Shown here: positions 1 to 37,688 of the stretch, piece by piece | Numbering within the stretch: position 1 is the first letter of the stretch | Layout of the letters: every line of letters starts with the position of its first letter | Origin: Saccharofermentans sp. | Lineage (GTDB): Bacteria > Bacillota > Clostridia > Saccharofermentanales > Saccharofermentanaceae | Length of the DNA stretch: 37,688 nt | Assembly (NCBI GenBank): GCA_024684815.1 | Contig: JAIKWL010000002.1 | Coordinates: 1 to 37,688, forward strand | Reading direction: 5' to 3' | Made by a program: the position numbers and the translations under genes | Notes under the pieces: model-generated | Told to the model about the DNA's origin: nothing | The model's input: only the letters and a program-made list of their open reading frames with translations | Database searches by the model: none

Positions 1-612
1 ACACTCCTGGACACTGTCATTCATGTCGAGTTTTACGTCTGCATTCTTCTTTACGGCTTTCTTCTCCAGACCGGAACAGGAGCCGATTATTGCAAGTGAT
101 ACAGGTATTACCCAGAAGCTTGCAAGAACCATTCTCCAATCGAAGAATATGAACATGCTCAATCCCACAAGAGTTGTGGAGATAAGAGCTCCGATTATCT
201 CGGGGATCCAGTGGCTGGATGCCGTCTCGATCTGGGCGCAGTCACCCAGGATATTCTGTGTGAGATCAGCAAGGTTTTTCTTGCCAAAATAAGACAGTGG
301 CAGGCGGCGGAGCCTTTCAGCGATCGAGGTTCTTCTGATACCGCTCTCCTTATATGTCGTAAGGAAAGTCATGTTGTACTGAATGAAGTTTGTAACTGCT
401 ATCAGCATCAGTATCACAACGCTCCATATAATGTAAAAAGGCAATCTGTCCTTAGTGAGATTATTGCTCAACAGATCTTTAATTAGCGTATATAGAACAC
501 CTGCAGACATCATGAGCATCATGTTGCTTATCGTAACGCTGATGCATGCCTTGATCATATCTTTGGCGCCCTGAGTGGAGAGCGCATATTTATGCTTTAA
601 TCTTTCTATCAT
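1..612 (-). CDS. ABC transporter half-transporter (membrane domain), 3' end outside window
   Basis: The visible 204 residues are the N-terminal part of an exporter-fold ABC half-transporter. Hydrophobic segments lie near residues 25-46, 60-80, 138-158 and 160-178, and a typical coupling-helix region (residues about 90-122, with RRLPLSYFG) sits between the second and third. The ATPase domain would lie beyond the window edge. The ATG at 612 follows the stop of the upstream ABC gene after a single base (TGAAATG), so the two are translationally coupled and probably form a heterodimer. Heterodimeric exporter-fold pairs include drug exporters and also the siderophore importers YbtPQ and IrtAB. The iron-type regulatory context nearby makes import worth considering, but direction cannot be read from this fragment. 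Confidence 0.88.
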   Translation of the reverse strand, partial: MIERLKHKYALSTQGAKDMIKACISVTISNMMLMMSAGVLYTLIKDLLSNNLTKDRLPFYIIWSVVILMLIAVTNFIQYNMTFLTTYKESGIRRTSIAERLRRLPLSYFGKKNLADLTQNILGDCAQIETASSHWIPEIIGALISTTLVGLSMFIFFDWRMVLASFWVIPVSLAIIGSCSGLEKKAVKKNADVKLDMNDSVQEC

Positions 613-613
613 T

Positions 614-2377
614 TCAGGCACCTACCTTCCATTCGATCGATCTTCCGTATTCTTCGAACATCTTCTTATAAAGCCCTCCGCGGGAAATCAGTTCATCATG
701 TGTACCGCTCTCTTTGAGCTTGCCGTCATCAAGAACGAAGATCCTGTCGGCACTTTTGACCGTGCTCAGTCTGTGAGCGATCATGATAAGTGTCTTGCCT
801 CTGGAAAGTTCCTCAAATGCAGCCTGGACCTTGGTCTCGTTATCAGGATCGGCAAAGGCCGTAGCCTCATCGAGTATCAGGATCGGTGCGTTTTTAAGCA
901 CTGCTCTGGCGATGGTGATCCTCTGCTGTTCACCGCCCGAGAGATATGTTCCTTTCTCACCGATGACAGTATCTATGCCCTCCGGTAGCTTGTCGATGAT
1001 ATCCGTGCACTGAGCCTTGGTAAGAGCATCGATCACTTCTTCACGGGTAGCATCAGGTCTGGCCATCCGTACATTTTCAAGGATTGATGTCTTAAGAAGC
1101 TTGCTGTCCTGGAATACGAATGACACACGCTCCATGAGCTTATCCGAAGGAATGTCCTTGATATTTACGCCGCCGAGAAGGATCTCACCTGAAGTAACAT
1201 CAAAGAATCTCACCATAAGCTCGGCAAGAGTTGTCTTACCCGATCCTGAAGGACCGACAAAAGCAACATGCTCTCCGGGAGCAATGGAAATATCAATATC
1301 TGATACCGCATCTCTTGTTGCATCAGCATATCTGTAAGACACCTTATTGAGTGTAATACTGTTGTCTTCGGGAAGATTGTTCTTATCAGACTCCGGCAGG
1401 ACATTAAGACCAAGAACATAATCAACTCGCTTAAGTGCATCTATGAGTGTCATTTCAGCTTCGCCGGAATAAGCGATCTTGGTAAGCGTAACAGTAACCA
1501 GAGGCGTTACGATTATGTAGTACATAACATTCAGAATAGTCGTATCAGCAATGCCGTTTCTTGTAAGGAAGAATGCCCCAAGCACGATCGCAAGAAAGAT
1601 CGCATTGATGCAGGTCATGAATCCGATCATGGGCATTCTGAGCTGCAAAGTGTAAGCTGTAGTCCATTTCCCGTATCCGTCGATGGATTCTTTGAAACGC
1701 TTAAACGAATGAACTGTCTGACCGAAAGTCTTTACTACCGGAATGCCCCTGACATATTCGGTAGCCTCACTGCTCATGGTATCAAGAGCATTCTGGTATT
1801 CCTTCATCTTCTCCTGCATGCTCTTGCCCATCATGGACATCATGCAGATGAATCCGATAACCGCAGGGATCATGCAGATCAGACCCATCTTCCAGTCGAA
1901 TGCAAGTATGAGGATGATCAGTCCTACAGGTGTTACTGCTGCCACAGTCTTATCTGCAAGATTGTGGGCAATATACGTTTCCGTAGCTGCAGTCGAATCA
2001 CTTACGATCCTTCTGATCTTACCTGTTCCGTCCTCGTCAAAGATCCCGAGCGGAAGTTTGATTATCTTTCTCATAAGTTCGCTTCTCATATTTGCCTGAA
2101 CTCTGAACGCGGCTATGTGCGTACAGAGGAGCGCAAAGATATAAACAAGAAGCGCTGATACGGTAAGGATAACCGCTCCCCAGGCATATCCGCTGATCCT
2201 GCCAAGATCAGTACCCTCTATCGCAATCGCGATTATTTTCCAAAGAAGATAGAAAGGAACAAGGGTTATGGCAGCACTTAAACCTGCCAATATCCTTCCC
2301 AAAGTTATCAGGTGTTTATGCCCGCCGGCATATTGCCTGATAAGTTTCATGTGATCGTACTTTTCTGCTTTCGCCAT
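614..2377 (-). CDS. ABC transporter half-transporter, fused membrane domain and ATPase
   Basis: This is a complete 587-residue exporter-fold half-transporter: six-helix membrane domain (about residues 25-300) followed by an ATPase domain. Visible motifs are Walker A GPSGSGKTT (375-383), Q-loop Q423, signature LSGGE (479-483), Walker B ILILDE with catalytic E504, and switch H535. All are intact, so it should hydrolyse ATP. It is coupled by a one-base gap to the next half-transporter (1-612), its likely partner. A good ribosome binding site (AGGAGATAAAAGAA) precedes the ATG. The TetR gene upstream ends in a terminator, so a separate promoter for this pair is expected in 2378-2450. Substrate is unknown; the regulon context suggests a metal complex or its ligand. 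Confidence 0.92.
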   Translation of the reverse strand: MAKAEKYDHMKLIRQYAGGHKHLITLGRILAGLSAAITLVPFYLLWKIIAIAIEGTDLGRISGYAWGAVILTVSALLVYIFALLCTHIAAFRVQANMRSELMRKIIKLPLGIFDEDGTGKIRRIVSDSTAATETYIAHNLADKTVAAVTPVGLIILILAFDWKMGLICMIPAVIGFICMMSMMGKSMQEKMKEYQNALDTMSSEATEYVRGIPVVKTFGQTVHSFKRFKESIDGYGKWTTAYTLQLRMPMIGFMTCINAIFLAIVLGAFFLTRNGIADTTILNVMYYIIVTPLVTVTLTKIAYSGEAEMTLIDALKRVDYVLGLNVLPESDKNNLPEDNSITLNKVSYRYADATRDAVSDIDISIAPGEHVAFVGPSGSGKTTLAELMVRFFDVTSGEILLGGVNIKDIPSDKLMERVSFVFQDSKLLKTSILENVRMARPDATREEVIDALTKAQCTDIIDKLPEGIDTVIGEKGTYLSGGEQQRITIARAVLKNAPILILDEATAFADPDNETKVQAAFEELSRGKTLIMIAHRLSTVKSADRIFVLDDGKLKESGTHDELISRGGLYKKMFEEYGRSIEWKVGA

Positions 2378-2412
2378 TTCTTTTATCTCCTGTTATTTAA
2401 TAAGCATTTCCG

Positions 2413-2445
2413 TTAGCTATCAGGCACCCGAATTTGATAGCCTAA
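2413..2445. promoter_or_regulatory. Inverted repeat upstream of ABC pair, possible TetR operator
   Basis: Arms TTAGCTATCA (2413-2422) and TGATAGCCTAA (2435-2445) are complementary except for one extra base, around a 12-base centre. It lies between the tetR terminator and the ABC gene at 614-2377 and has no T-run, so it is not a second terminator. The half-site GATAGCTAAC (read on the minus strand) recurs just upstream of tetR at 3101-3110, which fits one regulator binding both places. Assignment to the TetR protein is inference. Confidence 0.5.
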
Positions 2446-2450
2446 GTAAT

Positions 2451-2473
2451 AAAAAAGAGCCCGAAGGCTCTTT
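2451..2473 (-). terminator. Rho-independent terminator of tetR
   Basis: On the minus strand an 8-bp stem AAAGAGCC/GGCTCTTT closes a TTCG tetraloop and runs straight into a T-run. It overlaps the tetR stop codon (2472-2474). Confidence 0.92.
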
Positions 2474-3089
2474 ACTGCAATCCCATTATCTTTAACCATC
2501 CCGGCATGAAGAACTCCTGCACGGTATTGAGGTATTTCTCTATCAGCCGGTCATCAAAGGTGTGTATTACCGGTTCAAGGCAAGCCGTGAAATAAGCGGA
2601 CAGCAATATATGCAATTCATCGTCACTTATCTTTTTTACCGGAAGGCCTTTCTGCTCCATATAGTCTATCGCCTTCATGAATTCATGCTGGTTTTCCTCC
2701 ACATAATTGTGGATGAAATTCTCATACCTCGTTCCTGCTGAACAGTTCATAAGGATCAGGAATTCTTCCCTGTGAGGAATGATGACGTCTTTTAAGAGAT
2801 CGATAAAAGTCTCACCGAACAGGATCTCTTTATCAGTCTTATCGCCTGTTAACTCATACTTCTTTGCAATATGATTCCTGTTCCAGCTTTTGATCTCTTC
2901 GATAAGAGGTTCGACAACGGAATCAAACATGGCTTCCTTATCGCGGTAATGGCGGTAAAGACCGGCGGAAGTCATGCCGGCTCTGGCTCCGATGCTCCTT
3001 ACGGATGCACCTTCGAATCCTTTCTCAAGGAATTCTTCTCTGATCGCTTTGTTAACCCTTATGTGACTTAAAGACTTGTCCCGTGGCAT
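2472..3089 (-). CDS. TetR/AcrR-family transcriptional regulator
   Basis: A 205-residue regulator with an N-terminal TetR helix-turn-helix (about residues 10-58; the recognition region contains MTSAGLYRHYRDKEAMF, typical of the family) and a divergent C-terminal ligand domain. I chose the ATG at 3089 because AGGTGA, six bases upstream, is a good ribosome binding site; a GTG at 3098 in the same frame would place its start inside that site. It has its own promoter with an iron-type palindrome in the spacer, and lies between two ABC transport operons, so it probably controls one or both. A half-site shared by 2413-2422 and 3101-3110 may be its operator. The ligand is unknown. Confidence 0.88.
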   Translation of the reverse strand: MPRDKSLSHIRVNKAIREEFLEKGFEGASVRSIGARAGMTSAGLYRHYRDKEAMFDSVVEPLIEEIKSWNRNHIAKKYELTGDKTDKEILFGETFIDLLKDVIIPHREEFLILMNCSAGTRYENFIHNYVEENQHEFMKAIDYMEQKGLPVKKISDDELHILLSAYFTACLEPVIHTFDDRLIEKYLNTVQEFFMPGWLKIMGLQ

Positions 3090-3100
3090 TGTTTTCACCT

Positions 3101-3119
3101 GTTAGCTATCGTTGATAAC
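3101..3119. promoter_or_regulatory. Imperfect palindrome in the tetR leader
   Basis: On the minus strand GTTATCAACGATAGCTAAC has TATC/GATA as its perfect core and GTTA/TAAC ends. It lies between the tetR -10 element and the ribosome binding site and shares GATAGCTAAC with the repeat at 2413-2445. It could be a TetR autoregulatory operator or a weak second copy of the TTAGC-type box. Confidence 0.4.
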
Positions 3120-3125
3120 CAACAT

Positions 3126-3154
3126 ATGTTAGCCACGGCTAACCAGTTTGTCAA
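3126..3154 (-). promoter_or_regulatory. tetR promoter with TTAGC-N4-GCTAA box in the spacer
   Basis: Read on the minus strand: -35 TTGACA (3154-3149), 17-base spacer, -10 TAACAT (3131-3126). The palindrome GTTAGCCACGGCTAAC (plus strand, 3128-3143) fills most of the spacer and enters the -10, a position where a bound repressor would block polymerase. The same box is found at the ECF, ABC-FtsX and feo promoters in this window. Confidence 0.8.
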
Positions 3155-3157
3155 CAG

Positions 3158-3349
3158 TCAATTTTCATCAGTCTTAAGAATTTTGTAAAACACGATTCCT
3201 ATGATCAGAAGAACGATCCCTGCGGCCAGGCTCGTTATGGTAATCTGCGGCATCACACCTGCCTGAGGCAGATACAGTCCTCCGATGATCAGAAAGACGC
3301 TGATGATGATGGTGACGATCCCTAAGATCCTGCAAGCGTTCTTACTCAT
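3158..3349 (-). CDS. Small two-helix membrane protein
   Basis: A 63-residue protein with two hydrophobic segments (about residues 8-28 and 36-56) separated by a short polar turn, ending in a charged tail. I do not recognise a family. Its ATG overlaps the stop of the ABC gene 3346-5097 by four bases (ATGA), so it is the last gene of the five-gene ECF/ABC operon. That position and size suggest an accessory subunit or stabiliser of the transporter, but this is inference from context only. No terminator is visible after it, so read-through into tetR is possible. Confidence 0.75.
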   Translation of the reverse strand: MSKNACRILGIVTIIISVFLIIGGLYLPQAGVMPQITITSLAAGIVLLIIGIVFYKILKTDEN

Positions 3350-5097
3350 TTGGCACCGCCCTCCAGTTCTTCGTTCATATCCTTCTGGAGCAAAGCCATA
3401 CGCGAATACAGACCGTTCCTGTCCATAAGTTCATCATGCGTTCCTTCTTCGGCGATCTTTCCGTGATCGATCACAAGGATCTTGTCGGCACTTCTTATCG
3501 TGTTAAGTCTGTGAGCAATTACCAGAACAGTCTTATCACGGCAAAGCTCGGTCATGCCCTCTTTGATATAGCGTTCGTTATCCGCATCAATGCTTGCCGT
3601 TGCTTCATCCAGGATGATCACGGGAGCATCTTTGAGGATGCAGCGCGCTATGGAGATGCGCTGTGCCTCACCGCCGGATAAACTTGTACCACCCTCGCCT
3701 ACTATAGTGTCAAATCCATAAGGCAGCTGCATTATGAAATCATAGCAGCGGGCCTTTTTCGCAGCTTCGGTCACTTCCTCCAGTGTCGCGTCTTCCTTAC
3801 CCATTGCGATGTTGTTGAAAACAGTATCTTCAAAGAGATATACCTTCTGGAATACCATGCTTATGTTGCACATGAGCGTCTCCATCGGCATTTCCCTTAT
3901 GTTTGTACCTCGCAGGAGCACCTCTCCCCCGTTAACATCCCAGAAACGGGCAAGGAGATTTGCGATGGTAGTCTTTCCGCTTCCCGATTCGCCGACAAGA
4001 GCGATCATCTGATTCTTATCTGCTGTAAATGATATGCCCTTAAGTACTTCTTCATCTTCATATGAGAAAGTCACATCCCTGAACTCTATCTCGTGTGCAT
4101 AGTCCTTAAGCGGTTCCTTCCTGCCGTCAAGATACAGGGGTTTCTCGGCAAATACCGCGCCGATCTTATCCAATGCCACTTCCATTATCGACAGGCGCGC
4201 GCCCATCTGGAATACAGTCTTAAAGGGTGTGAAAAGATTCATAAGGAAAAGAAGAACACCTATAAAGTTAATGGCATCCATCCTCCCGGCCTGAAGAAGC
4301 CAGATCGCAGCAGCCAATATTCCGGCGATGCCGGCTGCGCAGATTATCTCCAGATTTCTTTCGTATGGTGCATATTCTCTTTCGAACCTGAGATTTGCTT
4401 CACGGCTTCTTCTAAAGCTGTCACGCAGACGCGTTGAACTCTCACCCGTAAGTCCGAAGCTTTTCGATACCGCCATACCTTCTGCATATTCGATAACAGA
4501 ACCTGTAAGATCTTCGACCGCCGCCTGTCTTCCTTCGGAATTGCGCGCGGCAGTCTTATTCATGGGAACGGAAAGGATCAGTATGACAATATCCGTAGCC
4601 AGCGTTACCGCACCGAGGAGCGGATCGAGGAAAAACATGAATAATGTCAGTACGAACTGGGCAAAGAATCCGCTTGCGATCTCCGCGAGCACGCTCATGC
4701 TGTTCTCTTCGACAAAAACCATGTCTTCCGTTAATATCGAACTGATGCGTCCTATGTTTTCATCAGTGAAATAACCCATCGGAAGTTTTCTTAAGTGTCG
4801 TGCAAATTCTATTCTCTTTTCCGCAAAGACTTTATAACCCGCCGAAGACTGGAGTCTGTCGGACATATGCCTGAAGAATGTTCCGAGAGCAAAACAGGCA
4901 AGGAGCATTCCGGCCATTAAGCAACACGTCATTACATCTGCCGTGCCGTCCATAAGAGCACGTATCATGAAGATTCCGGCCATGATGGGAGCATTCTGTG
5001 CAAACGCATTTAAGAACGAGAATATGTATGCAAGACGTATCCTTCTTGCATTTTTCTTATCACAGAAAACGAGGAGCTTATGCAATATGCGGATCAT
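3346..5097 (-). CDS. ABC half-transporter, partner of the 1080-residue ECF/ABC fusion
   Basis: A 583-residue exporter-fold half-transporter. The membrane domain covers about residues 20-300. The ATPase shows Walker A GESGSGKTT (369-377), Q417, LSGGE (473-477), catalytic E498 and switch H529, all intact. The gene overlaps the stop of the upstream fusion gene by four bases and its own stop overlaps the small membrane gene by four, so the three are translated in a coupled way. The most economical reading is a heterodimer with the exporter-fold half at the C-terminus of the fusion protein. Exporter-fold heterodimers that import siderophores (YbtPQ, IrtAB) are the precedent for uptake; export remains possible. 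Confidence 0.9.
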   Translation of the reverse strand: MIRILHKLLVFCDKKNARRIRLAYIFSFLNAFAQNAPIMAGIFMIRALMDGTADVMTCCLMAGMLLACFALGTFFRHMSDRLQSSAGYKVFAEKRIEFARHLRKLPMGYFTDENIGRISSILTEDMVFVEENSMSVLAEIASGFFAQFVLTLFMFFLDPLLGAVTLATDIVILILSVPMNKTAARNSEGRQAAVEDLTGSVIEYAEGMAVSKSFGLTGESSTRLRDSFRRSREANLRFEREYAPYERNLEIICAAGIAGILAAAIWLLQAGRMDAINFIGVLLFLMNLFTPFKTVFQMGARLSIMEVALDKIGAVFAEKPLYLDGRKEPLKDYAHEIEFRDVTFSYEDEEVLKGISFTADKNQMIALVGESGSGKTTIANLLARFWDVNGGEVLLRGTNIREMPMETLMCNISMVFQKVYLFEDTVFNNIAMGKEDATLEEVTEAAKKARCYDFIMQLPYGFDTIVGEGGTSLSGGEAQRISIARCILKDAPVIILDEATASIDADNERYIKEGMTELCRDKTVLVIAHRLNTIRSADKILVIDHGKIAEEGTHDELMDRNGLYSRMALLQKDMNEELEGGAK

Positions 5098-8000
5098 CTG
5101 ACGGCACCGCCTTTCAGGATCCAGCGGTTGCTTTCTTCCGTCGCTTTCCAGAGCTTGCGGTACTCTTCACAGTCTTTTATGAGTTCACCGTGAGTTCCTT
5201 CAGATATGATCCTTCCTTTGCCGAGAACGATTATCTTATCAGCCTTCGCGATTGAACTGAGCTTGTGCGCGATTATGAGAACAGTCTTATCCTTTATGAT
5301 CTCCGCGATCGCATCGTTCATTTTCTTCTCATTCTCGGGATCGATGAATGCCGTGGCCTCATCAAGAACTATTACGGGTGCGTCTTTCAGAAGGACTCTC
5401 GCAAAGGCTATCCTCTGCTTCTGTCCGCCGGAGAGCTTGTTTCCGCAGGCGCCGGCCATTGTATCGTAACCGTTCTCGAAGCTTAAGATAAAGTCCTCAC
5501 AGCCGGCTCTTCTTGCCGCATCCTTTACTTCCTCATCAGTCGCACCGGGCTTGCCGATACGGATATTTTCCTTTATCGATTTATTGAACAGAAACAGTTC
5601 CTGTGACACATACGAGACCTGGTCTCCGAGTGTCGCCAAAGAAAGATCGCATATATCCTGTCCGCCGATCCTTATGCTTCCGGAATCAACGTCGTAATAA
5701 TGGGCTATAAGTCTTGCTATCGTACTCTTGCCGCTTCCAGACTCACCGACGAGTGCTGTCATCTGACCTTCTTTCGCCGTAAAGGAAATGCCTTTTATTA
5801 CTTCATCGCCCTTGTATGCAAACCGCACTTTGTCGAACGTGACGGAATGGCCGTTCCCTTTGAAAGGTTCCTCGCCGCTCTTTAATGCCGGGCGGTCCAG
5901 GGCCTTTTCTATCGACTGTATCTTATAGTTGATCCTGGGCATCGAACCGATAAGCGCAAGTGTATGTATAAGGAGCGGCCCCAGTGCATAGCTCAGGCAC
6001 AGTGCCAGGATATACCTTTCGAGAGTCAGATGTCCCAGTATTACCAGCAGACCGCCGAGCGGGAGCGAATACAAAGTGATGTTTGCAAAAAGGCTTCCGT
6101 ACAATGCCATCCAGGGCCAGCATACTTCATACCATGCAAGACCAAAGTCACGGTACTTATATACGGAATCTTCAAACCTCTCGCCTGACTCGTTGCTCCT
6201 GTTAAAGATCCTGACGACTTCCATGCCCGAGACAAATTCGATTATCGAGTTGTTCAGCCTCTTGGAAGAAGCGAAATAATACCCCATCTTATCCATTCCG
6301 ACAGTGTACATCTGCCTGGAAGCAGCATACCCGAGTGCAAGTACGACAACCGAACACAGCGCCATCTGCCAGTCGGCCGCAATAAGGATAAGCAGGATCA
6401 CGATCCCTACGAAGATATTCGAAAAACCTTCCGGAATGACGTGTGCGAGCATGAGTTCTACGGATTCGATATCATCGTTGAAAAGCTTTTTGACTGTTCC
6501 TATGCCCATGTCATGGATATTTCCGATGGGCTGCCCGTCGAGTTTATCCTGAAGACTAATGCGGATGTTCTCAAGAGTGTGATAGGCCGCACGGTGACTT
6601 AACTGAAGACCGAATGTATATGCGGCAGCATAAAGGATCCCGGCTCCGAGGATAAGACCTATGTCAGGCAAAGTATTATTCAGCGTCAGTGTGCTTCCGT
6701 TCAAAAAGCGCGTAAGCAGATCGTAGATTCCCGCATACGGGACTGCACCGAAAAATGCTCCGAGTATCATGAATATAACTGCAAAAACAACATATTTTTT
6801 CCACTTTCCGGTATATTTCAGAACCCTTCCGAACATGCCGTAATTCTTGCGCACTTTGGAAGTATTCTCATCACTTTCCGTCATGAAATATCCTCTTATG
6901 CGCTGAACACCGTCATCGTTAAGCGGATAGAATCCCATGACACGGCCGTTCTCTATATGCAGTATGTGAGTGCAGCAGCGGAGTATAAGCTCGGGATCAT
7001 GGGTAATGATCACCGAAGTAATATCACTTCTCATCTCATTAAGAATCTCGCCGAAGCGTTCCATGCCCCTTCTGTCGAGTCCCGACGTGGGCTCATCGTA
7101 GAATATGATTTCTTTTCCGGCACAAAGTGCGGAAGCTATTGCTACACGTTGTTTCTGGCCACCCGAAAGAGATGACGGATGTCTTTCCTCAACACCTTTG
7201 AGGCCAAGCTTATCCAGTATTTCCAAAGCTCTTTCACGTTCAACGGAAGCATTAAGCATTACTTCTTCGATAACGCTGTCAGAAAAGAGCTGACGGTTTA
7301 CATCCTGCATAACCATAAAACTCTTACCGGAGCGTTCTTTTTCGCTTAAATACCGTCCCTTGAACGCAATGCTTCCGTCAGAAGTACCGACTCCGCACAG
7401 TGCCTCGGTCATGGTCGACTTACCGCTTCCGTTATCGCCAATTATCGCCACAACGGAATGTTCAGGAAGACGCAGTCTGTCGATATCAAGTATCTGATTT
7501 CCGCCGCGCGTACAGTTAAGATCAATTGCTTCGATGACAGGCTGTCCGCCATTACCAAAATCACTGTTTGCACGATTCTTTTCAAGCTTATTTAGATCGG
7601 TACACCTTAAACCAAGCGAAGAAAGTTCGTTATCCGTTAATTTAGCTAATTCCTGTGAGGTATAAGCAGCAGTTATAATACCGTCTTCAAGATAGATGAA
7701 TCTGTCTGCCAGATCCATAAGATAATAAAGGCGGTGTTCTGATATTACGATCGTCTTGCCTGACTCTTTTATCTTTTTCAGTATATCGTGCAGACGGTGA
7801 ATTGCCTTACGGTCGAGATTAGATGAGGGCTCATCGAGCACATAGACATCAGGCTGTGCAGTATAGACACTTCCGCACGCTACCTGCTGCTTTTCTCCTC
7901 CTGAAAGTTCAAAGATATTTCTGTCCATGAGAGCCTTAAGCTTCATGTCCTTTTCAGTCTGAACGAGTCTTTTATTTATCTCTTCTCTGCTCATTCCCTG

Positions 8001-8336
8001 GTTTTCACATCCGAAAACAAGCTCACCTGTCGTATCAATATTGAAGAACTGGCTCTTTGGATTTTGGAAGACACTTCCTACTGTCTTACTCGTTTCTGAG
8101 AGCTCGGAAGTAGACACACATGTATCTCCGACCCAGACCTCTCCTTCCAACTCTCCCGGATAAAAATGCGGTGCGAGTCCATTTATGAGTCTCGTAAGCG
8201 TTGTCTTGCCGCACCCTGAAGATCCGCACAATACAACAACCTCGCCGTCTTTTATGGTCAGATTAATGTTATCGACACCTTCGCCGGTGCCCTGTTCTCC
8301 GCCATAATGGAAACTGCAATTCTCAAATCTGATCAT
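5094..8336 (-). CDS. Triple-ATPase fusion: tandem ECF ATPase (EcfA-EcfA') plus exporter-fold ABC half-transporter
   Basis: 1080 residues with three ATPase domains and one membrane domain. Domain 1 (about 1-240): Walker A GSSGCGKTT (38-46), LSGGE (144-148), Walker B LDEP (167-170), H201. Domain 2 (about 265-480): GDNGSGKST (300-308), LSGGQ (390-394), E415, H446. Both resemble the paired ATPases of energy-coupling-factor importers. A linker leads to a six-helix exporter-type membrane domain (about 515-800) and a third ATPase with GESGSGKST (864-872), LSGGQ (968-972), E993 and H1024. No frameshift or stop separates the parts. It sits directly downstream of the T subunit (ATGA overlap) and upstream of another half-transporter (ATGA overlap), so it can supply the ATPases for the ECF module and one half of an exporter-fold heterodimer at once. 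A single polypeptide of this layout is unusual. Confidence 0.9.
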   Translation of the reverse strand: MIRFENCSFHYGGEQGTGEGVDNINLTIKDGEVVVLCGSSGCGKTTLTRLINGLAPHFYPGELEGEVWVGDTCVSTSELSETSKTVGSVFQNPKSQFFNIDTTGELVFGCENQGMSREEINKRLVQTEKDMKLKALMDRNIFELSGGEKQQVACGSVYTAQPDVYVLDEPSSNLDRKAIHRLHDILKKIKESGKTIVISEHRLYYLMDLADRFIYLEDGIITAAYTSQELAKLTDNELSSLGLRCTDLNKLEKNRANSDFGNGGQPVIEAIDLNCTRGGNQILDIDRLRLPEHSVVAIIGDNGSGKSTMTEALCGVGTSDGSIAFKGRYLSEKERSGKSFMVMQDVNRQLFSDSVIEEVMLNASVERERALEILDKLGLKGVEERHPSSLSGGQKQRVAIASALCAGKEIIFYDEPTSGLDRRGMERFGEILNEMRSDITSVIITHDPELILRCCTHILHIENGRVMGFYPLNDDGVQRIRGYFMTESDENTSKVRKNYGMFGRVLKYTGKWKKYVVFAVIFMILGAFFGAVPYAGIYDLLTRFLNGSTLTLNNTLPDIGLILGAGILYAAAYTFGLQLSHRAAYHTLENIRISLQDKLDGQPIGNIHDMGIGTVKKLFNDDIESVELMLAHVIPEGFSNIFVGIVILLILIAADWQMALCSVVVLALGYAASRQMYTVGMDKMGYYFASSKRLNNSIIEFVSGMEVVRIFNRSNESGERFEDSVYKYRDFGLAWYEVCWPWMALYGSLFANITLYSLPLGGLLVILGHLTLERYILALCLSYALGPLLIHTLALIGSMPRINYKIQSIEKALDRPALKSGEEPFKGNGHSVTFDKVRFAYKGDEVIKGISFTAKEGQMTALVGESGSGKSTIARLIAHYYDVDSGSIRIGGQDICDLSLATLGDQVSYVSQELFLFNKSIKENIRIGKPGATDEEVKDAARRAGCEDFILSFENGYDTMAGACGNKLSGGQKQRIAFARVLLKDAPVIVLDEATAFIDPENEKKMNDAIAEIIKDKTVLIIAHKLSSIAKADKIIVLGKGRIISEGTHGELIKDCEEYRKLWKATEESNRWILKGGAVR

Positions 8337-9085
8337 ACGCCACCCGCTTTGATCTTCTGGGCTATTACAGCAGCAAAAGCAAACAATGAAATGAACAAGA
8401 CTATCAGCAGATAATCTATAACTCGAAGCTTAACTTCCTCATAAGAAGTTCTTTTAACTTCTATATCCATTCCTCTTGCCATCGTTGCGGCAGCAAGTTC
8501 TTCCATGACACTCATAGTCGAAAACAACATCGGTATCAGAACATATTCGATCGTTCTCCACGGATGAGTGATTATCTGAACCGGACTTAAGGATATGCCT
8601 CTGAAAGCCATTGCTTTACGGATACCATTCCATTCATCCGTAACGGTTGGTAGAAATCTGAAAAACACTGCGACAGGCACAACTGCCTTAACGGGAATGT
8701 GCATTGCCTGAAAGGCGGACAAGAAGTGACTTATCCTTGTCGTCTTAACGATCAGATAGATGCTCATCAGCGTCGGGAATGCAAACATGAAACTCGTAGT
8801 AATGAGCGTTATTACCATTACCACTACTTCAGGCGCCCCTTCAGAACTGCCTAGAACAGCACGGATAAACAGAACTACTCCCAGAGCTATTGCCGCCTTG
8901 AGAGCAGTCAAAGGCTTTCCGCACAGTGCAAACAGAATACAGAGCAACACTGAGTACATTGCGATACCAATGTCACTGTAACTGCTTACACATACGAGAC
9001 TGCTTGTAACGAATATAAGGACTTTGGTTCTCGGATCTACTTTTATAAGTCCTTTTATATCCTCGCCGTAAAAAGTCAGGTCCAT
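8333..9085 (-). CDS. ecfT: ECF transporter T component (EcfT-like membrane coupling subunit)
   Basis: A 250-residue membrane protein of the energy-coupling-factor T-subunit type. Hydrophobic segments lie in the first 130 residues and near 220-242; the conserved coupling helices end in AFRG (160-163) and ARG (203-205), the A-x-R-G type motifs that contact the ATPases. In ECF importers the T subunit passes ATP-driven movement to the substrate-binding S subunit. The S-subunit gene is 16 bases upstream, and the downstream fusion gene starts inside this stop codon, giving a complete S-T-A-A' set. No substrate specificity can be read from this subunit. Confidence 0.88.
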   Translation of the reverse strand: MDLTFYGEDIKGLIKVDPRTKVLIFVTSSLVCVSSYSDIGIAMYSVLLCILFALCGKPLTALKAAIALGVVLFIRAVLGSSEGAPEVVVMVITLITTSFMFAFPTLMSIYLIVKTTRISHFLSAFQAMHIPVKAVVPVAVFFRFLPTVTDEWNGIRKAMAFRGISLSPVQIITHPWRTIEYVLIPMLFSTMSVMEELAAATMARGMDIEVKRTSYEEVKLRVIDYLLIVLFISLFAFAAVIAQKIKAGGV

Positions 9086-9101
9086 ACAATATTATGTGAA
9101 C

Positions 9102-9716
9102 TCAGACAATTCCGGCCTTTTCAAAGTGCTTCTTTATGAGTTTTGATGCGATAAGGACACCAATTCCAGCGCCTGCAACAGCAAGTCCCATCTGAGCAAA
9201 AGGCATCCAGCTTGTTGTGAGCGCAGCTACGCCGTTTGCATAGCTTTCGCCATAGTAATCTGTTGCCATTGCCATAAATGAATCTCTGTTTAAATACAGG
9301 TTAGAGAACGGGCATACCATATTCAGATTGAATACAAGATATGAAATAAGGAATAATTTCTTGGATTTATACTTACCTATCAGCAATACTATTTCAGCAA
9401 GAACTGCAACACCAATTGCCATGAACATTCCGGGAAGATAACCGGATGATGCAGTTACAGCAAATAAGATACCGAGAATCAGAGCAGCTCCGAATTTGTG
9501 AACCTTGAGAACACACAATTCATATATAGTCGCACATACAATTCCGACGAACAAAGGCGTGATCAGATAAAGCACCGGTATCGTTCCGCAGACCATGACA
9601 ATGAGGAGCATTACCACAACATAGATAGCTGCAAATGCGCCTGCAAAGATCAGATCTTTTACCCTCATTTTCTTTCCGTCTTTAGTTGTCGTATTAGATA
9701 TTTCTTTTTTAGCCAT
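9102..9716 (-). CDS. ECF transporter S component, MptD (Trep_Strep) family
   Basis: A 204-residue integral membrane protein with about five or six hydrophobic segments after a short charged N-terminus. It resembles the MptD/Trep_Strep family of putative S components (recognised from sequence, not searched). S components bind the substrate, so this protein sets the specificity of the ECF module; the family's ligand has not been firmly established as far as I know. First gene of a five-gene operon, with a strong promoter and two adjacent iron-type palindromes 31-60 bases before the ATG. The ribosome binding site is modest (AGAAGA). The regulatory sites argue for a metal-related ligand; this is inference. 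Confidence 0.82.
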   Translation of the reverse strand: MAKKEISNTTTKDGKKMRVKDLIFAGAFAAIYVVVMLLIVMVCGTIPVLYLITPLFVGIVCATIYELCVLKVHKFGAALILGILFAVTASSGYLPGMFMAIGVAVLAEIVLLIGKYKSKKLFLISYLVFNLNMVCPFSNLYLNRDSFMAMATDYYGESYANGVAALTTSWMPFAQMGLAVAGAGIGVLIASKLIKKHFEKAGIV

Positions 9717-9746
9717 TCTATTATCTTCTTTCTATTTATATTTACG

Positions 9747-9776
9747 GTTAGCCACGGCTAATTACCCTCGGCTAAC
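9747..9776. promoter_or_regulatory. Two adjacent TTAGC-type boxes at the ECF operon promoter
   Basis: The first box, GTTAGCCACGGCTAAT (9747-9762), is nearly identical to the box at tetR (3128-3143). The second, ATTACCCTCGGCTAAC (9761-9776), has one good and one weaker half and shares two bases with the first. Together they cover the region just downstream of the -10, so a bound repressor would block initiation. Adjacent paired sites are common for DtxR/IdeR-type repressors. Confidence 0.78.
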
Positions 9777-9777
9777 T

Positions 9778-9806
9778 AGTATATAAACTGAGGAGATAAT
9801 AGTCAA
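9778..9806 (-). promoter_or_regulatory. Sigma-A promoter of the ECF/ABC operon
   Basis: On the minus strand TTGACT (9806-9801), exactly 17 bases, then TATACT (9783-9778). Both hexamers are one mismatch from consensus. It reads into the S-component gene at 9716 across the paired boxes. Confidence 0.85.
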
Positions 9807-9820
9807 CAGAATTATCATTC

Positions 9821-9842
9821 AAAAAACATGACATTGTTTTTT
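9821..9842. terminator. Weak AT-rich hairpin, possible terminator of the nine-gene operon
   Basis: Arms AAAAAACA (9821-9828) and TGTTTTTT (9835-9842) surround a six-base loop. It lies after the stop of the alpha/beta hydrolase at 9874. The stem is almost all A-T, so termination is uncertain. Confidence 0.4.
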
Positions 9843-9873
9843 AAACGTGCTCACAATTTCACTAATTTTCAAT

Positions 9874-10785
9874 TCAGGAATTTAACCATTCGATTATCTC
9901 TTTTTCCGTATTGTCGAAGTAAGAGATATTCAAGTCTTTGTATTTACCGAAAGTCTTATACATTAAGCCGATGAGCGGGATCATACGGTAAAGTTTTTTC
10001 TCCCTTTCCCTGTTAGGCATCAAGCCGTTAAGATGGCTTCCGTGAGGATATACGATCACCTTAACATCCTTGGAATAACCTTTTTCTTTAAGATCTTTTT
10101 CGATCAGTCTTACCGAATACTCAGAAGGCCATGCCTCATCCTCATCACCTGCAATCAGGAGAATCCTGGCATCGGTTTGCTCGACACTGAGTCTCGCCTT
10201 AAGAGCTGCGGCTTCATTTTTATACGCATCATGATATGCGATCCACATGCCGGTAACTTTGCAGGCTGAGTCCGGATGACGATAGTATTTTGAAGCTTTG
10301 ATCCTAGAGAAATCAGCTTTAACGAATGGAATATCCTCGCCTTTCCAGGTAGCCACGCTCCTGCCGGTCATGGTCTTCTTATCCTTCAATGTCCCTTCGA
10401 AAGGAACATGCGTGGGACTGACCAATATCAGATTCTCGAAGCCCCCGATATACTGTGCTGCCAGCACGGCGAAGATCGAACCCATTGACTGTCCGTATAT
10501 GCTTATGTGATCTATCTTTTTCTTTTCGCGGAGATATTCTATGGCAGGAACAAACATATCGACAGGAATGCTGTTTGGCGAATCAGGAAGGCCTTCTGCT
10601 CCGAATAATGAAACAGACAAACCGGTAATACCATAATCTGCAAAACGTTCTGCAAACTTGATGCCGGGCAGTATCGACTGCTCGCCGCCCATGACGACAA
10701 TTACAGCCTTCCAGCTTCCGCTGTCCGGTTCGGCAAGATGTCCCGTAAACCCGTGTTCCTTATAATTGAAGTCTTCGTGTCTCAT
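9874..10785 (-). CDS. Alpha/beta hydrolase, BAAT/acyl-CoA thioesterase-like
   Basis: A 303-residue serine hydrolase. The nucleophile elbow is GQSMG with S100; the likely acid is D216 in GDEDEAWPS, and the likely base is H251 in YPHGSHLN. The acid and His contexts resemble the C-terminal domain of bile-acid-CoA:amino-acid N-acyltransferase/acyl-CoA thioesterase proteins, which cleave or transfer acyl groups. No signal peptide, so probably cytoplasmic. Last gene of the nine-gene operon, four bases after the previous stop and with no clear ribosome binding site, so it probably depends on coupling. The true substrate, a thioester or ester, cannot be named. Confidence 0.85.
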   Translation of the reverse strand: MRHEDFNYKEHGFTGHLAEPDSGSWKAVIVVMGGEQSILPGIKFAERFADYGITGLSVSLFGAEGLPDSPNSIPVDMFVPAIEYLREKKKIDHISIYGQSMGSIFAVLAAQYIGGFENLILVSPTHVPFEGTLKDKKTMTGRSVATWKGEDIPFVKADFSRIKASKYYRHPDSACKVTGMWIAYHDAYKNEAAALKARLSVEQTDARILLIAGDEDEAWPSEYSVRLIEKDLKEKGYSKDVKVIVYPHGSHLNGLMPNREREKKLYRMIPLIGLMYKTFGKYKDLNISYFDNTEKEIIEWLNS

Positions 10786-10789
10786 AAGC

Positions 10790-11287
10790 TTATAAAAATG
10801 AAAAAATAAATGCTCCGATAAGGCAGCATATAGGGATGACGATACACTGTCTTATCTGCTGCTTGCGGTTATATCCGAACTGCTTCCATCCGATGCAGTT
10901 TTTCGTCTCGGGGAAATAGTGCTGGAAGAATTGCGTCTTTGTCAGGAGGATATAATCCAGACAAACGATATCGAATACTTTGACAGATGCACCGATAATG
11001 AAGAAGCGCAGAAAAAACTGCCAAAATGTGTATCCGTTCTTTATTCCGTCAATCCCGCCGTATATAAACAGACCCAGAAAAAAATTACAGAATCCGATAA
11101 GGATTATCCAACCAACAACTCTTTTGAAAGACATCGGAAGACTTTCAAGTCTGGGCTTGAGGCTTGCCTGAACATCAACGGGGAAATTCCTTGCAAGAAG
11201 GCTTGTCGGCATCGTGATGGTAAGCCCCCAAATAGCGAGGAACAATGAAACACACCCGATAAGTGACAGGATCAACGTAAGGATCAT
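10790..11287 (-). CDS. Four-helix membrane protein, unknown function
   Basis: A 165-residue protein with four hydrophobic segments (about residues 3-25, 58-80, 88-112 and 148-165). The loop after the third holds KTQFFQHYFPETKNCIGWKQ, a fairly polar stretch that could be a functional face. I do not recognise a family. Good ribosome binding site (AAGGAG) before the ATG, and short gaps to both neighbours (12 and 4 bases) place it firmly in the operon with a methyltransferase and a hydrolase. Confidence 0.78.
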   Translation of the reverse strand: MILTLILSLIGCVSLFLAIWGLTITMPTSLLARNFPVDVQASLKPRLESLPMSFKRVVGWIILIGFCNFFLGLFIYGGIDGIKNGYTFWQFFLRFFIIGASVKVFDIVCLDYILLTKTQFFQHYFPETKNCIGWKQFGYNRKQQIRQCIVIPICCLIGAFIFSFL

Positions 11288-11299
11288 AAGCGCAACTCC

Positions 11300-12100
11300 T
11301 TATCTGATGCCATAGATCAGTCCGGCATCTTTGATCATCCACGGTGCTGTTACAAAATCAGGAACAAAATACTGCTCCTCAATATTCGGAATGTAATGGA
11401 TCTCGCTGACAAGCCCGCTTCTTTTCAGCTCTTCGCAAAACTCGTTCATGTCCCCGTATAGAGACTTCTGGCCGAACATGTCCTGGAATGAGAAGGATCC
11501 GCCTTTCTTTACAACACGAAGCGCCTCTTTAACTACTAATCTTTTGTCAGAAACAGAACGAACTTCATGGAATACAAAGTTACTTACTGCACCGTCAAAA
11601 GTCTCATCCGCAAAGTCCAACTTTGCAGCATCTCCCTTTTGGAAAAGTGCTCTGTCTGAAACGCCTTCGGCTACAGCATTCTTCTCACACTGTTCCTTGG
11701 CATAACTCCATTCGGCACCCCAGAAATCGATGCCGGTAACATGAATGTTGGGAAAAGTCTTCAACATACGGTTCGTAAGTGCGGCCGCACCGCATCCGAT
11801 ATCAATTATGCGGCCATCTTTTTCTTTATCCCATATAAAATGATCGACAAGAAACTGATGGATGGCACCCATCACACCGCCGCCGTTAAAATCAAAAAGG
11901 ATCCTGCAACGCTGCATGTAAATTGTCATTGCAAGTGCAGCAAAAGATATAACTGACAAAATGATGCCCGGTATTTTTGTCTTAAGAAATACCAGAAGGA
12001 TAACTGATATTACAGCCATTACAAATGTCGCTGCCCATTGCATCCTGATCATGGCGGCAGGCACCCAGTTGCCGTAATCAGCATTCTTGTTCATTTCCAT
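11300..12100 (-). CDS. Membrane-anchored class I SAM methyltransferase
   Basis: 266 residues. Two hydrophobic helices near the N-terminus (about 22-40 and 43-62) are followed by a Rossmann methyltransferase domain: motif I IIDIGCGAA (98-106), the acidic end of strand 2 near GIDFWG (123-128), GDAAKLDF (156-163), and a post-motif region LRVVKKGGSF. The enzyme should use S-adenosylmethionine to methylate a small molecule or lipid at the membrane. The start is supported by AGGAGG. It follows the ICMT/hydrolase fusion by four bases, so two different methyl-transfer modules are made together. Substrate unknown; a hydrophobic or lipid-like acceptor is a reasonable guess because of the anchor. Confidence 0.87.
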   Translation of the reverse strand: MEMNKNADYGNWVPAAMIRMQWAATFVMAVISVILLVFLKTKIPGIILSVISFAALAMTIYMQRCRILFDFNGGGVMGAIHQFLVDHFIWDKEKDGRIIDIGCGAAALTNRMLKTFPNIHVTGIDFWGAEWSYAKEQCEKNAVAEGVSDRALFQKGDAAKLDFADETFDGAVSNFVFHEVRSVSDKRLVVKEALRVVKKGGSFSFQDMFGQKSLYGDMNEFCEELKRSGLVSEIHYIPNIEEQYFVPDFVTAPWMIKDAGLIYGIR

Positions 12101-12104
12101 GTTT

Positions 12105-13508
12105 TCATCCTCCTATATATGCGAGCATTCTCTGATATCCCGGCATTGCATCGTCGACGAGCGGAATGCATGCATAAGCATGATAGAGACCTTCTTCGAT
12201 CTCCATCGTCACATGTACTCCGTACGATTCCAGTCTTTCCCTGATCGGATCAGCCGCTGCAGTAAATACTTCATCTGCTCCAAAACTCAGGTAAACATCT
12301 TTTAATCCCGTGTAGTTGCCGAGCTGTAACGATTCCATATAATCAGCGACCTTTTTGCCGCCTGTCATGCCCTCCCAAACGGAAAGGGTTGCTTTCTGAC
12401 TCATTATCACGTCGGTCTTATCCAGAAGGTCTGCCTTGCGCTTCTCTTCTTCGCTTATAAGCAGTGAACCGGGAGAACCGGCATATACCTTGCCGGGCAT
12501 TGGTAATCCCTCTCCCCTGTCATTGATGTATGAGATCATTCCGAGCGCGAGATTTGCGCCGCTCGATCCGCCCAGAAAGTATATGTTTTCTGGCTTGTAT
12601 CTGCGAAGAAGCGATCTGTAAAGCTCATAGACCGTCTCATAGACATCTGTCAATGTGTTGCCTGTATGGATAAGCGGATAAAACGGAAGGACAAAATCGA
12701 TGTTGAGTTTTTTTGAAAGTGACAGTACTTCTTTTGTCTGAGAAGGTGACGGATATTTGAGCATGCCTCCTCCGATGAGATAGACACACACCTTTCCCGG
12801 GTGTTCCGGATGACGGTACCAGAGCATTGTCGATCCGTTTACGGACTCCGTCTCAGTCTCAACCTTGCTGTCATTGAGTTTTGGAATAACCACGCCCTTA
12901 TATTTCTTTGCAAAGAGCTTTTTTGCTTTCTCAGGCGGCAGTTCCATAATCCTCTGTATCCTGAAGAGCTTACACAATCCGAGGATAAATGCATATTTGA
13001 CAGACTTCTTCATTATCCTTTTGAGCGGGATAAGCCTGTTGACCATTACCTTATAAGCAGCATATTCCGCACCGTAAAGATCAAGGAGCCATTTCTCTTC
13101 GGTATTCTTCAAAACAACCGTCAGGATCAGCCATTGAACAGGCAGCAGTATGAGGAGCCACAGGTTGTGCCATAAGAGCAAAAGACCTATGTTGATGAAC
13201 CACACTCCGACATACATGGGGTTTCTGACCCATGCATAGACGCCGCCCGTCTGAAGCTTATTGTTCTCGATGTGTTCGTCCATCTTTGAGCCGAGCGCGC
13301 CCATATACCAGATAAAGATCCCGAGAGGGATGAAGATGATTCCTAATACTCTGAATATCCATGCCCAGACACCTTCAAGAATGCCTGAACTTAAGACATT
13401 TACCGACATGATGAGTCCCGCTAAGGATAGTAAGGAAATGCCGCTTATAAGATACGGACCTATTCCGAATAACGGAAGTTTCTGACCTTCTTTGGTGTAG
13501 TTTTTCAT
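12105..13508 (-). CDS. Fusion of ICMT-like membrane methyltransferase and alpha/beta hydrolase
   Basis: 467 residues in two parts. The N-terminal part (about 1-165) has several membrane helices and the isoprenylcysteine carboxyl methyltransferase/phospholipid methyltransferase signature: VYAWVRNPMYVG (90-101) and EEKWLLDLYGAEYAAYK (137-153). The C-terminal part (about 190-467) is an HSL/esterase-type hydrolase with an oxyanion loop GGG (246-248), nucleophile S315 in GGSSG, acid D412 in GADE and base H443 in LYHAY. The His-Gly-Gly motif of classical HSL enzymes is replaced by GGG. Joining a carboxyl- or lipid-methylating enzyme to an esterase suggests paired formation and cleavage of an ester, or successive steps on one membrane substrate; this is inference. 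One-base gap to the upstream gene. Confidence 0.85.
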   Translation of the reverse strand: MKNYTKEGQKLPLFGIGPYLISGISLLSLAGLIMSVNVLSSGILEGVWAWIFRVLGIIFIPLGIFIWYMGALGSKMDEHIENNKLQTGGVYAWVRNPMYVGVWFINIGLLLLWHNLWLLILLPVQWLILTVVLKNTEEKWLLDLYGAEYAAYKVMVNRLIPLKRIMKKSVKYAFILGLCKLFRIQRIMELPPEKAKKLFAKKYKGVVIPKLNDSKVETETESVNGSTMLWYRHPEHPGKVCVYLIGGGMLKYPSPSQTKEVLSLSKKLNIDFVLPFYPLIHTGNTLTDVYETVYELYRSLLRRYKPENIYFLGGSSGANLALGMISYINDRGEGLPMPGKVYAGSPGSLLISEEEKRKADLLDKTDVIMSQKATLSVWEGMTGGKKVADYMESLQLGNYTGLKDVYLSFGADEVFTAAADPIRERLESYGVHVTMEIEEGLYHAYACIPLVDDAMPGYQRMLAYIGG

Positions 13509-13509
13509 G

Positions 13510-14223
13510 TCACTTCTTCGCCTTTGCTTTCTTCATCATTATGAGGAGACCTGAGTATGTCCAGAGCCCTCCGATGCTGATCCAGCCGGTACCAATCGCA
13601 TTGGCTGCTTCACTGTTTCCGAAAAACCTGGTTACAACTACAATGACTATTCCTGATGCGATCGAGAAGATCCAGCACCACTTCGGGTAAGGTGTATAAC
13701 CCTTTACAAAAGCGATGATCTGCGTAACAGTCGTAATCATGAAAAATACAAAGAAGATCAGTGTTACAGGGACAAGGAAATAAAGCGCGAACTTCACAGT
13801 GCCTTCAGAAGATGCATTGGGATTGATCCTGTGAACAGCATTCAGGTGATAGACTGATGCGCAGCAAACTACATGACAAAAGCTGCCGAATGCAAGCATT
13901 CCGAGAATTCCGCTCCTGTAAATGTGTGCAAGCTTTTCGTTTGTATTCGCAATCAGTCTGTATATACCGAAATAGCACAGACACTCCACAGGTATCCCGA
14001 TAAGTCCCAGAACTGCCGATCTGAATATTCTGTCATCTGATACAGTAAGATATCGGGAAAAATACTGATCCATTCCGGACAGGGAATCATCAACTACTCC
14101 CCAGCCTAAGATCAGGTCGCCGACAAGTCCCATAAGAGCAGCCACAATGCCGATCTTGAACAGGTGTGTTATACGATCCCAATCAAGTTCTTTACTGATC
14201 CCTATGTCATTATAACTGCTCAT
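13510..14223 (-). CDS. Multi-pass membrane protein, DUF6796-like
   Basis: 237 residues with about six hydrophobic segments, a short N-terminal cytoplasmic-looking region and a lysine-rich C-terminus (KKAKAKK). The sequence recalls the uncharacterised DUF6796 family (from memory, not searched). AAAGGA precedes the ATG. It is 15 bases after the previous gene and one base before the ICMT/hydrolase fusion, so it is co-translated with a methyl-transfer/esterase system. A helix-embedded region CHVVCCASVYH holds Cys and His that could bind metal or be a structural feature; no function is assigned. Confidence 0.78.
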   Translation of the reverse strand: MSSYNDIGISKELDWDRITHLFKIGIVAALMGLVGDLILGWGVVDDSLSGMDQYFSRYLTVSDDRIFRSAVLGLIGIPVECLCYFGIYRLIANTNEKLAHIYRSGILGMLAFGSFCHVVCCASVYHLNAVHRINPNASSEGTVKFALYFLVPVTLIFFVFFMITTVTQIIAFVKGYTPYPKWCWIFSIASGIVIVVVTRFFGNSEAANAIGTGWISIGGLWTYSGLLIMMKKAKAKK

Positions 14224-14238
14224 AAGCCCATCCTTTCT

Positions 14239-14595
14239 TTATCCGAAAACCAAATACAAAAGATTAACAATTCCTGCAGTGATAAGTCCTGCCAGAGGAC
14301 AGCATGTAAGAGGCCATATGATAAGATGCTCCGGGAGCGCTGCTTTCATCCATTCTTTAAGTTCCCAGGCCTTGCAGTCCTCGGCGCCTTTGATAAAGCC
14401 TCTCATCTTCTTTGTAACCGCACGGAGCAGACAGTCTAATATAAGAAGGTCCCCGAAGTTTACGAAGAGCATCTCGATATAACCTGTCCAGAACAGCTCC
14501 TTAAATCCTGTAACACCTGAAAAATAAGTGCTTACACCAAAATAAACAAAAACTGCAAGATAAATAGCGATCAGGATCACCCTGCTTATTATCAT
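14239..14595 (-). CDS. Three-helix membrane protein, unknown function
   Basis: 118 residues with hydrophobic segments at about 3-25, 33-58 and 92-116 and an amphipathic middle containing KKMRGFIKGAEDCKAWELKE. No family recognised. The ATG overlaps the stop of the HMA-domain gene by four bases (ATGA), so it is coupled to a metal-binding protein gene. A role in the same metal- or lipid-related process is inferred from position only. Confidence 0.72.
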   Translation of the reverse strand: MIISRVILIAIYLAVFVYFGVSTYFSGVTGFKELFWTGYIEMLFVNFGDLLILDCLLRAVTKKMRGFIKGAEDCKAWELKEWMKAALPEHLIIWPLTCCPLAGLITAGIVNLLYLVFG

Positions 14596-14840
14596 CCGAA
14601 CAAACCTTTCTTAACATAAGGCTCAGATTCGATCCCGAGGAAATCATAACCTGTGTCTTTTATTGCCTTTTCAAGAACTGCGCCGACTACAGCTTCGTCG
14701 CTGATAAATGTTGCTTCTTTCTTAACTCTGGAAGCCTTTACTTTTTTAGCTGAAGGGACTGCTTTTCTTATAGCATCGCTTACATGAGCTTCGCACATTC
14801 CGCACATCATTCCGTCGATCTTAACTGTTGTCCTGTACAT
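14592..14840 (-). CDS. Heavy-metal-associated (HMA) domain protein
   Basis: 82 residues forming one HMA (Atx1-like) fold with the metal motif MMCGMC (C13 and C16) after the first strand, as in copper chaperones and P-type ATPase metal-binding domains. Such proteins bind soft metals, typically Cu(I), through the two cysteines. Finding it inside an operon behind an iron-type box is unexpected: it may traffic a metal or act as a thiol partner of the neighbouring transporter. Four-base gap from the permease gene and a good AGGGAG site. It ends in a basic tail (VKKGLFG). Family assignment is firm; the metal is not determined. Confidence 0.88.
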   Translation of the reverse strand: MYRTTVKIDGMMCGMCEAHVSDAIRKAVPSAKKVKASRVKKEATFISDEAVVGAVLEKAIKDTGYDFLGIESEPYVKKGLFG

Positions 14841-14844
14841 AGAA

Positions 14845-17800
14845 TCACTCCCTGTTCTTTAACACTTCTGCCGGTGTTATCTTTTTGAGCCTGTTTGTTA
14901 GTATCAGATTGATAATGAGATAAAGGCCAATGACGACAGCAAAAATCATCAGATACATCGCTGGCGTATAGGTCGGTTTTATTCCCACTCCGACATTGCT
15001 CACCAGATATCTCGGATATATATAATCCATTATCAGCTTGCACAAAGGTATTACGATAAGAGCACCTATCGCAACGATATAGAAATTCCCGTCAAGATAC
15101 ATCTTGCGGACTTCACGTTTCTTGAAGCCGAAGATCTTTACGAGAGATATGTTAAACGACGATCTGTCGATCATCATCTTGATCATGAGATACATAACGA
15201 CAACGAAGACCACAGATGCTGCGACAGACATCGTGATTATCATCGACCCCATCATGTCAACATATACACCGGCTGATCTTTCGATCTCGGATTTAGATAC
15301 TGTGGAATACAGCCTTCCGGTGTCGATATCAAGTTCGTGATCGGAAAAAACGACATTGAAATAATCGTCATCTTCTCCAAACATATCCCTGCATCTGTCG
15401 ATATCCATAAACATCATTAAAGATGCCGAATAATCGAATATCCTTGCAACCCTGAAAGCATATAATCTGTCACCGTTTTCACTCTCAACAGTAAACTCGT
15501 CGCCGACTGAAAGATTATATTTATTTGCGACTGCAGAACTTAAAACAACATCCAAATCATTATCAGGTAATACTCCGGTATCAAAGAACGGATTATCATT
15601 TGTAATTCCCATGAGAGTGATATCGAATGTATAGCCGTAGATCTCTTTTTTCATTCCCTCGGCAACAGCCTCAAAGCCGCCTTCCGGAACTTCTTCAGTC
15701 GGATACTTGTAACTGTACATATACTCATACTTTGTCTGGCTGACATAGTAGTCATTGACATTTTTGCAGTACACATATGTGTTGAGAGCCATAAGAGCAA
15801 CAAGGAGACTCATGAACATGCCGAAGATAACTGTCAATCCGGCTCTCATTTCTCGAAGCATCTGCCTTAATCTGAACATGCCTATAAACTTGAGGCCCTT
15901 GATCTTCAATTCCTTGCCACGGACAACTTTTTTCTCGTTCCTTAAAAGTGCCAGAGGGGTTTTCTTAAGTTTCTTGCGGATAACAAGCAAATTGACGATA
16001 AAAGCAGTCACCGGAGGAATAACAAGCCCGTAGATAATAATAAACGGTGTCACTTCAATCTCGAGTGCAGGCATCGAATAATACATCAGTGTATCGTCTA
16101 ACTGCACCGGTATTCCCACAGGTGTCAAAACAGCAATCAGTGTTCCTATTACACCCGAAACAAATGTAACTATTACCGGCACGGCAACATAACTCAACGT
16201 TAGAGTCCTTCTCTTCATTCCCATCGAATACAGCGCTCCTATGACAGAACTTTCCTGATCGATCATGTGTACGATAAAGACTGATATAACATACGCAAAA
16301 AGCATTACAAGCAGTATTCCGAAGATTATGCTCGCCGAATAATTGATCTGAACATCATCAGCAGCTGAATCGATCCTGGGATTTTCCGCATGATCAAGGA
16401 ATAACATCAGATTAGAGGTTTTAATGTTAAAGACTTCATCAATCAGATCGTTGGCTTCATCAGAAAACTCGTTTACACCGTCAGCCAGTTCTCTTGTGCC
16501 ATCAGCAAGTTCAGATGCACCTTCATTTATCTCTTTTGAACCGTCATATAATTCATCAATGCCTTCAGCAAAATCGTCAGCACCGTCGCGAAGTTTGGAT
16601 GTACCTTCACGAAGAGCAGATGCTCCTTCTCTTAATGCGGAATTGTTTGTTTTAAGCGTCTTTACAGCACTATACAGCTGTAATGCGCCGTCACGGAGTG
16701 ATGCAGCTCCTGTATTGACTCCGGAGATGCCGGATTTTATCTGAGTATATCCGTCTGAAAGTCCCTTCACAGGATCCGCAAACCCTCCTGCAACAGCTGC
16801 AGTATACGGATCATCACTTTGTGTCATGGTGCTGACAGTCCCTGAAAGCTTATCAATACCTTCGCCGTACATGGCGGCTCCACTGTCCAGATCTGAGGTG
16901 CCTGAAGCAAGTGTTTCTGCTCCATCAGACAGAGAAGACATACCTGAAGCAACCGCACTGACACCGTCTGTATAAGCCTTTATACCCTTTTCCAATTCGG
17001 CAGCACCATCATCAAGTGCTGCAATCCCGTCCGTAAGATCCGGAAGTGCATCATGCAGTTCGGTCATGCCGTCATGGAATTCACTTATTCCGTCACAGAG
17101 TTCCCCTGCTCCGTCAGCCAATTCATTGGCACCGTCTTTAAGTTCATCTATACCTTCCAGAAGGTCGTCCTTGCGGCCGGTCATCCTATCCCAGTATTCC
17201 CTGAAATATTCATCGTCAATATCATTAATATCAAATTCAATATCCTCAAGAATACTCTTCAGATCTTCTTTGCTCATCGCACCGTTAAGAAGATATGCAT
17301 AATAATATTCTTCAGAAGATAAGGAATAACCTGAAGCATAAAGATCATCATATTCTTCCGGAGTTACAAAAAGAAGCCCGAAATATCTGCTGTCAACTAC
17401 AGAATCAGACATCTTCCTGATAACGGTATTGTAATCCGGAACAGCGCCTATCCCGCATACAGTCAATTCTTTATCACCGAGCCTGACCTTGTCACCGATG
17501 ACGACACCATTTACTTCAGAAAAACGCCTCTCGATAACCGCTTCGTTATCAGAAGCAGGAAGAGTTCCTTCAATAAGCGAGATTTTGTTGATGTTTTCCC
17601 TAACCTTAAAGACCCTCAACACCTGATCTTCGTTCAGCGCATAATCGGCATAAAACATTTTCTCAACCGATACACCGTTATCCGTGATATTTCTGAGTTC
17701 ATCTGAACGCAGCGGAACAAATACCGAGAACTCGCCGTCTTCACGGCACAGTTCCCTGTCCCTTATCTCAGTGTAATCGATAACAGTTTTCGCTGCTCCC

Positions 17801-17913
17801 ATAAGGCTAGTCACAATATATATCGAAAAAATTATCAGAAGAGATAATGCAATATATCTCGACCATCCGGCCTTAAGATCACGAAGTGCTCTTTTAAAAA
17901 GGATCCACCCCAT
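14845..17913 (-). CDS. FtsX/MacB-type ABC permease with long Leu-Gly heptad-repeat stalk
   Basis: 1022 residues from the ATG at 17913, chosen because it follows the ATPase stop by one base; a start at 17979 would overlap that gene by 65 bases. One N-terminal helix (RYIALSLLIIFSIYIVTSLMG), an extracytoplasmic region, then residues about 250-490 rich in heptads of the x-x-x-Leu/Ile-x-x-Gly type (for example ELADGTRELADGVNEF), the pattern of YhgE/Pip proteins. Two FtsX membrane blocks follow (about 545-690 and 895-1022) with a second extracytoplasmic domain between them. MacB/Lol-type permeases do not carry substrates across the bilayer; they use ATP to move an external domain that extracts or displaces lipids, lipoproteins or peptides. 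The stalk would form a long rod or pore outside the membrane. Confidence 0.9.
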   Translation of the reverse strand: MGWILFKRALRDLKAGWSRYIALSLLIIFSIYIVTSLMGAAKTVIDYTEIRDRELCREDGEFSVFVPLRSDELRNITDNGVSVEKMFYADYALNEDQVLRVFKVRENINKISLIEGTLPASDNEAVIERRFSEVNGVVIGDKVRLGDKELTVCGIGAVPDYNTVIRKMSDSVVDSRYFGLLFVTPEEYDDLYASGYSLSSEEYYYAYLLNGAMSKEDLKSILEDIEFDINDIDDEYFREYWDRMTGRKDDLLEGIDELKDGANELADGAGELCDGISEFHDGMTELHDALPDLTDGIAALDDGAAELEKGIKAYTDGVSAVASGMSSLSDGAETLASGTSDLDSGAAMYGEGIDKLSGTVSTMTQSDDPYTAAVAGGFADPVKGLSDGYTQIKSGISGVNTGAASLRDGALQLYSAVKTLKTNNSALREGASALREGTSKLRDGADDFAEGIDELYDGSKEINEGASELADGTRELADGVNEFSDEANDLIDEVFNIKTSNLMLFLDHAENPRIDSAADDVQINYSASIIFGILLVMLFAYVISVFIVHMIDQESSVIGALYSMGMKRRTLTLSYVAVPVIVTFVSGVIGTLIAVLTPVGIPVQLDDTLMYYSMPALEIEVTPFIIIYGLVIPPVTAFIVNLLVIRKKLKKTPLALLRNEKKVVRGKELKIKGLKFIGMFRLRQMLREMRAGLTVIFGMFMSLLVALMALNTYVYCKNVNDYYVSQTKYEYMYSYKYPTEEVPEGGFEAVAEGMKKEIYGYTFDITLMGITNDNPFFDTGVLPDNDLDVVLSSAVANKYNLSVGDEFTVESENGDRLYAFRVARIFDYSASLMMFMDIDRCRDMFGEDDDYFNVVFSDHELDIDTGRLYSTVSKSEIERSAGVYVDMMGSMIITMSVAASVVFVVVMYLMIKMMIDRSSFNISLVKIFGFKKREVRKMYLDGNFYIVAIGALIVIPLCKLIMDYIYPRYLVSNVGVGIKPTYTPAMYLMIFAVVIGLYLIINLILTNRLKKITPAEVLKNRE
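16440..17165 (-). repeat. Region encoding degenerate x-x-x-Leu-x-x-Gly heptad repeats
   Basis: About 30 consecutive 21-base units encode heptads with Gly at a fixed place and a hydrophobic residue three positions before it, in the middle of the ABC permease. The centre (about 16640-16860) is less regular. The nucleotide units have diverged, so this is protein-level repetition rather than a fresh tandem duplication. Confidence 0.85.
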
Positions 17914-17914
17914 A

Positions 17915-18628
17915 TCAGAGATCCTCCAGTTCAGAGGCAGGGGTCTTTGTCCCGTTATAGTAATCCTTATAGACCTCACCGTCTTTCAGATAAATGACGT
18001 GATCGACCATATTCTTTATAGAATTGTTGTGCGTTACGATCAGCATTGTTGTTCCATACTGTTTGTTGATCTTTTCCAGGAGCACAAGGATATCTTTTGA
18101 AGTCTTTGAATCCAAAGCACCCGTAGGCTCATCACAGAGAAGCACTTTTGGATTTTTAACAAGAGCTCTTGCTATTGCACAGCGTTGCTGCTGACCGCCC
18201 GAGAGTTGAGAAGGAAATTTGTACTGATGCTCCGTTAAACCGAGAACACCAATAAGCTCATAGATATCAAGCGGATCATCAGTCAGATATTCACAAACCT
18301 GAATATTCTCTCTGACCGTAAGATTAGGAACAAGATTATAAAACTGAAAAATAAATCCGAGATTATCTCTTCTGTAATTTGAGAGTCTCTCACCTTTCAG
18401 CCCTTCAACAAATGTTCCGGCTACACTGACATTACCTGAATCAATGTCATCCAGACCGCCGATACAGTTGAGCAATGTTGATTTACCTGAACCGGATGTA
18501 CCCTGGATAACACACATCTCCCCCTTTGAGATACTAATGCTTACACCTTTGAGCACCTGAGCATAAGAGCCGCCCTCTCCATAGGATTTATGCAGATCCT
18601 TCACTGTTAAATAATTTTTGTCTGACAT
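17915..18628 (-). CDS. MacB/LolD-type ABC transporter ATP-binding protein
   Basis: 237 residues from the ATG at 18628, supported by GAGG five bases upstream; an in-frame ATG at 18658 has no ribosome binding site. Motifs: Walker A GTSGSGKST, Q-loop FIFQFYN, signature LSGGQQQR, Walker B LLCDEPTGALD, and switch His in IVTHN. The LDSKT and EPTGALD pattern is typical of ATPases that pair with FtsX-type permeases, and the permease gene begins one base after this stop. First gene of a nine-gene operon reading down to 9874, controlled by the palindrome-bearing promoter at 18664-18692. Confidence 0.93.
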   Translation of the reverse strand: MSDKNYLTVKDLHKSYGEGGSYAQVLKGVSISISKGEMCVIQGTSGSGKSTLLNCIGGLDDIDSGNVSVAGTFVEGLKGERLSNYRRDNLGFIFQFYNLVPNLTVRENIQVCEYLTDDPLDIYELIGVLGLTEHQYKFPSQLSGGQQQRCAIARALVKNPKVLLCDEPTGALDSKTSKDILVLLEKINKQYGTTMLIVTHNNSIKNMVDHVIYLKDGEVYKDYYNGTKTPASELEDL

Positions 18629-18639
18629 ATACACCTCTA

Positions 18640-18661
18640 CATATGAACAACTATTCATATG
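18640..18661. promoter_or_regulatory. Perfect 8-bp inverted repeat in the leader of the nine-gene operon
   Basis: Arms CATATGAA (18640-18647) and TTCATATG (18654-18661) flank six bases. It begins three bases after the -10 element and ends shortly before the ribosome binding site. It could be an operator for another regulator or an mRNA hairpin. No T-run follows. Confidence 0.5.
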
Positions 18662-18663
18662 TT

Positions 18664-18692
18664 ATTTTAAGTTAGCAGTTGCTAACTGTAAA
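18664..18692 (-). promoter_or_regulatory. Promoter of the nine-gene operon with TTAGC-N4-GCTAA box
   Basis: On the minus strand -35 TTTACA (18692-18687), 17 bases, -10 TAAAAT (18669-18664). The perfect 7-bp-arm palindrome GTTAGCAGTTGCTAAC (18671-18686) fills the spacer. The layout matches the feo and tetR promoters, which argues for control by the same repressor. Confidence 0.83.
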
Positions 18693-18782
18693 CAAATTCA
18701 TGCTTGTGCATTTATTACAAAAAGATCATTCGTAATGAACGGTTTATTATCATCCATGTGTCTTATTCCTTACCTTTTCAGC

Positions 18783-18815
18783 AAAAAGGGGATGTTCTGC
18801 TAAAAACAACCCCTT
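18783..18815 (-). terminator. Terminator of the feo operon
   Basis: Stem AAGGGG/CCCCTT with an inner TGTT/AACA helix; on the minus strand it is followed by a run of T. It lies 28 bases after the stop of the Cys-rich protein gene. Confidence 0.88.
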
Positions 18816-18843
18816 ATTACTGAATAGGATGTTTATGGAGGAG

Positions 18844-19032
18844 TTAAGATTTCTCCTTTTTTTGAACCGAATGGCATTTACCGGCCAGAGCACAGTTCGC
18901 GCAGTTACAGCCGCAGGAACTCTTACCCTCCTTCTTATCACGCACCATACTTATGATCGCCAATACGACCAATGCAGTTACAAGCGCGATGATCAGGATG
19001 TTAGCCCAGTTGTTTGAAAGCCATTCCAACAT
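18844..19032 (-). CDS. FeoB-associated Cys-rich membrane protein
   Basis: 62 residues: one N-terminal membrane helix (about 10-30), then a Cys cluster CGCNCANCALAGKC and a basic tail. This is the small FeoB-associated Cys-rich protein found after feoB in many Firmicutes, thought to help ferrous iron transport from the cytoplasmic face, perhaps by binding iron or forming an Fe-S centre. Strong ribosome binding site (AGAGGAAA). It follows feoB by 12 bases and precedes the operon terminator. Confidence 0.9.
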   Translation of the reverse strand: MLEWLSNNWANILIIALVTALVVLAIISMVRDKKEGKSSCGCNCANCALAGKCHSVQKKEKS

Positions 19033-19044
19033 CTGAATTTCCTC

Positions 19045-21483
19045 TTAGTTTTCCTTAACTGCACCTGTGTACTTCTTTGCCGGTCTGAATACGAGGAAAC
19101 ACAGTCCTGCAAGGACAAGGAGTGCAAAGATCAAGCCGATTACATTAACGGAGCCTGAGAAAAGAAGACCTAACTGGTATACGATAAGTGAGATCGCATA
19201 AGCAAATATACACTGATAACCGATCGCGAACCATGTCCACTTTGCGGAGTTCATCTCTCTCTTGATTGCACCGATTGCCGCGAAGCAAGGAGCGCAGAGA
19301 AGGTTGAAGATAAGGAATGAGAAGCCTGCAAGAGCGTCGAGTCCTTCGAAATCGAGGACACCGAATACGCCGACAACCTCTTCCTTAGCTACAAGACCCA
19401 TGATGGTAGCGATCGTAGCCTTGATGTTTGCAAATCCGATAGGAGCAAAGATCCACTTGATTGCTCCGCCGACGATACCCAAAACGGAAGCCTCAAGCTC
19501 CATATCGGGATCAAATCCAAAACCAGCGTCTGTATTACCGAATACGGAACCAAACCAGATTACGATAGAAGAAAGAAGGATAACAGTACCAGCCTTCTTG
19601 ATGAAGGACCAGCCACGCTCCCACATTGATCTTAACAGATTACTTAATGTCGGCCAGTGGTATGCGGGAAGCTCCATAACAAACGGAGCCGGATCACCTG
19701 CAAACATCTTTGTTTTCTTAAGAAGGATACCTGAGATGATAACAGCAGCAACACCGATAAAATAGCATGCCGGTGATACCCATGCGCCGCCAAAAGCCGA
19801 GTGTCTGAACAGAGCAGCAGTAATGAGCGCAATGATAGGAAGCTTGGCTCCGCAAGGGATGAATGTCGTTGTCATGATGGTCATCTTACGGTCGCGGTTA
19901 CTCTCAATGGTTCGCGATGCCATGATACCCGGAACGCCGCATCCGGAAGATACGAGCATAGGGATGAAAGACTTACCTGAAAGGCCGAATCTTCTGAAGA
20001 TACGGTCGAGCACGAATGCGACTCTTGCCATGTATCCGCATGCTTCAAGGAATGCAAGGAGGAAGAAAAGAACGAGCATCTGAGGAACGAATCCCAATAC
20101 CGCACCTACACCGCCGATGATACCGTCAACAACAAGTCCTGTTACGAATTCATTGGCACCGATCTTTTCGAGACCTGAGCTTACGAGGTCAGGGATGCTC
20201 GGAACGAACACCGCGCCTTCTGCCTCATCCATGCCGGGAGAAGTGAATTCACCTTCCTCATCGAGAGCGCCGGATGCTTCAAGAGCTCCCGCAAGGTCGA
20301 AGCCGTTCTCATCGAACTCGTCAGCGTAGAATCCGAAGTCTTCTTCGAATGCTCCGAAATCAGCATCATCAAAATCGCCCTGCAGATTCTCGGCACCTGT
20401 TATGTCAGCATCAACAGCTGAATCAATGACCGCCTTTACGTCATCAACAAAGACCGTCTCGCCTGCCCACTCGTCGACCATCTCTTCATAGTTGCTTCTT
20501 CCGATACCGAAAAGATACCAGCCGTCGCCGAAGATATTATCATTAGTAAAGTCTGTTAACCCTGCACCGAAAGCAGTCATTGCAATCCAGTAAACTGCAA
20601 CCATGATGAGAGCGAAAATAGGAAGTGCAAGGATCCTGTTTGTTACGATCCTGTCGATCTTGTCAGATGTGGATTGCTTAGCCTTGCTCTGCTTTTTGTA
20701 GCAGCTCTTTATAATAGAAGCAATATATACATATCTTTCATTAGTAATGATGGACTCTGCATCGTCATCAAGTTCCTTTTCAGCCGATGCAATATCCTTT
20801 TCAATGTGATCCAACTTCTCTTTGGAGATACCAAGCTTAGCAATTACTTTCTCATCTCTCTCGAAGATCTTGATTGCATACCATCTCTGCTTGTCTTCAT
20901 TCATATCGTGAAGCACTGCTTCTTCGATATGAGCAAGGGCATGCTCGACAGGACCTGAGAAAGTATGAGGAGGAACAGTCTTTGTATTCTTGGCTGCCTT
21001 GACAGCTTCCTCGGCAGCCTCCATGATACCGGTACCCTTAAGGGCGGAAATTGCAACTGCCTTGCATCCCATTGTCTCTGAAAGAGCCTCAAGATTGATC
21101 TTATCACCGTTCTTATTTACGACATCGATCATGTTAACAGCCATTACCACAGGAATTCCAAGTTCTGTGAGCTGTGTTGTTAAATAAAGGTTACGCTCAA
21201 GATTCGTACCGTCAACAATATTAAGAATAACGTCAGGGTTTTCATCGATTAAATAGTTACGTGCAACGACTTCCTCTAATGTATAAGGTGATAAGGAATA
21301 TATACCCGGAAGGTCTGTGATGGTAACGCCATCGTGTTTTTTAAGCTTACCCTCCTTCTTCTCTACTGTAACGCCAGGCCAGTTACCTACAAACTGATTG
21401 GATCCGGTCAAAGCATTAAAAAGAGTTGTCTTACCGCTGTTCGGGTTACCCGCTAAAGCAATCTTGATTTCATTACTTGCCAT
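19045..21483 (-). CDS. feoB: Ferrous iron transporter FeoB
   Basis: 812 residues. The N-terminal GTPase shows G1 GNPNSGKT (12-19), G2 PGVTVEKKEG, G3 DLPG (57-60), G4 NMID (117-120) and G5 SALKG (146-150), followed by the helical regulatory domain. The membrane part has the two Gate motifs in the forms SSGCGVPG (512-519) and PCGAKLPI (543-550). FeoB moves Fe(II) into the cell under GTPase control. It is longer than many FeoB proteins because the first external loop (about 305-450) is expanded and very acidic (for example DDADFGAFEEDFGFYADEF). Central gene of the feo operon, 21 bases after feoA. Confidence 0.97.
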   Translation of the reverse strand: MASNEIKIALAGNPNSGKTTLFNALTGSNQFVGNWPGVTVEKKEGKLKKHDGVTITDLPGIYSLSPYTLEEVVARNYLIDENPDVILNIVDGTNLERNLYLTTQLTELGIPVVMAVNMIDVVNKNGDKINLEALSETMGCKAVAISALKGTGIMEAAEEAVKAAKNTKTVPPHTFSGPVEHALAHIEEAVLHDMNEDKQRWYAIKIFERDEKVIAKLGISKEKLDHIEKDIASAEKELDDDAESIITNERYVYIASIIKSCYKKQSKAKQSTSDKIDRIVTNRILALPIFALIMVAVYWIAMTAFGAGLTDFTNDNIFGDGWYLFGIGRSNYEEMVDEWAGETVFVDDVKAVIDSAVDADITGAENLQGDFDDADFGAFEEDFGFYADEFDENGFDLAGALEASGALDEEGEFTSPGMDEAEGAVFVPSIPDLVSSGLEKIGANEFVTGLVVDGIIGGVGAVLGFVPQMLVLFFLLAFLEACGYMARVAFVLDRIFRRFGLSGKSFIPMLVSSGCGVPGIMASRTIESNRDRKMTIMTTTFIPCGAKLPIIALITAALFRHSAFGGAWVSPACYFIGVAAVIISGILLKKTKMFAGDPAPFVMELPAYHWPTLSNLLRSMWERGWSFIKKAGTVILLSSIVIWFGSVFGNTDAGFGFDPDMELEASVLGIVGGAIKWIFAPIGFANIKATIATIMGLVAKEEVVGVFGVLDFEGLDALAGFSFLIFNLLCAPCFAAIGAIKREMNSAKWTWFAIGYQCIFAYAISLIVYQLGLLFSGSVNVIGLIFALLVLAGLCFLVFRPAKKYTGAVKEN

Positions 21484-21504
21484 GTTGTAATACGTTCCTT
21501 TCCT

Positions 21505-21726
21505 TTACTCTACTTCAACCATTTCGGCATCGGCTTTTCTTAAAGAGAGCTCATAACCTCTAACCGTAACCTCGACCGGGTCTCCTAAAGGTGCAACCTT
21601 GCGGACAAAGATCTCAACACCTTTCGTAATGCCCATGTCCATGATTCTGCGCTTTACGGCGCCTTCACCATTGAGCTTTACGACTTTTACTGTCTCGCCC
21701 ACCTTAACCTGTCTTAATGTCCTCAC
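21505..21726 (-). CDS. feoA: FeoA (second copy in the operon)
   Basis: 73 residues, an SH3-like FeoA domain: KVGETVKVVKLNGEGAVKRR, MGITKGVEI and VRGYELSLRKADAEMVEVE are family-typical. FeoA is a cytoplasmic partner required for FeoB function. The start is GTG, supported by GGAGG nine bases upstream. Thirteen bases after the other feoA and 21 before feoB. Confidence 0.93.
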   Translation of the reverse strand: MRTLRQVKVGETVKVVKLNGEGAVKRRIMDMGITKGVEIFVRKVAPLGDPVEVTVRGYELSLRKADAEMVEVE

Positions 21727-21739
21727 TTTCGTGTTCCTC

Positions 21740-21952
21740 CTATATCATTATTTTCTTTGCTAATTCTTCGCTGACAGCGACACGGCTTTCCTTTACCTTC
21801 ACTATCAGGTTCTCGCCGATCGCACTTACGACACTAACCTCACCGCCGACTGTGAAACCCATATCTTCCAGATGTTTCTTGATCTCAGGACTACCGCCGA
21901 TCTTTCTGATGATCTGAGGCTGTCCGACTTCTGCATAAACGAGCGGCATCAT
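21740..21952 (-). CDS. feoA: FeoA (first copy in the operon)
   Basis: 70 residues from ATG at 21952, chosen because AAGGAG lies seven bases upstream; an earlier in-frame GTG (21958) would lie too close to it. The FeoA-type SH3 fold shows IRKIGGSPEIKKHLEDMGFT and GEVSVVSAIGENLIVKVKE. It differs clearly from the downstream feoA, so this is an old pair rather than a recent duplication; two FeoA proteins per FeoB are common in Clostridia. First gene of the operon, behind the strong promoter at 22031-22059. Confidence 0.9.
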   Translation of the reverse strand: MMPLVYAEVGQPQIIRKIGGSPEIKKHLEDMGFTVGGEVSVVSAIGENLIVKVKESRVAVSEELAKKIMI

Positions 21953-22006
21953 AACCACACTCCTTGTCCGCGGGCCGGATGATCAGGCCACGCATGTAAA
22001 AATACA

Positions 22007-22022
22007 GTTAGACCTCGCTAAC
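22007..22022. promoter_or_regulatory. TTAGC-type box downstream of the feo -10
   Basis: GTTAGACCTCGCTAAC has one base different between its arms. It lies nine bases past the -10 element, around the expected start of transcription, and is centred 30 bases (about three helical turns) from the box at 22037-22052, so two dimers could bind on the same face. Confidence 0.75.
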
Positions 22023-22030
22023 CGCTTACA

Positions 22031-22059
22031 AGTATAGTTAGCAACCGCTAACGAGTCAA
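22031..22059 (-). promoter_or_regulatory. feo operon promoter with TTAGC-N4-GCTAA box
   Basis: On the minus strand TTGACT (22059-22054), 17 bases, TATACT (22036-22031). The palindrome GTTAGCAACCGCTAAC (22037-22052) fills the spacer exactly. Because feo is a classical iron-repressed operon, this box gives the others in the window their likely meaning. Confidence 0.88.
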
Positions 22060-22092
22060 GTGGACATATATGTAAAAATACTGATTTTTGTG

Positions 22093-22130
22093 TTGAAATT
22101 ACGATTTATTTTTGGTAAGTTATTGCTAAC
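22093..22130 (+). promoter_or_regulatory. Probable promoter of the DtxR-family gene with an overlapping half-conserved box
   Basis: TTGAAA (22093-22098), 17 bases, TAAGTT (22116-22121), a weak -10. GTAAGTTATTGCTAAC (22115-22130) keeps one perfect half (GCTAAC) and overlaps the -10, suggesting weak autoregulation. Confidence 0.55.
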
Positions 22131-22152
22131 TTTTTGGAAGGAGTTGTGCTTC

Positions 22153-22521
22153 ATGGCAATATTGGAATCCGGCGAGATGTATGTTGAAACCATATATATA
22201 CTGTCGTTGGAATCAGATAAAGTACGCGGAAAAGACATCAGTAATTATATGGGTTTCTCCAGACCTTCTGTCAGCCGGGCATTAAATTCTTTAAAAGAAA
22301 GAGGTCTGGTAAAAAAGGATAAGAACGGGAATATAATATTGACAGAAGGCGGTAAGATACTCGCAAAACATATACACGAACGCAACATACTGATTGCACG
22401 CCATTTTATGGATCTGGGTGTTGATGAACAAACAGCAAAAGATGATGCAAGACAGATCGAACGATTCCTAAGCGATACAACCTTCGAAGCGATCAGAGCT
22501 CATTTGATCAAAAACGCATAA
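22153..22521 (+). CDS. DtxR/MntR-family regulator with altered metal ligands
   Basis: 122 residues from ATG at 22153, chosen because GGAAGGAG precedes it; the reading frame stays open upstream but without a plausible start. Winged helix-turn-helix (about 20-65, with FSRPSVSRALNSLKERGLV) plus dimerisation helices; the C-terminal SH3 domain is absent, as in MntR-size proteins. By alignment to MntR and DtxR in my head, position 9 is Met as in DtxR Met10 (Asp8 in MntR) and E103 is kept. However, the usual His is N78 and the usual Glu/Cys and His are R100 and R104. So the canonical metal site looks incomplete. Divergent from feo, with boxes between, so the obvious candidate to bind TTAGC-N4-GCTAA. 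Its 3' end overlaps the convergent glycosylase gene by 14 bases. Confidence 0.88.
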   Translation: MAILESGEMYVETIYILSLESDKVRGKDISNYMGFSRPSVSRALNSLKERGLVKKDKNGNIILTEGGKILAKHIHERNILIARHFMDLGVDEQTAKDDARQIERFLSDTTFEAIRAHLIKNA

Positions 22522-23707
22522 CTACGTTTTTACACCCGTTGAATTTTGCAAAACTTTTTATAGTCAGTTCCAACGCAGCATTCAGTTTCTTTGTCTGCCG
22601 GACACCTGGCTCCCACCATAAACCTTTGACCACAAGCACGCCTTCTTTACGATCAGGAACTGCTTCTATCCGTCCGACAAAACGGTCGCCGAATATGACA
22701 GGAAGTGTGTAATAACCGTATTTACGCTTTACCGCAGGCGTATAGATCTCCCACGAATACTGATAATCCCACAATGCAAGTATCAACGATTTATCCCACA
22801 TTAGAGGATCAAGCGGTGCGATGAAAGACATTCTGGGCTTCAGATCGATATCGCCAGATATAACAGAACGCATAAGATACTCATCTTCAGAAATGTAATA
22901 AAAAGCCTGTTTGATCCCTTCAACATTTACAGAATGTAACTTTCCCTTGGCAGAAAGAGATTCAAGAACCATCTTCCGTCTTTCAGCATTTAGATCCAAA
23001 CCGAGAAAAGCCGTGCTGTTCTTGTCCCAGAGAAGACCGACAGCACCTATTCTTCTCATCACACGCCATTCTGTGAATTCTTCTTCACTGCAACATGGAT
23101 TATCAGCTTTCAGAACAGATACGGGAATGTGTCTTTCTGCAAGATCATAGTACTTCCTGCTTCCCTGTTTATGGTGAATGACAAGTTCACCGTCAGTATA
23201 AAGCTGTTCCAGAACCGATCGCGATGCAAGGGATTTGTTCTGCCAGTTTCCGCTCCAGTGCATCGAAGAATGCCAGAAGATCTCACCTTCTATAGGCAGC
23301 GTGTCACTTGATACGGGACCATTCTCCCTGATATGAGCAAGAGCCTTTCTCTCCAATGATGCAAGGCCCTTGAATGTTTTTCCGGACTTACGGCTTCTGT
23401 CCCTGTAAGACGAGAAATACGGCCAGTCCTCCAACGGCCAGATAGAAAGTTCCTTATCAGCATAATCAACGAGTTTCCGGTCTTCATATAAAAGTTCATA
23501 GAGCATGCTTTTAGAAAAGCCTTTTACCCGCGACTGTAAAGTGAGTTCGGCATTTTTGCCGCACACATCAACAGGATCGTACTGAATACATCCGGCCTGA
23601 CGGACATACGAATATGCTCCGTCTTTGCCTTCAAATCTATAAGGACCTATAAGCCCCTGCTTGGCAAGGATGAACTGTCCGGCTTGCTGTCTGGTTATGA
23701 TGTTCAT
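22508..23707 (-). CDS. YcaQ-family DNA glycosylase (winged-helix, HTH_42)
   Basis: 399 residues of the AlkZ/YcaQ type, built from tandem winged helices. The catalytic signature of the YcaQ branch, Gln-x-Asp, is visible as QYD at 42-44 in CIQYDPVDV; the AlkZ branch has Gln-x-Gln. These enzymes remove bulky or crosslinked alkylated bases; E. coli YcaQ unhooks interstrand crosslinks. The C-terminal part has FIAPLDPLMWDK and KRKYGYYTLPVIFGDRFVGR, the family's conserved end. It stands alone, with a probable LexA site at its promoter, which fits DNA repair. It ends 14 bases inside the convergent regulator gene. Confidence 0.9.
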   Translation of the reverse strand: MNIITRQQAGQFILAKQGLIGPYRFEGKDGAYSYVRQAGCIQYDPVDVCGKNAELTLQSRVKGFSKSMLYELLYEDRKLVDYADKELSIWPLEDWPYFSSYRDRSRKSGKTFKGLASLERKALAHIRENGPVSSDTLPIEGEIFWHSSMHWSGNWQNKSLASRSVLEQLYTDGELVIHHKQGSRKYYDLAERHIPVSVLKADNPCCSEEEFTEWRVMRRIGAVGLLWDKNSTAFLGLDLNAERRKMVLESLSAKGKLHSVNVEGIKQAFYYISEDEYLMRSVISGDIDLKPRMSFIAPLDPLMWDKSLILALWDYQYSWEIYTPAVKRKYGYYTLPVIFGDRFVGRIEAVPDRKEGVLVVKGLWWEPGVRQTKKLNAALELTIKSFAKFNGCKNVVMRF

Positions 23708-23728
23708 TATTTGGTCATCTCTTTTTTG

Positions 23729-23742
23729 CGAACGTTTGTTCT
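23729..23742. promoter_or_regulatory. Probable LexA/DinR (SOS) box of the glycosylase gene
   Basis: CGAACGTTTGTTCT contains the GAAC-N4-GTTC core of Firmicute LexA sites; on the minus strand it matches 12 of 14 positions of CGAACRNRYGTTYC. It sits just downstream of the -10 at 23745-23750, where binding would repress. Confidence 0.72.
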
Positions 23743-23744
23743 TG

Positions 23745-23750
23745 ATTATA
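23745..23750 (-). promoter_or_regulatory. -10 element (TATAAT) of the YcaQ-type gene
   Basis: A consensus TATAAT on the minus strand, 38 bases before the ATG. No good -35 is visible at 17 bases. Confidence 0.6.
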
Positions 23751-23874
23751 GCATATATAATCTCTAAAACATCCGTTGATTTATGAGATATATGACACTT
23801 TTTCGCTGACTATACATAAGTGTAAACATCAGAGGCTTCCACTTACATTAATCATCAGTTGCGTTTCTGCTGCT

Positions 23875-25095
23875 TTAATTATATAAATATTTTTCTTCCA
23901 GAACTTGTCCGATCAATCTTACCGCTTCATCGACACCATTCTCAGTCTTTATCTTTTCGGAAATCGATACTGCATTCTGCTTCTTGACCGCATAAGAACT
24001 GTTCATCTCTTCTATAGCAGCCGTTAAAACAGACTCAGATAGATCCTTTGCATCAATATGCTTTGTTGCAACATCAAGTTTTTCGAGCTGCATTGCAAAG
24101 CTCAGCTGGTCAAGAACATGAGGGACCGGGATCGACGGGATTCCGTATATTAAGGATGAAGCGGAAGTTCCGAACCCACAGTGGTGAATTACAAACTTGC
24201 CATGTCTGAAGAGCCAGCTGTGAGGGACACTACCACAGGCTATCATGGTATCGGGGAGTTCATAATCTGCAAGTGTTTTCCGGAACCCCTGAATGACAGC
24301 CCTCGTGCCTGTTTTCTGAAATGCTTTAACAAACATATCAAGTTTTGCCCTGTCAGCTTCGTCTTCAAAAGACATTGCTCCCAATGCCAGAACAGCAGGG
24401 GCATCTCCGGCATTTATAAAGTTCAACAGTCTCTCATCCGGGATATGATCTTTTTCTTCTTCATACCAGTATCCGGTAATGATATTATTAGATTCCCAGT
24501 ACGGACTTCTCTCAAGCACGAACTTACTGACAGGGATAAGATTAAACTTGTCAGACCTGATCTCATCGCCTGTCTTCATAGGCTTTAAGCCATATTGTCT
24601 GCGGATCTTGTCATATGGTTTATTGATCTGTTTGCCGATCATATTTCCCATGAGTTTGTCAGTAAATTTAACTGGTTTGTTTTTCTCCGGTATCATTTCC
24701 GTTTGAAGAGTAACATCGACTGTCGGAATACCCAGAACGCCTGCTTCAACTGCTCCCATCTTACTGTGGGTTACAACGATAAGGTCCTTTCCTTCGCTGA
24801 GCTTGTACACCTCACCTGAAGAGCCTTGAATTATCTTCATTATGAAATTCATGCATCTGACCATGCTGATCATTGCATTTGGAGACTTTCCTCGTATTAC
24901 CGCAGCCTCTTCCTCTATATTTATATCCGGTCCGACCGGCTCGAAATGTATGCCGTATGACTCGATCAGATTCCTCCAGCAGGGGTGAGATGCTAAAGTC
25001 ACATCATATCCTGCTTTAACAAGCCCTCTCGAAAGATAAATGTACGGCTGGACATCACCTCTGGTGCCCATTGTAAACATTGCGATCTTATTCAT
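23875..25095 (-). CDS. UDP-glycosyltransferase-like enzyme (GT1 family)
   Basis: 406 residues with the two-Rossmann GT-B layout. The N-terminal MGTRGDVQPYIYLSRGL is the acceptor-domain opening of sterol glucosyltransferase and macrolide glycosyltransferase-like proteins; the C-terminal donor signature is FVIHHCGFGTSASSLIYG, PSIPVPHVLDQLSFA. It should transfer a sugar from a UDP- or dTDP-sugar to a lipid, antibiotic or other small molecule. Its ATG overlaps the TetR gene stop by four bases, so the two form one unit; TetR control suggests detoxification by glycosylation of the molecule that the regulator senses. That pairing logic is inference. Confidence 0.88.
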   Translation of the reverse strand: MNKIAMFTMGTRGDVQPYIYLSRGLVKAGYDVTLASHPCWRNLIESYGIHFEPVGPDINIEEEAAVIRGKSPNAMISMVRCMNFIMKIIQGSSGEVYKLSEGKDLIVVTHSKMGAVEAGVLGIPTVDVTLQTEMIPEKNKPVKFTDKLMGNMIGKQINKPYDKIRRQYGLKPMKTGDEIRSDKFNLIPVSKFVLERSPYWESNNIITGYWYEEEKDHIPDERLLNFINAGDAPAVLALGAMSFEDEADRAKLDMFVKAFQKTGTRAVIQGFRKTLADYELPDTMIACGSVPHSWLFRHGKFVIHHCGFGTSASSLIYGIPSIPVPHVLDQLSFAMQLEKLDVATKHIDAKDLSESVLTAAIEEMNSSYAVKKQNAVSISEKIKTENGVDEAVRLIGQVLEEKYLYN

Positions 25096-25694
25096 AGTAT
25101 TTTTCCGTTCATCAGATCATGAACTTCTTTAACATAGGCCTTCTTGCGTTTTTCAGTAAGCTCACCGTTAAGAAGATACTTAAAAGTAAGCATGGTCATA
25201 TACGCATGATACTGTCGAACGATCTGCTCTGCCTGACTTTCAGGAATAGCCCCCTGCGAAGCAAGTCTTTCAAATATTTTCATATAGATGTTATACGGAT
25301 CGGTAAACATCGTCTTTTCATACAAAGCACGAATCTCTTCATTATGGAATTGCTCGATCATCATGAGCCTGATCATAAGATTGCAGAACGGATCGAAAAG
25401 ATAGTTGTCCATCATATACGTATCCATTATTTTCGTGTTTGCTGCATCGCTCTTTTTAGGTTTCTTCAAAGGCGCTTCATCAATCTCGTCAATATGGCTC
25501 AACAGTCCGTCAATATGATCTTTGAATTTGACAACAAGCGAATCAAGAATATCTTCCTTGTTCTTGAAATGATAGTAAAGTGTACTCTCCTTTATTCCTA
25601 CCTCTCCGCATATATCCCTGATCGAAACAGCCTCATATCCTCTTTCGGAGAACATGTGAATGGCAACATCCATTATCTTTTCCTTTGTAGTCAT
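25092..25694 (-). CDS. TetR-family regulator of the glycosyltransferase operon
   Basis: 200 residues. TetR helix-turn-helix at about 4-50 (ICGEVGIKESTLYYHFKNKEDILDSLV), then a helical sensor domain. GAGAGG precedes the ATG. It is first in a two-gene operon with a glycosyltransferase (ATGA overlap) and has two near-perfect palindromes in its own promoter, so autoregulation is very likely. A lysine-rich linker (PLKKPKKSD) lies near residue 80. Confidence 0.92.
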   Translation of the reverse strand: MTTKEKIMDVAIHMFSERGYEAVSIRDICGEVGIKESTLYYHFKNKEDILDSLVVKFKDHIDGLLSHIDEIDEAPLKKPKKSDAANTKIMDTYMMDNYLFDPFCNLMIRLMMIEQFHNEEIRALYEKTMFTDPYNIYMKIFERLASQGAIPESQAEQIVRQYHAYMTMLTFKYLLNGELTEKRKKAYVKEVHDLMNGKIL

Positions 25695-25703
25695 AAGCAG
25701 CCT

Positions 25704-25752
25704 CTCTAACAGTTGTTAGAGGGATTTTATCTAACAGTCGTTAGATTGTCAA
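25704..25752 (-). promoter_or_regulatory. Promoter with two tandem TetR operators
   Basis: On the minus strand TTGACA (25752-25747), 17 bases, TAAAAT (25729-25724). Operator 1 is CTCTAACAGTTGTTAGAG (25704-25721), downstream of the -10; operator 2 is ATCTAACAGTCGTTAGAT (25729-25746), inside the spacer. Each has perfect 7-bp arms around four bases, and their centres are 25 bases apart. Confidence 0.88.
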
Positions 25753-25779
25753 CAGGATATACTATTTACCAGAAGATCA

Positions 25780-26376
25780 TCACCTCTTCTGACCAAAGAG
25801 ATTCTTTCCTGTTTCATATGCTTTTTGAAGGTTCATATCCCAATTCTTTTCACGGAGCTTATTTTCTCGAGAAGTGTTGTCAAACACAATGAAATCAGTT
25901 TCTTTAGCGCGTCCGATCAACCGGTCGCCCAACATGACTTTCTTCATACTATCTAAAAGACCAAACGATTCAAGTCTTTCGACCGGATTGCCCGCAGAAC
26001 AGAGTATTACTGCCTTATCGAGCACTTTCATCGTCTTCTCTCCATAGGCAAATCCGTAAGTCCAAACTCTGTCAAACCAACCAACAAGCATAGCGGGAGC
26101 CTCGGTCCAAAACACCGGATAGATTAAAGCGATAGCATCTGATGAATTGATCTTTTCCTGCTCTGCCAGAACATCACCCGCAACATCAGGCTTATCGCTG
26201 TAATATGCATCTCTCAGATATTCCTGTTCGGTCATCACAGGATCAAAACCCATCTTATAAAGATCAGACATAATATATTCGTTACCTGAATCCGTCACGC
26301 CTTTAATAAAAGCGTCGCGCATATTTCTGGTGAATGAATCGTCTGACGGATGACAATAAACAATAAAGACTTTCAT
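25780..26376 (-). CDS. Flavodoxin-fold NAD(P)H:quinone oxidoreductase-like protein
   Basis: About 198 residues of the Flavodoxin_2 (YwrO/MdaB/quinone reductase) type: the N-terminal FIVYCHPSDDSFTRNM binds the FMN/FAD phosphate, and IALIYPVFWTEAPAMLVGWFDRVW is the family's conserved cofactor/partner loop, followed by GFAYGE. It should use NAD(P)H to reduce quinones or similar electrophiles. I place the start at ATG 26376; a TTG at 26382 is closer to the GAGG site and equally possible. The metallophosphoesterase gene lies 39 bases upstream in the same direction. Confidence 0.87.
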   Translation of the reverse strand: MKVFIVYCHPSDDSFTRNMRDAFIKGVTDSGNEYIMSDLYKMGFDPVMTEQEYLRDAYYSDKPDVAGDVLAEQEKINSSDAIALIYPVFWTEAPAMLVGWFDRVWTYGFAYGEKTMKVLDKAVILCSAGNPVERLESFGLLDSMKKVMLGDRLIGRAKETDFIVFDNTSRENKLREKNWDMNLQKAYETGKNLFGQKR

Positions 26377-26415
26377 TTGCAAATTATCCTCGTATTCTAA
26401 ATGCTCGCTGATCTA

Positions 26416-26997
26416 TCAGCATAAAACATCAGGATCATTATCCATCCATTCACGCTTCTTTTTAAGAAGGCGCAATATCTCTGTCTCGGAAAACGGTCTG
26501 AAATAATTCAGATCGATCCCTACATTTAAGCCGAAAGATTTCCACAGCCCCGTGCCTCTATGGGTATGGCCAAACAGATTAAGGCTCCCTTCTTTATGGT
26601 CTGTCGGACGGTGAATAAGATGAAAAGATTCTCCGCCAAACTCCACATCGCCTTCAGGAAGAAAGTCTGAAAAACCCTTGTCGATAACCGCGGTGCGCAT
26701 TGCTTCAAAATCTCCGGCAAATACATCTGCAAGGATACGCTGCTCGTTATTACCCATGATCAGTATTACTTTCGGCTCTATTCTTCTGACTATTTCAAAA
26801 GCACTTATTTCCGAATGACATTGTGCATTATAGTTGATCCAGTCACCAAGAACATACAGCACATCATCTTTTGATGCCACTGCATTCACATTGTTTACGA
26901 ACGCGTCCTCCATTTCCTTTATGTTTTCAAAAGGACGTGCTTCGCGCTCGATTATCTCTTCTTCTCCAAAATGCAGATCTGCTGTAAAGAAATACAT
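26416..26997 (-). CDS. Calcineurin-like metallophosphoesterase
   Basis: 193 residues with the metallophosphoesterase motifs D-x-H (D7, H9 in ADLHFG), GDW (51-53), GNNE (82-85), H129 and GHTHR (143-147). The usual GNHE has Asn in place of the catalytic His, a substitution seen in a subset of these small phosphoesterases. It should be a cytoplasmic dinuclear-metal hydrolase of a phosphomono- or diester; the substrate cannot be read. Strong ribosome binding site (AAAGGAAGAG). Confidence 0.85.
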   Translation of the reverse strand: MYFFTADLHFGEEEIIEREARPFENIKEMEDAFVNNVNAVASKDDVLYVLGDWINYNAQCHSEISAFEIVRRIEPKVILIMGNNEQRILADVFAGDFEAMRTAVIDKGFSDFLPEGDVEFGGESFHLIHRPTDHKEGSLNLFGHTHRGTGLWKSFGLNVGIDLNYFRPFSETEILRLLKKKREWMDNDPDVLC

Positions 26998-27044
26998 GAC
27001 TCTTCCTTTTTCTGATCAGCCGTTAATAATGACAGGACCTCTTA

Positions 27045-27629
27045 TTACAGATCCAGATGCCAGACGAACTGAACCTCATCCGCTATATCAGGTTCTGAAT
27101 CGTATGCATTCATATCGACCTTTGACAGCATTGCGCCCTGCTTTCTGTAAAACTTACAGGCTGCCACGTTATTGTTCTGACACTCTATGATCATTAATCT
27201 GTATCCGTCTGCTTTTGCTGCTTTAATACCCATATCAAGCATTTGCTGCCCTATTCCTTTATGTTTATATTCATCAGCAACACGGATATCCCACAAAACA
27301 CAGGCGTCAGTTCTTCCGCCAAGCATATCCACACCTTTCGTAGTACCTGCAACCGTCATAGCACCAACGGGAGTATCCCCGTCAAAAGCCATATAGAATC
27401 GCCAAGTGGATATATCGAACATCTTCTCATATTCTGTAGCCCGTTCGTATTTACTCAAGTCTTTCACACAAGGAGTAACAGGCATTTCCTCGAATACAAG
27501 ACCGCCAAGTCCATTATTGATCCTTGCAACACGGTATTCAGATCTGACATCCACATTCATGGAAACCTGATCATATAACGCGAAACAGCTCTTATCCATC
27601 TCCTTGATTTCATACAATTGACTATTCAT
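27045..27629 (-). CDS. GNAT-family N-acetyltransferase
   Basis: 194 residues from ATG at 27629. The acetyl-CoA loop is YKHKGIGQQMLDMG and the C-terminal GNAT strand-helix is NNVAACKFYRKQG. It transfers an acetyl group to an amine of unknown identity. The reading frame is open back to 27746, but that stretch holds a promoter and a perfect palindrome, so the longer form is unlikely. The ATG overlaps the stop of an eight-codon leader frame (27652-27626) that has a much better ribosome binding site. Confidence 0.83.
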   Translation of the reverse strand: MNSQLYEIKEMDKSCFALYDQVSMNVDVRSEYRVARINNGLGGLVFEEMPVTPCVKDLSKYERATEYEKMFDISTWRFYMAFDGDTPVGAMTVAGTTKGVDMLGGRTDACVLWDIRVADEYKHKGIGQQMLDMGIKAAKADGYRLMIIECQNNNVAACKFYRKQGAMLSKVDMNAYDSEPDIADEVQFVWHLDL

Positions 27630-27652
27630 TGTTTCCCACTTTTGATAAACAC
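27626..27652 (-). other. Eight-codon leader frame coupled to the acetyltransferase
   Basis: GGAGAGG (27666-27660) is followed after seven bases by GTG (27652) opening the frame MFIKSGKQ and a TGA that overlaps the acetyltransferase ATG. Ribosomes finishing here could restart on the main gene, whose own site is weak. Confidence 0.4.
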
Positions 27653-27681
27653 CTATTATCCTCTCCAAACACTTACATAAG

Positions 27682-27707
27682 ATTATGACATTATAGCATG
27701 TCATAAT
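27682..27707. promoter_or_regulatory. Perfect 10-bp-arm palindrome over the -10 of the acetyltransferase
   Basis: Arms ATTATGACAT (27682-27691) and ATGTCATAAT (27698-27707) surround six bases. The -10 TATAAT (minus strand, 27695-27690) overlaps the centre and one arm, so a bound protein would block transcription. I do not recognise the regulator; no regulator gene is adjacent. Confidence 0.65.
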
Positions 27708-27776
27708 GATATATTTTTCACGGATATTAATATGCTGTTGTTTCATCCGGACAAACCGGGATTTGTAGTATATAAA

Positions 27777-28325
27777 CTATAGTTGCTTAACCATCAGAAA
27801 TGAATCCGCCGTGCTTCCGTCCTTATATCTCATGCTGTTCGGAAGCTGTCCGTACTTAACAAATCCGAGTGATTCATACAGGTGTATGGCTCCGGTGTTT
27901 TCTGTTACAACTTCCAGCTCAGCCTGAGAGTATCCGGTCTTCCTGGCAACATCCAATATCGTTTCGAGCATCAACCGACCAATACCTCTGCCACAGTATT
28001 CTTTATATAGAGCGATCGCAATATTGCATCTGTGCTTGTATCTCACAGAGGTGCCGACACTCATCAGCGATACGTTTCCAATATGTTTGCCGTTCTCAAA
28101 AGCCAACAAAAGAAGCTCTCTTTCAGAGTCTTCTTTTCTGATTATGATCTCTTTTTCCTGCTCAAGACTTAAAGTGATCTCCTCGGGCTCACATATAAGG
28201 TACGGTGACTCTGCATTAGTCACCTTTAAATATGTTATGAGTGCTTCAGCATCCTGAACTTCAGCACTCCGGAGTTCAATGTCATTACCATTCTTATCTT
28301 TAACTGCTATGCTTTTATACTTCAT
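27777..28325 (-). CDS. GNAT-family N-acetyltransferase (RimI-like)
   Basis: 182 residues. The acetyl-CoA motif is YKEYCGRGIGRLMLETIL and the C-terminal region is LEVVTENTGAIHLYESLGF, very typical of RimJ/RimI-like GNAT enzymes. An antiparallel sheet core precedes (LLLLAFENGKHIGNVSLMSVG). Acceptor unknown; candidates are protein N-termini, amino acids or aminoglycosides. AAAGGAATTAGGATA precedes the ATG. It reads towards the other GNAT gene but a separate promoter lies between. Confidence 0.88.
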   Translation of the reverse strand: MKYKSIAVKDKNGNDIELRSAEVQDAEALITYLKVTNAESPYLICEPEEITLSLEQEKEIIIRKEDSERELLLLAFENGKHIGNVSLMSVGTSVRYKHRCNIAIALYKEYCGRGIGRLMLETILDVARKTGYSQAELEVVTENTGAIHLYESLGFVKYGQLPNSMRYKDGSTADSFLMVKQL

Positions 28326-28358
28326 TATCCTAATTCCTTTCCGGTTATACCGTAAGTT

Positions 28359-28466
28359 CTATCCGTTTGTTTTTACTGCAATAATGCAGCTTTCATAAAA
28401 ACCGTCTCCAGTCGTGCGAGGTCCGCCAGATAACTCATAGCCGTTACTCTTTATGTGAAAAGATTA
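28359..28466 (-). pseudogene. Possible remnant of a coding sequence C-terminus
   Basis: One frame encodes a 35-residue stretch ending in NGYELSGGPRTTGDG, FYESCIIAVKTNG and a stop. It has a protein-like composition but no start codon or ribosome binding site, and stops block it upstream. It may be the tail of a deleted gene. This lies in the gene-free stretch 28326-28740, which otherwise holds the terminator at 28501-28530 and an unrecognised 56-codon frame (28736-28566) that opens right after the zinc-ribbon gene. Confidence 0.25.
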
Positions 28467-28500
28467 ACTGTTATCATAATACATTATGACAGCACAAAAT

Positions 28501-28530
28501 GACCGGGCACAAATAGTAAAGCACCCGGTC
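28501..28530. terminator. Hairpin terminator downstream of the zinc-ribbon gene
   Basis: GACCGGG (28501-28507) pairs with CCCGGTC (28524-28530) around a 16-base loop. Short T-runs follow on both strands, so it may act in either direction; the likely user is the minus-strand gene ending at 28741. Confidence 0.65.
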
Positions 28531-28740
28531 TTTTGTATCCTTAAAATGCGAATAATGTGTCTATTTCAATGGATCTTTTTCGTTTCTAACACTTTCGTGT
28601 TTGGGGATTTCTGTTTATCTGGCGGCGTGATGCAAAATTCCAGATTTCGATCCCCTGCATAAAAAGTGTGGATATCATGAAGCCCGCCATAAGCATGCGC
28701 TGTGTTACCGCTATGTGCAATAAGTGCAATGAGCATATTT

Positions 28741-29820
28741 TCACCCGAGCAGAAAACTGTTCTGGATAATGAAACTATATATAGCCATAACAATGTAGAA
28801 AAGCATCGGGATCGAGAGAATGGCAAGGATCGCTAGCACGATCAGCACGATCTTCGCAGCTGAAACCGGTCTGTCACAAAGGCCTCTGTTGTCATGGCCG
28901 CTCGCCACCACATAATAGATCTTGCCTTTGTATTTGCATGCAGCAAGCCAGATAGGGAACAGAAAATACCTGAACTTAATGTTGCCGTATTCTGTCGAGA
29001 TCTTCAGATCGTTATAGCAGTCTGCACGTTCATTGACACATGCGGCATGCTCGATCTTTTTCCTGATCGTGGGTTTTAACATTTCCCATGCTTCATCCAT
29101 GCCGATCGTGTATTTTTCCGCTGCAAATCCTGCCAAAGCATCAGGTGTATAGGGCAATATCTCATCGGTTCTGAAATTAACGACCTGATTAAGCTTCTTA
29201 TTACTGATAAAGCGTCTGCTTCCGCCTATACAAACATCGTTAATGAGCTTATCGACAATACCGTTACGGTTATACCATTTGGTATCCCTGCGTATTCCGT
29301 CTCCGGTGTTATATTCTGTCGTATATCCGAAATTGCCTTTATACGTCGAAAAAGTATCTGCCGTAAATGTCCAGAAAGGTACATAAACACCTACAAGGTT
29401 ACCAAGCACTTTTCCTTTTCTGAAGCTCTCGGGAGACCAGAACGCGAACTTATTCCATTTGTAGTAATTTTTCTCAACATCTTCCCTGGTCGTCGTAAAA
29501 GGGATTATTCCGCCCGGTGCTATACCGCTGTTCATTTCGCCTGCAGTGAGAATAATGGCAGATCCGCAATAAGGACACATGGCAGACATCTGGTCGGAGT
29601 CATACAGCATTTCCGCACCACATTGCTTACAGGTAACAAGCCTTCGCGTTGTACCCCAGTCAGTTACCGCATCTCTGGCCACGGAATTGAAGTCTTGCTC
29701 ACCCACGACAACCTCTTCCTCAGGTCTGTGAAGAGGCTTCACGGACCCGCAGAAATCACATACAAGGCCATAGGAAGCTACATCATACCTCATCGTACCG
29801 CCGCAATTATTGCATTTCAT
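28741..29820 (-). CDS. Zinc-ribbon membrane protein (TFIIB-type zinc ribbon)
   Basis: 359 residues. Two zinc ribbons open the protein: C3/C6 with C21/C24, and C64/C67 with C82/C85. A large middle domain (about 95-310) rich in aromatic residues follows (YKWNKFAFWSPESFRKGKVL, LVGVYVPFWTFTADTFS), then one or two C-terminal membrane helices (about 323-352). Proteins of this type are common in Clostridia and are often named TFIIB-type zinc ribbon-containing or mis-annotated as helicases; their role is unknown. GGAGG precedes the ATG. Not obviously linked to its neighbours. Confidence 0.85.
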   Translation of the reverse strand: MKCNNCGGTMRYDVASYGLVCDFCGSVKPLHRPEEEVVVGEQDFNSVARDAVTDWGTTRRLVTCKQCGAEMLYDSDQMSAMCPYCGSAIILTAGEMNSGIAPGGIIPFTTTREDVEKNYYKWNKFAFWSPESFRKGKVLGNLVGVYVPFWTFTADTFSTYKGNFGYTTEYNTGDGIRRDTKWYNRNGIVDKLINDVCIGGSRRFISNKKLNQVVNFRTDEILPYTPDALAGFAAEKYTIGMDEAWEMLKPTIRKKIEHAACVNERADCYNDLKISTEYGNIKFRYFLFPIWLAACKYKGKIYYVVASGHDNRGLCDRPVSAAKIVLIVLAILAILSIPMLFYIVMAIYSFIIQNSFLLG

Positions 29821-29890
29821 TATAAATCCTCCTGTTACCCTCAGATTTCCATCCGGCCAAGTATTCCCGGTAATGATCTACAGAATATAA

Positions 29891-30271
29891 TCATATGTAA
29901 TCTACATAATAAGTTGAAGATACTTCGGTTCCTATGCTCTTGCATACAAAAACGATGTCATCATATTCTTCAAAATCTATATTATCCAGCACCTCAGAAG
30001 CCTGATCATATCTTGTCTTTACATAGTCTTCCCACTCGATATTAATTATCTCATAGCCTTCTTTTTCAAGGATCTCCCGTGAATAATAAAGCAGCGGCCG
30101 GTCTTTGTTATATCCGGCACCGGGAAAGATAACAGCGAGTTTCTTTCCGCTGTTATCTTTCAATGCCTGAAAAGAAACATCGTGTTTACAGAAACTCATC
30201 CCCATGACAAGCACAAATGCAAAAATCAAAGTAATTATTCTTCTCATGATAATAGTTTTGTTAACCGGCAT
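29891..30271 (-). CDS. Short alpha/beta-hydrolase-like protein, probably truncated
   Basis: 126 residues. An N-terminal hydrophobic helix (about 10-25) suggests membrane anchoring or secretion. The rest follows the start of an alpha/beta hydrolase: AVIFPGAGYNKDRPLLYYS (oxyanion side) and IVFVCKSIGTEVSS with the nucleophile elbow. It then stops, before the acid and histidine expected about 80-100 residues later. Only about 70 bases separate it from the next gene, so the missing part is not present in another frame. Either a 3' deletion made a pseudogene or the protein lost catalysis. GAGAG lies before the ATG at 30271; a second ATG at 30247 has no site. Confidence 0.6.
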   Translation of the reverse strand: MPVNKTIIMRRIITLIFAFVLVMGMSFCKHDVSFQALKDNSGKKLAVIFPGAGYNKDRPLLYYSREILEKEGYEIINIEWEDYVKTRYDQASEVLDNIDFEEYDDIVFVCKSIGTEVSSTYYVDYI

Positions 30272-30366
30272 TTAAACTCTCAAGCAATAAAACTCAAATA
30301 AAGGGATTATCGTTAACTGTTATGAACCTGACAGTATTATCATCATTAAGTTAATACGAATATCAG

Positions 30367-31536
30367 TTATTCCACATACATGACCGTCTCAAGATCATCA
30401 AAACCATAATGTCTGAATGCGATTCTGTAGTCAGGATGCATCTCGAGAACGAGGTCTGCTAATGTAACAAAGTCTTCGAACTTATGGTAGACGGAAATTG
30501 CCATTCTGGGACGGTTTTCCATGATAATCTTACGGGCACCGAGCAAAGCTTCATACTCCGCACCCTCAATATCCATTTTTATATAAGTAATTCTTTTGCC
30601 CGCAAGCACATCATCTAGTGCAACAGTCTCAATCTCTGTAACACCTTCGAAGTTCCTTTTCTCAGCCTCTTCTCTGCTGATGATACAGGAAGTTTCAAAA
30701 GCATCTGCAGCAAAATATACTTTCTTATTCACATCAGCAGTTCCGTAGGGATAGAGGTCACATTTCCCGAGCGGCTCGAGAAGTTTCCTGCTTCGCTCAT
30801 AATTCTCAGGATCAGCTTCGAAGGAATAGATGTGGTCAAATCCCTTTGTGCCGCACCAGCCTGCAAAGTTGTAACAGGTTGCCCCGTCAAAACAACCGCA
30901 GTCTACAAAGACCTCATTTTCCTTTGCCTCAAAATAATCGAAATACTGTCCCTGGTTATTGCGCCAGTCGAAGATCCCTCCGATGATATTTGTTTCGCTT
31001 ATTCCGATATCATCAATTAGACGCTTTCTGATCTCGTCAGCTACAGGCTTTACCGGATAAGAGACAACAATTGTCATACCATCATAAATCTCTTTATTCT
31101 CAGAAAGCTCTTTATCGGTAATTACCTTGATCCCGGTCTCGGGATCAACAGGTCCTTTGCTCTCGTCCGGATCAATGAACGCATCAACGATCACACCAAA
31201 ACCCTTAAATCTTCCGGCAAGATAATGACCCGCAACACCTGCACCGTAGATCATGCAGTGCGAACCTTTTTGGATCTTCTCAACATAGACCTGCATGTCG
31301 CTGTTCAGGTTCCTGTATTTTGACTCAAGTCCTGTAATATATCCTAAATCTCCCGTGGAAGCGTATAACCTCCTGGCCTCGAAGATCATTTTTGATATCT
31401 CATCGTTAAGATGCGCATATACGCATTCTGCCATCTCCTGAAAACGGGAATCCATATTACCGGATTCCCTCAGTGCTTTCTGCTTTTCAGCGGCCTTATC
31501 TGAACCATATTCAATTCTCTTTTCATATACACTCAT
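30367..31536 (-). CDS. FkbM-family methyltransferase with N-terminal nucleotide-binding-like domain
   Basis: 389 residues from ATG at 31536, supported by GAGGATAAAAGGA; an in-frame GTG 15 bases upstream would overlap that site. A helical N-terminus is followed by a Rossmann-like region (MIYGAGVAGHYLAG, about residues 94-107). The C-terminal FkbM domain has motif I VFVDCGCFDGATCYNFA and the family's KMDIEGAEYEALLGA. FkbM enzymes O-methylate sugars or polyketides using S-adenosylmethionine; this architecture is frequent near cell-surface glycan genes. It follows the S66 peptidase gene by 29 bases and may share its transcript. Confidence 0.88.
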   Translation of the reverse strand: MSVYEKRIEYGSDKAAEKQKALRESGNMDSRFQEMAECVYAHLNDEISKMIFEARRLYASTGDLGYITGLESKYRNLNSDMQVYVEKIQKGSHCMIYGAGVAGHYLAGRFKGFGVIVDAFIDPDESKGPVDPETGIKVITDKELSENKEIYDGMTIVVSYPVKPVADEIRKRLIDDIGISETNIIGGIFDWRNNQGQYFDYFEAKENEVFVDCGCFDGATCYNFAGWCGTKGFDHIYSFEADPENYERSRKLLEPLGKCDLYPYGTADVNKKVYFAADAFETSCIISREEAEKRNFEGVTEIETVALDDVLAGKRITYIKMDIEGAEYEALLGARKIIMENRPRMAISVYHKFEDFVTLADLVLEMHPDYRIAFRHYGFDDLETVMYVE

Positions 31537-31565
31537 TCCTTTTATCCTCACTAGTTACAAACTGA

Positions 31566-32651
31566 TTATTTTACTCCGGCTTCGAGTATCTCTATACTCG
31601 GCGCATCACAGTCTATCTCCATCAATGCACCTGTAGGAAGAACAGTCATAGGTGTTCTGTGAATGTAATCAACATTTTCCAATATGACCATATCAGGTCT
31701 GTGAACTTCCTTACATATAACCTTTATAAGCGTTTCCTCATCGACCTCATCAAGAGGACCTGTAATCACTGCTTTAGCCTTATCAAATGCTCCGGCCGCT
31801 GCAAATGCGCGAAGTTCATGTAAACCGGCAACTGTAACTCCGTAAATACTTCCGTGTTCCAATGCAATAATGGAATCCTCCCACATATCGGGACCCGGGA
31901 AAAATTTAGTACCCATTATCTGCCAAAGAGGGCCTCCGCAAACCGGAACAATATGTCCTCTGACTTTTCCGGATCCCTGCAACACCTTGTAGCCTGTGCC
32001 TTTTTCCCAGGGAATCGGATCTTTCAGATCTTCAATCTCATCATTATCCGGAAAACGTTCATATTGCACTTCTTTCTGTCCCTCTTTGATCGTGTAAGTG
32101 GTATTCCAATCGATTGGAGTGTTCTTTTCCGAAGGTTTGATCTCACCTATTATCTCATTTGAAAACAATGTCCTTCTGATTGCCGCTTCCGTATACTCAT
32201 CAAGTTTCCCGGGTTGAGCAATCGGTGTCAGAACAGTAGGACCATAATAGGCACGGACACCTGCATATGCAAAAACAGACATCCATGTTGCAATATCTGA
32301 AAAACCCATAAACACCTTTGGATGATCATGAATGACCTGCGGATCTATATACGGAAGCACACGATATGAATCATCCCCACCCTGATTACAGATAATCCCT
32401 TTGATGGAATCATCCTTCAAAGCCCACATAAGATCCTCGGCTCTTTTCTCGGGGTGCTCATAAAGATACCCGCTCCCTTTAAGCGCATTAGGAGAGTCAA
32501 CCACTTTTACATTAAAGATCTTTTCAAATCTCCTTTTACCCAGCATATATCTTGGAAGCATATCTTCATCGCCGGCGCGGCCACCGGAGATCGAAATAAA
32601 AGCAATTTTATCACCCTCGTTCAATTTTGCAGGAATTATAAGATCTTTCAT
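31566..32651 (-). CDS. S66-family peptidase (LD-carboxypeptidase / MccF-like)
   Basis: 361 residues with the S66 serine-peptidase pattern: nucleophile S118 in GFSDIATW, likely Glu E265 in ALEHGSIYG and base H331 in YIHRTP. S66 enzymes either cleave L,D-peptide bonds in peptidoglycan recycling (LdcA) or hydrolyse microcin C-like toxic nucleotide-peptides (MccF). Length and the long insertion around residues 170-225 resemble the MccF branch more than LdcA. No signal peptide, so cytoplasmic. GAGGAAG precedes the ATG; 15 bases after the MutS-like gene. Confidence 0.87.
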   Translation of the reverse strand: MKDLIIPAKLNEGDKIAFISISGGRAGDEDMLPRYMLGKRRFEKIFNVKVVDSPNALKGSGYLYEHPEKRAEDLMWALKDDSIKGIICNQGGDDSYRVLPYIDPQVIHDHPKVFMGFSDIATWMSVFAYAGVRAYYGPTVLTPIAQPGKLDEYTEAAIRRTLFSNEIIGEIKPSEKNTPIDWNTTYTIKEGQKEVQYERFPDNDEIEDLKDPIPWEKGTGYKVLQGSGKVRGHIVPVCGGPLWQIMGTKFFPGPDMWEDSIIALEHGSIYGVTVAGLHELRAFAAAGAFDKAKAVITGPLDEVDEETLIKVICKEVHRPDMVILENVDYIHRTPMTVLPTGALMEIDCDAPSIEILEAGVK

Positions 32652-32666
32652 TTTGCTTCCTCACTA

Positions 32667-34244
32667 TCAAATATCTTTCATCTGTTCATATGTGATCCCG
32701 TATTTTTCAGCGATATTTCTGGCATAGGATCCGGTATCCGGAATACTGCGTTTTACCTTGAAAGTATTCTTATCATCCCTCATTTCCATAACGATACTGA
32801 TAATATCACTGCTGCCATCCCAGGTGTTCATCTCAGGAATAGCCGCGGCAAGTTCATGAATATGTGTGTTGAAAACAACATACGAACCTTTTTCCTTGAG
32901 AATACGGAGAAGATCCTTTGCCAGAAATAATGCATCTGCCGCAGATGTAGTTGAAAATGTTTCATTAAAGAGTATCAATGTTTTATCGTCGGCTTCCTTA
33001 ACGATCTCTCTGATCCTTACAGCTTCCTCACCCAGTCTTCCGTAGTTGATCGTCATATTCTCGTCGATTGGGAAATGAGTAAGGATATTAGCAAACGGAA
33101 GTCCGCTGCAGGAGTCTGCTGTTATGAACATACCCAGTGAAGTCATCACCGATAAGAGACCCAACCCCTGCTCGAGTATTGTTTTTCCGCCACGATTAGG
33201 TCCGGTAAGGATATATATCTTCTCTTTGTCATTAAATACAAAATCATTCTTAACGATCTCTTCCTGCTTGTTTATCACGAGCCGGATGTTGTATAAGCCT
33301 TTGATATCAAGGCCTTTCGCTCCTTTTATTTCAGGAAACACAGTATTGCAATTGCGAGCTTCAAGTTTCTTGCCCAAAGAAACGACATTCAGATAGAAAA
33401 CAAGTCCGTTATATAAATTTGTCAGGATGCGTGAATCGTACTTGGAGTGCTTTCTGATAAGCTGTTTGATCTCACCGAAATGCCTTCCGAGATGCTTTTT
33501 CATATGAGGCGTCATGGCTACCAGTAAAGGATCCTGATATTTATAATTGTTAAAAGGGTTCTTTATCTTTGATCCTACAGCCATATCCATGATCGTATAA
33601 CCGGATATCGGCTTGTAGTCGACAAATTCAATAGCTGAAACATTCTCGATCTCCATGTCGGATGTCAGCGTTACGCCGATAACAGCACCTTTTGCCATTG
33701 AAAGATCATTATGGATCTTCTCGATATCGGGCTTGACCGATTTAAACTCCTCATCTTCAACTATCGCACGAAGAGAGCTCCGGAGATTTAGAAACCCCTC
33801 AGATTTTATGTCAGAATCACTCAATGCTTTATATATGCTCTCGATTACTTTGACATAAACCTTAAGTTCTCTAAGGGTTTCAAGAAGTGATGCCAGAGAA
33901 TTATCCCGGTCATGGATACTCTTGGCACCGTTGCCATAGTATTTGAGGATCTTAATATCAGAGAGTTCTTTTCGAAGCGTATCGAACAGGTTGTCATTGG
34001 CAAGCAGATCTTTAATGATATCCTGCCTATAGATCATGTCATCCGGATCAAGCGGGATCTTAGCCATAATATCACGGAGGATGCCGCGTTCCTCTTCATC
34101 TGAAGTCATATAATCGATGACTTCGCTAAGAGCAATATCCTTCAATGTCTCATCAGACAACAAGCGGTATTTATTATCCCCGCTGTTCTTATAAAGAATA
34201 TCGATCACAACACTATTGTTTTCCTGCAAAGTTGTATTAATCAT
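32667..34244 (-). CDS. MutS-like ATPase
   Basis: 525 residues: helical lever/clamp region (about 40-320) and a C-terminal MutS-type ATPase with Walker A TGPNRGGKTI (347-356), a signature-loop region near GRLGEEAVRI (402-411), Walker B LILFNETFSTTS (423-434) and THIHEL (460-465). The N-terminal mismatch-recognition domain of MutS is missing, so this is not the housekeeping repair protein. The Walker B Asp is replaced by Asn (N427) but the catalytic Glu (E428) stays; this FNE form appears characteristic of a Firmicute subfamily of unknown role. First gene of a likely operon with the S66 peptidase and FkbM methyltransferase. Confidence 0.86.
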   Translation of the reverse strand: MINTTLQENNSVVIDILYKNSGDNKYRLLSDETLKDIALSEVIDYMTSDEEERGILRDIMAKIPLDPDDMIYRQDIIKDLLANDNLFDTLRKELSDIKILKYYGNGAKSIHDRDNSLASLLETLRELKVYVKVIESIYKALSDSDIKSEGFLNLRSSLRAIVEDEEFKSVKPDIEKIHNDLSMAKGAVIGVTLTSDMEIENVSAIEFVDYKPISGYTIMDMAVGSKIKNPFNNYKYQDPLLVAMTPHMKKHLGRHFGEIKQLIRKHSKYDSRILTNLYNGLVFYLNVVSLGKKLEARNCNTVFPEIKGAKGLDIKGLYNIRLVINKQEEIVKNDFVFNDKEKIYILTGPNRGGKTILEQGLGLLSVMTSLGMFITADSCSGLPFANILTHFPIDENMTINYGRLGEEAVRIREIVKEADDKTLILFNETFSTTSAADALFLAKDLLRILKEKGSYVVFNTHIHELAAAIPEMNTWDGSSDIISIVMEMRDDKNTFKVKRSIPDTGSYARNIAEKYGITYEQMKDI

Positions 34245-34282
34245 AGTCCGGTCAGTTGATCAGATTTCCCCTTCAGTAAAAA

Positions 34283-34311
34283 ATTATATAACAGATAGTA
34301 ACTATTAAGAA
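34283..34311 (-). promoter_or_regulatory. Possible promoter of the MutS-like gene
   Basis: On the minus strand TTCTTA (34311-34306), 17 bases, TATAAT (34288-34283). The -10 is consensus, the -35 weak. Confidence 0.5.
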
Positions 34312-34350
34312 ATCAACCAGTTAGAATTATTAGCACGAAAACAAGGAAAA

Positions 34351-35343
34351 TCAGCACAGACCTTTCATCTGCTTCTGATATTCAGATGCTGTCATGCCCG
34401 TGTGTTTCTTAAAAACCTTAGAGAAATAGTTGGTATCACGGTAACCGCAGATATTGCTGATCTCACTGACCGAATGATCGGTAAACTGCAAAAGCTTATT
34501 GGCATACTTCATTCTGAGCTGTTCGAGATAAGTCATGCACGACATGGACTTCTCTTTGTTAAACGCATCATTCAGGGTATTCTTATTGACTGAAAACGCC
34601 TTCAGGATATCGTTAAGCGTAATGTCATTCCCGATATTAACCCACATATATCTTGCAACCTTTGCCACCAAAGGGTCTTTGTAGATGTCATCCTGCCTGT
34701 TGTCCCTGTTGAAGTCAGCCGTAGCAGTAAAAAGCAGCGAAAACATGAGCTGTCTTACGCGCAGCACCCAGAAGTTATCCGGCTGAGAATCAAGTTCAGC
34801 CTTAAGCCGTTGACACAATCTCACAGCAACGGCAAACTCCTGCTCCGTAAGCGAATAATATACAACATTTCTATTGTGCCAGTTAAATTCCAGCAGCAAT
34901 AAGGCATCCTGAAAGATGGAATCCGTATAATCCTTCTCAAATTCAGCGCAGTTTCCTTTGAGCGCAGCATACATTCTCTCCTCCGGACTCATCTGATCAC
35001 CGTTTTTAACAGATGCTAAGAATTTCTCGTATTTGCCGGAGTTGATTGCTTCTATTGTGAATTCTTCTCTGATAAAAGTAGGCTTGAAAAAGACCGTACA
35101 AGTCTTTACTCCGCTCTCTGACACGATCTTAAGGTTAGCCTTTTCATTAACAGCCATCGCAGCAGGAGCAGTTATTACCCTGTATTCACCGTCTTCTTCG
35201 ACAACAAAAGAGCCGGCTTCAACCAGCACGGCTTTATAAGTCGCTGAATCATTGATGTAATTTGAAAAGCCCTGTGTCTCATCGTAGAAAACATCTATGG
35301 CACAGTTCATTTCAGGTCTTTTGCTCTTAGTCTTTAATTCCAT
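34351..35343 (-). CDS. AraC-family transcriptional regulator
   Basis: 330 residues. The N-terminal part (about 1-110) is a cupin-like sensor (AVLVEAGSFVVEEDGEYRV). A helical linker follows and the C-terminus carries the double helix-turn-helix of AraC proteins (about 228-328), with SVSEISNICGYRDTNYFSKV and FKKHTGMTASEYQKQ. It lies 32 bases after the Fe-S flavoprotein gene in the same direction, so it may be co-transcribed and control it. The ribosome binding site is weak. Confidence 0.9.
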   Translation of the reverse strand: MELKTKSKRPEMNCAIDVFYDETQGFSNYINDSATYKAVLVEAGSFVVEEDGEYRVITAPAAMAVNEKANLKIVSESGVKTCTVFFKPTFIREEFTIEAINSGKYEKFLASVKNGDQMSPEERMYAALKGNCAEFEKDYTDSIFQDALLLLEFNWHNRNVVYYSLTEQEFAVAVRLCQRLKAELDSQPDNFWVLRVRQLMFSLLFTATADFNRDNRQDDIYKDPLVAKVARYMWVNIGNDITLNDILKAFSVNKNTLNDAFNKEKSMSCMTYLEQLRMKYANKLLQFTDHSVSEISNICGYRDTNYFSKVFKKHTGMTASEYQKQMKGLC

Positions 35344-35375
35344 TAACTAAATTATAGTTGGTTTTATTCCGGATA

Positions 35376-36005
35376 TCACTTTCCTTCATGGAAACTGGTA
35401 AACGCACCCGATTCTGCTTCCGGCATACCATACTTCTCTTTTGCATCAGATATCGCCTTGATCATAAAGCTCATGTTTCTTGCCAGATTGCGCATGGTCT
35501 GAAGTCCTTCAGCATCTTTCTTTGCATCCTCTGCAGTAAAACCATGAACCATATTCCAGTATGTGCTTGTAGCTATTGCCATTCCGCTAATCGAAAAATA
35601 CTTGTTCATGACATCAAAAGAAGCAGTGTTGCCGCCTCTTCTCGCGCTTACGACAGCAGCACCCACCTTCATGTGTTTCGGAAACGATGTGCTGTACATT
35701 AACCTGTCCATAAAGGAGATCAGCGTTCCGTTAGGTGAAGCGTAATAGACGGGGCTCCCTATCACAAGTCCGTCTGCTTCTTCGAATTTGCTTGCAGCCT
35801 CATTAACGGGATCATCATCAAAAACACATTTTCCGGCTCTCTGACATCCGCCGCACGCTATACAGCCACGGACAGCTTTATTTCCGATATGGATCAGTTC
35901 GGTCTCGATACCTTCTTCATTGAACACTCTGATCATTTCATCAAGTGCAGCCCATGTGCATCCCTTTGCATGCGGGCTTCCGTTTATCAATAATACTTTT
36001 GCCAT
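35376..36005 (-). CDS. Flavodoxin-family Fe-S flavoprotein / NAD(P)H oxidoreductase
   Basis: 209 residues. The FMN phosphate loop is LLINGSPHAKGCTWAAL near the N-terminus; C48, C51, C54 and C60 form the C-x2-C-x2-C-x5-C pattern of iron-sulfur flavoproteins, which could hold a 4Fe-4S cluster. VIGSPVYYASPNGTLISFMDR and SARRGGNTASF are typical of this FMN-reductase group. Likely role: electron transfer or reduction of quinones or nitro compounds under anaerobic conditions. GGAGG precedes the ATG. The AraC gene directly follows. Confidence 0.9.
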   Translation of the reverse strand: MAKVLLINGSPHAKGCTWAALDEMIRVFNEEGIETELIHIGNKAVRGCIACGGCQRAGKCVFDDDPVNEAASKFEEADGLVIGSPVYYASPNGTLISFMDRLMYSTSFPKHMKVGAAVVSARRGGNTASFDVMNKYFSISGMAIATSTYWNMVHGFTAEDAKKDAEGLQTMRNLARNMSFMIKAISDAKEKYGMPEAESGAFTSFHEGK

Positions 36006-36089
36006 GATGAACCCTCCGTTTCTATCTTCATGTACCTAAATTCTCCCAATCGATCTTATCATTCTTGTAAAAGAATTCTCTCAATAATA

Positions 36090-36118
36090 ATGATAGATTC
36101 CTCATGTTCGCCTATCAT
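36090..36118. repeat. Inverted repeat upstream of the IS110 element
   Basis: ATGATAG (36090-36096) and CTATCAT (36112-36118) form a perfect 7-bp stem around 15 bases. It lies between the flavoprotein gene and the IS. It may be an operator or a hairpin; no T-run follows. Together with the RNA region below it accounts for the gene-free stretch 36006-36439. Confidence 0.45.
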
Positions 36119-36174
36119 CTCTACTGAAACCTTCTTTACTGTAGTCTGAAATCTGTCATCTATATTGCTACTCT

Positions 36175-36413
36175 AAAGTTAGGTAGAAAAGGTAACAGCC
36201 CGTTATACTTCTACCCTCTTGTTATCTAAGCTACAATCAGGAAAGGTAATGGACTGACGCCGAATTATATTGGATTCCCACATCCGTTCAGGAAACCGTC
36301 ATCCATCCTTCCTGTTGTAGCGTTCGTTTCAGCGGGTTGAATCATCTGTGAAGGTGCATTCGCGTCACCAAGCAATTTGAATCGGTAACAGGTAAAGATG
36401 GTTCTTCCATTAC
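36175..36413 (+). ncRNA. Putative IS110 bridge RNA
   Basis: Hairpin 1: GGTAGAA (36182-36188) with TTCTACC (36209-36215) and an inner GTAAC/GTTAT helix. Hairpin 2 is long: GCTACAA (36230-36236)/TTGTAGC (36315-36321), AGGAA/TTCCT, then ATGGA-c-TGACG (36249-36259)/CGTCATCCAT (36297-36306). It encloses an internal loop with strands 36260-36271 and 36286-36296, capped by GGAT/ATCC. This matches the known bridge-RNA layout of a 5' stem-loop followed by a target-binding loop. A smaller GGTG/CACC stem (36353-36369) could belong to the donor loop. A TATATT at 36161-36166 could be its -10. Folding was done by eye. Confidence 0.55.
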
Positions 36414-36439
36414 ACTTTCACCAAAAGGAGCAGTTGCTT

Positions 36440-37663
36440 ATGTCAAACACCACTCGTTTCAGTGTTGGGATTGACATCTCCAAAGGGAAAAGCATAGTTG
36501 CTGTAATTAATCCCTTCGGAGATATTGTCAAATCTCCATTTGAAATCCGCCACACATCAAGTGACCTTAAGAAGCTTACCGGGCTGCTAAAATCACTTGA
36601 TGGCGAGACCAGAATCGTTATGGAATATACGGGAACATACTACCAACCCGTAGCCAGGCTCCTAAGCGAATCCGGTCTTTTTGTAAGCGTTGTTCATGCT
36701 AAGATCCTTCACGATTTTACGAACAACTCTATACGAAGAATTAAAACAGATAAGGCAGACGCTGTAAAGATTGCAAACTATGGTTTGCTACATTGGGATT
36801 CTCTGAAATGTTATTCGATAGAAGACGATACACGACTTCTTCTTAAGAGTGCCAATCGGCAATACTATTACTTCTTGAAACAATATGTTGCAGCAAAGAA
36901 CAATCTGATTGCTGTTATAGATCAAACCTGTCCTGGCTTGAACGATCTGTTTACAAGCCCCAGACGCGAAGACGGCCACATAAAATGGGTAGATGTCGCC
37001 ATCCGTTTTTGGCACTGCGAATATATAACTGGATTCTCTCTGAATAAGTTCACCGAGTTGTACAACGACTGGTGTAAGAAGAATAAATATATCGGCAGTA
37101 ATTCCAAAGCAGAAGAACTCTATCAGATGGCCAAAGAATGCGTCCCGACATTACCAAAGAACGAATCTACCAGGTATATAGTTAGACAAGCTGCAGAACA
37201 CCTTCTGACGCTTTCTGAGACGCTTGGCGCACTTCAGAAAGAAATGGTATATCTTGCAGAACAGCTGCCAGAATATCCCATTGTAATGAGCTTTACGGGC
37301 GTTGGCAGAATACTTGGTCCACAGCTTATGGCCGAAATAGGTGATGTTCGTCGTTTTTATAAGAGGTCCTGTCTTATTGCATTCGCAGGAGTCGATGCAC
37401 CTCCGTTCCAATCCGGCAAGTTTGATTCAAAGAACAGGCACATTTCCAAGAAAGGATCATGTGAATTGAGAAAAACACTGTTTCAGGTAGTGACAGTGTT
37501 ACTGCAAAATACGCTAGTATATGATCCGGTATATCAATTTATAGATCGAAAGCGTCAAGAAGGAAAACCATATTACGTGTACATGGTCGCCGGCTGCAAC
37601 AAATTCTTGCGCATTTACTATGCTCGTGTAAAAGAATACCTGGCAGCACAAGAAGCAGCATGA
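36440..37663 (+). CDS. IS110-family transposase (DEDD recombinase)
   Basis: 407 residues from ATG at 36440, chosen because AAAGGAG lies nine bases upstream. The N-terminal RuvC-like DEDD domain shows D12 in GIDISK, E62 in MEYTGTYY, and D104 and D107 in KTDKADA. A coiled region follows, then the C-terminal Tnp (Transposase_20) domain with SFTGVGRILGPQLMAEIGD and the serine S340 in SKKGSCELRK. Both catalytic parts are intact, so the enzyme is probably active. IS110 enzymes recombine DNA under guidance of a bridge RNA made from the element's own non-coding end, which here precedes the gene. Confidence 0.95.
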   Translation: MSNTTRFSVGIDISKGKSIVAVINPFGDIVKSPFEIRHTSSDLKKLTGLLKSLDGETRIVMEYTGTYYQPVARLLSESGLFVSVVHAKILHDFTNNSIRRIKTDKADAVKIANYGLLHWDSLKCYSIEDDTRLLLKSANRQYYYFLKQYVAAKNNLIAVIDQTCPGLNDLFTSPRREDGHIKWVDVAIRFWHCEYITGFSLNKFTELYNDWCKKNKYIGSNSKAEELYQMAKECVPTLPKNESTRYIVRQAAEHLLTLSETLGALQKEMVYLAEQLPEYPIVMSFTGVGRILGPQLMAEIGDVRRFYKRSCLIAFAGVDAPPFQSGKFDSKNRHISKKGSCELRKTLFQVVTVLLQNTLVYDPVYQFIDRKRQEGKPYYVYMVAGCNKFLRIYYARVKEYLAAQEAA

Positions 37664-37688
37664 TTGTGGTTACTTCATAAAAAAGCGA

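Follow-up and report, generated by a model that had tools for sequence, protein, structure and literature searches.

In a 37,688-nucleotide stretch of Saccharofermentans sp. DNA (contig JAIKWL010000002.1, hereafter the window), the tandem ATPases of an ECF transporter and an exporter-fold ABC half-transporter were found to be encoded as a single 1080-residue protein. At least 30 distinct single-ORF fusions of this kind were identified in Firmicutes, Coriobacteriia and Treponema (three phyla), and trees resolved them into two lineages. The preliminary description had placed a complete ECF set and two exporter-fold halves in one operon, and its gene set, gene order and coordinates proved correct. 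The host is a gut bacterium. The features, all on the minus strand, are as follows.

2472 to 3098, minus strand: TetR-family regulator (PF00440, 2.1e-12)
3129 to 3142, minus strand: palindrome TTAGCCGTGGCTAA, candidate operator before the TetR gene
3158 to 3349, minus strand: small membrane protein ORF, 63 aa, its start overlapping the TMb stop (ATGA)
3346 to 5097, minus strand: partner half-transporter TMb, 583 aa (Pfam ABC_membrane and ABC_tran)
5094 to 8336, minus strand: fusion of EcfA-EcfA' with a half-transporter (TMD-NBD), 1080 aa, single open frame
5097 to 6836, minus strand: half-transporter TMa with its NBD, YbtP/IrtA-like, fusion residues 501-1080
6837 to 6911, minus strand: linker, fusion residues 476-500 (bounds set by us)
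6897 to 8336, minus strand: EcfA-EcfA' tandem ATPases (AA'), fusion residues 1-480 (bound set by us)
8333 to 9085, minus strand: EcfT-type transmembrane coupling protein, 250 aa (PF02361 CbiQ, 9e-16, Pfam)
9102 to 9716, minus strand: S component of the MptD/Trep_Strep family, 204 aa (PF09605, 4.1e-43, Pfam)
9748 to 9775, minus strand: same palindrome TTAGCCGTGGCTAA, one exact copy and one with two mismatches, between a promoter-like site and the S gene

ECF transporters are made up of S, T, A and A'. The operon holds S, T and AA' complete, and differs from ECF transporters in that A and A' form one chain that is fused to an exporter-fold half. The S component scored 100 bits against TIGR02185 (NCBIfam, 'MptD family putative ECF transporter S component'; cut-off 76.45), and its AlphaFold model (pLDDT 84.8) had the ECF S component 5edl as top PDB fold match (probability 1.00, TM 0.52, Foldseek E only 0.02); a search of PDB sequences gave no match up to E 1. 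By TIGR02185 and this fold match, it belongs with the ECF S components. The T component matched the solved EcfT proteins 4huq/4hzu (phmmer, E about 2e-5) and fell far under the cut-off of the CbiQ equivalog TIGR02454; its sequence assigns it to the CbiQ/EcfT family. Searched alone, AA' exceeded the cbiO subfamily cut-off (230 bits against 211.8), and its top matches, TIGR04521/04520, were nevertheless under their cut-offs (TIGR04521, 273.6 bits against 330), so that the sequence indicates two ATPases of the ECF kind with intact motifs and, with S and T, a complete ECF set.

TMa and TMb are encoded adjacently, each with ABC_membrane and ABC_tran, and their sequences indicate two paired exporter-fold halves whose ATPase motifs are intact and which would form a heterodimer. 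Among solved half-transporters, TMa was nearest to YbtP (289 bits) and IrtA (274), followed by YbtQ (229) and Sav1866 (218); profile scores were 474 for YbtP, 440 for YbtQ, 418 for IrtA and 387 for Sav1866, and fold matches were found with YbtP and IrtA chains (target TM 0.81-0.84). By sequence, TMa is of the YbtP/IrtA kind. TMb gave near-equal scores with Sav1866 (448 bits), YbtQ (440) and MsbA (432), which are not diagnostic of type. The word 'exporter' in the preliminary description may mislead, as TMa is, among solved half-transporters, nearest the siderophore importers YbtP and IrtA. Both YbtPQ and IrtAB are pairs of the same type IV fold as TMa/TMb; they are described without ECF ATPases, IrtA bearing a siderophore interaction domain instead (PMC10246721, PMC8386196, as far as their available text goes). 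In the window, each of the three NBDs of the fusion, like the NBD of TMb, had Walker A, signature and Walker B motifs, in agreement with the three intact ATPase sites in the fusion, four with TMb, claimed earlier. Across the 30 fusions, loose patterns detected three full motif sets in 26, with one pattern missing in each of L036 (shortened), L030, L037 and L041.

The join itself lies in one open frame (5094-8336, minus strand), as the preliminary description had claimed, and residues 480-515, where it had pointed to a possible stop or frameshift, contained neither. Orthologues at 93% and 89% identity in other assemblies had an identical frame length of 1080 aa, and nine of the 30 fusion records were not titled MAG, which together rule out an assembly artefact or frameshift. 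Pfam matched ABC_tran three times and ABC_membrane once (517-782) in the protein, and its structure model (pLDDT 84.6, pTM 0.73) showed the linker as a helix (474-485) followed by a loop (486-500). G476, F484 and R496 in the linker, and Y470, P471 and L472 just ahead of it, were invariant in all 27 lineage-1 rows. In the sister clade, unfused AA' proteins (L054, L058) terminated in a stretch matching the beginning of the linker motif seen in the fusions. T and the fusion, and the fusion and TMb, overlapped by 4 bases each in the window.

The count of 30 is a lower bound, because the genome scan finds close relatives only (best 80 of 118); no lineage-2 fusion came from it. Loci at contig ends (L046, L052, L071) were left out of the count; L052 fell within the fused clade and L046 reads on into TMa. 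S and T lay upstream of the fusion in 28 of the 30 loci, and TMb followed within 1.3 kb in all 29 readable ones; in two Treponema fused loci S and T were not adjacent. A single fused clade was rejected for TMa (AU p=0.0024). Before this test, 16 of 91 rows, including seven fusions, were taken out manually because they were closely related to others, and the p-value is not blind since the two lineages were first seen in a larger tree. For AA' (30 fused and 78 unfused rows, leaving out the duplicates or sub-stretches L001-L004, L009, L010, L117, L118, L122 and L128), one fused clade was not rejected (AU p=0.309). Two candidates for another type of fusion were discarded. Open frame 1583 of G355 proved to be an independent half-transporter of 588 aa, with a stop codon lying 15 codons ahead of its start, and the AA' and TMa of Eggerthella sinensis (L068) are read in different frames.

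The ECF and exporter-fold parts also occurred together elsewhere, contrary to the possibility raised earlier that they never do. An exporter-fold pair lay near the S-family ECF set in 14 of 19 sampled loci (two of them fusions; L113 and four S matches under the cut-off dropped) and in 11 of 15 when the own genome is excluded, in several gene orders, and 16 unfused S-T-AA'-TM-TM operons were found. In Ruminococcus flavefaciens Y1 (L070), an NRPS gene, a thiazolinyl imide reductase gene (TIGR01761, over cut-off) and two more ORFs preceded TMa-TMb-S-T-AA' on the same strand, and NRPS genes also preceded the unfused sets of L065 and L074. No NRPS-like gene was seen by eye among the ORFs >650 aa of the fused loci, no condensation domain was found in the own genome (76% complete), and the ten window neighbours searched with Pfam included neither NRPS nor thiazolinyl imide reductase. 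Genes named by eye as AraC-like lay near 23 of 51 unfused versus 2 of 30 fused sets, and MATE-like ones near 19 of 51 versus 0 of 30. Beyond the core, clustering of neighbours (ORFs >=90 aa, within 9 kb) yielded no gene cluster in >5 of the 30 fused loci.

Of 25 readable lineage-1 loci, 20 had a conserved gene for a membrane protein of about 61 aa after TMb. A profile search detected it in no unfused locus examined; the matches comprised 20 loci, every one with a lineage-1 fusion, and six of these had served as seeds of the profile. The protein had no Pfam family over cut-off. The 63-aa ORF of the window lies within the range of the preliminary description (from 3158), where it was unnamed. 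A TetR relative was located within 7 kb of the fusion in 12 of 30 fused loci. The palindrome had 7 matches at 5 places in the window (<=2 mismatches) against 0.13 expected, and one exact copy was present in L021. A promoter-like site (9806-9778) lies upstream of the S gene, such sites being no commoner there than in shuffles; promoter and terminator scans found 12 and 6 against 14.6 and 6.3 expected. The window contained no Rfam family at gathering score and no tRNA, and therefore these gave no hint of the substrate. Pfam also identified acyl hydrolase and methyltransferase genes near the operon.

Related combinations are known from separate proteins. In S. equi, deletion of eqbHIJ lowered equibactin-dependent 55Fe accumulation and abolished the small-colony phenotype, which persisted after deletion of eqbKL, and the authors suggested that EqbKL may export the product (PMC3672683, available text). 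The equibactin locus likewise carries an importer, EqbHIJ, needed for most equibactin-dependent iron accumulation, and the YbtPQ-like EqbKL; unlike the fusion, it encodes separate proteins and has its own NRPS cluster (PMC3672683, same text). EqbHIJ is called a ferric-siderophore-like importer (permeases and ATPase) in that text (PMC3672683), and from this description we infer a probable ECF S/T/A set; in the window, an ECF set does adjoin a YbtPQ-like pair. An ECF importer is reported in the related S. lugdunensis cluster (PMC12709192). In island 023_CTn1 of C. difficile RT023, a cluster resembling the equibactin one and including thiazolinyl imide reductase is accompanied by an Ecf protein and by ABC ATPases, listed as individual genes unlike the fusion (PMC6814731, available text). 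The predicted operon mptABCDEF of M. avium ssp. paratuberculosis, which lies in an island mostly of metal-metabolism genes, is said to code for two putative ABC transporters, although qRT-PCR suggested that mptE and mptF do not belong to the same operon; the available text mentions no fusion, and by this description the operon may contain ECF and exporter-fold parts (PMC4132290). The S-family name presumably derives from MptD. The preliminary description knew of no described complex of this kind: we likewise found no description of the fusion in open PMC papers, but published equibactin-type clusters probably already hold both sets in one locus (PMC3672683, in its available part, and PMC12709192).

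We tentatively prefer, at somewhat less than even chances, to read the operon as one composite metal-chelate transporter for import and recycling, with substrate, direction and assembly conditional. The substrate would be a siderophore-like metallophore, perhaps taken from neighbours. Loss of a stop codon in an S-T-AA'-TMa-TMb operon would have created the fusion, and, with AA' and TMa in one frame, each ECF module would be bound to a single TMa/TMb pair. The S component would take up the loaded chelate, the AA'T motor would release it inside, and, after removal of the metal, the tethered pair would move the freed chelator back out. The small membrane protein may be an accessory subunit, and the TetR protein may control the operon through the shared palindrome. 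This reading is favoured by the retention of the fusion in 30 loci of three phyla and in two lineages, the six of 27 lineage-1 genes without a start codon in the linker region, the frequent ECF/exporter-fold pairing, the YbtP/IrtA kinship, the NRPS and thiazolinyl imide reductase genes beside unfused relatives, the eqb deletions (PMC3672683, available text) and the unfused sister AA' ending in the first part of the linker motif. Against it count the Treponema loci without adjacent S and T, the AA' test, the lack of NRPS and condensation domains noted for the fused loci and the own genome, the undiagnostic TMb and a possible internal start (below). A narrower version, a single machine with four ATPase sites, in which the ECF module and the type IV heterodimer are tethered 1:1 with a dedicated small membrane subunit, one ligand passes between the two paths (entry of the loaded chelate being coupled to return of the emptied chelator) and the join arose twice, appears doubtful to us; a physical four-site complex and a substrate hand-off are presumed in it.

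Of the alternatives, two importers in one complex come closest, though we think them unlikely: S/T/AA' and the YbtPQ/IrtAB-like pair would import the same metal chelate, in parallel or sequentially by hand-off. That the solved relatives of TMa in sequence and fold, YbtP and IrtA, are importers speaks for this rather than for import with re-export; the iron-toxicity phenotype left by eqbKL deletion together with the suggested export (PMC3672683, available text), and a TMb that is not specially YbtQ-like, argue against it.

Less probable still are two independent transporters, the shared chain serving just for equal expression, or the chains being partly separate, so that the tether has no transport role. 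Consistent with this are the 16 unfused operons, the full-length match in the own genome only among 398 sampled phylum genomes, and an SD-like stretch (AAGAGG in the window) ahead of the ATG at codon 485, likewise present in L021 and L038, from which an internal start could possibly yield some separate TMa in these three. However, the codon-485 column was not conserved as a start among lineage-1 genes, and six of the 27 had no start codon anywhere in the linker region 476-505. Lineage-1 identity was 48% in the linker, compared with 56% in the TMD and 37% in the A-A' spacer, and the same join in two lineages and a small ORF found with the fusion only also argue against independence.

Another amphipathic substrate (vitamin, lipid or antibiotic), with the exporter-fold pair as a resistance or detoxification pump, is improbable: no substrate is known to us for the S family, TetR regulation and the acyl hydrolase and methyltransferase genes would suit many small molecules, and no NRPS was seen near fused loci, but thiazolinyl imide reductase and NRPS genes adjoin unfused relatives and TMa is kin to YbtP/IrtA.

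ECF importers are classed as type III and exporter-fold ABC transporters as type IV (PMC8386196, available text), and in both fusion lineages one of each is united in a single polypeptide. One protein here links machines that in other bacteria are distinct, though frequently neighbours at a locus, which argues that the ECF and YbtPQ-like sets so often found together share a ligand and perhaps are in contact. The fused form also reveals a small membrane protein without a Pfam family that is tied to it. Because both machines are in one chain, the fusion offers a direct handle on the equibactin question, namely the role of the YbtPQ-like half when another set already imports.

The operon and the genes that follow it lie on the minus strand of the window, listed here in transcription order.

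9716-9102, -: S, the MptD-type ECF S component, first gene
9085-8333, -: T, the EcfT-type protein, after S
8336-5094, -: AA'::TMa fusion (1080 aa) of the tandem EcfA-EcfA' ATPases (AA') with an exporter-fold half-transporter (TMa), after T
5097-3346, -: partner half-transporter TMb, after the fusion
3349-3158, -: membrane-protein ORF, 63 aa, after TMb
3098-2472, -: TetR gene, after the 63-aa ORF
2377-614 and 621 to window edge, -: second half-transporter pair, after the TetR gene

Pfam and NCBIfam returned the same assignments for the operon parts as the preliminary description. A solved ECF S component was the sole high-probability match of the S model (probability 1.00, TM 0.52, E 0.02), and solved EcfT proteins resembled T. 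The parts, the joint frame, the ATPase motifs and the conserved gene order were directly observed, the motifs being intact in the window and in 26/30 fusions by loose patterns.

The results revealed that the fusion is real and conserved. In the same genome, contig C54 carries a second full-length fusion (40% identity), C57 a complete unfused set (halves, S, T, AA') and C52 an ECF-only S-T-AA' set. Among 59 relatives' genomes (own included), eight matched at E 1e-150 and five held full-length fusions, at six loci within the same genus. A scan of named genomes retained the best 80 of 118 relatives (77 distinct loci); a single ORF >950 aa with AA' and TMa was found in 26 of the 77, and 3 more ran into a contig edge. 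Together with the window, C54, L011 and L012, the 26 give at least 30 distinct fusions, carried by rumen and gut Firmicutes MAGs, Butyrivibrio hungatei and LB2008, Clostridiales NK3B98, Atopobium/Lancefieldella, an Eggerthellaceae MAG, a Spirochaetales MAG, Treponema bryantii, T. putidum and T. vincentii (shortened in the last). S and T stood directly upstream in 28/30 (exceptions, T. vincentii and T. putidum), and TMb downstream in all 29 readable loci. The fusion is rare: of 398 phylum genomes sampled, with a cut-off of 1e-200 and two candidates scored in each, only its own gave a full-length match. In T. vincentii OMZ 806 (L036, 2312-16286) the fusion ORF is N-terminally shorter (1030 aa, first Walker A outside the ORF), an unrelated 367-aa ORF separates it from TMb, and ~6.5 kb upstream there are S and T genes but no AA'; this locus is perhaps decaying.

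Co-occurrence was assessed with the S family as query, because a fusion-based search would bias it. Across 79 class genomes (own included), 20 places exceeded the cut-off, one at a contig end. A half-transporter pair lay within 2 kb of the ECF set at 14/19 loci (one pair on the opposite strand), or 11/15 outside the own genome; L098, L100, L101, L111 and C52 had no nearby pair. The control, the own genome's fifth CbiQ place (C59), overlapped no S-family place, and no half-transporter was found there among the own-genome matches listed. ECF sets and exporter-fold pairs thus belong together. Several additional half-transporter pairs sit together on own-genome contig C36. Nearly identical unfused sets occur in Peptoniphilus, Anaerococcus, Parvimonas, Criibacterium and Streptococcus pseudoporcinus (L061-L065, L067, L069, L072), and a second such group in Fenollaria, Peptoniphilus and genome G037 (L081-L083, L102). 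Both suggest recent spread, perhaps via mobile elements; recombinase-like genes (by eye) adjoin some of these sets.

In the AA' tree, 27 fusions (lineage 1) and the contig-cut L052 formed one starred clade, with the other three (C54, L011, L012; lineage 2) outside it; constraining all fusions to one clade was not rejected (AU p=0.309). In TMa trees, lineage 1 was a single clade and lineage 2 adjoined unfused TMa of S. pseudoporcinus, Anaerococcus octavius, Criibacterium and G082; a single clade of all fusions, a group seen before testing, was rejected (lnL 327 lower, AU p=0.0024). Alternatively, fusion may have happened once, with the TM half exchanged later. Around the linker, lineage-1 fusions share the motif YPL...G.......F...........R, which lineage-2 linkers do not resemble (by eye). 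Since AA' of the unfused sister-clade loci L054 and L058 terminate in the first part of this motif, and 16 unfused S-T-AA'-TM-TM operons were found, stop-codon loss in such an operon would be the simplest origin of the fusion.

In three loci (the window, L021 and L038) the ATG at residue 485 has an SD-like stretch ahead of it, which may allow a separate TMa to be made as well. Residues 476-505 hold no start codon in 6/27 lineage-1 genes (L025, L026, L030, L036, L044, L045), making an intra-linker start unavailable in them. Lineage-1 loci also encode, at or across the TMb stop, a small protein of ~61 aa in which two hydrophobic stretches were noted by eye. Six members served to build a profile, which matched 20 loci, the six seeds among them and each one a lineage-1 fusion; the gene was absent in 5/27 (L039, L040, L042, L044, L045) and its site unreadable in two (L025, L030). 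No match appeared in the unfused loci compared (E 0.01); the comparison is of lineage 1 with unfused loci, lineage-2 stretches ending at or near the site. Pfam gave no family at its cut-off.

Against solved half-transporters, the TMa profile ranked YbtP (474 bits), YbtQ (440) and IrtA (418) above Sav1866 (387), and window TMa alone gave YbtP 289, IrtA 274, YbtQ 229 and Sav1866 218. Chain 6p6i_A is presumably YbtP, its partner being called YbtQ in 8vsi. Two-half proteins such as P-glycoprotein scored higher, at least partly because both halves sum. Half-transporters among the 50 fold matches listed for the fusion model were YbtPQ and IrtAB chains only (target TM 0.81-0.84); TMb scores did not discriminate. 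The first half of the window's second pair is YbtP-like too (YbtP 335 bits vs MsbA 244). L021 has the same second tandem.

Exact copies of the palindrome TTAGCCGTGGCTAA stand ahead of both TetR (3129-3142) and S (9748-9761), and a copy with 2 mismatches occupies 9762-9775; the window holds 7 matches at 5 places vs 0.13 expected. We infer TetR control of the operon. The own genome has a single copy of the 16-base form, and among 129 loci the exact 14 bases are present only in L021 and in two loci that are sub-stretches of the window, so the candidate operator is not widely conserved. Related palindromes TTAGCAGTTGCTAA and TTAGCGGTTGCTAA (18672-18685 and 22038-22051), one just upstream of ABC-FtsX genes (18658) and one ~550 bases upstream of feoB, perhaps mark a wider TetR-type regulon. 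The stretch 14592-21483 (-), with an HMA heavy-metal protein, FtsX-ABC genes and FeoB, is a metal-flavoured neighbourhood. Beside the operon, 9874-14223 (-) encodes a BAAT-like acyl hydrolase, a small membrane protein, a methyltransferase, a PEMT-alpha/beta-hydrolase fusion and DUF6796; single members have relatives in the vicinity of some other fused loci.

In Ruminococcus flavefaciens Y1 (L070), an NRPS, a thiazolinyl imide reductase (TIGR01761, 204 bits vs cut-off 188.8) and two ORFs (494 and 362 aa) precede TMa-TMb-S-T-AA' on the same strand, and NRPS genes lie upstream of such sets in Anaerococcus degeneri (L065) and L074. These unfused loci recall equibactin-type clusters, as described in excerpts of PMC3672683, PMC6814731 and PMC12709192. 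No NRPS-like gene was seen by eye near fused loci, and condensation domains were found neither in the own genome nor in T. putidum; matches in L. rimae (1, weak), T. bryantii (4) and B. hungatei (3) were elsewhere or unplaced. For this reason, our guess is that the fusion handles foreign or unknown chelates.

Pieces of the co-occurrence of ECF sets and exporter pairs are already in print; the fusion itself was not found described among open PMC papers. Excerpts of PMC9742538 and PMC4810606 mention MptD incidentally; those of PMC4132290 concern mptABCDEF, and those of PMC10246721 and PMC8386196 the siderophore importers YbtPQ and IrtAB. S, T, AA'::TMa and TMb would form one complex, with a metal chelate as its probable substrate. 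The ECF module would import the chelate and the tethered pair would return the chelator; the S. equi genetics in the excerpt of PMC3672683 weakly favours such recycling over dual import.
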